Below the pieces are notes generated by a model. That model was not told the DNA's origin. It worked only from the letters and a program-made list of their open reading frames with translations, and ran no database searches. A DNA stretch of 64,000 bases. It comes from Catenaria anguillulae PL171. Its lineage: Eukaryota; Blastocladiomycota; Blastocladiomycetes; Blastocladiales; Catenariaceae. How positions within the stretch are numbered: the first letter of the stretch is position 1; every line of letters starts with the position of its first letter. Positions 1-64,000 of the stretch are shown here, one piece after another. The position numbers were made by a program, and so were the translations under genes. Where the stretch lies: NCBI GenBank assembly GCA_002102555.1, contig MCFL01000056.1, positions 98,330 to 162,329 of the forward strand. The letters are read 5' to 3'.

Positions 1-189
1 TGATGACTGACGAGCCAAGCCTTGTGAACCTGCCAGTATGATTTTGCGTTGGTGCGGAGCAAGTTGATTGAACTCGTGCAGCGACGGCAACTGGCAGAGA
101 GCCATGGCGATGGGGCACACAAACCGCACGTGGAATCGATACATTGAAATGCCATGCCCGTATCCAAATACACACAGAAACCTGGAGGC

Positions 190-3135
190 CTACGCATCTG
201 AAAAAACAAACCCAATACTCGCCCCCACACGCTTCACCACGGCCCGCGTGACCCCATCCTTGAACATGCCTGGACTCACCACGCCCGTGTCGCGCTCGGG
301 CGCAATGTGCCGCCACCCGTGCTCGAGCACCTCACTGCCATCCATGCTACACGTGCACGCGAGCGCATCGTGCAGGGCACAGTCCGTGTCCTTGTTGAGC
401 GCAAACAAGTGGGCCATGTCCTCGGCAGAGAAGGTGTCGCCTGCCTCGGCCATGGCGCCGTCCACAATGTGGGTGGAGAGGGACAGTTTGTTGATTTGGC
501 GCTGCGCCATGTTTTCTTCGAGCGAGCCGATCACCAGCAGCCGGTAAATGTGTACGGGGCGCAGCTGGCCGTCTCGCTGTGTGCGAACAGACAAGCACAC
601 AGTCAGACGAGGTTGACAAGAAACAGGCGAGACGCATACATGTACATACCCAAACTCGAGCCTTGCTCTGCTGGCAAATGGCAGGATTCCAGTCAATGTC
701 GGTGAGAACCAACCTCGAAGCGCCGACCAAATTGAGCCCCACACCGCCCGCCTTTGCACTCAACAGAAACACGCGCGACGGATGTGTTGGCTGATTGAAG
801 GCATTGACCAAGTCTTGACGCTTCTCGACCGACGTGGACCCGTCAAGCCGGACCCAATTCACCTCGAGCGACTCGCACAGCGCCTGCAACTCGTCGAGCG
901 TGCTCGTTGAATTGCTCACCAGCACCACCTTTTCCTGCGTCTCTGCCAAGACCACCTCGAGCAAAACGGAAATGAAGTGATATTTTGCGGAACATTCGCC
1001 ACTCGACTGGAGTCGGCCGTCGGCATTGGCATCGGCCGCAACGGGCGGCTGCATCCAATTGCACACCTTTTTCAGCTTGGCGATCCACGGCAGCGCCTGC
1101 GTGTCTCCCCGCTCAACTGCCTTTGCGACCTCCTCAATCACACTCTCATACGCCCTCGCTTGCTCGCTCGTCGGCCGACAAAACACAATCATCTCCGACT
1201 TTGGCGGCAAGTACTCGCGATTGACATCTGCCAGCCGCCGAATCACAAACAAGTCACACACGCTCGACAGGGCTCTGGCACGCTGCATGGCCAGCTCGCG
1301 CTCGGCGCGTGTAGCCGTGGGCTGCCGCCCAGCAACAATGGGCGACTCGTAAACTGCGCGAAACTCGGCTGCAGTGCCCAGCATGCCCGGATTCACGTAA
1401 TCGACCATGGCAAAGTACTCCATGAGGTCGTTTTGCAGGGGTGTTCCCGACAACACCACGCGACGCTTGGTTGAGATCAGCCCAAGCGCCTCGCTCGTCT
1501 TGGCCGTTGCGTTCTTGAGCCGGTGGCCTTCGTCGCACACCACGAGGCCAAAGTTGCATTGCGCAACAATCGATTGCAACATGCGCAAGCGCTCGTAGCC
1601 CACAATCATGACGCGTGACGCCTTGCCGGAGAGAAAGTGGTTGATGTCGGTAGAGGCAGTCACGGGAAACGTGGCCAGGCGTTCGTCGCCCAGCCACTTT
1701 TTGATTTCCTTTGCCCAGTTGGCGACAAGTGAGGCCGGGCACACGACGAGTGCGCGGCCAATGGCACGCGACCGCCCGTGTGGGTGTTGGTCTATGTGGA
1801 TTACGTACACTATAGCGTCAGTTGGGCCATGGACAAGAGAGCGAGACGGACGGAGCACGTACGGAGCAGGGTCCAAATCAGGGTAATGGCCATGAGCGTT
1901 TTGCCCAATCCAGGGTCGTCGGCCAAGATCTGTGTTTTACATCACACTCGATTGTCAGCTCATTCGTTTTCATGCGCCGGATTTTTCAACTGGATGGAGC
2001 GTACCGATCCATGGACAGTCTGTCCCGATTGCTGTTCCGTCTTGTACCCCATGACACACTCGTACATGAATCTGACGCCCTCGCGCTGATGCGGGCGCAG
2101 CTTGCCCGCCAGGATCGGATCCACAACAACGTCCACAACTGGCGGCGCATCCTCGTCGAGCAGAGAGATTGGAGGGCGCGGCAAAACAAATGCGTTGGGA
2201 GTCGAGGGGTTGTGCATAGGCGTCAGTTCCGTACTGATGGATTTGCGGGCGGCAGATGGGATCGACGCAGGCGTGGAGCGGAGCGGCGGGCGGTAGGATG
2301 ACGAGACGGATGTGGAGGGTGCTGGGGCGGTTGTAGGTTTGACAGGGGAGGGTGTTGGGTCGGGCTGGACAGTTGGTGCCGAGGACAACACATCGGTGAC
2401 CTGCGAAGCAAGCAAAGCAATTGTGAGGTGCTTGAGAACGGGTAAACCGGCAACGAAAGCGCCAAAGAGCTGGACCCACCTCGACTTCGAATTGGCCCAG
2501 AGTAATCATCAATCCAATTTCGATCGGCTCATTTGGCAGTCGTCCTCGAGTCACACTGCACGAAACGATAGGCCCATCGGTCAAACAATGTGAACCAAGC
2601 GGAGCATGTACCAACCGAAGAACGTACTCTCGACCGTTTGCATCCTTGAGTGTACATGTCGTGCCGACGACCAAGTGCCCGTCTCCGTCCCAGGACTTGT
2701 GCTTTTTGTTTGTGCGCCGGCGCCATAACACAGCATAGTGCGTTGATGCGGAAGATGAGGACGCAGATGGAGTCGCGGGAGGTGTTGTGCGAATGCGCTT
2801 GGTCGGGACAGGCGAGACAAAGGTGGATGTTGAGGGACACTTGCGGCCAATTCCGGTACGTGCGACCGGGGCACTTGAGGGGAGGAGGAGGAAGGTGTTG
2901 GCAACGGGCCCAGTGATGGATCTGGGCTTGCTTGCGATTGCGACGGCCGACCTTCCATGTCCCCGTGGTTTGTGGAAGAGGATTCGGTCAGCTCGACATT
3001 GTCTGGACTGTCTGGGTGCGCCTTGGGCTTGGAGGCCTTGGCCGGAGTCTTGAAAGCACGGACCCCGCCAGAAGATGTGCGGCTGAGGCCGCTGGCCGTA
3101 CCACCGGCAGCCGACGGAGCGTTGCGACGAAGCAT
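190..3135 (-). CDS. RAD54B: RAD54B/RDH54-type SNF2 DNA translocase
   Basis: This is a Swi2/Snf2 ATPase that remodels Rad51/Dmc1 filaments during homologous recombination. The N-terminus is disordered (Met at 3135, MLRRNAPS, like the RAD54B start). A RAD54B-specific N-terminal region follows, around YAVLWRRRTNKKHKSWDGDG (about 2760-2690). The helicase begins with LRPHQREGVRFMYECVMG (about 2090), then CDEGHRLKN (the DEGH box, about 1530), SGTPLQNDLMEY, the C-lobe LSAKAGGVGLNLVGA, and RVW/RDGQ joined across an intron at 577-649. The C-terminal tail has HIYRLLVIGSLEE and ends VGASIGFVFSDA, as in RAD54B rather than RAD54. At least four exons are needed; the 5' part (2400-3135) changes frame and its junctions are not fully resolved. 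The usual D-x-QAM-R residues of motif VI read ICQQSKAR here, which is unusual. Family assignment is firm; the exact 5' exon structure is not. Confidence 0.9.
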
Positions 3136-3562
3136 GATCACGGGGGTTGCGGTTCAAAGGGGGTTGACTCAAGTCGGTCAACCAAGCTTTCACTGAGTGG
3201 ATTGCATAGGGTTACTGTGAGCCAGTCCTTGCGGGCTGGTGCTGGTGGTGCAGAGTGGTCCAGCGTTAGCCCACCGCGAACCGCTAACCTCGAACAGGCC
3301 GAGTGAGTCACTTGAGTTGTCCCTCATCATGATTCATGATCCACGTCGTGTCGTCGTCTGTTGTCGTGGTCGTGTGGTGACTGGTGAGACATGACATGGC
3401 AGCAGGCAGAACGCAGCACGCAGCACGGTTTCCGTGGTGAGACACTTGGCGGATCATGGATGGACTCACGATTATACCGCTGTCAATAGCGCACACTGGC
3501 ACACAACTGACACACTCGCCCTTCGACTTGCCTCGACCAGCACGCACCGCGCTCGCTGCATC
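3136..3562. promoter_or_regulatory. Shared intergenic region between RAD54B and ZIP3-like gene
   Basis: This 427-nt stretch separates two divergently transcribed genes whose family members both act in meiotic recombination, so it probably holds both promoters. I see no clear TATA box and no protein-like reading frame. A shared upstream control is inference from position only. Confidence 0.4.
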
Positions 3563-4720
3563 ATGTCCTCTCAGGCTGCCGCCCACTCTCATGCCGCTCA
3601 CTCCAACGCAAACTCGTCCGCCGCCACGGTCGCCGACGAACTCGAGTGGATCCACTGCAACGCATGCTACTGCGACCTCTGGACCGCCCCAAACTCCTCC
3701 TCTCCAGAGTCCACCACGGGCACCAACAGCACCACGTCCGGCCTTGTCCGCTTTGCCTTCACACAATGTACCCACGTTCTGTGCGCCTCGTGCCTGAGCC
3801 AGGCGTCCAATCCGGCCGTCCCTGGCTTCATCCAATGCCCAATCTGCCACCAAGTCGGTCAGTACAATCCGCTCACGTCGCCCGACGGGTCATCCATCAA
3901 CCCAGACTTGGCTCAATTGTTTTCGCCAATGCTCCCACAATGGTCGCAAATGCTCTCAGCAGCCGAGTTTCGCCAGCGAAATATTGACGCATTAATTCGC
4001 TTCCTCAAGGACAAGCTCCATTTGCAGCGCCAAGGCATCGAGCGCGCCGCAAAGGAACTCAAGTCCATGCGCCAGTTGCAGGCACAGTACCAGGCTGTGG
4101 TTGAGGAGAACCAGGCGCTCAGGATGCAGCTCGAGCATTACCTTCAACAGCAGCAGCACCAACGACATTCTCGGCCTGCCCAGCCTCCTCCTCCTCCTCA
4201 GCCAACGCTACTCATGCACGCTCCCGCCCTGCTGCCCTCACGTCATCATTCCACAACGACTTCTTCACTGCAACGATCCCACACTTCCGCATCCGGTGCC
4301 TCGCTCCAGCGGCCGCCCACAACCTCTGCAACACGCACATCGTCATCTATGTCGCATCCAGTCACTTGTCACCAACGGTCCTTTTCGCGCGCGCCCTCTG
4401 TCCAACCACAAGCTCCAAGTACCCGTTCGAGCCATGGAGGCGGCGGTAGCAGCAACCGGTTGTCCCTGTCACGCGCGACCACGAGCGGCCACCAAAATGC
4501 CGTCACTCCCACAAAGGCCATGGCAAGGGCACCTCGGTCACCATCCGGCGCATCGCAAGTCAGTTACTCGAGCGGCGCACGCGTGAGCACACGCCAGGAC
4601 TTGGGCAGTGCTGGGTACTTGCGACGTGCGACGTCCACCATGACTGCTTCAGGCAGAGGAGGAGGAGCTAGCGGAAGCCGTGGGGTGCGCGAGTTGCGAT
4701 CGCAGTTGAGGGGACGGTAA
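3563..4720 (+). CDS. ZIP3/RNF212-like RING protein (meiotic SUMO/ubiquitin E3)
   Basis: The protein is 385 aa from the ATG at 3563; the open frame extends upstream but without a good start. An N-terminal RING starts WIHCNACYCDLW, continues with QCTHVLCASCL and ends QCPICHQVG, giving the C-x2-C, C-x-H and C-x2-C spacing of the RNF212/ZIP3/HEI10 group. After the RING comes the family's linker (PDLAQLF, then MLSAAEFRQRNIDALIRFLK) and a coiled coil at roughly residues 135-190. The tail is Ser/Pro/Arg-rich and disordered, as in ZIP3/RNF212. Known members sit on synaptonemal complexes and stabilise crossover intermediates by SUMO or ubiquitin transfer. The RING carries an insert of about 25 residues between its first and second cysteine pairs, longer than in RNF212. 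No intron is needed. It lies divergent to RAD54B. An unrelated RING E3 is the alternative. Confidence 0.75.
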   Translation: MSSQAAAHSHAAHSNANSSAATVADELEWIHCNACYCDLWTAPNSSSPESTTGTNSTTSGLVRFAFTQCTHVLCASCLSQASNPAVPGFIQCPICHQVGQYNPLTSPDGSSINPDLAQLFSPMLPQWSQMLSAAEFRQRNIDALIRFLKDKLHLQRQGIERAAKELKSMRQLQAQYQAVVEENQALRMQLEHYLQQQQHQRHSRPAQPPPPPQPTLLMHAPALLPSRHHSTTTSSLQRSHTSASGASLQRPPTTSATRTSSSMSHPVTCHQRSFSRAPSVQPQAPSTRSSHGGGGSSNRLSLSRATTSGHQNAVTPTKAMARAPRSPSGASQVSYSSGARVSTRQDLGSAGYLRRATSTMTASGRGGGASGSRGVRELRSQLRGR

Positions 4721-4889
4721 GTTGTGGAAATGGAAGGCAATGACACACTTGTATGGATAATGTGTGGCAGTAGGAAGTGAAGCGAGGTGGGCGAGCCAAC
4801 AAGAATATAAATACGACAAGAACACACAAGACCCTCCATGCAAAGAACCAGGTGAAATAGACCTTAGCCAACTACAGATTCGATGCCAT

Positions 4890-6715
4890 TCACGACGGGC
4901 CAGGCATGCTCCTCGCCCTGGGAACAGAATACTGTGATTGCCTTGACGCCCGCCGACTCCTTTGCGCAGATGGCTTTGCCTCCGTTTGTCCCTGCTGCTG
5001 TTGCGTAGGTTGCTGTTGCAGAACGGGTTGCTGCGAGACTTCAGTCTGCCTGTGCATCTGTTGCTGCGGCGCTGATGGTGATGCCTGCTGCCCATTGTAA
5101 TGCCTCTCCACAGCCTGCCCCTGATGATACACGACTCCCGGCCTGACCACCTGTGCATCACGTATCAAGGCCTCCTGGTACCGCGTCACGTCTGTCCCGA
5201 AATGCCTGGGATCCCTGGCCAACTCCTTCCCATGCTCTGTCGCGGGCCCAAGCTCCGACTGCGACCGCTGCCTGCGCTGGACCCTGCGCTGGTTCGGCAG
5301 CCCAAAGTAAAAACACTCGGGCTGCGGCTGCGGCGGCATGCCATATGCGGTCGGGTACACGACGGGCAGGTCAAAGCCCGCGGGGCGAACCCCGTCGGCG
5401 GCAGCAGCAGAGGCGGATGCGCGGCGTGATCGGCGCGTGGGTTGTACGCCGGGGCCCGAGGTGCCGAGGGTCAGCGGGCCGCTTTCGGGCTTCACCACGT
5501 CTGTGTGGTTGAGCGGGTACCGGGCAGAAGGGTCCATGGGTGCGGAAGGGTTGGCGATAAAGGAGAGACCGGGTTCGTGTGACTGGTACATTTGCTGTTG
5601 CTGGTGGGCGGCAGACAGCATGCGTTGATAGTCAAGCATCGCACGGTATTGTGCTTGAGCAGCAGCCACGGCAGGGTCGTGGACAGAGAGTGGAGGTTGC
5701 GGCAACAGAGAGACGGGCAAGCAGGTACGAATGAGGCCGGTGGTGGGGTCGTAGTTGGGCGCTCCGCCCCCGCCGGTTCCAAAGTTCTAATACACCACAG
5801 GGAAATGTGAGAATACAGGCACAAAGTCAATCGAGACCGGGAGTACGGGGCTTACCATGTTTGGTGGCGGCCCATCCCATCGCCCATCTGAAAATCTATT
5901 CTTGATTCTCGCACTTGCCCTCTGCGATGACGCCGGTGGAATGAGGCCCGACTCGACATGATTCAACTGCTGCTCCCTTTCCTGCTGCCTCGCCTCCTCC
6001 TTTTGCTTGAGTTGCTCACGCATCGCCAGCTGAAGCTCTTGCCGGACCTCGATGGACTTTACGGGCGGCGCTCGTTGGATCAAGTCGTGTGCAATACGTG
6101 CTTTTGGCTGCTCCTGGCCAAAGGGAAAGTAGTTGGATGGCGGCTCGAGGTTGGCACTGGAGGCGCGCGACCGGCGGAGGTCACGCTCGGAACGTTGCAG
6201 CTGCTCATAGTAGGCTAGAATCGAATCGTCGAAGCCAAGCCTAATGGCTGTCAGAATGAACCAACGCAAACACACGCCAAAGTCCCTGGGAATCAATCCA
6301 ACACACCTAGCTCTTGTCTCATGCGCTGCTTCTCTTCAACCCGCGTATCCACCATTGCTCCAAACTGACCAAGCGGCCGTGGTTTCGGCTGCTCACTCGA
6401 CATGCCCGAATAAAACGAGCTTGGACCTTGAGGAGCGGCATGCTGCTGCGTTATAGACGCGGCAGATGGCGACCGCCGAATTTTTGGTGTTCCATCAAAG
6501 TTAAACTGAGCAAGGTAGGCCCCTGGCGGTGGACCTGGATCTTGGTGTGTCAAGGCAGACTTGTATCGAAACCGTGTTGAGGAGGCCAAGTCGGATGAAG
6601 ACACGGAGGTCTTGAGTGGGGAGGAGGATGAGCCTGAGGGTTCTCGTGCATATGGGTCTCGCGGTTGCATGTCATGGCTGAGGATGGACGACATTGTGAA
6701 ATTGCTCGAGGTCAT
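4890..6715 (-). CDS. Gln-rich coiled-coil protein, unknown function
   Basis: Three exons give about 564 aa. Exon 1 (6715 to about 6303) is disordered and Ser-rich, with two possible starts. Exon 2 (6240-5856) carries a charged coiled coil (LQRSERDLRRS; then REQLKQKEEARQQEREQQ). Intron 2 is clear (5787-5855, GTAAGC to TTAG, phase 0) and joins to a short Gly-rich motif, NFGTGGGGAPNYDPTTG. Exon 3 is Gln-rich, with several runs of three to five glutamines, and ends SVPRARSMPGPS. The exon 1/2 junction uses a weak donor in my model. The REQ-KQKEE coiled coil and the glycine-rich motif recall centrosome or cilium proteins such as CSPP1, which would fit a zoosporic organism, but I cannot establish homology. 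The gene is tail-to-tail with the ZIP3-like gene, 169 nt apart. Confidence 0.65.
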
Positions 6716-7654
6716 GAAGCTTGCATGGTCGGCTCATTACGGTCATCTCGGGTATATTTTCCAGGGTTCATCAATCCGCCTGACCAAATGTCCGCACCTG
6801 TCCGCGTCGAGGCGCACAAAGATAGATAACCCACTCTGTCGTGGCCTCTGGTGCAGAGCGTGAGTAACTGCACACGAACACCAGTCTCAAATCGAGGCTA
6901 TCCCGAGCTCGATCAGTCGTGAAGAAAGTAAAGCGCCATTGGTACAAATGTTACTCCCGGATGGAAACACGTTCGGGGGAAACGCAGCCGTTGCCAATAT
7001 ACCTGGACCTCCGATCTTTCTGGCGCGCAGATCATTTGGCAACGTCGATCAATTCCGCTTCAAAGCACAATCTCATGAGGCAAGTAATGACCTCAACACG
7101 GAAGAACAAGCAAGGGAAGAACTTTATGTGTGGAGAGACGCAAAGGAGGGCGCACGGGAAGCACCGTATGTATGGACGGCTGCGACCACATGGGGCATGT
7201 GCGGCGGCCACGGCATGGGCACTGCGGCGCAAACTCACAAACTCGAATACCTTCTTGAACCAAACAATCAACTCCCTCATCAAACTCAATCGAGTCGACA
7301 AGAATGTGCACGCAATACAATTTCCTGATGCCTTAGACCTCGTTACACTACTCTACACACGACGCATTCGACGCTGACGCCTCGCTGCCGCCTGCCTGCC
7401 ATCCCAGTTCCTCATCAACAGACGACCTCAGCAACCCAGTTACACCGGGCACGTCGTGCGGTCTTGTGGTGACTCTTCGACATTATCCTCCGCAAATAAT
7501 ACCCGCGCTGGCCGCTCCTCCATAATCGCCGCCTCTGTTGCTTTCGCTGGCCATCCACCCGCTCGCACAGCAATTGATCACACGTGCCAGTTTTTCCCAT
7601 TCGTTCCCACACACATTCCCGTCCCACCAGTGCTGATCATTACATTAAGCAAGA
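6716..7654. other. Intergenic stretch upstream of tyrosinase
   Basis: Several overlapping open frames exist here (for example 6919-7377), but none shows a domain, a signal peptide or splice-supported continuity. I see no gene. Promoters of the coiled-coil gene (-) and of tyrosinase (+) should lie here. Confidence 0.5.
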
Positions 7655-9626
7655 ATGCAAGCGAGCCTGCAACTGGTCCTGGTGATCTTGGTCGCCTTGC
7701 TCGTCGCCCCACATGCTCTGGTCGACGGGCAATGCAGCCGCACTCGCATCCGCAAGTCGCTAAATCAACTCAACCAGGCCGAATGGGACGCGCTCAACAG
7801 AGGGATCCGCGCGTACGTGCCGATAAACCTTTACTTGACTGGTTTCATTGACTGAAGGATTTCTTGGTCTCTCGACAGTATGAAATCAAATGGCTCCTTG
7901 GACCGTCTGACTCGACTTCACCGTCAAGGCATGCAATGGCATGGCACTCCGCACTTTTTCCTCATGCACCGCGGTATGATATGATCACAGTCCGTGACGG
8001 ACCGCCAAGGTGGCCATATGCGCAATGGCTGACGGGTTGTACCTCTCTGTAGCGCTGATGGCCGATTTCGAAAACGAGTTGCTGCGAGTTGCCCCCACAT
8101 TGACTGGCGTGCCGTATTGGGGTGCGCATTCGATTTCTCGATTCGAGTGGCGGAAACCTGGTCTTGAGTGTGCTCACTCTGCGTACGCTCGCGTTTGCAG
8201 ATGAACTGCGCGAAGGCGCAGGCATTCTTCGCTCGGATGTGTTTACCAACAACAGGCTCAGTCCTATCCGCGCAGGCCCGCTGCAAGGCGTTCTCAGCGG
8301 ATTGCGCGACGACAATGGTCAGCTGGTGCAACGCAACCCACAAAACCTGTCCCCTGGATACACCTGGCTGCCGCCCAACGAAGTCATGACCCGTGCCCTT
8401 GAACGCATGGCCAACTATGGGGATTTCTCGCGCGTGGTTGAGGTATCTCCGCACAACCAGTTCCACGTGTACATAGGTGGGCACATGGGAAATCCATCGA
8501 TTAGTCCGTCAGATCCGGCTGTATGTTGCGCTGAGAAATGGCCTCTCCTGCATTGCTCTCGTACTGATACATTGCTCTTTCCGTGCTCGATTCCAGTTCT
8601 GGATGCATCACGCATATATTGATCTCCTATGGGCACTTTGGCAATCGCTCCGCCCGCAAAATAGAGAAAATCTCCAAGCGTGGGGCACTTCTCGTCCAGG
8701 CATTGACCCCGCCACGCCAGTCGTCCTCTACAACGGCAGATACACCAACCTCGACATGCTGCGCTACCGCACGCGCCTCTGCTACCAGTACACCATGCCA
8801 TCGACGCGCCAGTCGCGTCTCGCACGTCGGTCCTTTGAAATGACGCGCGGCAACCCGGCCTCTCCGCCGTCGCCCCAGATTCCGCCTGGCGAGGCCGTTT
8901 CGATTAACTTACCTCCTCAACCGCAACAGCCGCCTGCGATCCGCCCGCCAGCGCCGACGCAGTACGTCACGGAAACGTGGTGGTGACTGAGATAGACAAG
9001 GAAACCCTGGTTGTCACGGAAACACAAGTGGCGACGGCTGTCGTGACCGAGGTCGTGACCGAATATGTGAACAAGCCGTTGATTGAGCAGCCAGCGACCA
9101 GCACTCGGGATTATGAGGGTGGAGACAAGCCCAAAGCGACTCAAGTTGCTGAGCCAGATTATCCAACTGTTCCCACCCCTCATTTCAAGCCGATGTGGGA
9201 GGCACCCGCGGAGTTGGTGTATCAAATCATGCCCAACATGTCCTTGGCTGAATGGAGGAGTATGTTCCCTTCACCTGATGCCCGTATTCCCCGCCTCAGC
9301 GAGCCTTCTCACACATTGCCTTCCGGTACACAGAAGTGGAAGATGATCTCAACACGGCCATCGCTGAGCTCAACGCTGAGATCGCGACGGGACGCATGGT
9401 CGCGTCGCAGCTCAAGACGGTTGAGGACTTGTTTTTCAACTCGGGAATGAACTGCACCAAGGAAGTCGATAACGATGATTACCGTGACTCTTTGATTCCA
9501 GAGGTGCAACAGCTGGCGACGAGCGTGGTCAAGCAGACGGACGAATCCAACTCTGCTTCGCGATCGATTGCCGGATCTCTGGCGCTAAGTGGATTGCTCG
9601 CCGTGTGCGTGGTACTTGGGCTTTGA
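7655..9626 (+). CDS. Tyrosinase (type 3 copper oxidase), secreted and membrane-tethered
   Basis: It hydroxylates phenols and oxidises them to quinones, as in melanin formation. Six exons: 7655-7812, 7879-7973, 8053-8121, 8201-8520, 8597-9259 and 9334-9626, about 532 aa. The N-terminus is a signal peptide (LVLVILVALLVAPHALVDG). The CuA site is LHRQGMQWHGTPHFFLMHR, followed by VPYWD, the Asp being created by splicing over 8122-8200. The CuB site is SPHNQFHVYIGGHMGNP, then FWMHHAYIDLLW after the intron at 8521-8596. The C-terminal tail is Pro-rich, has a Val/Thr/Glu repeat (VVTE units), then a helical stretch and a hydrophobic end (LALSGLLAVCVVLGL) suited to a GPI or membrane anchor. One base appears to be missing near 8976: YVTETWW runs into a stop while VVTEIDKE continues in the next frame. 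With one base restored the exons sum to a multiple of three. Confidence 0.9.
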
Positions 9627-10726
9627 GTAGAATCGTCCGCCCCAAACTCTTTCAATTGTTACTGCACCTGGTTCTCTCCTTCAATTTCTCAACTTCTCGT
9701 AATGCTGACGCCGCGCAGTTCATTTACCTTGCCGTAATCCGTTTCCCACATTGGCCTTCCGCGACTTGTTGCACCTCATACTTTTCTATCCGCTTTATGT
9801 TTTTAGGAAGTTCGCCTTTCCTGGTTGTTCTTGCCTTTCTTTCAGGATGCAGGCAAACCAAGTCCTTTGTCATCACGTTTACAGTGATCCATTTGTTCGG
9901 ACATGCTTTCTTTTCATGCTCACACCGGCCAGACTTTGTCTTTTCTCGAGCCGTCTTGTCCTATGATGCCCCTTCTATCTGCCTTTTTTTTGCACGCTCT
10001 CATATATTCATACACTTTTCATGCATCTTTGTCGATCAACTTCAATTCAAAATTACAGTTCCACTGCGTTGGTCTGAAGCATGAGCTGAATCTGCCGGGT
10101 CATGGCCCTTGATCTTCTGGTCCAGTCCATACATAATTGCATGTCCTGGGCACCTTTCACTATCGTGCGCGTGCGACACAACTCGCAGAGGTGTATCCTG
10201 GGTTTACCCGTTCGCACAGAGCGTGTTTGGCGCGATGCGAGCCTCGTATGTATGTAGCACGAGTCGCCTTTGTACTCCACTGACATGGCCCGCAAACTGC
10301 TTTCACAATCGTTATCTGATCGCGCCTGCAGCTTTTCGTTGCTCACAATTTACAGGCAACCTTTCTTGACTCTCAGAGCCCAAGGGAAAAAGCAGAGCTT
10401 CTCCTCGTCCGCCTGCCCTGACGCGACAGACACTTCCCACCTCCACCAGCCGCGATCGTGCGAGATGCCATTGATCAGCTCATGTGGCCTACAGGAACCA
10501 GCTCAGGCTTGTCAGGATGACTTCATATCCCCCGCGGATAGACCCAAAAACAACAGGAAAAAGTGTACAAATGCAACTCCTGTCCCCTTTCACACTTTTC
10601 CAGCTACACCCTGTTTCTTCAAGAGGCTGCCAAATCATTCGTTCCCCCACAGATCCAACTTGAAGCAACTTGAAGCAACATGACTCCACACTCACCCTTC
10701 TCTCGCTCAACACCTTTAAGTCCAAC
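9627..10726. other. Intergenic, T-rich, no gene seen
   Basis: The first half is pyrimidine-rich, as expected of a 3' region. The open frames (for example 9605-10084) lack any recognisable protein feature. The in-frame TTG at 10670 is an unlikely start for the next gene. Confidence 0.5.
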
Positions 10727-11563
10727 ATGACCTCAGGGGCCCCAACACCCTCCATTTTCACGCGCCTACGAAGCGTCTTGACCGCCCGTTTAAAAGCCAA
10801 CGTCAGCAACCTTGGATCAAGCAGAGCAAACTCAAACTCCATCGCCTCTGAACGCACCGACTCCGGCACCGTCGCCACCCTCGCCGCCGCTGTCCCTCAT
10901 TTGGTTTACGACACACTTGGCTATCTTGTCCGGCATGGCGACCACATGGCGCTGTACCCAAGCTCTCGGTCGCCGCCCACATATGCTGAAGACGCGCTTG
11001 CATGGGCATCGCTGTATGACATGAAAACTGGCATGCGCAGGTCAAGCAAGTCGTACCCGACACCGCCCATTGCCGAAGACGAGTCCATGGCCGCCCATGT
11101 TTCGAGGCACACGCGCGAGTGTGCGTATGGTGCCGTTGACATCCTTCGTGTGTTTCTTGCCAACGGATCCGGCCCGCTCCTCACCGAGCAGGCCATTCAT
11201 GTCGCCATCACGGCAATGAACCGCGAACACCCTGGAAGCAAGACAAAGCAAGTTGAGCGGAGGTGCAAGGCGGTGGTGGCGGCGCTCAAGGCAAACATGG
11301 ACAATGCAGCCAATTGGTCCATTTTCGTATCGCTGGTGGAGGCATTCCGGTCGCTTGTGAGAAGTGCGGGGGCAAACGATGGCGATGTCAACAGAGCTGC
11401 TGCCCTCAAGGTCTTGTTGGATGTTTGGCCGCTGTACTTTATGTCGCCCGTTGCTTTCGAGTGGTTGTGTGGTCGCCCTGATCCAACCGAACATCGACAA
11501 GTCAACAACTTGTGGACGCTGCTGTTTTCGGCGCCAGGCACTTTGTATTCGCAGGAATCATAG
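10727..11563 (+). CDS. Unclassified alpha-helical protein, possibly RhoGAP-like
   Basis: One uninterrupted frame of 278 aa from the ATG at 10727 (MTSGAPTP). The first 70 residues are Ser/Ala-rich. From about residue 125 the pattern recalls the second half of a RhoGAP domain: AVDILRVFLANGSGPLLTEQ resembles the conserved LPEPL segment, followed by an arginine (ERRCKAVVAAL), a helix with VEAFRSLV, and ALKVLLDVWPLYFM resembling the asparagine/late-helix region. I see no convincing arginine finger (GLxRxSG), so GAP activity is doubtful even if the fold is right. Codon use matches neighbouring genes and the 3' end is AT-richer. Without a profile search the family stays open. Confidence 0.6.
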   Translation: MTSGAPTPSIFTRLRSVLTARLKANVSNLGSSRANSNSIASERTDSGTVATLAAAVPHLVYDTLGYLVRHGDHMALYPSSRSPPTYAEDALAWASLYDMKTGMRRSSKSYPTPPIAEDESMAAHVSRHTRECAYGAVDILRVFLANGSGPLLTEQAIHVAITAMNREHPGSKTKQVERRCKAVVAALKANMDNAANWSIFVSLVEAFRSLVRSAGANDGDVNRAAALKVLLDVWPLYFMSPVAFEWLCGRPDPTEHRQVNNLWTLLFSAPGTLYSQES

Positions 11564-11796
11564 TTGGTATCCCCTTACCTGTGCCCATTTGCAATGTAAA
11601 TACATGTAACTTTTATTGATGGTTGGTATGAAACACAAAGACTTGAGGAGGAAAGCCAACAAATGACATAGTGTACACAGCCTCGGTTCACTTGCACAAC
11701 TGAAACACATTCACTGCATGGGGGGGGCGGGTGGAATCAATCCATCATACCAAGATCTTGAATGACCAGCGAGCACACACGGGCACACCGTTGGAT

Positions 11797-12551
11797 TTAG
11801 TCCGAGTCGGACGACGACGAGTCATCGTGCTTCTTGTCGCCCTTGAGCTTCTGCTTGAGCTTGGCGAGCGGGTTGGACTGGCCATGGCCATGGAAGGCAT
11901 CGTGAATGGCGCCCGTCACGGATCCCTTGGGGTGCATGGCGAGGCGAATCTGGCCGGCCGCCTTGCCAGACTTGTTGAGCAATGGGAAGAACTTGTCGAC
12001 GTTGCCACGCGACAGGTCGGCCAGCGGAATGCGCACCGAGCCCATGAGGTCGTCGGCCGTGAACGAGTCCTTGTCGTAGATCTCAACAAGGAGCTCCTTG
12101 GCTTCGGGGCAACCTTGAGCTCAAACTTTTCGTTGAAAGTCACGTCCTTGACGGCGGCCGACTTTTGCACCTTGGTCGACACGACTTGGGCACCGATCGT
12201 GCAGCGGACGTAGGGGTCGGCCTTGCCGATCAGGTCGGTGTCGATGAGCTCCTTGGCCTCGACTGGATATCAATGTGGAAATATAAAGTGAGAACGTGTG
12301 CGTGAAGGTCGGAGGTTTGGAGGTTCGGACGCGTCAGAGATTTGGTGGCGTTCGTGGGTGGTCAAGCAATCGGATCAGGCACGCAAGCCGCCAGGCGACT
12401 GCGGCGGGACGAGGATATCGGGTGTGAAGGCGGTCTACGGAAAGGCCTGCATACCGACGGTGAGCGAGAGGGACTCGAGGCGGAAGCCGGACTGGTCGGG
12501 GTAGGCACCGGGAGTGGTGGTCATGGGCTGTTGTTGGCCAGTCGCGAGCAT
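11797..12551 (-). CDS. Small C2-domain protein
   Basis: About 187 aa in two exons (12551-12455 and 12262-11797; a 192-nt intron, long for this genome). The C2 fold is clear: ESLSLTVVEAKELID, DLIGKADPYVRC, NEKFELKVAP, an IYDKDSFTADDLMG segment, and IPLADLSRG. It ends in a basic then acidic tail (KLKGDKKHDDSSSSDSD). The Asp residues of DKD and DDL suggest calcium and phospholipid binding. The frame breaks at the GGGG run at 12106-12109: upstream reading gives VAPKPRSS, whereas one extra G gives VAPEAKELLVEIYDKDS, the expected strand. With that base the exons sum to 188 codons. A single missing base in a homopolymer is the simplest reading. Resembles short fungal C2 proteins or elicitor-like C2 proteins; membrane tether or signalling role is inference. 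Confidence 0.82.
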
Positions 12552-12665
12552 GGTGATGTGGTGGTAGTGTGTGTGTGAAGGGAGCCGAGTGCAGTTGAAT
12601 CAAGAGTAATGGTGCAGGGGAAATACTGGCGAGAGACAGGTAAGATGGCCGAGGGTGCGGGTTGC

Positions 12666-12673
12666 CTTTTATA
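12666..12673 (-). promoter_or_regulatory. TATA box of the C2-domain gene
   Basis: TATAAAAG on the minus strand, about 115 nt upstream of the ATG at 12551, preceded by GC-rich sequence. Spacing matches two other TATA boxes in this window (23888 and 60181). Confidence 0.6.
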
Positions 12674-13527
12674 GGCTCGGCCCTCTGATCCATTCCGGTG
12701 CGAGACACTTTGAAGCGAGACAGAAGCAGAAGCGCGTCGAATCAGTCCAATCCAATTCCAAGGTTGGCGTTCAAGTGCAACGCGAGGGGAAAACGTGACC
12801 GCGGTGGGGACAAGTGAAAGTGGCACCAATTCAGGACAAGCCGCGGTCCCCTGGCCGGCAACTGGCAGCCGTCGCCGCCCGTCGACGTCAAGAAGTGACG
12901 GCAGACATTGTGGTGGGTCAGACGCCACGGCCGTCGATCTTGGCTGGCGGGCTTGTCGGCTCACAGCCGGACCAGGTGTTTCTTTGCCGGACGAGAAACA
13001 TTTGCTAGGACATGGAGCGGCCGCCTCAGTGAGACCCCCTTAAGCCCTCGGCTCGGATGTGTTCTCTTCCCTAGCGGCGAATACAGCTCTGGAAGCCGTG
13101 GTCATTGTCACCGCCGTCCTCATGACGGCGATCGGAGAAGTGAGCGGCAGGGGTCGGTCGCCAGCAGTCGCCAGATGGGAGAGCTTGCCTGTCTACATCG
13201 ATGAAACCTTTTCCGCTATGTGCATGACAAACACCTCAAAGATGAAAGTGGCACACCATGCATTTCCACGATCACATGTTCTCAATACAAGAAATGCATC
13301 AAAAGTGGACAAATGTCGGACAGATCCATCAGCCGCCAGCCAGGCAACGCCCTTGGGCCGCCTCGCTGCACCATGCGATGTCCATGCTAGGCGCCATATG
13401 AATCTATCGTTTCTCTGCGCGCCCGTGCGATTGAAGCTCTGTGTCAACTCGGCAACATCACGACAGCTGCATACGCTCATTCAACTCATTCAACGCTCAC
13501 GGAATCCTAACCAACACGACCCTCAAG

Positions 13528-16500
13528 ATGTCGACTCGCGGTCATGCTACTGGCGGCGGGCACGGCGGTGGGTGGGGTGGCGCGCATGGTGGCTCGCGTG
13601 GTGGAAGAGGAGGCAAGCGCGGTAAGGGTCGCGGGGCGGCGGTGGAGGGACAGGCGGCGACGATCGCGCGTCCAAGACCAGTACGCTCCGCCCTTTTCGC
13701 CACCTATCGCTCTGTTCCATTTGGATTCCCTGCGCGCACGTGGTTAACGCTTCCATTTTGTATCCAGTTTGCCGCGAGTTTGCCACGCACGGCCGCTGCA
13801 AGTACGGCGACAATTGCCACTACAGCCATGGGCACGCTGAGGACATGCGGGTTGAACTGGTGCGCGAGGATTCTCTTGTCCTGCCAACGTCTCCTCGGAC
13901 GGAGTACTCACCCCAAACGCCTTGGCGCGCTTGGATCAGACCGTCCGGCTTGCCCTGACCTCGCCAAGTTCGGCAAATGCAAGTTTGGCGACAAATGCCG
14001 GTTCTCGCACGATCGAATCAGCAACCGGCCAATGTGCCACCAGTTGGCCGCCGCTCGTAACGCCGTCTCGAGTCGCTCAACTCGCCGGCCCTTGCTCACC
14101 AAGTGAACGTCATGTTCCACGTCCCAAGTGATATTGGTGCACCGAAACGAGTCACCAACCCGACTGTGGTCGACAAAATGGACCGCATCGTCAACTCTGA
14201 GGCCGCAAAGTTCCTGGTCGAGGTCATGCGTCAGCTTTCGATTTCTCAAACGGATTTCTTCTCAACCATCAGCGAGGTCCATCCAGCAGTGCGCGCCATT
14301 GCGAAAATTGCCAAGCTCGACAATTACATTGCGACGAGTGTGCCTGCGGCGTCCACGTTATACTTGTCCTTCCAACGTGTCTTTGTTCCGCTCTTGTTTG
14401 TTTTGTCACACGCGGCGCTGGAAGAGACAAGTATGCGCACCAAGGCCAACATTCTGCTCTCGGCGGTTCAAGACGAGGTCGTGACTCTGATTGTGCAATT
14501 CATTACGCACACTGTTCCGCTTCTCGATAAGGGTAACATGGACGATGGCACGCCGGGTGTTATTGCACAGCAGTTTGCGCCCTTGTCGTTTGCCCAGCTC
14601 TTTGGCCCGATGGCAAAATTCCTCGAGATCATCATCAAGCGCTTGCCCAATGTCGCCAACCGGCCCAATGTCAAGCAAGGCGTTACTACGATTCAGCAGC
14701 TCGTGGATCTGTGGGCGACGCACGTCAAGTCCGGCACGCTCACGACCGTCGAATCGCAGTATGCCGTCGACCGTGTCAATGAGATCATGAACCGGGTTCG
14801 CACCGCCATAGACGGCGGATTGGACACGATGCTTGCCCGCGCCATGGAGCGCGCGTCGCTCAATACCGCCGCCGCAACGGCCAATCGTGCACGAGATGCC
14901 CGACTGTGGGCCGACGACCAGCTCGAGGCGCCGACGGGCCTGCACGACAATGACCACGTTGCCATTGCCAACATCAAGCTCATTCCGACCCATGACGAGG
15001 TCGTCTGCACCAAAGAGTCGCCCTTGCCCGGCAACTTGCAATGGGAGCCCAATGCACACTGGCTTCCGCCCGGCCCTGCTCGTCTCTTGGATACGCATTT
15101 CCGGTTGTTGCGCGAGGACATGATGTCGGCCGTCAAGACGGGAATTCGCTTGTTTATGAACTACTTGGCCGAGGGTGGTCAGTTCAAGGAGAGCGGACGG
15201 TTCACACGGAACCAAGGCGGCGACGGAACGGATTTGGCCGTCTACACAAACGTGGTTGCCTCGGACATTGTCGTGTCGGCGCGGTATGGTGCCACCGTGC
15301 CCTTCAAGTTTGATTTACCCGCTCGAGCGCTCGGCTACAGCACCAAGTCGGGCAAGAGCAAGGCGGATGCAAAGGTGGATGCCAACGGGCAAATGTCGCT
15401 GGACCGCTTCTGGGACAATTGCCTTGCCCGCGACAATCTCGTGTGCGTGTGTTTCCCTGAATCCGGCACTTACTCGCCCGTGTTTGCCACGATTGCAGAC
15501 CGCGACGACAAGGTCAAGTTCAGTCAAGTTGCGGGTACAGGCCGTGCCACAGTGACCCTGTCGTTTGGAATCGACGATATTCCGCGCGGTGTGCTGCAAG
15601 ATCGGTCAAAGGGTCGCGGAGCCAAGTACGCCCCACGCATGTTCTCGTCGAGTGCCGCGGGCTCTTGTTTGAAGCGTACCGCCCGATTCTCAAGGCGTTG
15701 GCGCAGCGCAGCGAGAGCATTGTTGATTTGCCGTTCCCGCACATTTTGTGCCCACCCGAGCCCCCACGGCCACGCAGCCCGCCCCGCCGCCCAAATACGC
15801 GTTGACGGCCGGATTCCAGATTGACTTGTCGTTCCTCAAGAAGAATTCGACAACGGGTCCGCGTCTCACATTTGCGCCCGCGGATCAAACGCCAGGTGTG
15901 CGTGATGCATTGGTAGCCAGCTTGATGGAGCATACGACGCTGGATGCGACTCAGTCCAGGGCGCTGCTCGGTGCATTGGGTAGCGAGGTGGCGTGCGTTC
16001 AAGGGCCGCCTGGGACCGGCAAGTCGTTTATCGGTGTCAAGATTGTCGAGGTAAGTTCTGATCGGTGCATGCTCTTCAGTCCCTCTGTGTATTCTCACAA
16101 TCGTTTTCCTTGTCACTTGCAGGCCCTGTACAAGCTCAACAAGAAGGATTTGTTTCCGATTTTGTGCATGTGCTACACCAACCATGCTCTCGACGATGTG
16201 TGTCTTCATTTTTTTTTTTCGACATTCACAAACAGGCACATCATCACTGACAAAACTCGTCGTCATTCATTCAGTTTCTCGAATCTCTCATCGATGTCAA
16301 TATCGGCTCCCTCGTCCGAATCGGCTCCCGTGCGTCGGAAAAGGTGGAAAAGTACTCTCTGTACCACCAGCGCTGGCCGCCGACCCGCGAGTTTTACGCC
16401 AACCTCAAGGGCCTCGAGGAAAGCTCACCACCCAGCCAAGCGCCTCTCGGAGCTACTCTCAATGGATTTTGATCAATCGGATCAAGGGGCACGTGGAGAT

Positions 16501-19500
16501 ACTATTCCAAATTGTTTCGGCCGCTCACCGAGTCGATTGCGTCGTTTCAGTTACCGGATCGTGGATTGATGGGTGGCTCAAAGGCTTGGATATCAACATC
16601 AACAGAAACATCATTGTCGAGTCACTGCGTGCGCCGAAGGGTGGGAATATTTTTGACCTGTTGAACCAAGTGGGCGACGATGACGAGGGTGCAGGCGAAC
16701 TTGGCGAGGAGAATCTGTTTGCGTTGGTGGCAGAGGGTGTGGACGTGGCCGAAGCCCATGCGGCGGTTAACAACAAGGGCCGTCACGCTCGCGAGGACGT
16801 TGCCGCCGTCCCTCGGCTCAAGTTGAGTGCACAAGCTACCGAGGCACAAGCACGCCTGCACTGGGTCGAGTCTACTCGCCCCGACTTGCCGCTCGACGAG
16901 CTGTTGGAGGTTGCCGACGTGTGGCGGCTCAAGTTAACCGAACGTCGTGTCCTGGCCGATTACATGTTTGAGCGTGCGCGCGCCGAGTACGAGCTGGACG
17001 TTCGCCGCACTCGCACCGAGTTTCACCGCCTCATGGGCGAGCTCAGCGACATGCGCGCGCAAAAGGACATTGAGGCTGTGCGCAACAAGAAGGTGATTGG
17101 GCTCACAACAACGGGTGCCGCCAAGTACCAGCACTTGATCGCCGCTGTGCGGCCCAAGGTGATTATTTGCGAGGAGGCGGGCGAGATTCTCGAAGCCCAC
17201 GTGCTTGCCGCTCTGCATCCCGGAGTGCAGCAGCTCATCATGATTGGCGACCACAAGCAATTGCGGCCCAAGACCAACGATTTCCGCCTCGACGTCAAGT
17301 CCAAGTATGGCAAGTCGTATCGGCTCAACGTGTCGCTCTTTGAGCGCTTGATTGTGTCCGAGTCGCCACAGCTTCCGCCCATGTTGCCGCACGACATGCT
17401 CCTGGCCCAGCGACGCATGAAGCCCGTTATTTCGCAATTCATCAAAAAGGTCTACCCGGAGCTCGAGGACGGCGCTGGAACACAGGGCCGGCCGGCCATC
17501 AAGGGCGTTGCCAAGGATGTGTTTTTCTTGGCTCACTCCAAACCTCAGGATTCGTCCAAGGAGGATTGGAGTGGCAACTCGCATTCCAACACGTATGAGG
17601 CCAACATGGCGGTCGCCCTCGTCGAGTACTTGCTCAAGCAAGGATACGGGCACAAGCAAATTGTCGTGCTCACGCCGTACGTTGGCCAGTTGCTCAAGAT
17701 TCGCGAGATCATGGGCAGGCATCGGTTGCTGGTGGAGGTGGGCGAGTTGGACGCCACCGCTATTGCGCTGGCCACGGGCGGGGATGACTCGGGCGATGAC
17801 GAGGTTGCACGGCCCCATGGTGCAGTCCAAATGAGGAGACGAGTTTGCGCAAGTGCATTCGCGTCGCTGCGATTGACAACTTCCAAGGAGAGGAAGCCGA
17901 TATCATCATCATGTCGACGGTGCGCTCCACGTTCGAGGACGGGTCGGAGCGCGGAATCGGTTTGTCAAGGACGCCAATCGCACGGTGGTGGCGCTGTCGC
18001 GTGCGCGTATGGGGATGTACATTATCGGCAATGCCGATTTGCTTGCCGCCGAAAAGTCGGCGTCGCCCGACTGGATCCATGTCATTTCTATGATGCGCGA
18101 GCAAGGGCTGATTGGCGAGGCGATTGAAGTGTATTGCCAAAGGCACCCAGACTACCGCCATCAAATCAACGACCCCGACCACTTGAGAATTGTCTCGCCC
18201 GATGGCGGCTGCAACCAGTCGTGCGACTTTCGTCTCGACTGCGGGCACATTTGCCAACGCATGTGTCACTCAGATGACCAAAAGCATACCATGTACGCTT
18301 GTCGCAAACGTACGTTTTTCTGCTCCATTCGCTTTATAATATCTTGTTTAATCTGACTGACACATCGATTTTCTTGCAGCGTGCACTCGGCTCCATGACG
18401 GCTGCGGTCACCCGTGCCCGAAGCTGTGCAACACTCCGTGCGGTGACTGTATGGCCATTGTCGAGCCCATCACCCTTCCATGTGGCCACGTCCTCGAAAA
18501 GCCCTGGTGCTTTCAAACCAAGTCTATCGAGTCCATCAAGTGCCACAAAAAGGTCACAAGACTCGCTTTTGCGGCCACGAAATCATGGTCGAGTGCTGCG
18601 CTGATCCCGACTCGCGCGCGTGCCCAAGTGTCTGCGGCGGCGCTCTTGAGTGTGGTCACACTTGTAACCACAACTGCGGTTCGTGCACCCAGCGCGACAC
18701 GCAGGCGCCCGACGGCAAAGTTACCAAGCACAAGGCGTGCTACCAGCTGTGTGGCCGTGCTCAGCAATGCAAGCACTCGTGCACTGTTCGCTGCAGCAAC
18801 CATCCAAAGGACCGTTGCCCGCCATGCAAGCAAGACTGTACCGCGACGGCGTGCGACCACGGCCGATGCCCACGCAAATGCTCAGATCCCTGTACGCCAT
18901 GTATCGAGCCGTGTACGTGGTCGTGCACCCATGGCGCCGGTACCTGTCCATTGCCGTGCGGCGCGCCATGTATCCGTGTGCCGTGCGATAAACGGTGTGA
19001 AAGGTGCTGAATGCGGCCACCAATGTCCGTCGATTTGCGGCGAGACGTGTCCGTCGTCCGCTTACTGCACCGACTGTGCCTGCGAGGATCTCAAGAATCA
19101 GACGGTGGATTTTCTCACCCTCGAAACGCTTGGCGAGATTGACCCAGCGAGTCGCCGATTGTCGTCTTGTCGTGTGGTCACGCCCTTACCGTCGCGAATT
19201 GCGATGCCATGTTTGCGCTCGAGTCTGTGTATCGCCGCTTGGGCTCCCAGTGGGTGTCGGTCAAGCCGTTCCCCGACGACGACGAGCGGCTCAAGGGCGT
19301 TTTCACGTGTCCCAATGTCGGGCCCCAATTGCGGGCCACCAAATCCGCCGATACGGTCGCGTGCTCAAGCGCTCCGTCGTGGCAATTGCCGGCCATCATT
19401 TCATGCAGTCGGCCAACAAGCAGATCATCGCATTGAGTCAAGACGTTGCAGCTTTCCAAACTTCGTCGTCAGTGTGTCTCTGCGCGTGGAAGGCGTCGCT

Positions 19501-20358
19501 GCGTTAGCAAGAAGGCCGAGAAGTTCATCAACAAGGCGCAATCTTTCCTGAAATCAATCAAGTCGGATCCGAGTCGTCGTGTCACGGACGCGTGTTGGCA
19601 TGCCGCGTCTGACGCCTTCATTCGCCGCGAGCTCGAGGCCACGATTTTTTTACGCAACTACACGGTAGAGGAGGGCCGTGTCTACTTGCTGGCTGGACGC
19701 GCTGCTTGCGTCGTCTTGTCGGGTATGCACGAGCGGGCATTTGCGTGGAACGGCGTGGGCGGACAAGGCCGAGTCATTTTTGCGCAAGTCGATCGCTCAA
19801 TTCGATTCGACCAACGCCAAGTTCCGCATTGCTGAGGCACGTCTCGACAGGCTGGCCGTTGCCAAATCCCGCGTCGAGCTCATGTTTCAGTACCAGCGCA
19901 CGACCGCGTATTCTGGCTTGACGTTGGTTGAGAAGGAAGAGCACAAGCGGCAATGCCTCAAGCTTGCCAAAGGAGCATTGAAACGGTCCGAGCGTGTGTC
20001 GCCGAGGCAGCGGTCGACGCAATCCGAGACCACGACACAAAGCTTGCTCAGTACCATCAGTATTTCAAAGACGCCATCGACGCCATCAAGAATGGTGCCA
20101 CTCCGAGGGAGATTGAGATTGCCCAGTGGTCCTGGCCATGGGCGCCGCGTACGGGCACCACTGGTACACTTGTCCAAATGGGCATTTGTATTTCATTGGT
20201 GACTGCGGCCAAGCGTCCAAGGAGGCACGTGTCCCGATTGTGGACAAGATCGGTGGGAGTGGGTATCACCAGTTGCGCGAGGGTAACCAAAGGGCAACGA
20301 ATGCGTCGCCGAAGCCCGTGAGGTGATGGCTCGCGCTGACCGCGCTCTGTCCGGTTGA
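13528..20358 (+). CDS. ZNFX1-type helicase with CCCH, NFX1 and RZ zinc fingers (frameshifted)
   Basis: ZNFX1 proteins are UPF1-like SF1 helicases acting in RNA silencing and antiviral defence. Order here: a Gly/Arg-rich start (MSTRGHATGG), two CCCH fingers (CREFATHGRCKYGDNCHYSH about 13770; CPDLAKFGKCKFGDKCRFSH about 13960) and a long ZNFX1-specific region (14103-15760). The helicase has Walker A QGPPGTGKSFIG (about 16005), CYTNHALDD, motif II IICEEAGEILEAH, GDHKQLRPK, LAQRRMKP, VLTPYVGQL, DNFQGEEADIIIMSTVRS and VVALSRARMGMYIIGNADLL. NFX1-type Cys/His repeats follow (18190-19100), then a helical region and a C-terminal RZ finger (HHWYTCPNGHLYFIGDCGQA). Introns at about 16051-16122, 16197-16274 and 18311-18379. 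The frame shifts at a dozen or more points, nearly always as if one base were missing, while conserved residues continue on both sides. Family certain; functionality in this copy unproven. Confidence 0.88.
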
Positions 20359-20611
20359 GTGTCTGCTTACTGTGTTGTGCTTACTGTCGTCTTTGTGTCG
20401 TTTTTGTGAAATTTCTACAAGTCGGCTGTGTGTCTTGTTTGTTGCGTCATCGTGCCTTCATCAGGCGAAAGGTGTATCTGCATTTGGCGCCTTTGTCTTG
20501 GACGCGGGATCCTGCGACCAGGGGTATGACAGGCACGCGCATGGTTAATTACCATCGCCGCATGATTGGTGACATGTCCACACGCCAACGACACATATAA
20601 CTTGAAGCAAA

Positions 20612-21341
20612 ATGCCACTCATTCCCTCATCCATCATGTCCATCGCAAACGGCGCCCATTGCTCCCAGCCAACCTTATCCCGGCAGTCTGAATCACTCGC
20701 CAAGCAAGGAATCATCACGCCCAAAGATGTTCTCCGTCTCAAAGGGCCAACAAACGACTTTTTGATCCCGTTTACGCCGTGCCGCCCGTTCAATTTCTCG
20801 GCTTTTCATCAAAGACAAGAGCACCGGTGAGATGTACTTCAATGTCAGTCCACCTGGCGAGCCGGGAGATCACCTTCCGCTTCAACCCATTCAAGTTCCG
20901 AGGGTGTTGATCCAAATGTCTTCCGAACGGTGCGCTTCATTTACACGGTCAAAACATGTCAACGAACGGAGCAGGCTGACGCGTTGTCGCCCATGTTTCC
21001 CAGGTCGATTATACAATCAGTAAACGATTTCTGGACTGTCAAGAAGTCGCACAAGCTTGGTCTTTGGCGTCGGATCGAAGCCCCTCAAGCACTTTCGGAT
21101 GATTGAGCGTCATTATGTCGGGTCCAAGCTAATCAAGTCGTTCGACTTTGACTTTGGATTCTGCATTCCCGGATCCCTCAACACCTGGGAAATCATTTAC
21201 ACCGTGCCATTGCTGGACAAGCGAATGCGCAAGGAGATGTTGGCGACACCTGGGGCAACCAAGGTTGATTCGTTTTTCTTTGCAGAGGGACAGCTTATCA
21301 TGCACAACAAGGCATGCTTTACTTTTTGTGACGACCTGTGA
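20612..21341 (+). CDS. UNC119: UNC119 (PDE6-delta family lipid-cargo chaperone)
   Basis: UNC119 extracts N-myristoylated proteins and delivers them to cilia, releasing them on ARL3-GTP. Diagnostic segments are present in order: GIITPKDVLRLKGPTNDFL near the start, then SIKDKSTGEMYFNV, DFWTVKKSHKLG, GSKPLKHFRMIERHY, LIKSFDFDFGFCIPGSLNTW, IYTVPLL and the end FFFAEGQLIMHNKACFTF. The C-terminal half (21057-21341) is uninterrupted. Upstream the frame changes, once at 20802-20808 (GCTTTTCATC), where an added base gives IKDKSTGEMYFNV, and again around 20840-21050, where an intron or a further indel is needed. Length of roughly 200 aa suits the family. A ciliary role is established for the family and fits the radial spoke gene further on. 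Confidence 0.88.
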
Positions 21342-22209
21342 ATGTCATGTCTTGCCCACACCTGCTCCGTCCCTCGTTTCTTCCAACCTCGTGTTCCCGC
21401 TTTGCTGGTGGGAAGCAATCACCACAACTTTTTGTCTTGGCTGTGGACTCGTAATACATTCCCACAGTTCAAGCGACGCCAATAGGGAGCATGTGCATGC
21501 TGGCAGTCTCTTGACGGGAGTGAGCAAGCAAAATATGAGACACACTTCCAGATAGTCGTTGTCCGGGACATGCCAGTGAGAAAACGATCCGCCCATGGGG
21601 CTCAAGCGAGTCAAGCGACGACACGTGCTGAATGTGAGACATTCCAGGCACTCCCGGCACCCGCCCTCCAATGAGCGTACTGGGAGTTATGACAGCTGAT
21701 ATTACCTGCTGCCATGCCAGTCGTCGTGTCCAGGTCGTTTAATCGTGCATGTAAGTACATGTGGAAAATTGCAGCTTGCAGCATCAATCATCATTCGATT
21801 TCCACCAGATGTACAAAATCCGTGTTTCAGATGCGTTCGTGATCTGACAAATGGAAAGGTGTTTCAGGTTTCCAACACCTTCTGCAGGGCTGCAGCTTCA
21901 AGTCTGGCGTCATCTGTCCCACCGCAAGCACTGCACTGTCGCGCCGAATCACAAGTTTCTCCGTACGGCGCCCCGAAGATGCCGACGACGCCAAGTTTTG
22001 TTCTTCCTGGTGTGCCTGTCAACGGCCTGGGTTTATGTGAGCTTATATAAACAACTTGATCCCCCTCAAATGCATCCGCCTTCTCAGCTTCAAGACCCCT
22101 GGTTCCATGTAAAATTCTGCCTCCTTGCAACCGTCGGCGGACCCAGCGGTGCATCCACACAATCCAGCCGACACTCGCACGCCCATGTTACCCTCGCACA
22201 AGACACAAG
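21342..22209. other. Intergenic between UNC119 and receptor 1
   Basis: No protein-like frame or RNA gene is seen. It contains the TATATAAA element described separately near its right end. Confidence 0.5.
22044..22051 (+). promoter_or_regulatory. TATA-like element upstream of receptor 1
   Basis: TATATAAA, about 165 nt before the ATG at 22210. Spacing is longer than at the other TATA boxes, so it is less certain. Confidence 0.4.
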
Positions 22210-23658
22210 ATGGCGTCGACTCCCTCAACATCATGGACCGTACCCGTGAGCCTGGTCGCTCCAGGTAACTCGGCCATCCTCGGACTCCCTGCCATGTCCT
22301 ATGCCATCCACATTGTCGCCCTCAGCTGCATCACCATCTCGCTCATTGGATCCTTCGCCGTCCTTCTCCACACATTTGACATCCCAGTCCCCGCAGTGGT
22401 CAGTTGTTGGACGGGTGGAGTCTTCCGGCCTACGGCCAGCCCAGCCGTGTCTCCGACTATGTGCGCGCCGATGGCGGGAAAAAGGATTTTGCATCGCGGT
22501 TCTCATTCTACTTGGCGCTTGCAGACCTAACGTGGAGCATTGCCCATTCGTGCGATCATTTGGTGCTCTTGATTGGGGCGTGTTTCCTCAAGAACGCATG
22601 AGCAAAGCCCTCGGATTTTGCTGTGGTTCTTCTTTGGATATCACCAGCTGATGCACTGCAGCTTGAGCTTCTATACGTATTTGCGGGTCGTCAAGAGTTT
22701 TCGGATTGAGCTGGGTTTGTAACGATCAAGCTCCATTGACGGCAGTCCGCCTGTTGATATGACTAACGGCAGCGGCCCGCTTGATTCTGTAGGCGCTTTC
22801 GATTGGCGATTGCAGGCATTTTGCTTTGGCGGCGTCGGAGCCCTCATTCCAGTTTTTTGGTCCGCCGTTCATACAAAAATGCATGTCCCTACTACTGTCT
22901 CTCACCACCACCCACGACCATCGGCAGGTACATTGACGGGTTCGGATCAACCGGGTATTGGTGTTTGGCCAAGGCTGGGACGGTCGGCGGCGGCGTTGTG
23001 GCCATGGTTGTCACTGGCGTGTCTCTTCTGAATGCTATTGGGACCACCGGAAGGTATGCGACGTTACGCATTACTTGTTTCCGTTGGTCAAATCTTTCCT
23101 GCCTGACTCTTTTCCAAACTTGCGTCTCGTAGCAACTTCTTGATCGCCACCAAACTCGAGCAGGTCATGCGCAGTGTCGAAATGCAGCAGGAGCAACGCA
23201 CAAATGCAGCTCGCGCAGGCGTCGCGGTCCTTCGCAAGGTGATTGTCGGCCCAAAGCAACCAAGTGGATCCGGTGGCGGACAGCACAGCAGCAGCAACGG
23301 TGGCGGTGGTGGTGGCAGCGTCTCCCCCAACGCTTCCGCCACAGACGGCTCGTGGCAAAACGCCGTCCGCATCTCAAACGAGCAACGCTCGCTCATCGCG
23401 TCTCAGTGCCTCGTCACGCTCATTCGGACTGCGTCGTTTGTTTACATTCCGCTGGCCATTTCGCTCTTCACCTCTTCCATGTTCATGATCAAGGGATACG
23501 TCGAGCCCGCCTCGTGCTTGTTTGTGGTGTTTACGGCCAATGTCAGTGGATTTTTCAACGCCCGCGCATACTTTACCAACGAGGCGCTCAAGATGACGAT
23601 TCGGGTGCCCAATTATCGGCCAGAACAGCTGCCAGTCAAGATCCAACGCCACTTTTGA
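22210..23658 (+). CDS. Putative seven-TM receptor 1 (cAMP-receptor/Git3-like), frameshifted
   Basis: Hydrophobic segments in order: MSYAIHIVALSCITISLIGS (TM1), FYLALADLTWSIAHSCDHLV (TM2, with the LALAD core), a segment around LLWFFFGYHQLMHC (TM3), FCFGGVGALIPVFWSAV (TM4), AKAGTVGGGVVAMVVTGVSL (TM5), then a long Ser/Gly loop (23265-23340) before SQCLVTLIRTASFVYIPLAI (TM6) and EPASCLFVVFTANVSGFFNA (TM7), ending in a short tail. Pre-TM5 GSTGYWCL is typical of the cAMP-receptor/Git3 class. Such receptors signal through G proteins; ligand unknown. The frame changes several times in the first 800 nt, partly by introns (acceptor at about 22791; another at about 23132) and partly by apparent missing bases. 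It is paralogous to the next gene, 345 nt downstream, in the same orientation. Confidence 0.7.
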
Positions 23659-23887
23659 GGATGCTGCCAGTGTGATTTGTCTTTCTCGTTGCGAGTTGGT
23701 GTGTTATGTGGACTGTGAATCGCATCTTTCAATATCCTTGCATAAACATAGATGGTTTTGTTTCGCTGAATGCAGTCGCACAGACGGCATTGCCGAACAC
23801 AACGTGGATTGACCAAGAGCCATTGGTCGGATCATGACAATCGACCACGAGAAACCCACACAGAGACTGTAAAGTCAGGTTTCGATC

Positions 23888-23894
23888 TATAAAG
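23888..23894 (+). promoter_or_regulatory. TATA box of receptor 2
   Basis: TATAAAG, 116 nt upstream of the ATG at 24004. Confidence 0.55.
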
Positions 23895-24003
23895 ACTATG
23901 CAACCTGCATATGCCCTGACACTCAAACCGACACCCTGAATTTTATCCAGGCAGCAGAAGTGCAAAGCACCTGGATCATCTCGACCGACGTGACGGGGAC
24001 GGA

Positions 24004-25459
24004 ATGCCTGCGGACATGGGCAACCCAACCATGTTTTGGATTGTTCACCTGGCCGCCTTAATCAACATTGTATTGTCCATGGTCTCATGCGTCGCTGTAC
24101 TGACGCACATGCACTTGCGAGCGCGTCGGGCGGCAAGACAGAGCATGGTTGCGAATGCAACAGCAGGTTCGCTTGACGCTGTATCGAACCAAGCAATATC
24201 GATCATGCGAGTCAAAACGACTACAAAACACTCTTTCGCGACCCGCCTCGCCCTATACTTGGCAATTGTGGACTTGGCGTGGGGATGCTCGCACTTTCTG
24301 GATCATATGGTTCGGTTTCCAGTCCTGTTGGTCGTCCGATTCAGTTCGATCCTGACTGGACGTTTGCAATAGTGGTTGATGGTGACGAGGGAGTTTCCTC
24401 GCGATCCGTCAGTATTGGCCTGTCCGCCCATCTCTGGATCTGGTTTGGTTTCCACAACTGGTTCACGCCGTTCTCTCGGCCTACACTTATTCCAAAGTGT
24501 GCCACAACCGATCCGTGAAATGGGGTCGCCATGACTGGAAACTTCACACGGTTTGTGCGGTTCCGATTCTTGCTTTGACTCCCGTCTTTTACTTCACTGA
24601 TGGCTTTGGGCCCGTTGGATACTGGTTCGTCGCCGTTCCGTCCTTACGCTGTCCTCGATTTGATTGCTGGTGCTAACATTTGGTGCTTGCTTGATTGTGT
24701 ACGACTACGGCAGGTGCATGGGAAACGCTCGAACTACGTCAGGCCGACTTCTCAACTTCATGGCATGCGTTGTCTCAAGCATCAATGCCGTTGCAACAAC
24801 TTGGGGGTATCACGCCATCCGCAAGACGTTACAATCTGTCGGCATGTCCATCGAGCTGGATACCGGCTATGGCGTCGGCGAGTTCATGAGGCACTTGTTC
24901 CCATTCCTCGGCCTCGGCCGGCTCTCACGCGCCGCGACCTCGGGCGGCGTACGAAGGCTAGCCGAAAGGACGGTGTCGGAGCTCTGGCGACCTTCAACAT
25001 TCCCTCGGCCATTCACCCACTTCCCAATGCAACCAGTGCTGCGATGAACGGCAACAACAACAACAACAACAACGGCACCTTAGGCAAGGGCACTACCGAC
25101 GAATCAGGCTCATCACTTGGCGCACACATTGGAAGCGCCGGGCACGGGACGACAGTCCTGTCGGGCCAGCCCAATCAGAAACCAAGCAACGCTGGCAGAC
25201 CCACGAGCTCCGCGACGCGCTCGCAGCTGGCGCGCACTGCCTCAGCTCCATCATGCGCAGCGCCAGCTGGATGTACATTCCACTGGCATTGAGTCTCGGT
25301 GCCGTCTCGCTGGCTAGTTTTGCAAACGTCATTGAGCCATTTTCGAATCTGGTGGTGGTGGTGACGGCAAACTGCTCGGGTCTCGTCAATAGCTATGCCT
25401 ATTTTTCAAACTATCGCGTCAAGAAGGAGTTGCTTGGATCTGATTACGATGACACTTGA
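24004..25459 (+). CDS. Putative seven-TM receptor 2, tandem paralogue of receptor 1
   Basis: Same architecture as the gene before it: FWIVHLAALINIVLSMVSCV (TM1), a short basic loop, LALYLAIVDLAWGCSHFLDH (TM2, matching LALADLTWSIAHSCDH in receptor 1), a TM3-4 region around 24420-24600, GFGPVGYWF before TM5 (compare GSTGYWCL), LVLTFGACLIVYDYGRC, a long loop with a run of asparagines (25050-25074, AAC repeats), then SASWMYIPLALSLGAVSLAS (TM6) and FSNLVVVVTANCSGLVNSYA (TM7; compare FVVFTANVSGFFNARA). The reading frame changes more than once (around 24340, 24660 and 25050), by splicing or missing bases I could not fully resolve. Probably a G-protein-coupled receptor. Ends KKELLGSDYDDT. Confidence 0.7.
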
Positions 25460-25568
25460 CAAGGAATGAATCACTTTGTACAGCAGACATTTATGTTCTT
25501 ATATGATAAGGAAGATACATAAAGGACAGTCAATACTTGAACAAGTGGAAAAGGGTTCGGCATCCGGA

Positions 25569-26630
25569 TCACATGTTGGTCAGCGTGATGAGACGGGGAC
25601 ATTGCCTCATGGCGGTTGATGGCACAATGGGCGCAACCTCGGCCTTGCTGGGTGTCGTTGCTGCTGAAAGCTGCTTGTCACAAGTGGACGTGGCGTTGGG
25701 CGCGTGTCGCGTCATTGTGGGAACGGATTGCGCAGGTGCAGCCGCAGGTGTGGCGGGTGTGTTTGTGGGCGTGGTGGGTGCACTTGCGGGCGTGGCGGCC
25801 GTGCGTGCGGGTGAGGGTGTTGGTGCGGGCGCAGTGGCCTTTGGTGGCGCAAGGGAGAGGAAGGGCTCGGTTGGCGCAAGGAGTTGAAAGTGGGTGGCAC
25901 CAACCCCAGGCCTTTCAATAACTTTGGCCGGCACGTAGCAAGTCACGCCTGTTTCCGGGTCATTGAGCTTGACCTTGTTGGCGACACACACGACGGCATA
26001 CTCAAGAGCCAAATCGAGATATGGTCCAAGAAACTCTACGATTTTGCCCATGTGTCACGATAGAAGAAGAGTGAGTCCACAGCTGGCAACGAACTGCGGG
26101 CCGAAGTCAAGTCTTACCTGCACCATATCGAGTTGGTGCGGCTGCTCAGCACAGGCGCCGTCAAGCTCAACTCTGCGTGAACTTGCCCTGGTTCGCAATG
26201 ACCTCTTCGAGATGTCCGTGGTTGTGTGTCGGGACAAAGTAGCCCATGCACGGCTCTTGTTTTTGTTGCGTGGCCCGTGTGTTGAAGACACCAATGCGAA
26301 TTTGGCGATGCGGGAGCCTGGGGTCATCGATCGAGTAATTGACTTGTGTGGTTTCCGATTCACTCGGCGCTGAGACTGTCGTAAACAGGCAACCAGCTGA
26401 GTACAAAAGTAGATGCTTGATAGGAAATAGGCAATCACGCACAACAATGCGAACGGCCTGGTTACCCCGCCACATGTGCCGAGTGGGACCCGCTCGACAT
26501 CGCCGTGATAAACGAATGGACAAACATGAGTTTGTCGGCCCCCAATTCATGGCTGATCATGCTGAACATGGCGCTCCAAGCAGTTGCTCGACGATGGAAG
26601 GCGATCCAGGTATGCTGAACCTTGTGATGG
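25569..26630 (-). CDS. Unrecognised protein-coding gene
   Basis: Two protein-like minus-strand stretches. The upstream one (about 26630-26167) contains MISHELGADKLMFVHSFIT, VRIVVRDCLFPIKHLLLYSA, RIGVFNTRATQQKQEPCMGY and FVPTHNHGHLEEVIANQG. The downstream one (26051-25569) contains KIVEFLGPYLDLALEYAVVC and NDPETGVTCYVPAKVIERPG, then an Ala/Pro/Thr-rich repeat tail ending RLITLTNM. A junction around 26052-26160, with GTAAGAC at about 26118, joins them plausibly. The 5' end is unknown and may lie as far up as 27250. Codon use and residue patterns look coding, but I do not recognise the family. Confidence 0.4.
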
Positions 26631-27806
26631 CCGGCGGTGGCAGTGGTGGCACATATACGTGAACGGTGACTGGCATTGCGAGCACCGAGCAGGCTCGGAT
26701 ACAGGCCGCCGGCCGGTGCCGTTGATACGGCATAGTGACGATCGGCCGTATCAGCACCGCCCGTGCGTTGCGCAAGTCCCGTTCAATGAACACCGATTGC
26801 TTCGTGTGATCCAGGAGTGTGTGAGCAGGAGAAAAAAGGAGCAGTAAGAAAAAAAAGCAGACGAACCAGCATCTCTGGAAACAAAGTCTGCAGAGCGACG
26901 AGTGTCGATTCACGCCCCCCTCCAATCTACCTGAGCAGCCGGGTGCTCGCCAGGCCGACACGATGTGCAAAGAGTACGAGGGAACCAGGTTCTGGTAACG
27001 AGTGTTGGGTCGGGTAGAGGTTGTCGGCGGTGGAGGCAACAAGGTTCTGCCCGAAGGTTGAAATCCATGCCAAGCAGCGTGGCCAGCAGTGCAATCTTGG
27101 CTGGAGTCCCTAGCGTCGTTGCGAGACGATCGGAAATGATTGGCACGGAAGGAACGGTCGACAGCTCGAGGTGCATGGGCCAGTCTTGGGGTCTGGTGGT
27201 CTGGTCTGGTGGGTCGCGGGCAGCGGGCAGGGTCTGAGTGGAGCAAGATCAGTGAGAACAAGAGGAAGCGCATACACATATATGTAAGCGAGAGCGCCCA
27301 TATGATCTTTACAGTGTTTTTTTACGTCTGGCCAGGAGCGGCAGCCAAACAGAGGGATCGGCGACCCCAACCGGCCTCACCCCACCTCACGCACATGCAC
27401 GTGGCGTGACCCCAGGCCCGTGGGGCGCCGGCCCCGTCCGGCGTGATGATGCAAGATCTTGCAGATGGATGACTCCTGTTGAGGCCGCCCTTTGACAAAA
27501 TGAAAACGAGCGCGACCACCACAATTGCAACGGAACGGGAATCTGGAACAATCCGCCAGAATCTCCGTCCCTTATGTAAGTAGCTGAGCGACCAATGTAC
27601 ATTGCAATGGACCCATGGAAATACACTCAACGCCGTCCCTGATCCTGTAATTCCCGTCCCCACCCTCAAGCTCGAGGACTCCACCGCTGCTGTGACCGTT
27701 CCCAACCTCGAACGCCCTTCCCGCCAACGCCAAAGCAGAAGCCAACCCTTGGCCCGACCCGCACTGTCCTTTCCGTACTTGGGCCGACCTCATACCATAC
27801 CCCACA
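26631..27806. other. Region between unknown gene and PANK, no clear gene
   Basis: Minus-strand frames here (for example 27279-26557) look low in information and include a poly-Phe/Leu stretch from a purine tract. It may hold the 5' exons of the preceding minus-strand gene. Nothing else is supported. Confidence 0.4.
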
Positions 27807-29478
27807 ATGATGAACCTTGCTGGTGTCCACCTCGGCGACGAGGTCAGCTTGCGCGGCATCCGCGACATTGTGTTTCCCGAGCACAACGATCATGTTCCGC
27901 AAATCGCCATTGATGTACGAGCCGTCCCCAAGCTGCCATGTCGCTGTGTGAGGCAGCCTCTCGTTCATGCCAAGACTCTTGTAACATCGCCGGCTAATTG
28001 ATCGATCGCGGCTGCGCTGCTCTTGACCCCCACTCCCTCACTCAGATTGGCGGCAGTTTGGTCAAGATTGCCTATTTTACCCGGCATGCTTCAACCATTG
28101 CCACGACCGGATCGTCGCCCAACGCCTCCATTTCCCTCTCGCAAACCCCTGCGGCGGCGCTCGCAGCAAGCACATCGCCATCAGGATCATCCCCCTCACG
28201 CTCTTCACAACAGCGCGCAACCTACGTGTCTCCGACACCTCATACTCCCACGTCATCATCAGCCGGCCCGTCCACGATAGCCTCGGCCGCCGCCCTCGCC
28301 GCTCACGTGTCGCCCTTCCCGTCCAGCGACGGCCGAGGATCCCCCGCCGGCGGATCAGGCGGCCGCCTCAATTTCGTCAAGTTTGAAACCGCCAAAATGC
28401 CAGAGTGCATTGCCTTTCTCAAGCAATTGATCGAGGAGCAAGAACTTGACGCCGACGTGCCCCACGAGCGGACGTTGTTGGCGACCGGCGGCGGCGCGTA
28501 CAAGTATTACGAGACACTGGAGCGCGAGTTGGGAGCAAAGATTTTCAAATATGACGAAATGGAGTGTCTTGTCAAGGGTATGTGTGAGCACTTGTTTTCT
28601 GTTGCGGCCGTCGGCGTCGCCTCTGTTTGCTCTAACCTTACATCTCCATGATCAGGTCTGGATTTCCTTGTCAAATATGTCCCGCGTGAGGTTTTCACAT
28701 ACTTTGATTCCCAACCGATTCAATTCGAAAGCACTCCGCCAGAAAACGCATATCCGTACATGGTACCAGCATTTCTCTTCTCGTCTGTATTTGATCTCCA
28801 TTTGCTCATGATTGCCGTTCGCCCACCAGCTTGTCAACATTGGATCTGGCGTGTCTATTCTCAAGGTGACGGCGCCCGGTGTTTCCGAGCGGATAAGCGG
28901 TACCTCACTCGGTGGCGGCACATACTGGGGCCTCATGTCCATGCTCGCCGTGCAGCACGGCGTCAACTTGACGTTTGATGACATGCTCGAGCTGTCCAAG
29001 ACTGGTGACAACACCAATGTGGACATGCTTGTCGGTGACATTTACGGCATGGATTACAACAAGATTGGTACGCTGTCACATGCTCAGTCCCGATCACCAT
29101 CCTTGACATGCGCCTCACGCCCAATGTGTGTACACACTCTCGTCGTACCTAGGCCTCAAGAGCACCACCATTGCCTCAACCTTTGGCAAAATGTTCAAGA
29201 AATCGCCCGACGAGCGCCAATCCACGCCGCTCAACGACATGTCACGCTCGTTGCTCTTCATGTTGTCCAACAACATTGGCCAAATCGCGCACCTCAATGC
29301 AAAGGCACACAACATTTCGCGCATCTACTTTGGCGGGTACTTTATTTGTGGACACCCAATCACCATGCACACGCTGTCGTACGCCATCCAGTTTTGGTCG
29401 CGCGGCGAAACCAAGGCCCTGTTTCTTCGGCACGAAGGGTTCTTGGGCGCCGTCGGCGCGTTTTTGCAGCATCAGTAG
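27807..29478 (+). CDS. Type II pantothenate kinase
   Basis: It phosphorylates pantothenate, the first and regulated step of coenzyme A synthesis. Five exons (27807-27914, 28046-28577, 28656-28762, 28830-29067, 29153-29478) give 436 aa in frame throughout. Motifs: AIDIGGSLVKIAYF (phosphate-binding strand, formed across intron 1), ATGGGAYKYYETLE, VNIGSGVSILKV (adenosine motif), SGTSLGGGTYWGL, LVGDIYGMDYNKIG, and NIGQIAHLNAKAHNISRIYFGGYF near the C-terminus, as in eukaryotic PANK enzymes. An unusual Ser/Pro/Thr-rich insert of about 95 residues (28085-28365) sits after the first strand, in a surface loop; the catalytic motifs are intact. The MM start at 27807 has the only suitable ATG. This is among the cleanest gene models in the window. 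Confidence 0.93.
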
Positions 29479-31046
29479 ACGCGAGGCACAGGGCACGGGG
29501 AAGGTGTACCGATGTGTGGCGCATGGATCAAGGAAAGAGGATCGGGCCGTGTCATGATCATTCGTAAGGGTTTCAATTTGGCGAGTTGTAGTGTCTCATC
29601 TATTGCCTGTTCCATTTCTCTGCCGGTGGATATTTATTGCACTCTTCATGCACTCTGCTTTTTCATGCCATTTGTTAGAGTGTCAAGAGCGGATTTGGTC
29701 ACGCATATGAGCTCCATTGGCTTATGGGTTCATCGTCTTGACATCCACTCGTCTCATCAGACTGTGAGAGGTGCGGGGTTCATGCCCGTTGTAGTGCGAC
29801 CCCACCCTCACTGACAAACAGTTGATTGAGCAGGACCAAGTTGAATCAGTGTCTTGGATCTCGCCCTCGTGTCGGATAGGCACGCCAGTGCCACGCCATG
29901 CCACGCCAGTGCCACGCCCACCCATTTGCACTTTTGCGTCAATACAATCTCCACATGAGCATAATGGCTTGCTAAAGTTTGTACAATGTCAACCGACATC
30001 CGCTTGGTTGCCTACACCGAATCAGACCCCTGTGTACGTGATGTAGACAACACCTGTGTGCGGTACAGATATCCTGGCCGCCAAGATGTGTCATGAAGTG
30101 GGCAACATTCACAGTCATCCTATGCACCGACCGCATGAGACTTTAGATTCATTGAGCCTCTGTCAGCAGCTTGCTCGGCGCGCGTCCGCATTGGACTCAG
30201 TTGGCTGCGGACATCATCTTCGTGACCCGAACCAGCCTATTTCATGCCCATTCATCCAAGCTCAAACTCTCCTCGCCACGTTGGTTCATGGAAGGACAAG
30301 TACATTGCGACTCACGATTGACATCCACGACATGGCAAATGTGATGAGCCTCCTCGCGGGAAATCGCTTTAAGGGCCTCCCATACTTGCTGTCATGATGT
30401 TGTTGATGGAAATGATTGGACTCTGGGTGCTCAGCCACGCTGCCATTCCAGTCCGCCAAGTGGCTCGTGAACATCTGGATGCGTTCTGGACAGGTTCCCT
30501 ACCATGAGATGGCCTCCTCTTGAGCCAACCTCAATGATGGGCTTGCAATGTGAACTATTTGCCTTGAGCCGGATGGCTCTCTGGGCCATGCCCCACGGGT
30601 GCCGAGTCGACGCAGTATCGGACCAAATGTATGAATTGGGGGCGCTCGGGACATGGCTGGTTGATGAAGTGGTTCATGTTACCCTGAAAATATGTGTACT
30701 GAAAGAGGCGAGGCAATATTGGCACTGCACAGATTCCTTTAGGTCAGTCCACTTTGTGTGTCTCTCCTGCAAGTCTCCCACAGATGGAGGAGGTTGCAAG
30801 TCGCGATAAAACCCACCGACATCCCTTCCCATGCCTCGCAATTGTATACTGTAAGTATCGACTCTACTGCGGTGCAGCCTTTCCCCACTTCTTCCCTTGT
30901 ATATTCCCATCCCATCCACCCCCTTTCTTGGACTCTTGCTGGTCAAGTCCTCGCGTGTACATATCCACACCCATCAACCAACCACCTTCCAACCCCATCA
31001 AGACTCTCTCGATTACATTCCCACGCCATTCCCACGCCATTCCAAG
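29479..31046. other. Long intergenic region, no gene seen
   Basis: No supported gene. It includes a short CCACGCCAGTG-type direct repeat (29881-29925). The last 200 nt are pyrimidine-rich and run into the SSP1 start. Confidence 0.5.
29881..29925. repeat. Short tandem repeat, GCCACGCCAGT units
   Basis: Overlapping copies of CACGCCAGTGCCACGCC with small variations. A local slippage repeat. Confidence 0.6.
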
Positions 31047-31703
31047 ATGAAGTTCACCACCGTCACCCTCGTCGCCGCCCTGCTCTTGCTCGCCGAGCCC
31101 ATGCTCGCAGTGCCCATGCCCGCCCCACAAGCTGCCGGCACTCCCACTGTTGTCAAGATTGGCGTTGGTGCCAACGGTACCATCACTGGCGGATCCTCGT
31201 CGGGTGGCTCGACCGGCGCAACACCCACGCAACGCGCCGCGCCTGCCCCAGCACCGGCACCGGCACCCACGAGCTCGACTGGTAACGGCTCGTCCAACGG
31301 CGGTGGGTCGTCAAACGGCGGCAACCGGTCGTCCAACGGCGGCGGCTCATCCAACGGTGGCCGCTCTTCTAACGATGGCGGATCGTCCAACGGTGGCAAC
31401 AACTCGTCCAACGGTGGTAACAACTCGTCCAACGGTGGTAACAACTCGTCGCGCAATGGGGGTGCAAACCGTGGAAACAACAACCGTGGCGGCAACAACC
31501 AAGTCACCCAGTTGATTGACGATCTCGAGCGCGAGTTTGACGACTTGCAGCGCAACGTCAACGACCTCCGCCGTCTTCGCGATGTAGGCAACCTTGGGAA
31601 CGTGGAGCTCAACGAAGTGTCGCGGGAATCCCGGGACGCCCTTAATGCGGCTGACAACATTAGGGACCGACTGATCGACTTGGACAACAGCGCACGCGGA
31701 TAA
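31047..31703 (+). CDS. Small secreted protein 1 (SSP1), repeat linker plus C-terminal helical module
   Basis: 218 aa, intronless. Signal peptide MKFTTVTLVAALLLLAEPML, cut near AVPMPAP. Then a Gly/Ser/Thr region, a PAPAPAPAP stretch, and a long repeat of SSNGG units (31287-31449) that makes many NSS and NGS sequons for N-glycosylation. The last 65 residues form a charged helical module: LIDDLEREFDDLQRNVNDLR, then LNEVSRESRDAL, then DNIRDRLIDLDNSARG. The same module ends two other secreted proteins 3.3 and 4.5 kb downstream. I know no family with it. A repeat-linker surface or wall protein anchored by a coiled coil is inference. Confidence 0.85.
   Translation: MKFTTVTLVAALLLLAEPMLAVPMPAPQAAGTPTVVKIGVGANGTITGGSSSGGSTGATPTQRAAPAPAPAPAPTSSTGNGSSNGGGSSNGGNRSSNGGGSSNGGRSSNDGGSSNGGNNSSNGGNNSSNGGNNSSRNGGANRGNNNRGGNNQVTQLIDDLEREFDDLQRNVNDLRRLRDVGNLGNVELNEVSRESRDALNAADNIRDRLIDLDNSARG
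31287..31449 (+). repeat. Degenerate 15-nt coding repeat in SSP1
   Basis: Units of the type TCGTCCAACGGYGGY encode SSNGG, with three near-identical copies at the 3' end spelling SSNGGNN. The in-frame, length-variable pattern suggests slippage expansion. Confidence 0.8.
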
Positions 31704-31920
31704 GGAGCCATTTGGTGATCATTTGGTCGCTGCAGCGTCATTTTTGCGTGGTCCAGAGTCGAAAAACGGTTTTTGTTCACTGCCCCCCCCCCTTCCAGCA
31801 TGTCCCCCTCCCCCACCTTCATTCCCCGCTGGCGTGGAAGAGGTTGCTAGCAACCCTTTTGTTGAGTTTGTTTCGTATATATCACCTGCCCAATCATTCA
31901 TGTCCTCGCCCTTTTCCAGT

Positions 31921-31958
31921 TGCATGGTGACAAACTCCTTGCATGGTGACAAACTCCT
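31921..31958. repeat. Perfect 19-bp tandem duplication
   Basis: TGCATGGTGACAAACTCCT occurs twice head to tail, 3' of SSP1. It looks like a recent slippage or footprint-like duplication. No flanking element is seen. Confidence 0.75.
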
Positions 31959-32337
31959 TGATGTAAGAAATCTTGACTTTGAAGAAGATAATGTAAGACC
32001 GGTCTTTTATATCGTATCTTTGAGCTTGATGCGCGGCTGAACTCGAGCTCCGCCGACCGATACAGTATATATACTTGACGATGGGCTGTGTCTCTGCTCT
32101 TGCGCATGTGTTCATTTAGGATGGGGGCTGTTTGGTGGAGTCGGTCAGACGATGGCCACGGATCAGCGGCCTGTCTAATGTCCAGCACAAACAGCTGCAC
32201 GGTACATGCCAAAAAGTGAAGTCAGCCTGCCAAGTCAGCGACAATCCACCTGCTCCACTAGCAAAATTATGTGCATGTCGGCGTTCGGTTAGCCCACTGT
32301 TGTCCCTGCTCTGCCACCCTTGTCTGCAGGCACGGCC

Positions 32338-33441
32338 GGGTTTACTTCAGTAGTACACCGCTCATCTGGCAAATCTCACGACGATCGTTCCCAGCAACAA
32401 AAACACAACTTTGCTCCCGTGGTGCGATTGCCACCAGACTTGGAAGACGAGTTGATTATGCTTCTGATAAATTTTTCCCCTGGGGTTTTGGCTCCCGATA
32501 AATACACTCAAAATGTTTTAGTCCCGAGCCAAATGATGCACCTTGGCAATGGAGGCATCGGCCAATTCAAGTATCTGCAGGTTAGGCCGACCAGCATGCA
32601 TTCTCCCGCAACTTCGGGCATGAATTATGAAAAATTCCTTCATTCAAAAGAAATAAATGGTAGCGGGAAAGTGATACAGGGTTTTTTTCTCTAATTTTCT
32701 TGGGTCAATCTGGGTGTTGTTCAGGAGAAGAGTGATTTTCGATGGTTGGGAACAAAAGGGTATAAACGCCCAAAGTACTACCTACAAGCCGGACATCGGC
32801 CTGCCAATGCCGTCCAACCGCTTTCCGGTCGTGCTCGCACCGGAAACCTTCGCATTCAGTAACGGCTTTTCCAAGGAGCCGTTCTTGTTCCACCGTTCCC
32901 CGGACGGCACCGTGGACCTCCGCCGTGACGCCAACCAGCTGCAAGCAACTTGTCGGAGTCTTGTCGTTTACTCGCAACTGATCTTTTTCACACACTTTGG
33001 GCATCGCGGCATCCTCATGACATTTGACAAGTGTTAGTTACCATCCTTTTCCGTCCCGACCTTGTTTTTCGACTACGGAAATGCCCTCATGACGTTCCTG
33101 GTCATGGAGGCATTCACCGCTTCGTGATCATCGAAATGGACGAGCATTCCCATCGGCACTATCCGGCGCACACGGAACAAGCGCGCACAGACTACTTGCT
33201 TGGCCCAGCTGTCGGTTTAGTGATTCAACCGGACACTTACCAAGGCCATTCGCTCGTGTTGGAGCGCAGAATCCTTCACGAGACCGAGAATTCAAGGCAT
33301 CATGGCGGACCAAGGAACCGGGAGAAGAAATGGAGGTTTCCCAATGCTTATAGTTCTTGTTGTGGGCATGTCCCTTTTCCAAGTGAATCGTCTCCTTTTC
33401 TTTTCGCTTGTTGGGTAAATGTTTGTATTCGTGGGCATTGA
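32338..33441 (+). pseudogene. AT-richer remnant with PD-(D/E)XK-like motif
   Basis: Three consecutive frames read as protein but are interrupted: 32338-32694 (LPPDLEDELIMLLINFSPGV), 32714-33037 (RVIFDGWEQKGINA; DGTVDLRRDANQL) and 33031-33441. The last contains FRPDLVF, then FVIIEMDEHSHRHYP, a downstream EQAR and LVIQPDTYQG. The order RPD ... (V/I)IE-x-DE-x-H ... R ... NPD-like resembles the PD-(D/E)XK-type proteins common in giant DNA viruses and their relics, where the segments read RPD and IE-DE-QH. Base composition is AT-richer than neighbouring genes. No start or stop structure supports an expressed gene. Motif reading is from memory of the family's pattern, so confidence is low to moderate. 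Confidence 0.4.
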
Positions 33442-34370
33442 TCATGTTGTCTTGGGAAATGTCAGGAGGAAAGACCTGTACATGGAACCTTACTCTGTGC
33501 TCAATTCTGCCCTCGCCAATTGGGTGCTACAAACCATAGCGGGCTGCAATAACCGAGTGAATCCAGTCCTTTTCTTGCCGCGAGCACAGGTGGGCACCAT
33601 TCATGCACGCCAACTCTGCAGACAGTGCTCAACAACGCCTGCAGCACGTGTCACACCAGACACAACATGTCGCTGCCATGCCGTTCGTGACCTACACCAT
33701 ATGATTGCATGTCCGTGCTTGGCCTATCTCAACCGAAGCTCTGTTTTCCAGCGCGATATTTGCTTGGTCGATTCCACGCAAGACAAGACTGCCTCAATCT
33801 GTTGCTTTCGGCCGCGGTTGATAGAACAATGCGGGTCAGGAATAGGAACCGACCTAGCTTGCATTGCCTCTCAGCAAGTCCAGTGAGGCAGCGAGCATTT
33901 GGTGCACGTTCATGTGCAATTTGCACTGAGAAGGTCCTCCACTCTGACTCGTGCTTTGTTGAACTCCGAACTGCAAAACAATTGACACCTTTGGACATGC
34001 ACCCGTTATAATCCGCCTCAAAGTACATGATGGTTCTCATTTCGTCCAACATGGCTGCTTCATGGCCATGATCCATGTCAAATCATTTCGCCACATTCGC
34101 TGCCGCGCCTCACCATGAACAGCCATTCTGACCACTATGGCTTACCAACATTGAAGCAGGTTCATGGCCGTCTCAAGCGCCTGAATGCTCTTTGCGACTC
34201 GCGCCACACGGAATTGACTCTCTGCTGAATTTGACAAATAGATTCAAAAAGAGCGACGTTCCCGCCTCCCCACTAGTTCGGCGTCGAAACATCTTCATTC
34301 CCTGAATTCCCATCACAGTTTTTACCCTTCCATTCCCAATTCATCTGTTGCTGGTCAACCTTGTCTCAAA
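33442..34370. other. Intergenic before SSP2, no clear gene
   Basis: Frames here (for example 33419-33886) have no recognisable feature. They could be further debris of the preceding remnant. Confidence 0.4.
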
Positions 34371-34736
34371 ATGCGCACTTTCACCCTTTTCATTGCCGTG
34401 TTCGCCCTGCTCCTCCTTTCGCCCGCGGTCCTGGCCCAAGGCAACAACAACAACAACATCGTCCGACTCATTGACGATTTGGAGCGCAGCCGTGACGACT
34501 TGGAACGCGATATTGTACGCCATTCATCACTCAACGCGCATGCCGCTCGCCTGCCAGACACTCATCGTTGATTGATTTGTGTGCGATAGAACGATCTCCG
34601 CCGGATTCGCGGCCAGGGCAACGAAATCAATCGTGCCGACCTCGCCGAAGTGAGCCGCCGCACCCGCGATGCGCTGCAGAACATCGACAATGTTCGGGAC
34701 GACCTGATTAATCTTGACAACGCTTCTCGGCAATAG
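34371..34736 (+). CDS. Small secreted protein 2 (SSP2), minimal form of the SSP module
   Basis: 96 aa in two exons (34371-34514 and 34590-34736). A signal peptide (LFIAVFALLLLSPAVLAQ) is followed almost directly by the module: NIVRLIDDLERSRDDLERDI, intron, NDLRRIRGQGNEINRADLAE, VSRRTRDALQNIDNVRDDLI, NLDNASRQ. Only GNNNNN separates the two, so this protein defines the module boundaries. Donor GTACGC and acceptor GATAG are clean and phase 0. Closest to SSP1 in sequence (LIDDLER, NDLRR, EVSR, RDAL, DN-RD-LI-LDN shared). Function unknown; secretion is well supported. Confidence 0.85.
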
Positions 34737-35562
34737 AAGGCAGTGCTGGTCACTGTCCGTGTTGCCGCGTATTCCCTGGATACTTTTGCCTCGTGTTGAT
34801 CTCATGTCTGGCACTTCATCCCTGTACATACAATTGTGTTTGCCGTGAATCGAAGTTTTCTCATCGATCTGGGGTTGAGCTGAGAATGTAGAGCAAGAAT
34901 CATGGGAATGTATGCACCTCGGTCGTGGCTGACTTGAGTTCAGGAGCTCGCGGGGCTGCCAAGCATTAAACGTCAATGTCAATGCAAAGTCACAATGATT
35001 GTTTTTACGAAGCCTTCATAGCAATTTCTGATGGCCTCTGGCAAGCTCTCATGCAAGTCCATGAAAAACGGGGTGCGGTACCCATTAGCTGTCAGCCATG
35101 GGTCAATACGGCGCGAGCCGTTTGTTAGCAATGCACCGAAAAGCACGAAGGCATTTCTCCCATTTCCCTCAATGCACTTATGTTCTGAAGGGCTCGAGAA
35201 ATTGCGACTTGGTGCTGGGAAAAAAGGTCCTGTTGGCTTGTGCAAGCGCCACTGATGAGCTGAAAGGTTGGTGATCATGAACGGTTCAGTTGTATGTGAG
35301 ACATGAAATCAAGCCTTGAGCTCTGATTCGGCACAGCTCTGCTGCTTCAAACCTCAATGAGTTCGGCCAAGCATTACTTCAGTGAAGCGAAATTGATGAT
35401 TTTGCTTGGCTCGGTGACTAGGGAGGGGCAGGATACATATTCCTTGCAGACTCCCGCCTTCGCTGCCGACATCCCACAACGAAAGCACAATCATTTGGCA
35501 CACGTTGACCGTTGCCCCCCCCAACATCCCGTGTACATTTCCTCTCAGTTCAGCACATCACC
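34737..35562. other. Intergenic between SSP2 and SSP3
   Basis: A minus-strand frame (35278-34979, 99 aa) has some protein-like stretches (PFFMDLHESLPEAIRNCYEG) but no start context, domain or splice support. I do not call it a gene. Confidence 0.4.
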
Positions 35563-36531
35563 ATGAAGATCTCTACGCTCAGTCTTCTCGTTGCCGCCGC
35601 CATCCTGTTTGCCGACCCGTCGCAATCGGCCCCGACACCCTCCGGCCTGACCCTGCACCGGCGCGGAAACAACAACGGCGGCAACAACTCGTCCAACCGC
35701 GTGAGCGGTCCTTCACGATCCTCGACCCGAGGCCAGCAGCAACAGGGCAGGAACGCCGCAGGCGGCCGTCGAAACCAAGTGCAGCCGCCAAGCCGGAACC
35801 AAGGACGTGCCACCGAGCAAGCGGGCAACCAAGGCCAAGGCCAAGGCCAACAACGTCAAGATCAAGGGCGTCGCGTCCAGGGACCCAATAGGAACGCAGG
35901 GCGCCAGCAGCAGCCACCCGCCGCCGGAAACGGTAACGGCAACCAAGAAGGTCAGGATCAACAGCAGCCAGAGGAAGGCGCGGACGCCGAAGAAGACGAG
36001 AACGCGGGTGATGGGAATGATGCTGGCGCTGGCGCCGGCGAGGACAACGGGGAGGAGAACAACAATGGCGAAAACGGAGCAGAGCAGGGACAAGATGGAG
36101 GAAACCAAGGCGGCAACGCCGGAGGTCAGAATGGTGCCGGCAACCGGAACGGCAACCAACAAGGACGGAACGGGGGCGGGCAGCAGCGGGGTCGGAACCA
36201 ACGGGATAACAATCAGGACAACGCCGATGGTGCGCAGATGGAGCGGTTGATGGACCAGTTGCAGCGCGAGACGGAGGCTTTGGTCAACAATGTGGTGCGT
36301 TTTGGCTCTTTTTCTTCCGAGTGGTTCGTCGTCTCCGAATATACTCACGCTGGCATGATTCATGTAAACCGACATTAGAATGACGTCCTCAACTTCCGGG
36401 ACGAAGCCAGCAGCCTCACACGGGACGACTTGCTTGCCATCACCCGTGACACGGCCGCCGCCCTCAATGACGCCGCGAACACTCGCGACGCACTGCTCGA
36501 TTTGGATCGTGCTGCCCGTGATGCTGCTTGA
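35563..36531 (+). CDS. Small secreted protein 3 (SSP3), Gln/Asn/Gly-rich linker plus SSP module
   Basis: 294 aa in two exons (35563-36294 and 36379-36531). Signal peptide MKISTLSLLVAAAILFADPS; a possible dibasic cut site (HRR) around residue 33. Then about 190 residues of low-complexity Gln/Asn/Gly/Arg sequence with an acidic centre (EEGADAEEDEN). The C-terminal module is the most diverged of the three: MERLMDQLQRETEALVNNV, intron, NDVLNFRDEASSLTRDDLLA, ITRDTAAALNDAANTRDALL, DLDRAARDAA. The intron lies at exactly the same point as in SSP2, just before Asn-Asp, and also in phase 0. Likely extracellular; role unknown. Confidence 0.82.
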
Positions 36532-36783
36532 GCGCCTGTTTCACACATTCCTTTCGCATCCCGCCATTTTGCTCGGTTGGGCTGGACCCCCGTTGATTGT
36601 ACATATCCTCCTCATACATTGCCATATCGTGACTCTCCCGTTGCGCATTTTGTCTGCTCGTTCGTTCACCTCGTAACATGCTATTGTCGGCGAGCAAAAA
36701 ATGCAACGGCAAGGTAATGTTCACAGAGAAGAGGATAGGCTTTATATGTACAGTAGCAAAGCTGCCCATCGATCGCTGCTGCC

Positions 36784-39700
36784 TTACCCAGTCCCGCCAC
36801 CACGCCACAAACTCGCCACGCTTGCCGTGACCCCTGCCGCACTGACGCCGACCGATCCTTCTCTTACCTGCATTCCCACAGTTGGCACCGTCGGCACGAT
36901 CGCTGGACACCCACCCACATGTGCCACGGCCCCCGTGCCCACCTCAACACTAACGTTTGCCTTGGGGACCCTACCGACCTGCAACCCACACGCAACACAA
37001 CGACTGAGGTGATCCACAGGTACCCCACCTCGGGCCTTGCGCATGGTAGCCGACATGAACTGAATCACGTCGTGCCGCAACACGTTGCGTGCTTGCCCGC
37101 GGACCTCGACTTGGGTGGTAAAGTCGCGCACAATTGATGTGAGCAGGTCTTTGAGTCCAGGGATTTGGGCGCCGCGCGGGACACGGCGGATGAGGCGAAT
37201 CGGGTCGATGGAGAGGTTGGTGGATTTGAAGAGAGGCGCCCAGTACTCTGTTGTAGTTGACGCGAACGACAAAGAGGTCAGATGTCAAGCCTGTGCATAG
37301 GATAGGACGATGGAAGCGTACTTGGCTTATGGACCGCAAACTCGAGCAAGTCGTCCCACAAATCGTGATCCTGCTGCTGTTTTGCATATTCGATAGCCTG
37401 GCATACACCATCCAACACAGTCAGAGAAACAAACTAGTACCCGCCACTCAGAGAGAAAAACCAACGAACCATTTCAATATCATCCATCCTATCCATCATA
37501 ATGACCAGCGCCCGTTTGTGATCGCCCATCCTGCCCAACACATAGACCATTTCCCGCAACATGCCCTTCTTTTCCGTCAACGCCAACGCCCGATCCAGAG
37601 GATAATACACGGACCGCTTCAAAAACTCGAGCAAGCTCGCGGGCCGATACTCTGCAATCAAATCCAACAAGTCACCATGCAACTGATGTGCCGCCGCCGC
37701 ATTGCCCCCCGCCGCCCCCATGTGCGCGTCGCGCGTGTACAAGGCATACAAGTACACAAACAAGTACTTGCGATTTGCAGCCAGTGCGTGCGCAGCATCC
37801 ACAGGATCCACCAAGTGTGTGCGGCTGACGAGCAAGTGGATGGCGTGCGATTGGAGCATGCGCGTCAAATCGGACGCATAGTGCCGGTCGCACAGCGCCA
37901 GCCATTCGATGCCGCGTTGGCGGATCAGCGGGCTTGTGATGGGCGCGTGCGAGTCGAGTAGGGAAACGGCACTGGAAAAGTCGTCGAGGGCCATGAGCGA
38001 ACACACTTGCTTGTAAGCGAGCTTTTCGTGCGCGTAGAGTTTGACTGAGGCGTGGAGCAGGTCGCGGTCTGTGGGAAAATCTGTCAACGTGTCCTCGAGT
38101 GCGGTTAGGACAGTTGGCACAGTGTAAATGTCGGTGGGCCACGTGTCAATGAGCCGTCGAAAGACCTGATCATAAGTGCAAAGGGGGGTTAAGGATAAAA
38201 AACGTCATCTGCGCAACGACGGATAGGAAGAAAAACCACGCACGGCAAAGTCAGTAGAGAGAGCATGCGCCAGAATCACCTCGTACAAGGTGTGATCAAG
38301 CACCGGATTGTGCACGGGTACCACATCGAGTATCGCCTAACAGGATGTGTGTCAAGTCGGGCATATCAGGAGGTCAAGAGCAAATTGGCAACCAAGAGAC
38401 ATACGTCGATCGCTTCCACCTCCAAAAACAAAGCCACCCACCGCTCCCACAACTCATGCGACTTGCCCAACACCACTCCACACAACCCGGCCGCCCTCTG
38501 CACCTCCCCTGCATCCACCAGCTCGCCCAACACCCGCTGCCCCAACTCGACCAATCTGAACTCTGGCTTGACCAGCCCGTTCTTTGACTGTGTCGCATCT
38601 GCACTCAATGCAACAGCCTCCTCATATCGTCCGCGCTCCAGCATCCATTCGATCCGATCATTGACGTCGCGCGGCCGCACCGTGATCACGTCCTTGGGCG
38701 ACACGAGTAGGTACATGGAGTCGGCAGCCGGGTCGTCGGGTACGTGCAGCATGGAAAAGGCCGTGGGCGGGTATCGGTCGTGGTTGCGGATCGACAGCAG
38801 GTCGCGCGCGAGCAGTGGCGAGAGTGGCGTGGATGGATCCAGCAGAAGGGTTTCTGGGGTGCGCAAGGTCGGTTGGTCGTCCGTGTCTGACTCGGAAGAG
38901 GTCGGGTTGCCGTGGGAATGAGAGGACGGATCGTTTGGGTCCCAAACGCCGAGAATCAGGTAATTGGTTTGAAATGGCTGGATGCCGCCAATGACGGGCT
39001 CAACTGTAGCTCTGAAAAGAGAGTCAGAGATTGACGATGTACAGTGAGCGAATGTGTGCAAGTCAAACTCACACAGGAGAAGACAAAACATACTGGATCG
39101 TAATGCTGGCATTGTAGCCCATGCCCAACACCATTGCCGGTTTGACCTCGACAATTTGCACCACCTTTTGCCACCCAACCACCACCACCTCATCGCTTTT
39201 CCACACCAAATGCGGCCGAAACATGTCGGGCCGCTCATCAAAGAAGGGCACATGGCTCTTGCACACAATACGTGCCCCACGCACATCGTACAACCCGAAC
39301 CCGACCTCGGTCACATACGCAACCAGTGCCGCTCGCCACGCGACCGCAAGCACAGATCCCTCGACCGTATCCAAGACCGACTTGCGCGGCCCCGTCCACC
39401 GGCGCTCAAACATGGCCACCTCGCCCGCGTGCCCACCGGCAACAAACCTGGATGTTTTGGCATACTCTGGATCCAGGGCAAGGCACTTTATCGGGCGGCG
39501 AAACTCGAACGGGCGCACGTCGTTGGCAAACAAGCCCGCGATAATCACGCGGCCGTCCTCGCCTGCCGACGCGACAAACTCTTGAGTTGAGTCAATGCAC
39601 ACGGCAGACACTGACGACCGGTGGTGCGACAACGATTGGATGATGGTGCCCGAGTAGTCGACCACGTGGACGTGCCCCGAATAGGTGCCCAGCAGCAGGA

Positions 39701-40148
39701 ATTTGTCGGTGCAGGTGGCGGCCGAGATGGCGTCGGTGAGGAGCAGGGTGGGCAGGTCACCCGTGAGGCGCGAATACTTGAGGTTGGGTTCAGGATCATC
39801 GTCTTCATTGTCTTCATCATTGTCATTTTCGGAATCGGCTTCCGGGTCGTCGTTGGCGTGATGGTTGGAGGCGGACGAGGGTCGCGGTGGCGGATCTGCG
39901 GGCGCCGAGTCGGATGTGGGAGGTGAGGCAGCCATTGGCGGCGGTGTAAACAAATCGGGTGTGTGGCCGTTGGCAGGTATGGCGCTAGCAGTCAAGCTCG
40001 AAAGGGAGTTGGCGGCTGACACCGAGTTGGATACGGCGGGCGAGGCGGGAATCGGGACATTGTGGGGCAGAACGAGGATGGCCGCGCCATCGATGGGGCC
40101 AGCGTGAGGCAGAGGGCCAGCAGGATCTTGCTTGGAATCGAGGCTCAT
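36784..40148 (-). CDS. VPS41: VPS41, HOPS complex subunit
   Basis: VPS41 tethers late endosomes and AP-3 vesicles to the vacuole. Six exons (40148-39094, 39011-38405, 38336-38244, 38165-37470, 37397-37322, 37247-36784) sum to 996 aa in frame. After a 125-residue acidic disordered start comes the beta-propeller: LKYSRLTGDLPTLLLTDAIS, DKFLLLGTYSGHVHVVDYSG, SAVCIDSTQEFVASAGEDGR. Then the helical solenoid with the clathrin-repeat region (RRLIDTWPTDIYTVPTVLTA; KQVCSLMALDDFSSAVSLLD) and LSIDPIRLIRRVPRGAQIPG near the C-terminus. VPS41 normally ends in a RING-H2 domain. Here only RCVACG and a later H-x2-GC are recognisable and the final cysteine pair is absent, so the RING appears degenerate. It is divergent from the radial spoke gene, 247 nt between starts. 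Confidence 0.93.
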
Positions 40149-40395
40149 GGTTGCATTATGGAATAGCTTATGCGGTACATATGTATTGTGAGTATTGGGA
40201 TCGCGCCATTCTCACGACAATCACTACAACTGGTCACGTCTGGAAGAAGGAAGGAAGAAGGGTGAGCGAAAGCAGGATCACGTGCCTTGGCTACCCTGGA
40301 ACGGGTTGGTGATCGCGCACGATGCCATGCTGCCATTCCCACGCCCTTGACTTCATGTATGGCCAGCAACAAAGACAACGACAGACACCGCCACC

Positions 40396-42277
40396 ATGGA
40401 CGACATCGCCTCCGCAAAGCAGTACCTGCAGCAGCACTCTGACCGCACGGGCATCAACCTTTACGACCACCTGACCGACCTCGTCGCGTCACTGCTCGAG
40501 CGTCGCCCAAAGAACCCCGCCGACGTCTTTGAGGGCGTGTCGGCCCAGCTCAAGCGCAAGCGCTTCAACCTCGACGCTCTCAATGCGCCCCTCGGATACA
40601 ACAAGGTCCCCGACACGTCCCAGGCACACCAGGGCGTCCACAAGCTGGTTGCCCTCTTGCAAGTATGCTCTTTGCGTCTTGATTATCACGCCGCGTTTCA
40701 TGCACTACATCACGCCAAACTCACACGCTTATTCATATAGGCCAGCACCAAAAACACCGAAGACCAAGCAGACGATGGTGCTGGCCAAGTCCCCGACATT
40801 CTCGACCTTGCCCACCTCTTTGAATCCACTGGCGTCTCGCTCGGCAAGGAAGAAACCTTGTTCCTTGCTCTCGCCATCCACCAGCTCGTCAAGGACCAGG
40901 GCCTGCAATCGGCGCGCTTTTGGGGCAAAATTCACGGCACCGAAAAGTCGTACTACATTGTTGAGGCCGAGGGTGGGCCTTCCGAGGAAGATGCTGCTGC
41001 GGCCGCGGCTGCTGCGACTCCGGCATCCACTGATGCAGCTGCGGCCAAGGAAGCCGGTGGCGGCGGAGGTGACGCGTCGGCGACAGCAAGTACGGCGCCC
41101 GTGGATCCGGCAAAACTGATTGACATGCCCGAGTTTCAGGGATTCAAGGCGCCGGCCAAGCCCGTGGTGCACGAGGTGCCCAAGGAAGAGGGAACTGGGT
41201 GTAACAAGTACACGTACTTTGTGTGCACGTCACGTATGTTTTCCCCCCTTCTTCGTTGATCAGATCATTCATCATTCCATGTCACTTATACTATGATAAA
41301 CAAACATAGTCGGCGACTCGTGGACCCGGCTGCCCGACACGCACCCATCGCACATTTCCACTGCGCGCACCTTGCGCAAACTCCTGACTGGCCACCTTTC
41401 GCGGCCCATCTGCTCGTACCCGCCGTTCCCTGCGGGCCTCACGGAAGCCCACTACTTGCGTGCGCAAATTGCACGCATCACGGCATCGACAGTGGTCTGC
41501 CCACAGGGATATTACACGTTTGACCCGGAAGCCGCCGACGAAGAACACCCAGAGCTCAACACGGCCATCATTGTCAATGCAGAGTACGAGGTGCTGCCCA
41601 ATGACGCCATGTTGAGTTTGGACAATTGGGTCCATCAAATGCCGCACGTGTTGCCCCAGGGACGCACCGTTTGGGTGAACCCGGTGCCTGAAAAGGAGGA
41701 AGGCGACGAGGGCGGCGAGGGCGGCGACGGCGGCGGTGGAGGCGACGAGGAAGCGGAAGAAAAGGATGAGGACGAGGACGAGGAAGATGGCGGCGACTCG
41801 GGCAACGCGACGCGTGGCGATGCTGAGCAAGAAATCGAGCCGGAATCGGGGCCTGCGCTGCTCACGGCCGTGACCGAGGACGCTGAAGTATGCCCGGGTG
41901 TCGCGTCGTGGTCGGTGCGCGCGTGCTCGCGTTTGTTGCCTGTCAAGTTCTCGCCCGTGCATTTGCGGTCCAACCGGTGGCCCGGCGCACACGCTGTGTA
42001 TTACAATGGGAAATTTGCGTGTGTTTATGTGGGCGATGGCATCAAGGAGTTGGGCAGCACGCCGTTCACGCTGCCTGCCGTGCCAAAGATGCGCGCAGAG
42101 TATGCGGTGCCTGCAAAGTGGGCGGGCAAGGTCGGGCTTACAGAAAAGGATGATCCCAGTGTTGCAGACGAGAAGGCGTTTGAGGAGATGCTGAAGCAAA
42201 AGGAGGACGATGCCATGCCGGATGAGGACGATGGAGCAGGTGGGGAGGGAGACGGCGCTGGTGGGGATGATCAGTAA
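40396..42277 (+). CDS. Radial spoke head protein 4/6 (axonemal)
   Basis: A core protein of the radial spoke head, which signals to dynein arms in motile 9+2 flagella. Three exons (40396-40662, 40741-41233, 41310-42277) give 575 aa; the start has the context CCACCATGG. Family signatures: AKQYLQQHSDRTGINLYDHL, FEGVSAQLKRKRF, LFESTGVSLGKEETLFLALA, ARFWGKIHGTEKSYYIVEAE, NKYTYFVCTS, ARTLRKLLTGHL, EYEVLPNDAMLSLDNWVHQM and LRSNRWPGAHAVYYNGKFAC. The acidic stretch after VNPVPEKEEG (41690-41830, Glu/Asp/Gly) is expanded and is followed by the conserved SWSVRACSR block. It ends in an acidic Asp/Glu/Gly tail. Its presence shows that the organism builds motile flagella. RSP4 and RSP6 are close paralogues and I cannot choose between them. 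Confidence 0.94.
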
Positions 42278-43535
42278 ATCTCTGTGTTGTGTTAACTTGA
42301 TGTTTTCAGTTGTTTCTGATGTTCCCACGCTTCATGGGCTGGGCCGCCGAATCGACCATGACCATTGATGTCTTGACCATTTAATTGAACCGGTTTGACT
42401 GCCTGTTTACACTACATCAGGGGTACCTCGTACCCCTGACTCCATACGCATCGAAGTATATATGCACACAAACAAGCATGCATGGAGTTGTGGCCAGCGC
42501 GTCGCGCGCTGAACAGCATGCGAAACGCGTGCCCTGCTGATAAGAGCTTGATTGAACGGCGTGACAAGGGGCGTGACCCGAATGAAAAGAAAACGTGCCC
42601 GTGGGGCTTGCTCTCCCTGGGTCCCTCGCCATCTCTGCCGGCGGTTGACTTTTGACCGTCGCTGGCAAGCAAGTGGCCCACTTGTGCTCATGCTCTTATT
42701 GGATATTGAATATTTTCAATGCGTGAAAAGACATGAACGTCCTGCATTGACAGCCGACACATCCTACCTACACATTTACTGCGCTGCCTGACCCACAAAC
42801 ACGACGGACGACAACCAACCAACCAACCCAACCAACCCTACCCTGACCTGGTATCCGTCGTGTTCGCACTTGCTCTTCATCGTCATTCATTCGCCTACAC
42901 CCACGTCGACATCGTCACCGAAAATCTCGAGGTTGCTTGCTTTGCTTGCCTTGCCCGGCCGACGATTCATGCAGCCATCACTCGCTCTTTGTGTGCAATT
43001 CCAACTGTCCGAGCCCAGCCAGTATGTTGCCATGTTGTTTGCCTGTAATGCCGGTAATGAAGCAATGGTTCGAATCCAACATTGCGGACACGTTGCTCGT
43101 GGGTGGCCGTGGTGGCAATAGCGCCCGGACTTGCATTCAATCCGATGCTGAAGCTGACGGTCATGATGGCCATGCCATTGCGCTCTCGTCTCGTTCCTGT
43201 TAACGTTACGTACAGGCTTGGACTCTAGATATCCCGCTCCGGCTCCCCAGTCCGGTCTTGGCACTGTTGGTTCAGTTCCGCGCGGTGCGGTCCGTTCCAC
43301 CCACCATTCTCGACACGCAGGTCCACTTCAAGTCACACAGTCGACACGCCGCCGCATCCACTTTCCACCGACTTGAACCAGCTCCAGCTACGAGCTTCAC
43401 TATACATAGAGACCCGCCCCCGCTCCTCTCTCATCCAACCGACTTCGAACTCGACCCAATTAGTCTCCCTCCCCGCTATCCCTCATAGTAAGCTATTCGT
43501 AGTCAACTACTCTCTCCATCGCCATCGCCATCGCC
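42278..43535. other. Intergenic between RSPH and SLC35E, no gene seen
   Basis: No supported gene. It contains a short CCAACC-type simple repeat (42809-42841). The last 200 nt are C/T-rich and include repeated CCATCG triplets just before the next start. Confidence 0.5.
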
Positions 43536-45281
43536 ATGATTCCCCTCTCCCCTGCTTCCTTCTCGCTGCCACCGGGCACCAACGAATCGACGCGTCAAGG
43601 CAACCCCGCAGAAGCAGCTCCGCTCTTGGCTCCTGTCGCCACGCCGTTATCCACCGACCCCGGCACGACCCCTCCTCCCACGGGGAACCCAAAGCTTTCT
43701 CCCAAGCGCCGCCTCATTCACCATGGCCGCTCAGCTTCTGCTGCATCCTACCTCGGCCCCAACGGCTCTGCCATTCATCATCACTCTGCAGCGTCTGCGA
43801 CCATCAACGTTCCCTCGGCCACTTCCTCGTCAACGTCTCTCCAAGTTTCGGAAGCATCGCTCTCATTGTCCAGCGATCAGTCGCCTCCCCCGCCCTACGC
43901 CACCGACATCAATCCCAGCGGCAATGCCGTCTCTCCATACACGCCCAAGGACAAGCCCAGTAGTCCGCCCGCTGGCGAGTCATCCATTTCGACCTCGTTC
44001 GGCATGCCCTCGCCACGTACACTGCGCGCCATTGTCGGCTCGTCACGAACAGTGCACATCAACATCCACAACTACTTTGCCAACGGCTCGGCGTCGTCAT
44101 CCTCGTCCAAGTCGCCATCAGTACCGACAAAGAGCCTCTCGCGGTCATCTTCTTTCACCTCGCTCCCTCCACCAGCCACACTCCCATCGACGCCAACGTC
44201 TTGGTTCTCGCGTCTCTCGAAATCCACACAATCGCTGCACCTCATCTTCATGTGCCTGGCCTGGTACGCCGCCTCGGCGCTCACCAACAATGCGAAAAAG
44301 CAAATCTTGATCCAGTTCCCGTTCCCGGTCTCGCTCACCATTGCGCAATTCCTGTCTGTTGCCGTGCTGTGCCTCTTTGGGTCTTCCCGCAACTGGCTGA
44401 CGCTGCGCCCGCTGTCCTGGACCATTGTCCGCACCTTGCTCCCGCTCGGCCTGTTCCAAATCGGCGGACACACATTTGCGAGCTTGGCCATGGCGCGCGT
44501 GCCCGTGGCATTTGTGCACACGGTCAAGGCACTCAGCCCGCTCTTCACTGTGGTCGTATCGCACGTGGTCTTGGGCGCGCGGTATCCCGCCAAAGTGTGG
44601 CTGTCGCTGCTGCCCCTCATGGCCGGCGTGATTCTCGCGTGCACGTTTGGCAAGGCTAGCATGGCGTTTCATTTCACGGGCTTTTTGTTTTCCGCGCTCA
44701 GCACCATCATCTTTGTGCTCCAGTCCATCATTTCAAAGAAGATCTTGTCTGGCGGCGACGCTGCGGGCGCAGGCTCTTCGGTGCCCATGTCGTCGACCAA
44801 CCTGGGTGGCGGATCCGCAAAGTACGACCCGTTGCTCCCAACATCGGTGGCTGCGGCTGCGGCGCCCAAGATGGCCAAGCTCGACAAGATCAACATCATG
44901 TACTACTCGTCGCTCATGGCGTTTGCCACCATGATCCCCATGTGGCTCACGTCCGATGTGCCAACTCTGATGCACCCACACGGACCCGAAGTGATTGTGG
45001 ACCGGCGACTCTTGGCGCTGTTTATCCTCAACGGCCTCGCGCACTTCTCGCAAGCGCTGCTTGCATTCTCCATCTTGTCGCGCGTATCCACCGTCACCTA
45101 TTCGATTGTGTCGCTGCTCAAGCGCATTGTGGTCATTGTGGCGGCCATTGCCTGGTTTGGCGATACCGTCAGTGGAACGCAAGCGGTGGGTGTTGCCTTG
45201 ACGTTTGTGGGCTTGTGGTTGTATCAGAAGGCAAAGCGGGCAGGTGGGGCCGCAAGTGGGCGTGCTGGACATGCCGACTGA
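43536..45281 (+). CDS. SLC35E/triose-phosphate-translocator family transporter
   Basis: One exon, 581 aa. The first 225 residues are Ser/Pro-rich and disordered, then about ten membrane segments: LHLIFMCLAWYAASALTNNA, FPFPVSLTIAQFLSVAVLCL, PLGLFQIGGHTFASLAMARV, VPVAFVHTVKALSPLFTVVV, LPLMAGVILACTFGKASMAF, HFTGFLFSALSTIIFVLQSI, then a hydrophilic loop, INIMYYSSLMAFATMIPMWL, FILNGLAHFSQALLAFSILS and the end VALTFVGLWLYQKAKR. VKALSPLFTVV, the NNAKKQIL segment and VSLLKRIVVI are characteristic of the TPT/SLC35E group (Sly41-like in yeast). These are Golgi/ER antiporters for phosphorylated sugars or nucleotide sugars; substrate cannot be read from the sequence. The long disordered N-terminus is larger than usual for the family. 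Confidence 0.88.
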   Translation: MIPLSPASFSLPPGTNESTRQGNPAEAAPLLAPVATPLSTDPGTTPPPTGNPKLSPKRRLIHHGRSASAASYLGPNGSAIHHHSAASATINVPSATSSSTSLQVSEASLSLSSDQSPPPPYATDINPSGNAVSPYTPKDKPSSPPAGESSISTSFGMPSPRTLRAIVGSSRTVHINIHNYFANGSASSSSSKSPSVPTKSLSRSSSFTSLPPPATLPSTPTSWFSRLSKSTQSLHLIFMCLAWYAASALTNNAKKQILIQFPFPVSLTIAQFLSVAVLCLFGSSRNWLTLRPLSWTIVRTLLPLGLFQIGGHTFASLAMARVPVAFVHTVKALSPLFTVVVSHVVLGARYPAKVWLSLLPLMAGVILACTFGKASMAFHFTGFLFSALSTIIFVLQSIISKKILSGGDAAGAGSSVPMSSTNLGGGSAKYDPLLPTSVAAAAAPKMAKLDKINIMYYSSLMAFATMIPMWLTSDVPTLMHPHGPEVIVDRRLLALFILNGLAHFSQALLAFSILSRVSTVTYSIVSLLKRIVVIVAAIAWFGDTVSGTQAVGVALTFVGLWLYQKAKRAGGAASGRAGHAD

Positions 45282-45744
45282 AGGGTCTCTGCCGAGGATT
45301 TTCTTGATTTTTGTATTTTTTTTGTGAGACTTGATTCATTCATTCCCCCCTATCCACTGATTCTGTTTACTCCCCGTTGTGGTAAATCACTTCTTCATTT
45401 GATAGACCTCTTTTTTTATTGTGTGTCGAGGCAAGCGTGAGGCAAAAAGAAAACAACGTTCTCAAAGCAACATGAGACACACGCTTCTGATTCTTTTGCT
45501 GTGCCATCCCATTTACCTATAGCGACGCTTCCGACCGTAGGATATGTTACGATGCGCATCATTATTGTCCAGCCCGATTTCAACACTCGTCGGGTTGAGC
45601 GATAGCGAGAGATCCCGAGGCGGATCATGGCCGATAAATAAGTAGGCCCACTCCCCTCCCCTGGACGGATGACTGCACTCAAATTAAGTATATGTATTAC
45701 ATCCAACGATAGCGCTTTAACTCGATCACCCGGCAATATCCAAC

Positions 45745-48155
45745 ATGACGGCCACCACCAGTGATAGCCCTTTCTCAGAAGACATCTGCATCGAACAGTT
45801 GGAGGCTGCCCTCGGCGCTGTTGCCGCCCATGCCGCTGCCTCGCCCAATGCCGAAGCCTCATCTCGTGTCCAGCCAGCCGCCATCTACATGCAGGACATG
45901 CACAACGATTTGTTTGACTTCCAAGCGTACGGCGGTGCGAATGACGTGTCGAGACCATCTGATGCCAGCGTCTTGCTTTCGCCGCTTCATGGGATGAGTG
46001 TGGACTCGCTGCTTGTTCGTTCATCTCTTCGGCATTCTGCGAGTTGTATTGCCGTCTCACTGAAATGTGCCTCCTGATCCAACCGGCGACATCCTTCTTT
46101 TGTCCAGCTTGACCCGTCAGGTTTGTCGACGACGCCACCTCCGTCATTGTCTCCTGCGGCAGAATATCTCTACCAGTCCTCTGTCTCTTCTGCGCACGGC
46201 TCTCCTGATCTATTCGATTCTGTCGCGGCGTCATCTGCTGGAAACCAGTTTGCCACTCTTTCTCCAATTGCAATGATGGCCGACCTTGCCGCCCCTTTGA
46301 GCTCGCTCGAACATGCCCCAGACACCAACCAAGCGCCTGCTGGGTATCAGGGCGGCCGTCAAGAGCAACATGACGCGACACCGCAGGAGGCAGAAACGCG
46401 ACTCTTGATTGCTGCTGTCCGCATTGATTCTGACAGGCTGGTGGACGTCAACGCCAGTTCCTGCCGCCATGAGTTTAGTGGCGAGACATGGCGACTCACG
46501 TACGTCAAAGCCAAGAATGGGGCGTATTCTTTGTCGGTCCGAGTGCCCGTGGTGGTGACAGCAAGCAGCGACGGACCTGTCGATTTCGATTGGAAGGCTT
46601 TGTTGATTGAGGTAAAGGAGCCGGCAAATCGCGTTGACGCCGCCCACATCACGTCGATTGTGAATGGGTGCAACTGGGACGACATGCTGGATAAGGGGTT
46701 GGCCTTTTCAGGCACGAAGACGCACACCCGGGCCCGCGAGTTGACGTTGCCGCTGCGGTTCACGGTAAAAATTCGCAAAAAGTACTTCTTGGCGATTGTG
46801 GTCAATGACGTCGGAGTCGCTGGCGGTACGTCACTTGTGATCGCTTTCCTTGTTTTGTGGTGGGCATATTGATCTTTTCCTCAATGTATCCATCTTCCAA
46901 TAGCGCCCAACATCATCAATGTTCACGGCGACCGCAACACTCGGACCCGCGGCGCCAGCAAACGCAAGGGATCGGAAGTGGAGATTGAAGCGGAGGAAGC
47001 CGACGATTCTCCGTCAGGATCCCCGAGTTTGGGCAAACGTGCCAAGTTGGACATGACCGTCGACGCGCTATCCATGGAAGCCGAACGCGCCGCGAGTGCC
47101 GTCGCCGTGTCCTCGTCGCAGACTTTGTTGTGCATGGGTCAAGCCCAAGGATCGCGCTTGGCCATGCCTCTGCCGCTGCCCAGCTCGGGTGCGTCATTGC
47201 TCACCAAGCTCAAGCTGTCAATTCCTTACTCGCGCTCATGACGTTCTGGGAATGTGATGTTCACAGATCTTCACGTTTTCTCCGCACTTCACGCCATGAT
47301 TGAAGCGACCTCTGCCTTTGACCCCCGGATCTCAATGCTCCTTCAAGCACATCGCCTTGCTCCATCTGACGCACAGGTCACCGCCACGCTTGTTTACAAC
47401 TTGCACGTTGCTGGCGACTGCTCCAAGTGGACATCCACTGACGTTGTGGGAACACTGCGTCTGTTGGGCAACAACGCTGATGTGATTCGGCAGCGTACGT
47501 GCATCTTGCCCTCCCAAAGCCATTTTCCCTCTTTTTCTCTCACATCCTGCCTGTTCGTTTGTTTCTAGGCGCATGGTTTTTGGCAAGCGAATATCCTTAT
47601 CCTATGCACGCCATTGCCCGTTGCACGCGCCCCGAGCTCGTCAATGCTCTTTTCGAGTATTTCCATCCGCAGTCGGTTCCGTTGGATGCCGCGACGTGCC
47701 CACACATCATGGATGCTGGACACAACCAAATGGTGTGCGACACGTGCCGTGCATGTGCGACCCGCACAGCTCTCAACTTGCCGGACGCCAACAAGTTTTG
47801 GCCCATCCACGCTGCAGCGTGGAATCGGAACACGCCTTTTGTAGCCCATCACTTGCGCATCAAAGGTGCCCATGCGACGTTTGCGACTGCCAACTGCCGT
47901 GACGGTGGCAACTTTTTTCACACCACATGTGCGTCGTTGAGCGCAGTCGATTGGCTCGAGTCTTTGTGGGAATCGGTCATCGTGAACGAGTCGGATCGTT
48001 TAATTGCAGCGCAGGCGTTGACAATCAAGAGCCGCCGCGGTCGCACACCACTTGATATGGCCAAATTTCAGTTCGAGCACCGCACAGAAGTTGACGGTTT
48101 TGTAAAGCGCCGCACCTACGATTGGGTCACCCGCGTCATTGCATTGGTGCAGTAG
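45745..48155 (+). CDS. Unclassified 695-aa protein, possible transcription regulator
   Basis: Five exons (45745-46014, 46108-46825, 46904-47188, 47267-47494, 47569-48155), all with clean GT-AG junctions and one continuous frame. The N-terminal 230 residues are Ser/Ala/Pro-rich. A beta-rich block follows (SGETWRLTYVKAKNGAYSLS; SVRVPVVVTASS; LTLPLRFTVKIRKKYFLAIV), ending in a basic, nuclear-signal-like stretch (ASKRKG; LGKRAKLD). The C-terminal 270 residues are helical with an ankyrin-like layout (FDPRISMLLQAHRLAPSDAQ; FWPIHAAAWNRNTPFVAHHL; SRRGRTPLDMAKFQFEHRTE), plus CPH and CDTCRAC cysteines. The order beta-sandwich, nuclear signal, ankyrin-like tail recalls Mga2/Spt23- or Rel-type regulators, but I cannot show homology to either. 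Confidence 0.72.
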
Positions 48156-50099
48156 CTGCAGGCCTGTGTTGACAAGCGAGCCATTTCATGCTTTCATTTC
48201 ATGCGCCATTTCCCCTTTTCCATAAAATTCACGCCGATTCATTTTGTCCCTTTTCGTCCTCGCTAATTTCATCGCATCATTTTCTTGGCGCATCCCATCT
48301 TGATCCTTGCACATATTTCCTTGTACTGTTTTTTTTTTGTCTCTCCGCCAGTTTGCCATGTTTACCTTTCTTTATCGTTCTCAACGCTCATCCTTATTTT
48401 TTTTGACGAATGCCCATATGCACCTTTTCGTTTCTCCAATCACAACCGACATCATCCTATCTTACCCTCCCGCCTATTCTCGTGGGATGCGCTCAACAAG
48501 GCTCCCCGTGTCAAGCTCAACAAAGGTCCACGTCAAGTCGCCGTCGCACACCATCAACGTTGGTTGCTGGAACTCGACTCACATCGCGCATCTGACGCGA
48601 ATTGCTTCGCCTCGCCTGATGTCGCGCATCGCTTTCCCTGCTTGTGATTGTGCAAGGTCAGTTTCTCCGTTTTCCAACCCTTTTCCTTTGCTTTTTTTAC
48701 GACGCTGGCAGAGTGCGCATTCCCGTTGTCAAACGCCCCTGTCGAGCGTTACCCGCGAGGCAAGTCGGGCGGTAAGGTAGGATCATTTGTGGTGTGATTG
48801 GAGAAAGACATCTTATTGGGTCTTGCTCTGACGCGCCAGTGGAATCGATGCCCAGGCGTGCACAAGCCCAACTCTTGTGTATTCTGTTCTGTTGTTTTTT
48901 TTTTTCTCTTTTTTCTTTCATTGGTTAGTACATACAACTACGTTCGTTTTTGTTTTCTGTTTGCGGGTGGGCCAGCACAGATAGTGCCGAATACACAAGA
49001 CCAATGCGCAAGTACATATTAATACATGTATTCATTCACTTGCTTCATAAGAACTTGCAGAAAACCCAAAACGGGTAAAGTGAGACATGACCATCAATCC
49101 CCACCGTGACTTTCCAATCAAATTTCTCTTGATCGAGCCTCCCCCTCCTCCCCCTGCTCGCGCTGATGACGCGCCTGAAGCACTCGTCACTGTTGCACCT
49201 GCCTTACCTGACACTGCATGCGGCAATCCACCACCAGCTCTACGACAGTATAATTCCAAGCACCGCCTCGCACGTTCTCACGTGCTCGATGGGTTGAATC
49301 CGTCAGCTCATGCTTTGTGTGCTTGACGAGCTCCTTACACACAGTCTCGGGGCCGTACGCAACCGATGTGGACAGTAGGGCGTGAGGCAGATGCCGGACT
49401 CGCGCCGTGCATGGGAGAGTGGTCTGGTCAGAGTCGTCGATAACTCCGTTCGCGTGACATTTTTTGTCGATGCGTAAATATGTGGACTCTGCTACAGCCT
49501 ATCGAATGTCATGGAACCGCGACATATACATTTCCACTTGTGCACATCTGCAATGCCGCAACTCTGAATGCGAGATCTTGAGGTCTCTGCTGTTTGAGGA
49601 GGGCTTCAGCAGTCGCTCGCTGACCATGGTGGGACATAACGATTTGCGTTTCCATGTCCTTGAGTTATTGCAAGGCATTGGGACCCTTCGGATCGAGCGA
49701 GGCTTCGACTGCCTTGTATGTAATTCGCCCATGCTTTCTTCATGTCGTCGGTCGTCCAGGTTAAGCAATGGTTTATGTAGTACTGATCGCTTGGAGCGCT
49801 GAATCTATGGTACGGACAACATGCGTCAGAGGGTGTGTGCGTTCAAGAAGTAGACATAGAAATCTGAACGGGGGCCAAATGATGCTTGATTCAAGTTGGG
49901 CATGCCGGATTTGGACGCTGTAAATGGAATGCTGTGTCGCAGCCAAAACAAAGCACATCCAACGAATAGTTAGTGACCGTTCTTTTCAGGGTTTTGCCCC
50001 ATGTTCCTTCCATCCTGATTGACTGATCTGATTGTGTATACCCAACATCGAACATGTGTACAAAATCTACATGGCTGGTAATCTTCCGCGCCTTACCCG
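48156..50099. other. Long intergenic region, no gene seen
   Basis: Pyrimidine-rich near 48.2-48.7 kb, then mixed. The open frames lack features of real proteins. No RNA gene was recognised. Confidence 0.5.
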
Positions 50100-50843
50100 C
50101 TACACTTGCATAAACGTGGCCAACCCCGGAATCTGCTTGACCCGATCCCACGACCACCGCCACACCTCCTCAGACACATCCATCTCGACATGGTACAACC
50201 GGTCATGCTCGTGCACCTTTCCTTGTTCCTCCTCAGCACCTTCGTCTTTGTCCTGCCCAGCGTGAGCCTCCTCCTCCTCCTCCTTGTCCTCGGCCGCGGC
50301 AGGCTGCTCGCGATACCCGCCCAACAAGGCTGTCGCCGCTGGCGCATCCTTAATCTCGCCCACTACCTGCTTAACCAGCCCGCGGTATTTCACGTCCACA
50401 CAGTACGACCCGAGCACGGTCGCGTAATCGTCCACTTGGAACCCGAGCGTCAGCAGCAAGTACATGAGGCCCGGGTGCGCGGTGGCGGGCATGCCCGGGG
50501 TGAATGCGAGCTGGTAGGTTGCGTCGAGCACGTCAGGCGTGGGCGACTGAGAGGCCACTTGGGAAAGGTCGGCGGCCAAATCGGCGTCGGCGGTGGCGCT
50601 TGGGTAGCCTGCTTGGGCCGCGAGTGAGAGGAGCGTGGCGACGGATGGTGGGGCGTTGTCGGTGGCGGGGCTGGCCGATGTCAGTGAGCGCGTGTACGTG
50701 GTCAGGGCGGCTAGGTAGGCCGTGTCGCGGGTATGCGTTGGCGTATCTGGTACGTCCAGCGACGGCGGCTTGGCGGCGGCCGCGGGTGCGGCGGTGGTGC
50801 CAGAGGTAGTGGGTTGAGGATCGGTAGTCATGGTTGCGTGCAT
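50100..50843 (-). CDS. Acidic, alanine-rich unknown protein
   Basis: A single 247-aa frame from the ATG at 50843; a second ATG at 50831 (MTTDPQPTT) is equally possible. An Ala/Thr/Pro-rich start is followed by a helical region (YLAALTTYTRSL; VATLLSLAAQAGYPSA; LMYLLLTLGFQVDDYATVLG), a Glu/Lys/Asp-rich linker (EDKEEEEEAHAGQDKDEG) and a conserved-looking end (HDRLYHVEMDVSEEVWRWSW, then DRVKQIPGLATFMQV). The tail could be a short binding motif or an incomplete domain. No family recognised. Its start is 400 nt from the divergent PURH start. Confidence 0.6.
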   Translation of the reverse strand: MHATMTTDPQPTTSGTTAAPAAAAKPPSLDVPDTPTHTRDTAYLAALTTYTRSLTSASPATDNAPPSVATLLSLAAQAGYPSATADADLAADLSQVASQSPTPDVLDATYQLAFTPGMPATAHPGLMYLLLTLGFQVDDYATVLGSYCVDVKYRGLVKQVVGEIKDAPAATALLGGYREQPAAAEDKEEEEEAHAGQDKDEGAEEEQGKVHEHDRLYHVEMDVSEEVWRWSWDRVKQIPGLATFMQV

Positions 50844-51243
50844 GGTGTGATTTCCGGTGGCAAAAAAGAGTTGAGAGTAAGTGCAGAGGCTATTGCAGCT
50901 GCGGACTTTGTTGGACGCCGTACATAGACGTGTGCATCGTGGCAGGCCGTCGATCCGTTTCGCGAACAGTCACGCGAAGCGAAAAGGTGATCGGAAAGAG
51001 GCGGAGAGGCTCGGCACTGACTTCGGCGTGTCTCGCACCATCGTCGGGCCGACACTGGACTTGATAGACAGACGCGTTCGCAATTCGACATGCCACATCT
51101 GTCTCGCACTGGGCGCTCAAAACCTGGCAGCTGCCGCCCGCTCACTCTGCCGTCGACGCGAGCTCTGGACTCTGCCTCTTCCTTCGAACCAAACGGATCA
51201 GATGCATTTCTCGTCCCTCACTGAATCAACCTCAACGGAAACC

Positions 51244-53099
51244 ATGACCCAAAAGACTGGTCCGTTCGTCAACATTCTCCATGATCTGACCATCGTATCA
51301 GGCTGACCAGAACCCGCTTGACCCGATCATCAGCTCTGCTTTCCGTGTCTGACAAGGCCGGCCTCATTGACCTCGCCACGGCGCTCCACTCGCTCAACAT
51401 CCGCCTGATCGCCTCCGGCGGCACCGCCACCAAGCTGCGCGATGCTGGCTTGCCCGTGGCCGACGTGGCCGACCTGACAAAAGCCCCCGAAATGCTGGGC
51501 GGCCGTGTCAAGACCCTGCACCCGGTGGTGCACGGCGGCATTCTTGCGCGCAATATCCCCTCGGACTTGGCCGATCTCGAGCAGCGCCAAATCGACATGA
51601 TCGACATTGTCGTGTGCAACCTGTACCCGTTTGAGCAGACCGTTGCCAAGCCCGATGTGACGATTGCCCAGGCCGTTGAGGAGGTGGACATTGGCGGCGT
51701 GACGCTGCTGCGTGCGGCCGCAAAGAACCACGCGCGCGTGTCGATTGTGTGCGATCCCAAGGATTACCCTCGATTGGTCAGCGAGTTGCAGGCGTCCGGG
51801 AATGCCACCGTTACAGACGCCACAAAACAGTACTTGGCGCTCAAGGCATTCAACCACACGGCTGCCTACGACACGGCCATTTCAAACTACTTCCGCCAGC
51901 AATACTCTGCCGGAACTGCTCAGCTCACACTGCGGTACGGCATGAACCCGCACCAAAAGCCCGCACAAGTGTTCACCACGTCGGATGCGCTTCCCTTCAA
52001 GGTGCTCAACGGCTCGCCCGGATACATCAACTTGCTGGACGCGCTCAACGCATGGCCCCTTGTCAAGGACTTGCAGGCTGCGACTGGCCTTCCCGCCGCC
52101 GCCTCGTTCAAGCACGTGAGTCCTGCCGGTGCGGCCGTGGCCGTGCCACTTTCCCAGGAAGAAGCCCAGGTGTGCATGGTCGATGACTTGCTCGCCTCGC
52201 TGACACCCATGGCCACGGCGTACGCGCGCGCTCGCGGTGCTGACCGCATGTCCTCGTTTGGCGACTTTGTGGCGCTTTCGGGCGAATGTGACGAGATCAC
52301 AGCCAAGATTTTGTCGCGCGAAGTGTCGGATGGCGTCATTGCTGCGTCCTACTCGCCCGCTGCACTCGACATTCTCAAGGCCAAAAAGGGCGGCAAGTAC
52401 TGTGTGTTGCAAATGGACCCCAACTATGAGCCCGCACCCGTCGAGACGCGCCAAGTGTACGGTTTGCACCTGCAACAGCAGCGCAACAATGTGGCCATCA
52501 CCAAGGCCTTGTTTTCCAACCTCGTGTCGGCCAATAAGGACCTGACGGATGCCGCGACCCGCGATTTGCTCGTGGCCACCATCACGCTCAAGTACACCCA
52601 GTCCAACTCAGTGTGCTTTGCCAAGAACGGCATGGTCGTTGGCGTGGGTGCCGGGCAGCAATCGCGCGTGCATTGCACACGTTTGGCCGCCGACAAGGCC
52701 GACAACTGGTGGCTACGCCACCATCCGCGCGTACTCGGCATGCACTTCAAGAAGGGCACCAAGCGCGCAGACAAGTCCAATGCCATTGACTTGTATGTCA
52801 CATCACAGATTGGTGAGCACGGGTCGGCCAGTCGCTCCCAGTACGAGGCCGTGTTTGAGACGGTGCCCGTCGAGTTGACCAGGGACGACAAGCGCGAGTG
52901 GTTGAAGAAGCAGGCGGGCGTCGCATTGGCGTCGGATGCGTTCTTCCCGTTCCCGGACTCGTTGTACCGTGCCGTCGAGTCGGGCGTCAAGTATGTGGCT
53001 GCACCCAGTGGATCCGTGTCGGATGAGTTGGTTGTCAAGACGGCCGACGAGTATGGTATGGTGTATGCCTTTACCACGTTGCGTTTGTTCCACCATTAA
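51244..53099 (+). CDS. Bifunctional AICAR transformylase/IMP cyclohydrolase (PURH/ATIC)
   Basis: Catalyses the last two steps of purine synthesis, AICAR to FAICAR to IMP. The main exon (51334-53099) has no ATG near its start. The true start is a 16-nt coding exon at 51244-51259 (ATGACCCAAAAGACTG) joined over a 74-nt intron (51260-51333) with a GGCTGACC branch-like site, giving [20 protein letters not shown] and a 593-aa protein, the family's usual length. Cyclohydrolase part: [51 protein letters not shown]. Transformylase part: [15 protein letters not shown], the catalytic Lys-His in [43 protein letters not shown], and [19 protein letters not shown]. The reading frame is fully intact. Confidence 0.97.
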
Positions 53100-53453
53100 G
53101 ATGTTTCTTTGTGTTGCTCGCAACGGAGTGGTGTGAATTTGTGTCTGCAATCAATGTAAATAAGGATCCTGGCTTTCTGTCTTTGTTGGCACACCAAGTG
53201 GAATTGCCCGTAATTGTCGGTGTGGGCCAAAATGGCAGTGATCTTGACCGAGCTTCCTTTTTCTGCCAGCACCTTTTGTTCCGCCAATCGTCCAAGTCAA
53301 TACTGTATGTGTATCCAAAGCCAATGAGTCGTGAAAGAAACGCCGCAAGCATGGTCAGTGAAAGTGAAGTGTCAAAAAGAAGTGCAATCCCATTCTTGAC
53401 CCACACAACAAGTCGCACTTATCGCCCAATCGTGGAATTGAAAACACTTGAGT

Positions 53454-54859
53454 TTACCGGTTATGCGGGACCACCACCGACACTGGCCTTGTGGCCGTAT
53501 TGCCCGCCTCATCCGGGCACTCGAGCGTCATGCTGTACGTGCGGCCACTGCCTTGTCCTTGTCGCTCAGCCCGCAAAAGCACACGCGTCCCATCTACAAT
53601 CTGAATATCGCCCGTCGTGTTGCCGTCACCACGTGCATCGTCGGGCTCGGACGATGTGGGGTTCTTGAGCGCACACAAGGTCTTGTTGGCCGCACAGTTG
53701 TCGAACACATCATACGAGAAGGTGACAAGAGTCATCTTGTGGTTGGGCGGCCACAGTGCCTTGGGATCTTGCGCAAAGTTGGCAATGGTCGGCTTGGTTT
53801 CATCCGTCACGGTGACGGGGAACGTGCAGTTACCCGTAGCAGTTCCGAGCGTGGCAGTTACCGTCACCGTCGTGGTGCCGACCGGGAAAGTCATCGATTC
53901 TGGCACAAATGAGAGCGTGGCCCCATCTTCGGTTGTCACCAGTGAAGTCAAGTCGAGTCCTTGACACCGCAATAGTTGGCATCGGCAACAGCTCGATGGA
54001 CCGCTGGGCATGTCACATTGACTGTCCTCTTTGGTTCAATCTTGCACTGCGCAGAGCACCCGTCCTCATTGGCCGTGTTGCCATCGTCGCACTCTTCGCC
54101 TGGATCCACCCTTCCGTTCCCACACGCCACAGGAACCAATGTCCTGCCACGCGCAAGAATGTACGGAATTCCGCTAGATCCGCCTGGGAACGACATGGCG
54201 CCAGGTCCCGTTGCGCCCGCAGCAATCGCCAGCGGTAAAAACCCGCTTGGGATCCCATCAAATGCATTGTGCACCGAGCATCCCCACCCAGACAAGTAGG
54301 CGCTCGTCACGCCCGCAAGCGCCGGATGATCAGCCACCTTGAGCACATTGTTGAAGCACCCAACGCCAACGGCCGTAAACTCGCCAACACCCGCCAGAAA
54401 CTCGACGCGCGTGGCGGGTGGGGTCCCGTGGTAGTAGCATGACAGCGACGCGTACAAGCCCGTGGTACCCGGCTCGTCGGTCGCAAACTTGATTGCGCCG
54501 CGCGGCAGCAAGGGCTTGCTGTGCAAAACCGGGTCCGTGCCGTCAATCAGCACGTTGCCCGTGATGGCGGGACCCCACACGGCCGCGTTGGCTTGTGCGG
54601 CAGCAACGGCGCCGCGGCCACCGCACGATGGGTCGCCGAGGACAATGGCCGCGTAGGACTTGAAGTCGTCCGTCGTTAGGCCTGCCCAGGTTGCTGGTGA
54701 TACGACCACGGGCGTGTGGCCGGCGGCAAGCACGGCTTGTGCTTCGACAGAGCTGGCGCCGCCAGTCACAGTGGTGCCGAGGATGAGCACGTTGCCTGCG
54801 TGGCAAGTTGTCGCAAGCGAGAGGGCGGACAGCGTGAGCAAGAGCGCGAGAAACGGCAT
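53454..54859 (-). CDS. Secreted protein with DUF4215 Cys-rich repeat and HYR-like domain
   Basis: Starts at the ATG at 54859 with a signal peptide (MPFLALLLTLSALSLATTCH). About 220 residues of an unfamiliar alpha/beta domain follow (NVLILGTTVTGGASSVEAQA; AAIVLGDPSCGG; AFDGIPSGFLPLA). Next comes one DUF4215/Myxococcus-type repeat (CGNGRVDPGEECDDGNTANE, DGCSAQC), an HYR/Ig-like segment (FPVGTTTVTVTATLGTATGN, CTFPVTVTDETKPTI) and a final module with LWPPNHKM, typical of bacterial extracellular proteins. The frame breaks near 53955 (ANYCGV then a stop; QGLDLTSLV resumes one base back). Restoring one base gives 468 aa in frame. Probably extracellular adhesion or matrix binding; a bacterial origin is inference. 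Confidence 0.85.
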
Positions 54860-56001
54860 TGTGCGTCGGTCTTGTAGCGATTGGTCTTGTTCCAAGTCTT
54901 GCGTTCTGTCGATCAGAGTCAGAAAGGGGGAATGATCAAAACAAGGTATTGGAATGTTGGAATGGACGGGAAAGAAAGAAGGGTCTTTACCTAAGTCATT
55001 AAGTGTGTGGGCAGGAGTAGATCAAGACGCCAAGTTATCGTTGGGACAGTGGCGAGGGAAGCGGCGTGGGTATGGCGAGGGTATGGTGAGGCGCACCGGA
55101 TATTTGGTTGACGAGCCGGGGCGCCGTTAGAGTTTATGGTCTGGCTATCGACATTGGAAGTATGTATACCCTCGTTCCTTGGTGGGAATGCCGTTTTGGT
55201 GGTCGCGCCACACATTCCCACGCTCCTCAGCTTCAGCTGAGAAAACCTTCGTGTGAGTGAACTTCGTGTGAGTGAACGCTGCTTGCCGTTTGCATTCATT
55301 GAATGTATTATCCAACCCGCCCGGTTCCGAGCGGACTGGGCGGGGGAGGGGGGGGGGGGAGGAGTCGCTCTCGGTGTTTCAGCGGCTTGAGTCAATGTCT
55401 GAGGTATTTTGTTGCCAAATCAAGGCTGTTCCTTGCCAGTGATTGGCTGGCTGGAGGTTGTTGTTGGTGGGATTGATAGGTCCTGAGATATATGATCGTC
55501 GAGGGTGCTCGCCGGCAGCGTCACCAAGGGCGGGTCTGCTTGCTGGTTCGCTGCCCATCGTGCAGGTTGGAACGCTCGGCGCTTGGTGCATACATGTCCC
55601 CGGCGACGAAGCAAGAGCGTTGGATTTATTGACAAAGGTGAGCGAGCAAGTTGAAGGATTGGCGGTGATACGAGCACGATGGCGAGGGGAAGAAGGGTGA
55701 AAAAAACATAGCGGTGACAACCAGTAGGAAACAGCAACGCTCACGGGCGGTTTTGCGCGAAGGGCGGAAAGTGAGACACAACTTGACAGATGACAGGCAA
55801 AACCGAACGCAGAAAGGAATCGAAAATGAAAACAGCGACGTGGCAGAAAAGGGCCGAGGGGCGCAAGAAAGGGTGATGGTACAAAGGAAGACACAAAGCG
55901 AAACGAGAGGCTAAGGTAAACAAAGGCATGTGTGCATGTGGGAAGCTCAAAGACGAGCAAGGTCCGAGCGCGTGGAAGTGCGAAGAGGTTGGTAAAATCT
56001 G
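54860..56001. other. Intergenic with a poly-G tract
   Basis: No supported gene. A G-rich run (5 G, A, 12 G) at 55342-55362 is prone to slippage and could form a quadruplex. Minus-strand frames at 55379-56086 are pyrimidine-driven and lie beyond the GATA gene's stop. Confidence 0.5.
55342..55362. repeat. Poly-G tract
   Basis: GGGGGA followed by twelve G. Simple sequence, likely length-unstable and hard to sequence. Confidence 0.8.
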
Positions 56002-58189
56002 TCACATCATCTGGTGACACTGCCTGCAAACAGGATCGTTCCCAACCGCCTCCGACTTTGTTGGAATGTAGTTGCAATGGCGGCAATGAATCTTGCCATT
56101 GCGGCTACACAATACAAGAAACCGCAAAGTCAGTCGCTGGTCCAGATCCCGAGTGTATCTTGCTCCATTCAACGTACTTGTACCGCAACCCACACTGGTT
56201 GCACAAGGTGATATGATCCCTCCAGCCCGTCCGCCACGTGCTCTGCGCCGATTTTGTTGTCCCGCAACTCCCGCACGTCTTTCTTGGACCCGGCGGCAAC
56301 CCATCGTCCATCAACCCATCTGCACCTGCCGCCGCACTGTTGTTACTGCCAGCGGCTTGGCGATGCTGCAATGACGTGGTACGCTTTCTCGGCGCTTTCC
56401 CACCAGCACCCGCAGCAGCGCCACCAAGACGCGGCGACGATGCAGGTGAGGCAGACGCCGACCGGCCAGTGGCCGCCGCCCCGCCAACAAATGCCGGGTG
56501 ATGCGCGTGCGGATAAGGGTACGTCGAGATGCCGGCGGCGTCTGGTTGATACGTGTGCTGCGGGTGCGGGAGAGCGGGCTTTGGCCGCTTGGGCGACGAC
56601 GCAGCCGCTGGGTGCGGGTGATGGGGCCGCTGAGGCGCGCGCGACGCTGGTTGCTGCTGCGGATGCGCGTGGATTGGCATGTCAAGCCCGGCGGGCGAGC
56701 GCGCGCGACGATTGGTTTGCGAGTTGCGGCGCGTCCGGCTGTCGCTCAAGTTGGGCGATGCTGCAGTGCCAGTCAAGTCATCGAGGCGGGCGTGAGTAAA
56801 GCCGGGTGAGGCCGAGCCCGCACGCGGCGAGGTCTGCGTGCCAGTCACGAGGCGCCGAGTCGGGGACACTGACCGAGCGGGTTGGTGGGGAGGCGGTGAG
56901 GCTGAAGCGAATCGGCCAATGGTACCGGGAACATGAGAGCCAGGCGCGTTGTAGTGCTGTTGCGCAGGATGTGCTGGCGGATACTCGATGGGACCAGATG
57001 AATAAGGAGGCTGCGAATCAATCAGCAATGGGGAACCTTCGCGGGATGCATCAATCGACATGGATCCGCTTGGCGTCGACGCTGCCGACTGGGTCATGTC
57101 GGACGACGAGTGCGAATGTTGGACAAAGCGCGCGCGGCTCGCTGATGGATGTTGGTGGTGCTCGAGTTGCTGTTTTTGCATCTGCTGAGTGTGATGCTGC
57201 TGATAGGAAAATTGGACATGTGGTTGGGACACTGACCGGTCGCGACCGCGTGACGGGAACGAGTAGTCCTGTTGTTGACTCTGCAACGACAAGTTCTGCT
57301 GCTGCTGGAACGAAGGCGGTGGTGTCGATGCACGCAGCAATGGTGACGGAATGCGAGGGGACGCGGCACGGCCACTGCCCAGGCGTGGGGACGACTTGGA
57401 TCCAGAGCCGAGCATATTTCCAAAGCTACCAGATCCAATGGCAGATGGTCCGCCAGCAGCAAGCGCAGCCATGGCGGCAGCTGCTGAATGAATCGGCGGC
57501 GACCCTGTCGAGAACCGGCGCGAGAAATTGTTATCATTTCCAACGTGGCTAAATCCGAGCGCCGACGTTCCGATCGCGGGTCCGCCAGGTGCAGACGCAA
57601 CGAGTGATGGACTTGCAGACCCAGAGCCCAAGGATCGAAGCATGGGTCTCGGGGATGGAGATGAAGACGACATGCGCAAGTGATTCGAGTGGCCAAGTTT
57701 CGGGGAAAGCGAGGGCTGCGCCGTTTCGAAAGGGATTTGGAAAACAACCCCGGGCGGGCCAATGTTTGGATGAGCCGGAGATGGAGCGCGTGTTGGAATC
57801 GATTTGCGGCGTGTTCTCTTTGGTGTCAGAGCAGGGTCACCGTACGATCCGGACGGGAGCATGTTGGCGTGGCCACCACTTTGGCTTGTAGAAGACTCGT
57901 ATCCGGACGCGGATCCGCCAGAAAGCGGCGGGGAAGTCGGAGGAGGACTGAGTGAGGCTGATGGCTCAGCCTTGATCCGTGACTCCAAGCTGCCAGGTGC
58001 TGGAACCGATGATGGTGACATGATGTTGGGTGACGCTGGAGATCGCGGCGAGCGTGTAGCGTGGGAATTCGTCCCAGGTGAAGCGTCAGTGACAGATAGC
58101 GTGGGGACAGTGGCACTGATGGCTTGGATGGGCATGTGCGGCGCAGGCGAGTGGCCACCCGAAGACGGCGAAGGCGCAGACAACGCCAT
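56002..58189 (-). CDS. GATA-type zinc-finger transcription factor with extra CxxC finger
   Basis: Two exons (58189-56178 and 56104-56002), 704 aa from the ATG at 58189; a TTG frame runs further up and a 5' exon is possible. Residues 1-610 are Ser/Pro/Gln-rich and disordered. The GATA finger reads CGSCGTTKSAQ, STWRTGW, then LCNQCGLRYN, spacing C-x2-C-x20-C-x2-C, longer than the usual 17 or 18. The intron (56105-56177, GTACGT to GTAG, GACTGAC branch) splits the finger's basic tail. Exon 2 encodes NRNGKIHCRHCNYIPTKSEA, then a second cysteine pair (VCRQC), a possible second zinc-binding unit at the extreme C-terminus, ending HQMM. Without the splice the protein would stop at AVSCIV and lose this finger. 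DNA target (GATA) is inferred from the family. Confidence 0.9.
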
Positions 58190-59131
58190 ATGCGGTGAGA
58201 AATGCGTCCGATATCCAGTTGGCAAACCGATCTACTTGAGCGAGCCTGGCAGTGCGGAGGGTTTCGATCTTTGACCGAGTGGCGTTAGATGGTCAAGAGC
58301 TGGATCACTGGCCACAAGAGAGGATCAACAGCGAATGGCAGAGGCGGGATGGTATGGGGAAAGTCGAAGGCAACCCCCGCCAAGGATGGAGGTGCAGGTG
58401 GAAGATCTCTATTACGTTATGCCCGTGTGGCGCACTTTCACTTTGGGTTGGGTGGCGACGCGGACTGGCGATGCCTTGAGCGAGGGCGACAAGGGCGCAG
58501 GGAAAGATTCGTCGATGGTCGGCAATGAAACGACGGATCGGGGCAGAGGATGGGCGCCAATACTTTGCATGAGCTGACGGTGACGATGGCTGCAGTGTCT
58601 GCAGTCGAGAAATGCGTGCATTCTCGCTAAACTAGAGCGAGAGACATGGAAACGAACAAGACATCGGCAACGATCATGCACACCACACCACAACGTTCGG
58701 ACACGATCGAGCGCTGGGCTCATCTCTCCTCTCAGCCAAGCTTGAACAATGTACAGTACAGATGAGAAATGCGGTCAGGAATATGGGCTCATCGTCAAAC
58801 AGACAATGAAGGTACAACATTTCATCGCTTTCTTTGCCTCCAATACCCACATTGAGCGGCTGGAACAGTGATCCGTTGATGCATCTTGGAGCGCTGGATT
58901 TGCTTTCATGGACCATGAGCCACACCGTCAGCCAGCCGTGACGACGAGAGTCGATATCTTGGATCACGACCAAAGGCAGAGACCAACGAGCAAAAAAAAA
59001 CAACAGTGCACTGTACAATGACAAGGCAACCACAGCACGTATGATACAACAACTTGAATGCGCATAAAGTAATCCAGAAAAGCAACATGGAACTTGCTGT
59101 CCAAGGACCAATCACCTCCGCTAGCTATCGC
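58190..59131. other. Upstream region of GATA gene, no other gene seen
   Basis: It should contain the GATA gene's 5' untranslated sequence and promoter, and the 3' end of the next minus-strand gene. No protein-like frame is supported. Confidence 0.5.
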
Positions 59132-59638
59132 TCACCCACCAATGTGCTTCTCAATGCAATCCCTCGCTTCTTGCCTCAAAACGCCAATGTACCGATACTG
59201 CGTATACAGCAAGACACTATTCACAACAAAGACGCCCAAGGCAACCGCATCCAACGCGCCCGTCCACTTTCCAACATGGGTCGAAAGATACAAGAGCACA
59301 AACGTGGCAAACAGGGCCACATGGATCCAGACCGAGATGGTGTACCCGAGCGTGTATCTGCGCGCCGCGCATACGCTCGTGGTCAGGACAATGATGGCGA
59401 TGGCACCCAGGGCAAGGTATAGGGGAATAAATTGGGCACTGTAGCGCGGGTCCATGAAGAGCCCGAGCAGGATAATGAACAGGAAGAGGATCGCCGTGTA
59501 CATGCCCAAGATGAAGAAGACGCTTGTGCGGAGGGCGACGCAGTGGCATCGGCGGTGGGGCGAACAGGATTGGGAGGAGACTGAGTGGTCGGCATGGCTC
59601 TGGGCCTGATTTGGGTTACTGTTACCGTTGGGAGGCAT
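59132..59638 (-). CDS. Small four-TM membrane protein, unknown
   Basis: 168 aa, one exon. A polar 35-residue start is followed by four hydrophobic segments: VFFILGMYTAILFLFIILLG, FIPLYLALGAIAIIVLTTSV, YTISVWIHVALFATFVLLYL and AVALGVFVVNSVLLYTQYRY, then a short charged end (VLRQEARDCIEKHIGG). Short loops and a four-helix layout resemble tetraspan or MARVEL-like proteins, but no signature motif is visible. Confidence 0.72.
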   Translation of the reverse strand: MPPNGNSNPNQAQSHADHSVSSQSCSPHRRCHCVALRTSVFFILGMYTAILFLFIILLGLFMDPRYSAQFIPLYLALGAIAIIVLTTSVCAARRYTLGYTISVWIHVALFATFVLLYLSTHVGKWTGALDAVALGVFVVNSVLLYTQYRYIGVLRQEARDCIEKHIGG

Positions 59639-60180
59639 TCTCGCAGCCTGAAGACAGGGTTGGTTGATGGGTGGCGTTCTTGCACTTGCGGGTTTGAGGG
59701 GATGAGCTACTTGGTGGGGTATTGGTATTGGTGTTGGTTGTGGCAGAAGGCCTCGGCGAAGCGGGTTGGCAAGGTTGCCGTTTCACTGGGTCATGTCGTG
59801 GGTATGGTATAAATACGTATACATTGTCTCGAGTGTGAAATATTCAAATTGCGGTGTCATGTATATCGAACTGGCCAGAAGGTGAGAGATGTTGTCGAGA
59901 GCAGTTCTGGAACAAACCATTGAAGGTGTGGAAGAAACTCAATCGGTGAGCACCAGACACCGTCGATCCAAACGAGCGCAAAGTGCAGGGACGCGTCAAC
60001 GTGACTCACAATACCGGTCGCCCGCAAGAAAGGCAGCGGCGCCGCGACAGCCAATAGGCGCGAGGCAGGGCGCGAGGGCCACAAGGGCGACGGCGCGGGT
60101 GGACTCGGGCCAGCTTGACCTGGAATGGAAAACCTTATGGGCGGGGATCATGTTGACGATGGAAACGGGGAGAGTAATTG

Positions 60181-60187
60181 TATAAAG
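60181..60187 (+). promoter_or_regulatory. TATA box upstream of the protoglobin locus
   Basis: TATAAAG, 115 nt before the ATG at 60296. This spacing suggests that transcription serves the small upstream frame first. Confidence 0.5.
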
Positions 60188-60295
60188 AGCGACCTTAGCT
60201 CCCACACTCACTTGGACATTGGCTCAACATAGCTCGATGTCATTCCACAAGTCCACTTGCCTCTCGACCTCGTTTAACTGCAAACCTCGACCGCC

Positions 60296-60538
60296 ATGCT
60301 TTCCACCGACTCCGCCGCCGAACCCACGGCCGCACCGCCTGCGTGCCCGTTCGCCGCCATGTCCAAGGGCATGACCGCAGAGGAGCTCCGCAAGGCTTAT
60401 CCAGACCTTGCCCATCTTGCTGACACTTACCATGGCCCCGCCGCCGCGACACAAGAAGTTGCAGCGGCCGTTGCCGACTCGGGCTCGGCTCTCAACGATT
60501 CTGAAGCTTCCACGGCCGATCCGATGACTGTAAACTAG
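60296..60538 (+). CDS. 80-aa frame with Cys-Pro motif, upstream of protoglobin
   Basis: MLSTDSAAEPTAAPPACPFA, then AMSKGMTAEELRKAYPDLAH and an Ala/Ser-rich end. CPF resembles a heme regulatory (Cys-Pro) motif. It stops 5 nt before the protoglobin ATG at 60546, in another frame. A TATA box lies 115 nt upstream. It may be a separate small protein, an upstream frame on the same transcript, or the true N-terminus of the protoglobin joined by a splice or indel I could not resolve. GTAAAC at 60530 is a possible donor, but no acceptor fits its phase. Confidence 0.5.
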   Translation: MLSTDSAAEPTAAPPACPFAAMSKGMTAEELRKAYPDLAHLADTYHGPAAATQEVAAAVADSGSALNDSEASTADPMTVN

Positions 60539-60545
60539 CTCCTCG

Positions 60546-61750
60546 ATGGACGACGAAGCACACGCATCATCCCCCTCCGACAACGACCATGACAACCATG
60601 GCCATGATGACCGCCATTCCACAGTCAGCTCGATGCTTCCCGAAACACCACCCCCGAAAAAGACCCGGTTGCCGTCGCCCGTGCGCCAGCAGCTGCAAGA
60701 GCAAGAGCTGCAACGACGCGCATCACTCCAAAACCTCAAGCGCGCGTCGACCGGACCCCCGTCTCCGTCTGGCGGCGTTCACTTTGGCAAGGCCACCGTG
60801 ATTCCCTCAGACAAATCAAAGACCCGGGCGTCAGGTGGCGGTGCAGGCATGAAGCACGTGGAGCGCACAAAGCTCTACACCGACATCAACTACCGGTTTG
60901 CCTATTTGTCCGAGTTTATCGACTTTACAGACGAGGACAAGGCCGTCATTGTAGCGTCGGCGCCCATGTTGGCAGATCAGATTCCTGCCGTGGTCGAGGC
61001 CGTCTACGCGAAACTGCTCTCCTTTGACGTCGTTGCAGAGTCGTTCTTGCATCGCATGACAAACTATTCGGGCGAGGTGATTCGGGACCTGTCGCAGTTG
61101 ACCACCAATTCGTATGTCACCCAATTCTTTCTGATTTCCGAGGGTTTCCAAACGGAGCTAACTCGACGTTTACATCATTTTCAGTGAGCAAATCAAGTTC
61201 CGCCAAGCCATGCTGAAAAAGTACCTTACGTGCCTAATGATTGGTGTGAACGACGGAACCACCTTGCTTCAATACATGGACTGGGTCGCACTGGTACGCT
61301 CGCTTTCGCCTTTCGCCAATGCAAATTGATTCCCCAGTGCAATGTCTTTACTCAAGTCGCGATCGTGTCTCTCAACAGATCCACACCAAAAACAACTCAA
61401 AGCATTCGTCCATCAACGTCGAATACATCCACCTCAACGCCATGCTGTCGTTCCTCAACTCGGCCATGATTGACTGCATCTACGCGCTCAACCTGCCGCG
61501 CGACCGCGAGCGCAAGACGCTCAAGGCGTTTAGCAAACTCTTCTTTATTCAAAACGATCTTATGGCCCTCTACTACACGTCGGATGGGCTCGACATTCCC
61601 GATCACATGGCCAACAGGCACCATGTTGTCAAGACCGAGGCAGCAAAGGATCCCGTCGTGGCAAAGAAGAAGGCGTTGGAGTTGGTTGCGTCCGGAACAG
61701 CAGCCGTGTGTGCGGGCGTGTTGCTTGGGTGGATGATGGCGAAAAAGTAG
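60546..61750 (+). CDS. Protoglobin (globin-sensor) domain protein with C-terminal anchor
   Basis: Three exons (60546-61111, 61185-61293, 61379-61750), 348 aa in frame. A disordered, His/Asp-rich start; a KKTR basic patch. The protoglobin fold starts YTDINYRFAYLSEFIDFTDE, then LADQIPAVVEAVYAKLLSFD, GEVIRDLSQLTTNS, FRQAMLKKYLTCLMIGVNDG, and INVEYIHLNAMLSFLNSAMI, where a His in the last block is a candidate proximal heme ligand. A final helix (SGTAAVCAGVLLGWMMAKK) looks like a tail anchor. Protoglobins bind heme and O2, CO or NO. Fungal forms without an output domain are known as a group but poorly studied; membrane placement and gas sensing are inference. Confidence 0.87.
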
Positions 61751-62152
61751 GTGCACATACCTCTGGCTGGTTTGAAGACTTGTGTAGAACATGACATGTT
61801 ATTTACCCAAAGAGGGCACGAGGACGAGAGTGTCTGTCTGTTGCATTTTTGTGTCTTTCTTCCCCATTTTTCTATTTGTACACGTAGCCTTTACGTCCAA
61901 TCTGCTGTTTGCATAATCACTGTGACAGCTCAAGAGACCGTGACACGGACGGTGCCTCGATGAATGATTACTGTTGCGAAAGGAAACTAGAGTCGGCCAG
62001 CGTCAAGCAAGACAAAAAAAGACAGATCGTGTGCTAGCGAGCACTTCAGATTCTATCATTCCCATCAGCTTTACTATGTACAAAACACAAAAACAAGACA
62101 AAGAAGAGCATAGCATGGCATCATCCAAACACCGAACAACCAACCTTGACAC
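61751..62152. other. Short gap between convergent protoglobin and C2/YPP genes
   Basis: The two genes converge here. It holds their 3' ends and nothing else I can support. Confidence 0.5.
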
Positions 62153-64000
62153 TCAACCCGGCGGATAATACCCACCGCCTGCATATCCAGAGTTTGCCGG
62201 CGGCGGATACACACCGCCTGCAGCCCCCGCCATGCCCCCGCCCGCCGGTGGCGGATACGCGACCGATCCAGTTCCTTGGCCATACATGTACTGCTGGTGC
62301 TGCTGGGGTGGGGGATACACAGACGAGGCAGCCGGTGGTGGATACACACCCGACTGCGGCGGTGGGTACACGCTAGGATGCGCGGGCGGGTACACGCCCG
62401 GGTTTTGTGGCGGATACACGCCGCTACTGCTGCTGCCGCCCGTGGTCGGGTACGGATTGGCCGGCGGATACGGCGACGTGGGCATGGGCGGGTAAGGGGA
62501 GATGGGAGGGTATGACGACGCGGATCCTGCGGGTGAGTATGGCGATGTGGGTCGGAGCGGGCCAGGGGACGTGGACGTGGACGTGGACGTGGATGTGGAC
62601 GGAGGGTATGCGCCGGCTGCCGGAGGGTAGACGGATGACGATGGCACGGCGGGACGGGCGGGTACACGGACGACGGGGCCGGTGGTGGGTACGGCGAGGT
62701 GGCAGAGTTTTGCGTGGCGTAAAATGGAGGAGGGTACACCGAGGATGGACTGTAGTTTGCAGGGGGGCAGGCGGGTATGCGCCGCTTGCGCCAACGGTGG
62801 GTGATGGGTACCCGTGGCTGCCCACACTGTTACCAGTACCATGCGACGACACGTTTGTTGGTGGGTAAACACCGCTGGACGGGCGCGGCCGTAGGCGGCG
62901 GCAACGGGTGCAGGAGATCCCGAGCCAGAGTACTGATGGGGAATAGACGGTGGATAGACGCCTGGGTACACTTCTGAAGAGCCCGTCGTGTTCATGCTGA
63001 TTGGCCGCGGGCCAGAGTTGGAAAGTGGGCGATTATGTGAACCAGATTGCTCGGAGGATAGGCTGGAGGGTAAATGTCGGTGGGCGGCATGGGCGGTGCG
63101 GACGGCACAAGCGACGAGACGGATGAGGAAAGCGGCGAAATGGGCATTTGCGGCAGTTCCTTGGGTGGGAGTGGCGGGCCAGAGAGCGTCGCCAGCGTCG
63201 ACATGACTGGATTGCCGCCCGATGCGTCCTGAATGTCGTGAAATACGCCCTTGTCTGTGTGGACGCCAGAGGGAAGTTGGCCAAAGGTGGGTGCATTCTT
63301 GATGTGGACCGTGCCCTCAATGTGTCCGATCGTCGACCCGGGCCCGCCTTCACCAGTCGGGTGAACCGGAATACGGAATCGATTCAGTTTGGATGAGTGT
63401 AGACTGGAAACAGGCAAATTGCCGATGGCAACGCGGCCAAGGATCTTGACATGACTTGAAATGTAAACGATCCAGTCTTGTACGTCTGTCAAAGAGCATT
63501 GGAGAGGTCAGAAAGAGTCCCTAGAGCTGAGATTGGAACCCTCCTCTCGGAAGCGTACGTGAAACTTTGTGTTGAACACGAGCAATGGTGTATCATGCCA
63601 GGTGGGCGGTGCCATTCCATTGGTATTGGCAGCTGGGGTCCGAATGATGGCCTCGCGGTCGGCAGCGAAAAAGATTTCGAGATTTGGCTCGCGCACATGG
63701 GCGGCGTTCATTGTGAGGACGAGATCCGAAAAGGCCACCGTGATATCATTCCACAGATCCATTTCGAGCGTGAAATAGATCTTGCCGGCCGGGTTGCGGT
63801 GTTGCTGTTGATTGATCGAGGAAGAAATGAGATGGTTAGATGAAAAAGCCAATGAAATATAAACGGGGAAGGGAACGTACGTCACGCAAAACCAGTTGAT
63901 GTTGAGTCCCGTGTGCAATGTCATGCAAACTGACCTGCGCTCCGCCAATGAAATCGGCCCGTTTTGAAGCGATCATGATCATACACTTCAATCTCAAACT
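62153..64000 (-). CDS. C2-domain protein with Pro/Tyr-rich YPP repeat tail (5' end off window)
   Basis: The gene enters from the right edge. A first C2 domain: FEIEVYDHDRF, then DFIGGAQVSLHDIA, intron, NPAGKIYFTLEMDLW. A second beta-rich block follows (WIVYISSHVKILGRVAIGNL; HIEGTVHIKNAPTFGQ). The tail (to 62153) has more than a dozen YPP motifs (VYPPPQSG; YPPPAASSVYPPP; ending GGGYYPPG) and a Ser-Thr hexanucleotide repeat at 62575-62610. YPP tails bind WW or calcium-linked partners and occur in annexin- or C2-type proteins. The frame slips at 63962-63965, where one A of an AAAA run (minus strand) appears surplus, and again around 62990-63030 and 62690-62870. Membrane-associated role is inference. 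Confidence 0.8.

Follow-up and report, generated by a model that had tools for sequence, protein, structure and literature searches.

Results

Three neighboring genes for apparently secreted proteins

The window analyzed here, a stretch of 64,000 nucleotides, is part of contig C410 in the assembly of the blastocladiomycete Catenaria anguillulae PL171 (Blastocladiomycota; 41.07 Mb in 457 contigs), an organism entered in a review table as a facultative nematode parasite from soil (PMC6690862). Three related genes, SSP1, SSP2 and SSP3, are neighbors on its plus strand (Table 1), with the coordinates and orientation given in a preliminary description of the locus. Neighboring genes encode a Fumble-type pantothenate kinase and Vps41, and three open reading frames between SSP1 and SSP2 have no Pfam match at E ≤ 0.01. 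Once spliced, SSP2 and SSP3 encode products of 96 and 294 amino acids, respectively. From end to end, the SSP2 product matches the hypothetical protein BCR44DRAFT_1515969 of C. anguillulae PL171 at 100% identity, and the database entry uses the identical splice junction.

Table 1. Positions and composition of the SSP genes in the window.
Feature	Position	Strand	Description	Basis
SSP1	31047..31703	+	One exon, 218 aa; start resembling a signal peptide, linker with Pro/Ala and SSNGG repeats, module (predicted hairpin) at the C-terminus	Open frame, intact copy on C331
SSP1 SSNGG-type coding repeats	31286..31450	+	Periods of 18, 21 and 39 bp; last array 21 bp x 3.2 copies, 97% match	Tandem Repeats Finder
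SSP1 module	31491..31700	+	70 aa, predicted two-helix hairpin	AlphaFold2 and alignment
SSP2 exon 1	34371..34514	+	Signal-peptide-like start, short Asn run, first part of module	Spliced product equals database protein BCR44DRAFT_1515969
SSP2 intron	34515..34589	+	75 bp, phase 0, GT..AG	12% divergent between contigs, versus 1.4-2.1% for the exons
SSP2 exon 2	34590..34736	+	Second part of module, stop	Same database protein, BCR44DRAFT_1515969
SSP3 exon 1	35563..36294	+	Start resembling a signal peptide, acidic linker rich in Gly/Gln/Asn/Arg, first part of module	Open frame; copy on C331
SSP3 intron	36295..36378	+	84 bp, phase 0, GT..AG; same codon position as SSP2 intron	6% divergent between contigs
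SSP3 exon 2	36379..36531	+	Remainder of module, stop	Genome search match

All three proteins start with a basic residue followed by a hydrophobic stretch. The preliminary description had assigned a signal peptide to each of them, and the assignment stands insofar as these starts, judged by eye, are signal-peptide-like; secretion itself is predicted from the sequence. The linkers that follow differ widely in length (129 residues in SSP1, about 7 in SSP2 and about 200 in SSP3) and in composition, that of SSP1 being rich in Gly, Ser and Asn and carrying N-glycosylation motifs, and that of SSP3 being rich in Gly, Gln, Asn and Arg and acidic in its middle. By inspection, the C-terminal ends of all three are charged and hydrophilic, with no hydrophobic stretch that could serve as a membrane anchor or as the GPI signal of an anchored adhesin or wall protein. 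Likewise, the cysteines that would form the disulfides of a Cys-rich small secreted effector are absent (0 Cys in SSP1, SSP2 and SSP3), and Pfam and NCBIfam recognize no carbohydrate-binding domain in these proteins. Hence, any attachment to the wall would need to be indirect.

The composition of the proteins is also skewed. With cleavage placed by eye after residue 21 or 22, the mature proteins contain between them a single Lys and 57 Arg, with no Cys, Trp or Tyr, and the three modules together contain 31 Arg and no Lys. The K/(K+R) ratio of the nine open reading frames of at least 330 aa in the window, whether real genes or not, ranges from 0.14 to 0.54 (0.331 pooled). If Lys occurred at the pooled rate, finding no more than one among 58 would have a binomial probability of 2e-9; the lowest of the nine ratios gives 0.0017. 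Because the paralogues are related, these values overstate the evidence. Arg salt bridges in the hairpin, Arg-driven condensation of the linkers, or avoidance of Lys modification may account for this scarcity.

A homologous C-terminal module with a predicted hairpin fold

The three proteins end in a module of approximately 70 residues. Of its aligned columns, 19 are invariant, including 11 that are N, D or R, and the five motifs named in the preliminary description occur in order in SSP1, SSP2 and SSP3. Pairwise identities between modules are 39/68 (57%), 29/69 (42%) and 24/69 (35%). Their Smith-Waterman scores (196, 126 and 120) were reached by none of 2000 full shuffles per pair, nor by any of 2000 shuffles per pair in which hydrophobic and polar positions were kept apart (z 9.3 to 12.9). 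Judged from these alignments, the modules are homologous and chance is excluded. Furthermore, a phase-0 intron interrupts the module of both SSP2 and SSP3 at the identical position, directly 5' of an invariant Asn-Asp, and is missing from SSP1; this common position is independent evidence of the common descent of SSP2 and SSP3. The earlier proposal of one fixed module with variable linkers is thereby upheld, the genes constituting a single tandem paralogue family that shares its module by descent. Synonymous divergence among the paralogues approaches saturation (dS 1.3 to 2.9), indicating that the duplications are old.

AlphaFold2 predicted a two-helix hairpin for both modules folded, with a mean pLDDT of 90.2 for that of SSP1 (helices 2-32 and 37-69). 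The module is predicted to be an antiparallel hairpin of two heptad-patterned helices.

Outside the module, the linkers of SSP1 and SSP3 share DNA matches of 12-27 bp, the best of which (25 bp at 96%) lies in the NSSN-coding part. Repeats of the SSNGG type may therefore be expansions of an ancestral motif, and convergence is also possible in so simple a sequence. Apart from these linkers, the flanking DNA of the genes has only matches of 11-15 bp in common (best E 0.005).

A probable second haplotype reveals overall coding constraint

Contig C331 (17,897 bases) is collinear with window positions 26179-44048, matching them nearly end to end at approximately 95% identity; mismatches amount to 2.7% of aligned columns, with gaps additional. 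C331 is probably the other haplotype, and the gene copies on it alleles, the alternative being a recent segmental duplication. SSP1, SSP2 and SSP3 are all intact on C331, and every coding length change between copies comprises whole codons. The C331 copy of SSP1 (225 aa) differs by 5 synonymous and 0 nonsynonymous changes and has one extra in-frame repeat unit of 7 residues (21 bp). The SSP2 copies differ by 2 synonymous and 3 nonsynonymous changes, with one codon gained and one lost; all 3 nonsynonymous changes and 1 synonymous change fall in the module. The 12 substitutions between SSP3 copies (7 synonymous, 5 nonsynonymous) all lie upstream of the module, the exon pieces of which show 0% divergence on both sides of the intron.

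When SSP1, SSP2 and SSP3 are pooled, 22 changes are counted, of which 14 are synonymous, compared to an expected 24.9% (one-sided p 1.4e-4). Taken singly, the excess is significant for SSP1 (p 0.0013) and SSP3 (p 0.011), and is not significant for SSP2 (p 0.36). Both introns retain GT/AG in the two copies and have accumulated 9 changes in 75 positions (SSP2) and 5 in 84 (SSP3), or 14/159 against 17/1173 in the coding sequence of the two genes (p 3e-6). SSP1 and SSP3 thus appear to be functional, or to have been so until recently. For SSP2, the argument is that the frame is intact, that the splice sites are kept and that the intron changes fast.

These observations bear on the reading of the SSPs as fortuitous open frames or decaying copies, which we deem highly improbable. 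No annotated protein corresponding to SSP1 or SSP3 was recovered, and SSP2 by itself has no significant synonymous excess, as this reading would have it; yet the second copies are intact, with coding indels that are all multiples of three and a synonymous excess overall, the introns evolve faster while keeping their splice signals, and SSP2 is present in the database with the same junction.

The family in the genome and in protein databases

Within the window, no further copy was found below E 0.08 beyond the three genes. We searched the whole 41-Mb assembly exon by exon, and the match counts obtained are lower bounds. With the SSP1 module as query, SSP2 was recovered at E ~3e-8 and SSP3 at ~3e-3 (at least 6 matches); the SSP2 protein recovered SSP1 at 2.4e-15 (at least 10 matches), the SSP3 module recovered SSP1 at 2.9e-7 (at least 8 matches), and the SSP1 linker with half of the module yielded at least 3 matches at E ≤ 0.001. 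Among the matches listed, all were pieces of the three genes on the two contigs, except for two weak places on contigs C323 and C100 (E 0.14 and 0.16). These fall within open frames spanning 1614 and 1981 aa, and we discounted them as chance matches.

Protein searches were performed on a database of 5.77 billion proteins with E cut-offs of 1 for SSP2, 10 for the SSP1 module and 10 for a profile of the three modules. The only match to SSP2 at E ≤ 1, among 10 candidates, was SSP2 itself, and none of 42 candidates matched the SSP1 module at E ≤ 10 (proteins of ~120-381 aa). The profile, a check proposed in the preliminary description, returned SSP2 as its lone match at E ≤ 10 among 3089 candidates. 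This result is weak evidence for lineage restriction, since neither SSP1 nor SSP3 was returned. The two are also absent from the SSP1-module results, although they are within the size range of both searches, and in their present form they seem to be missing from the database. Because protein searches thus miss two of three paralogues of the same strain, an empty search elsewhere carries little weight. The family is likely to be lineage-restricted, as far as these searches indicate, and relatives in other species could likewise be missing from the database. We found no mention of the SSP2 gene tag or its prefix in the literature searched, and the portions of related literature consulted contained nothing about the SSP1-SSP3 proteins.

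Comparison with known families and folds

No Pfam or NCBIfam model matched SSP1, SSP2 or SSP3 at its cut-off, and nothing in NCBIfam came near one. The module is therefore unrecognized, as the preliminary description had held, and the strong Pfam match that it named as evidence to the contrary was not obtained. The LXG model (PF04740) scored below its cut-off of 26.5 bits for SSP1 (E 0.0054, 17.1 bits) and SSP3 (E 0.087, 13.1 bits) and was not listed for SSP2, the top Pfam match of which was TolA_bind_tri (E 0.028, under its cut-off). The likeness to LXG/WXG proteins resides in a charged helical stretch, with the SSP1 and SSP3 modules aligning to profile positions 102-168 and 103-168 of 202. 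In bacterial toxins secreted by the type VII route, LXG occupies the N-terminus, whereas the SSP module is C-terminal in fungal proteins with no other recognized domain. Membership in the LXG/WXG superfamily was rejected, given scores under the gathering cut-off and a blastocladiomycete genome without a bacterial type VII secretion context.

A profile search of PDB sequences gave three matches, at E 0.61 or worse, and the structural matches listed were only common hairpins. Among these are designed, non-natural helical-hairpin homo-oligomers (5j0k; 13-15% identity), the shape of which is common, and the bacterial phytoplasma effector phyllogen PHYL1 (6inr; 9% identity), a match equaled by those to many unrelated hairpins. 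The SSPs resemble fungal adhesins and GPI wall proteins, which have a stalk rich in Ser/Thr, in their apparent secretion and, for SSP1, in a low-complexity repeat stalk with N-glycosylation motifs; they differ in their C-terminal module and in lacking a visible anchor or a known ligand domain.

In UniRef, SSP2 has a name starting with 't-SNARE coiled-coi', and its reading as a t-SNARE-like coiled-coil protein, which we find barely credible, would also draw on a designed sc-t-SNARE in the PDB sequence search (E 0.61) and on the Syntaxin 6/10/61 N-terminal model (E 0.31, with 12.1 of the 29.4 bits that its cut-off requires). However, Pfam lists no SNARE coiled-coil model at E ≤ 10 for any of the three proteins, with the caveat that most weak matches do not survive the filters of HMMER. 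The site of SNARE action is cytosolic, and SNAREs are usually tail-anchored, in contrast with the signal-peptide-like start and the hydrophilic C-terminus, without a membrane anchor on inspection, seen here. As no SNARE coiled-coil model is listed and the protein looks secreted, we take the name to be a coiled-coil artefact.

Discussion

Taken together, these analyses uphold the SSPs as an unrecognized family of apparently secreted proteins. To all appearances this orphan family is genuine, and of an unexceptional type. Regarding its role, we tentatively favor, at somewhat short of an even chance, a small secreted family, derived from old tandem duplication, in which hairpins would associate with one another and present hydrophilic spacers as part of a coat or matrix outside the cell. 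Taking predicted secretion and the predicted hairpin as a basis, we infer that hairpins would self-associate outside the cell, alone or with those of paralogues, into small helical bundles. The linkers would then be disordered, hydrophilic and partly N-glycosylatable spacers held by the hairpin core, SSP1 and SSP3 bearing brushes and SSP2, nearly all module, acting as a cap or adaptor, so that a mixture of SSPs could form a hydrated coat or matrix. Linker length would drift through repeat slippage while the module is kept. A bolder proposal, which we regard as rather improbable, is that zoosporic fungi have a new class of extracellular protein, with a structural or adhesive role, in which hairpin oligomers, nearly Lys-free and Cys-free, would cross-link Arg/Asn/Gln/Gly-rich polyampholyte brushes into a zoospore or cyst coat or glue tuned by linker repeat length.

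The main rival, which we consider doubtful, is that the SSPs are secreted host-interaction proteins, with a hairpin for binding to a nematode or cell-surface target as the fungus attaches or infects, and linkers that only keep this hairpin at a distance from the cell. The role in adhesion suggested in the preliminary description would be compatible with this reading as well as with that of a coat, but a visible anchor is absent. Many small secreted fungal effectors contain cysteines, unlike the SSPs; selection between copies is purifying overall rather than diversifying; and the likeness to PHYL1 is one shared by many hairpins, while the Lys bias could be compositional. Quite unlikely, in our estimation, is that the SSPs serve the wall of resting spores or cysts as lineage-specific secreted filler or matrix proteins, for which bulk composition would be essential and the hairpin would merely keep chains soluble in secretion. 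The linkers, dominated by Gly/Ser/Asn in SSP1 and Gly/Gln/Asn in SSP3, are what such a filler would offer, as is the difference in repeat length between SSP1 copies without any other amino-acid change; still, the part common to all three paralogues is the module, which has no nonsynonymous change in two of three genes, and SSP2 nearly lacks a linker.

According to a review (PMC6023273), descriptions of adhesins are rare beyond Ascomycota and rarest beyond Dikarya, where surface proteins too have seldom been described. At 96 residues, almost all of them module, SSP2 is easy to express and test, and two of the three SSP genes apparently have no entry in the protein database searched. If the coat reading is false, the SSPs would be one more lineage-specific secreted family, such families being common in fungi. 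If it is true, an early-diverging fungus would have a matrix protein family of its own.

Composition and Annotation of the SSP Proteins

The mature products of SSP1, SSP2 and SSP3, three paralogues taken without their signal-peptide-like starts (cut by eye after residue 21 or 22), are nearly devoid of lysine, with a single Lys compared to 57 Arg, and contain no Cys, Trp or Tyr. The low-complexity linker of SSP3 (within 35563-36294) is Arg-rich (20 of 202 residues), in contrast with the depletion of positive charge in fungal low-complexity regions announced in the title of PMC11878562. The UniRef name of SSP2 is apparently that of a t-SNARE coiled-coil protein, a label that is probably a mis-annotation of this predicted secreted hairpin.

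Genomic Context and Collinear Contig

The SSP genes have ordinary housekeeping neighbours, encoding a Fumble-type pantothenate kinase and Vps41.

Features of the SSP locus and its surroundings
Feature	Position	Strand	Remark
Fumble-type pantothenate kinase	28397-29567	+	scanned in pieces only
Short 11-bp tandem repeat CACGCCAGTGC	29881-29918		upstream of SSP1
Short 11-bp tandem repeat CATTCCCACGC	31016-31043		upstream of SSP1, immediately ahead of its start codon
SSP1	31047-31703	+	
ORF	32807-33037		between SSP1 and SSP2; the three ORFs range from 76 to 155 aa each
ORF	33136-33441		between SSP1 and SSP2
ORF	33419-33886		between SSP1 and SSP2
SSP2	34371-34736	+	
SSP3	35563-36531	+	
Vps41	37434-40148	-	scanned in pieces only
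Triose-phosphate-transporter-family protein	43536-45278		
AICARFT/IMPCHase purine enzyme	51492-53096		

A 17.9 kb contig, separate in the assembly and carrying intact copies of all three SSP genes, is collinear with positions 26179-44048 of the window and ~95% identical to them. Divergence between the two was highest, among the 18 stretches compared, in the 1 kb at 33179-34178 (6.0%), and a Pfam scan of the three ORFs between SSP1 and SSP2 returned no match at E <= 0.01; these ORFs are probably non-coding or decayed. The collinear contig itself probably represents an uncollapsed haplotype of this region, and gene counts taken from the PL171 assembly may be inflated in places.
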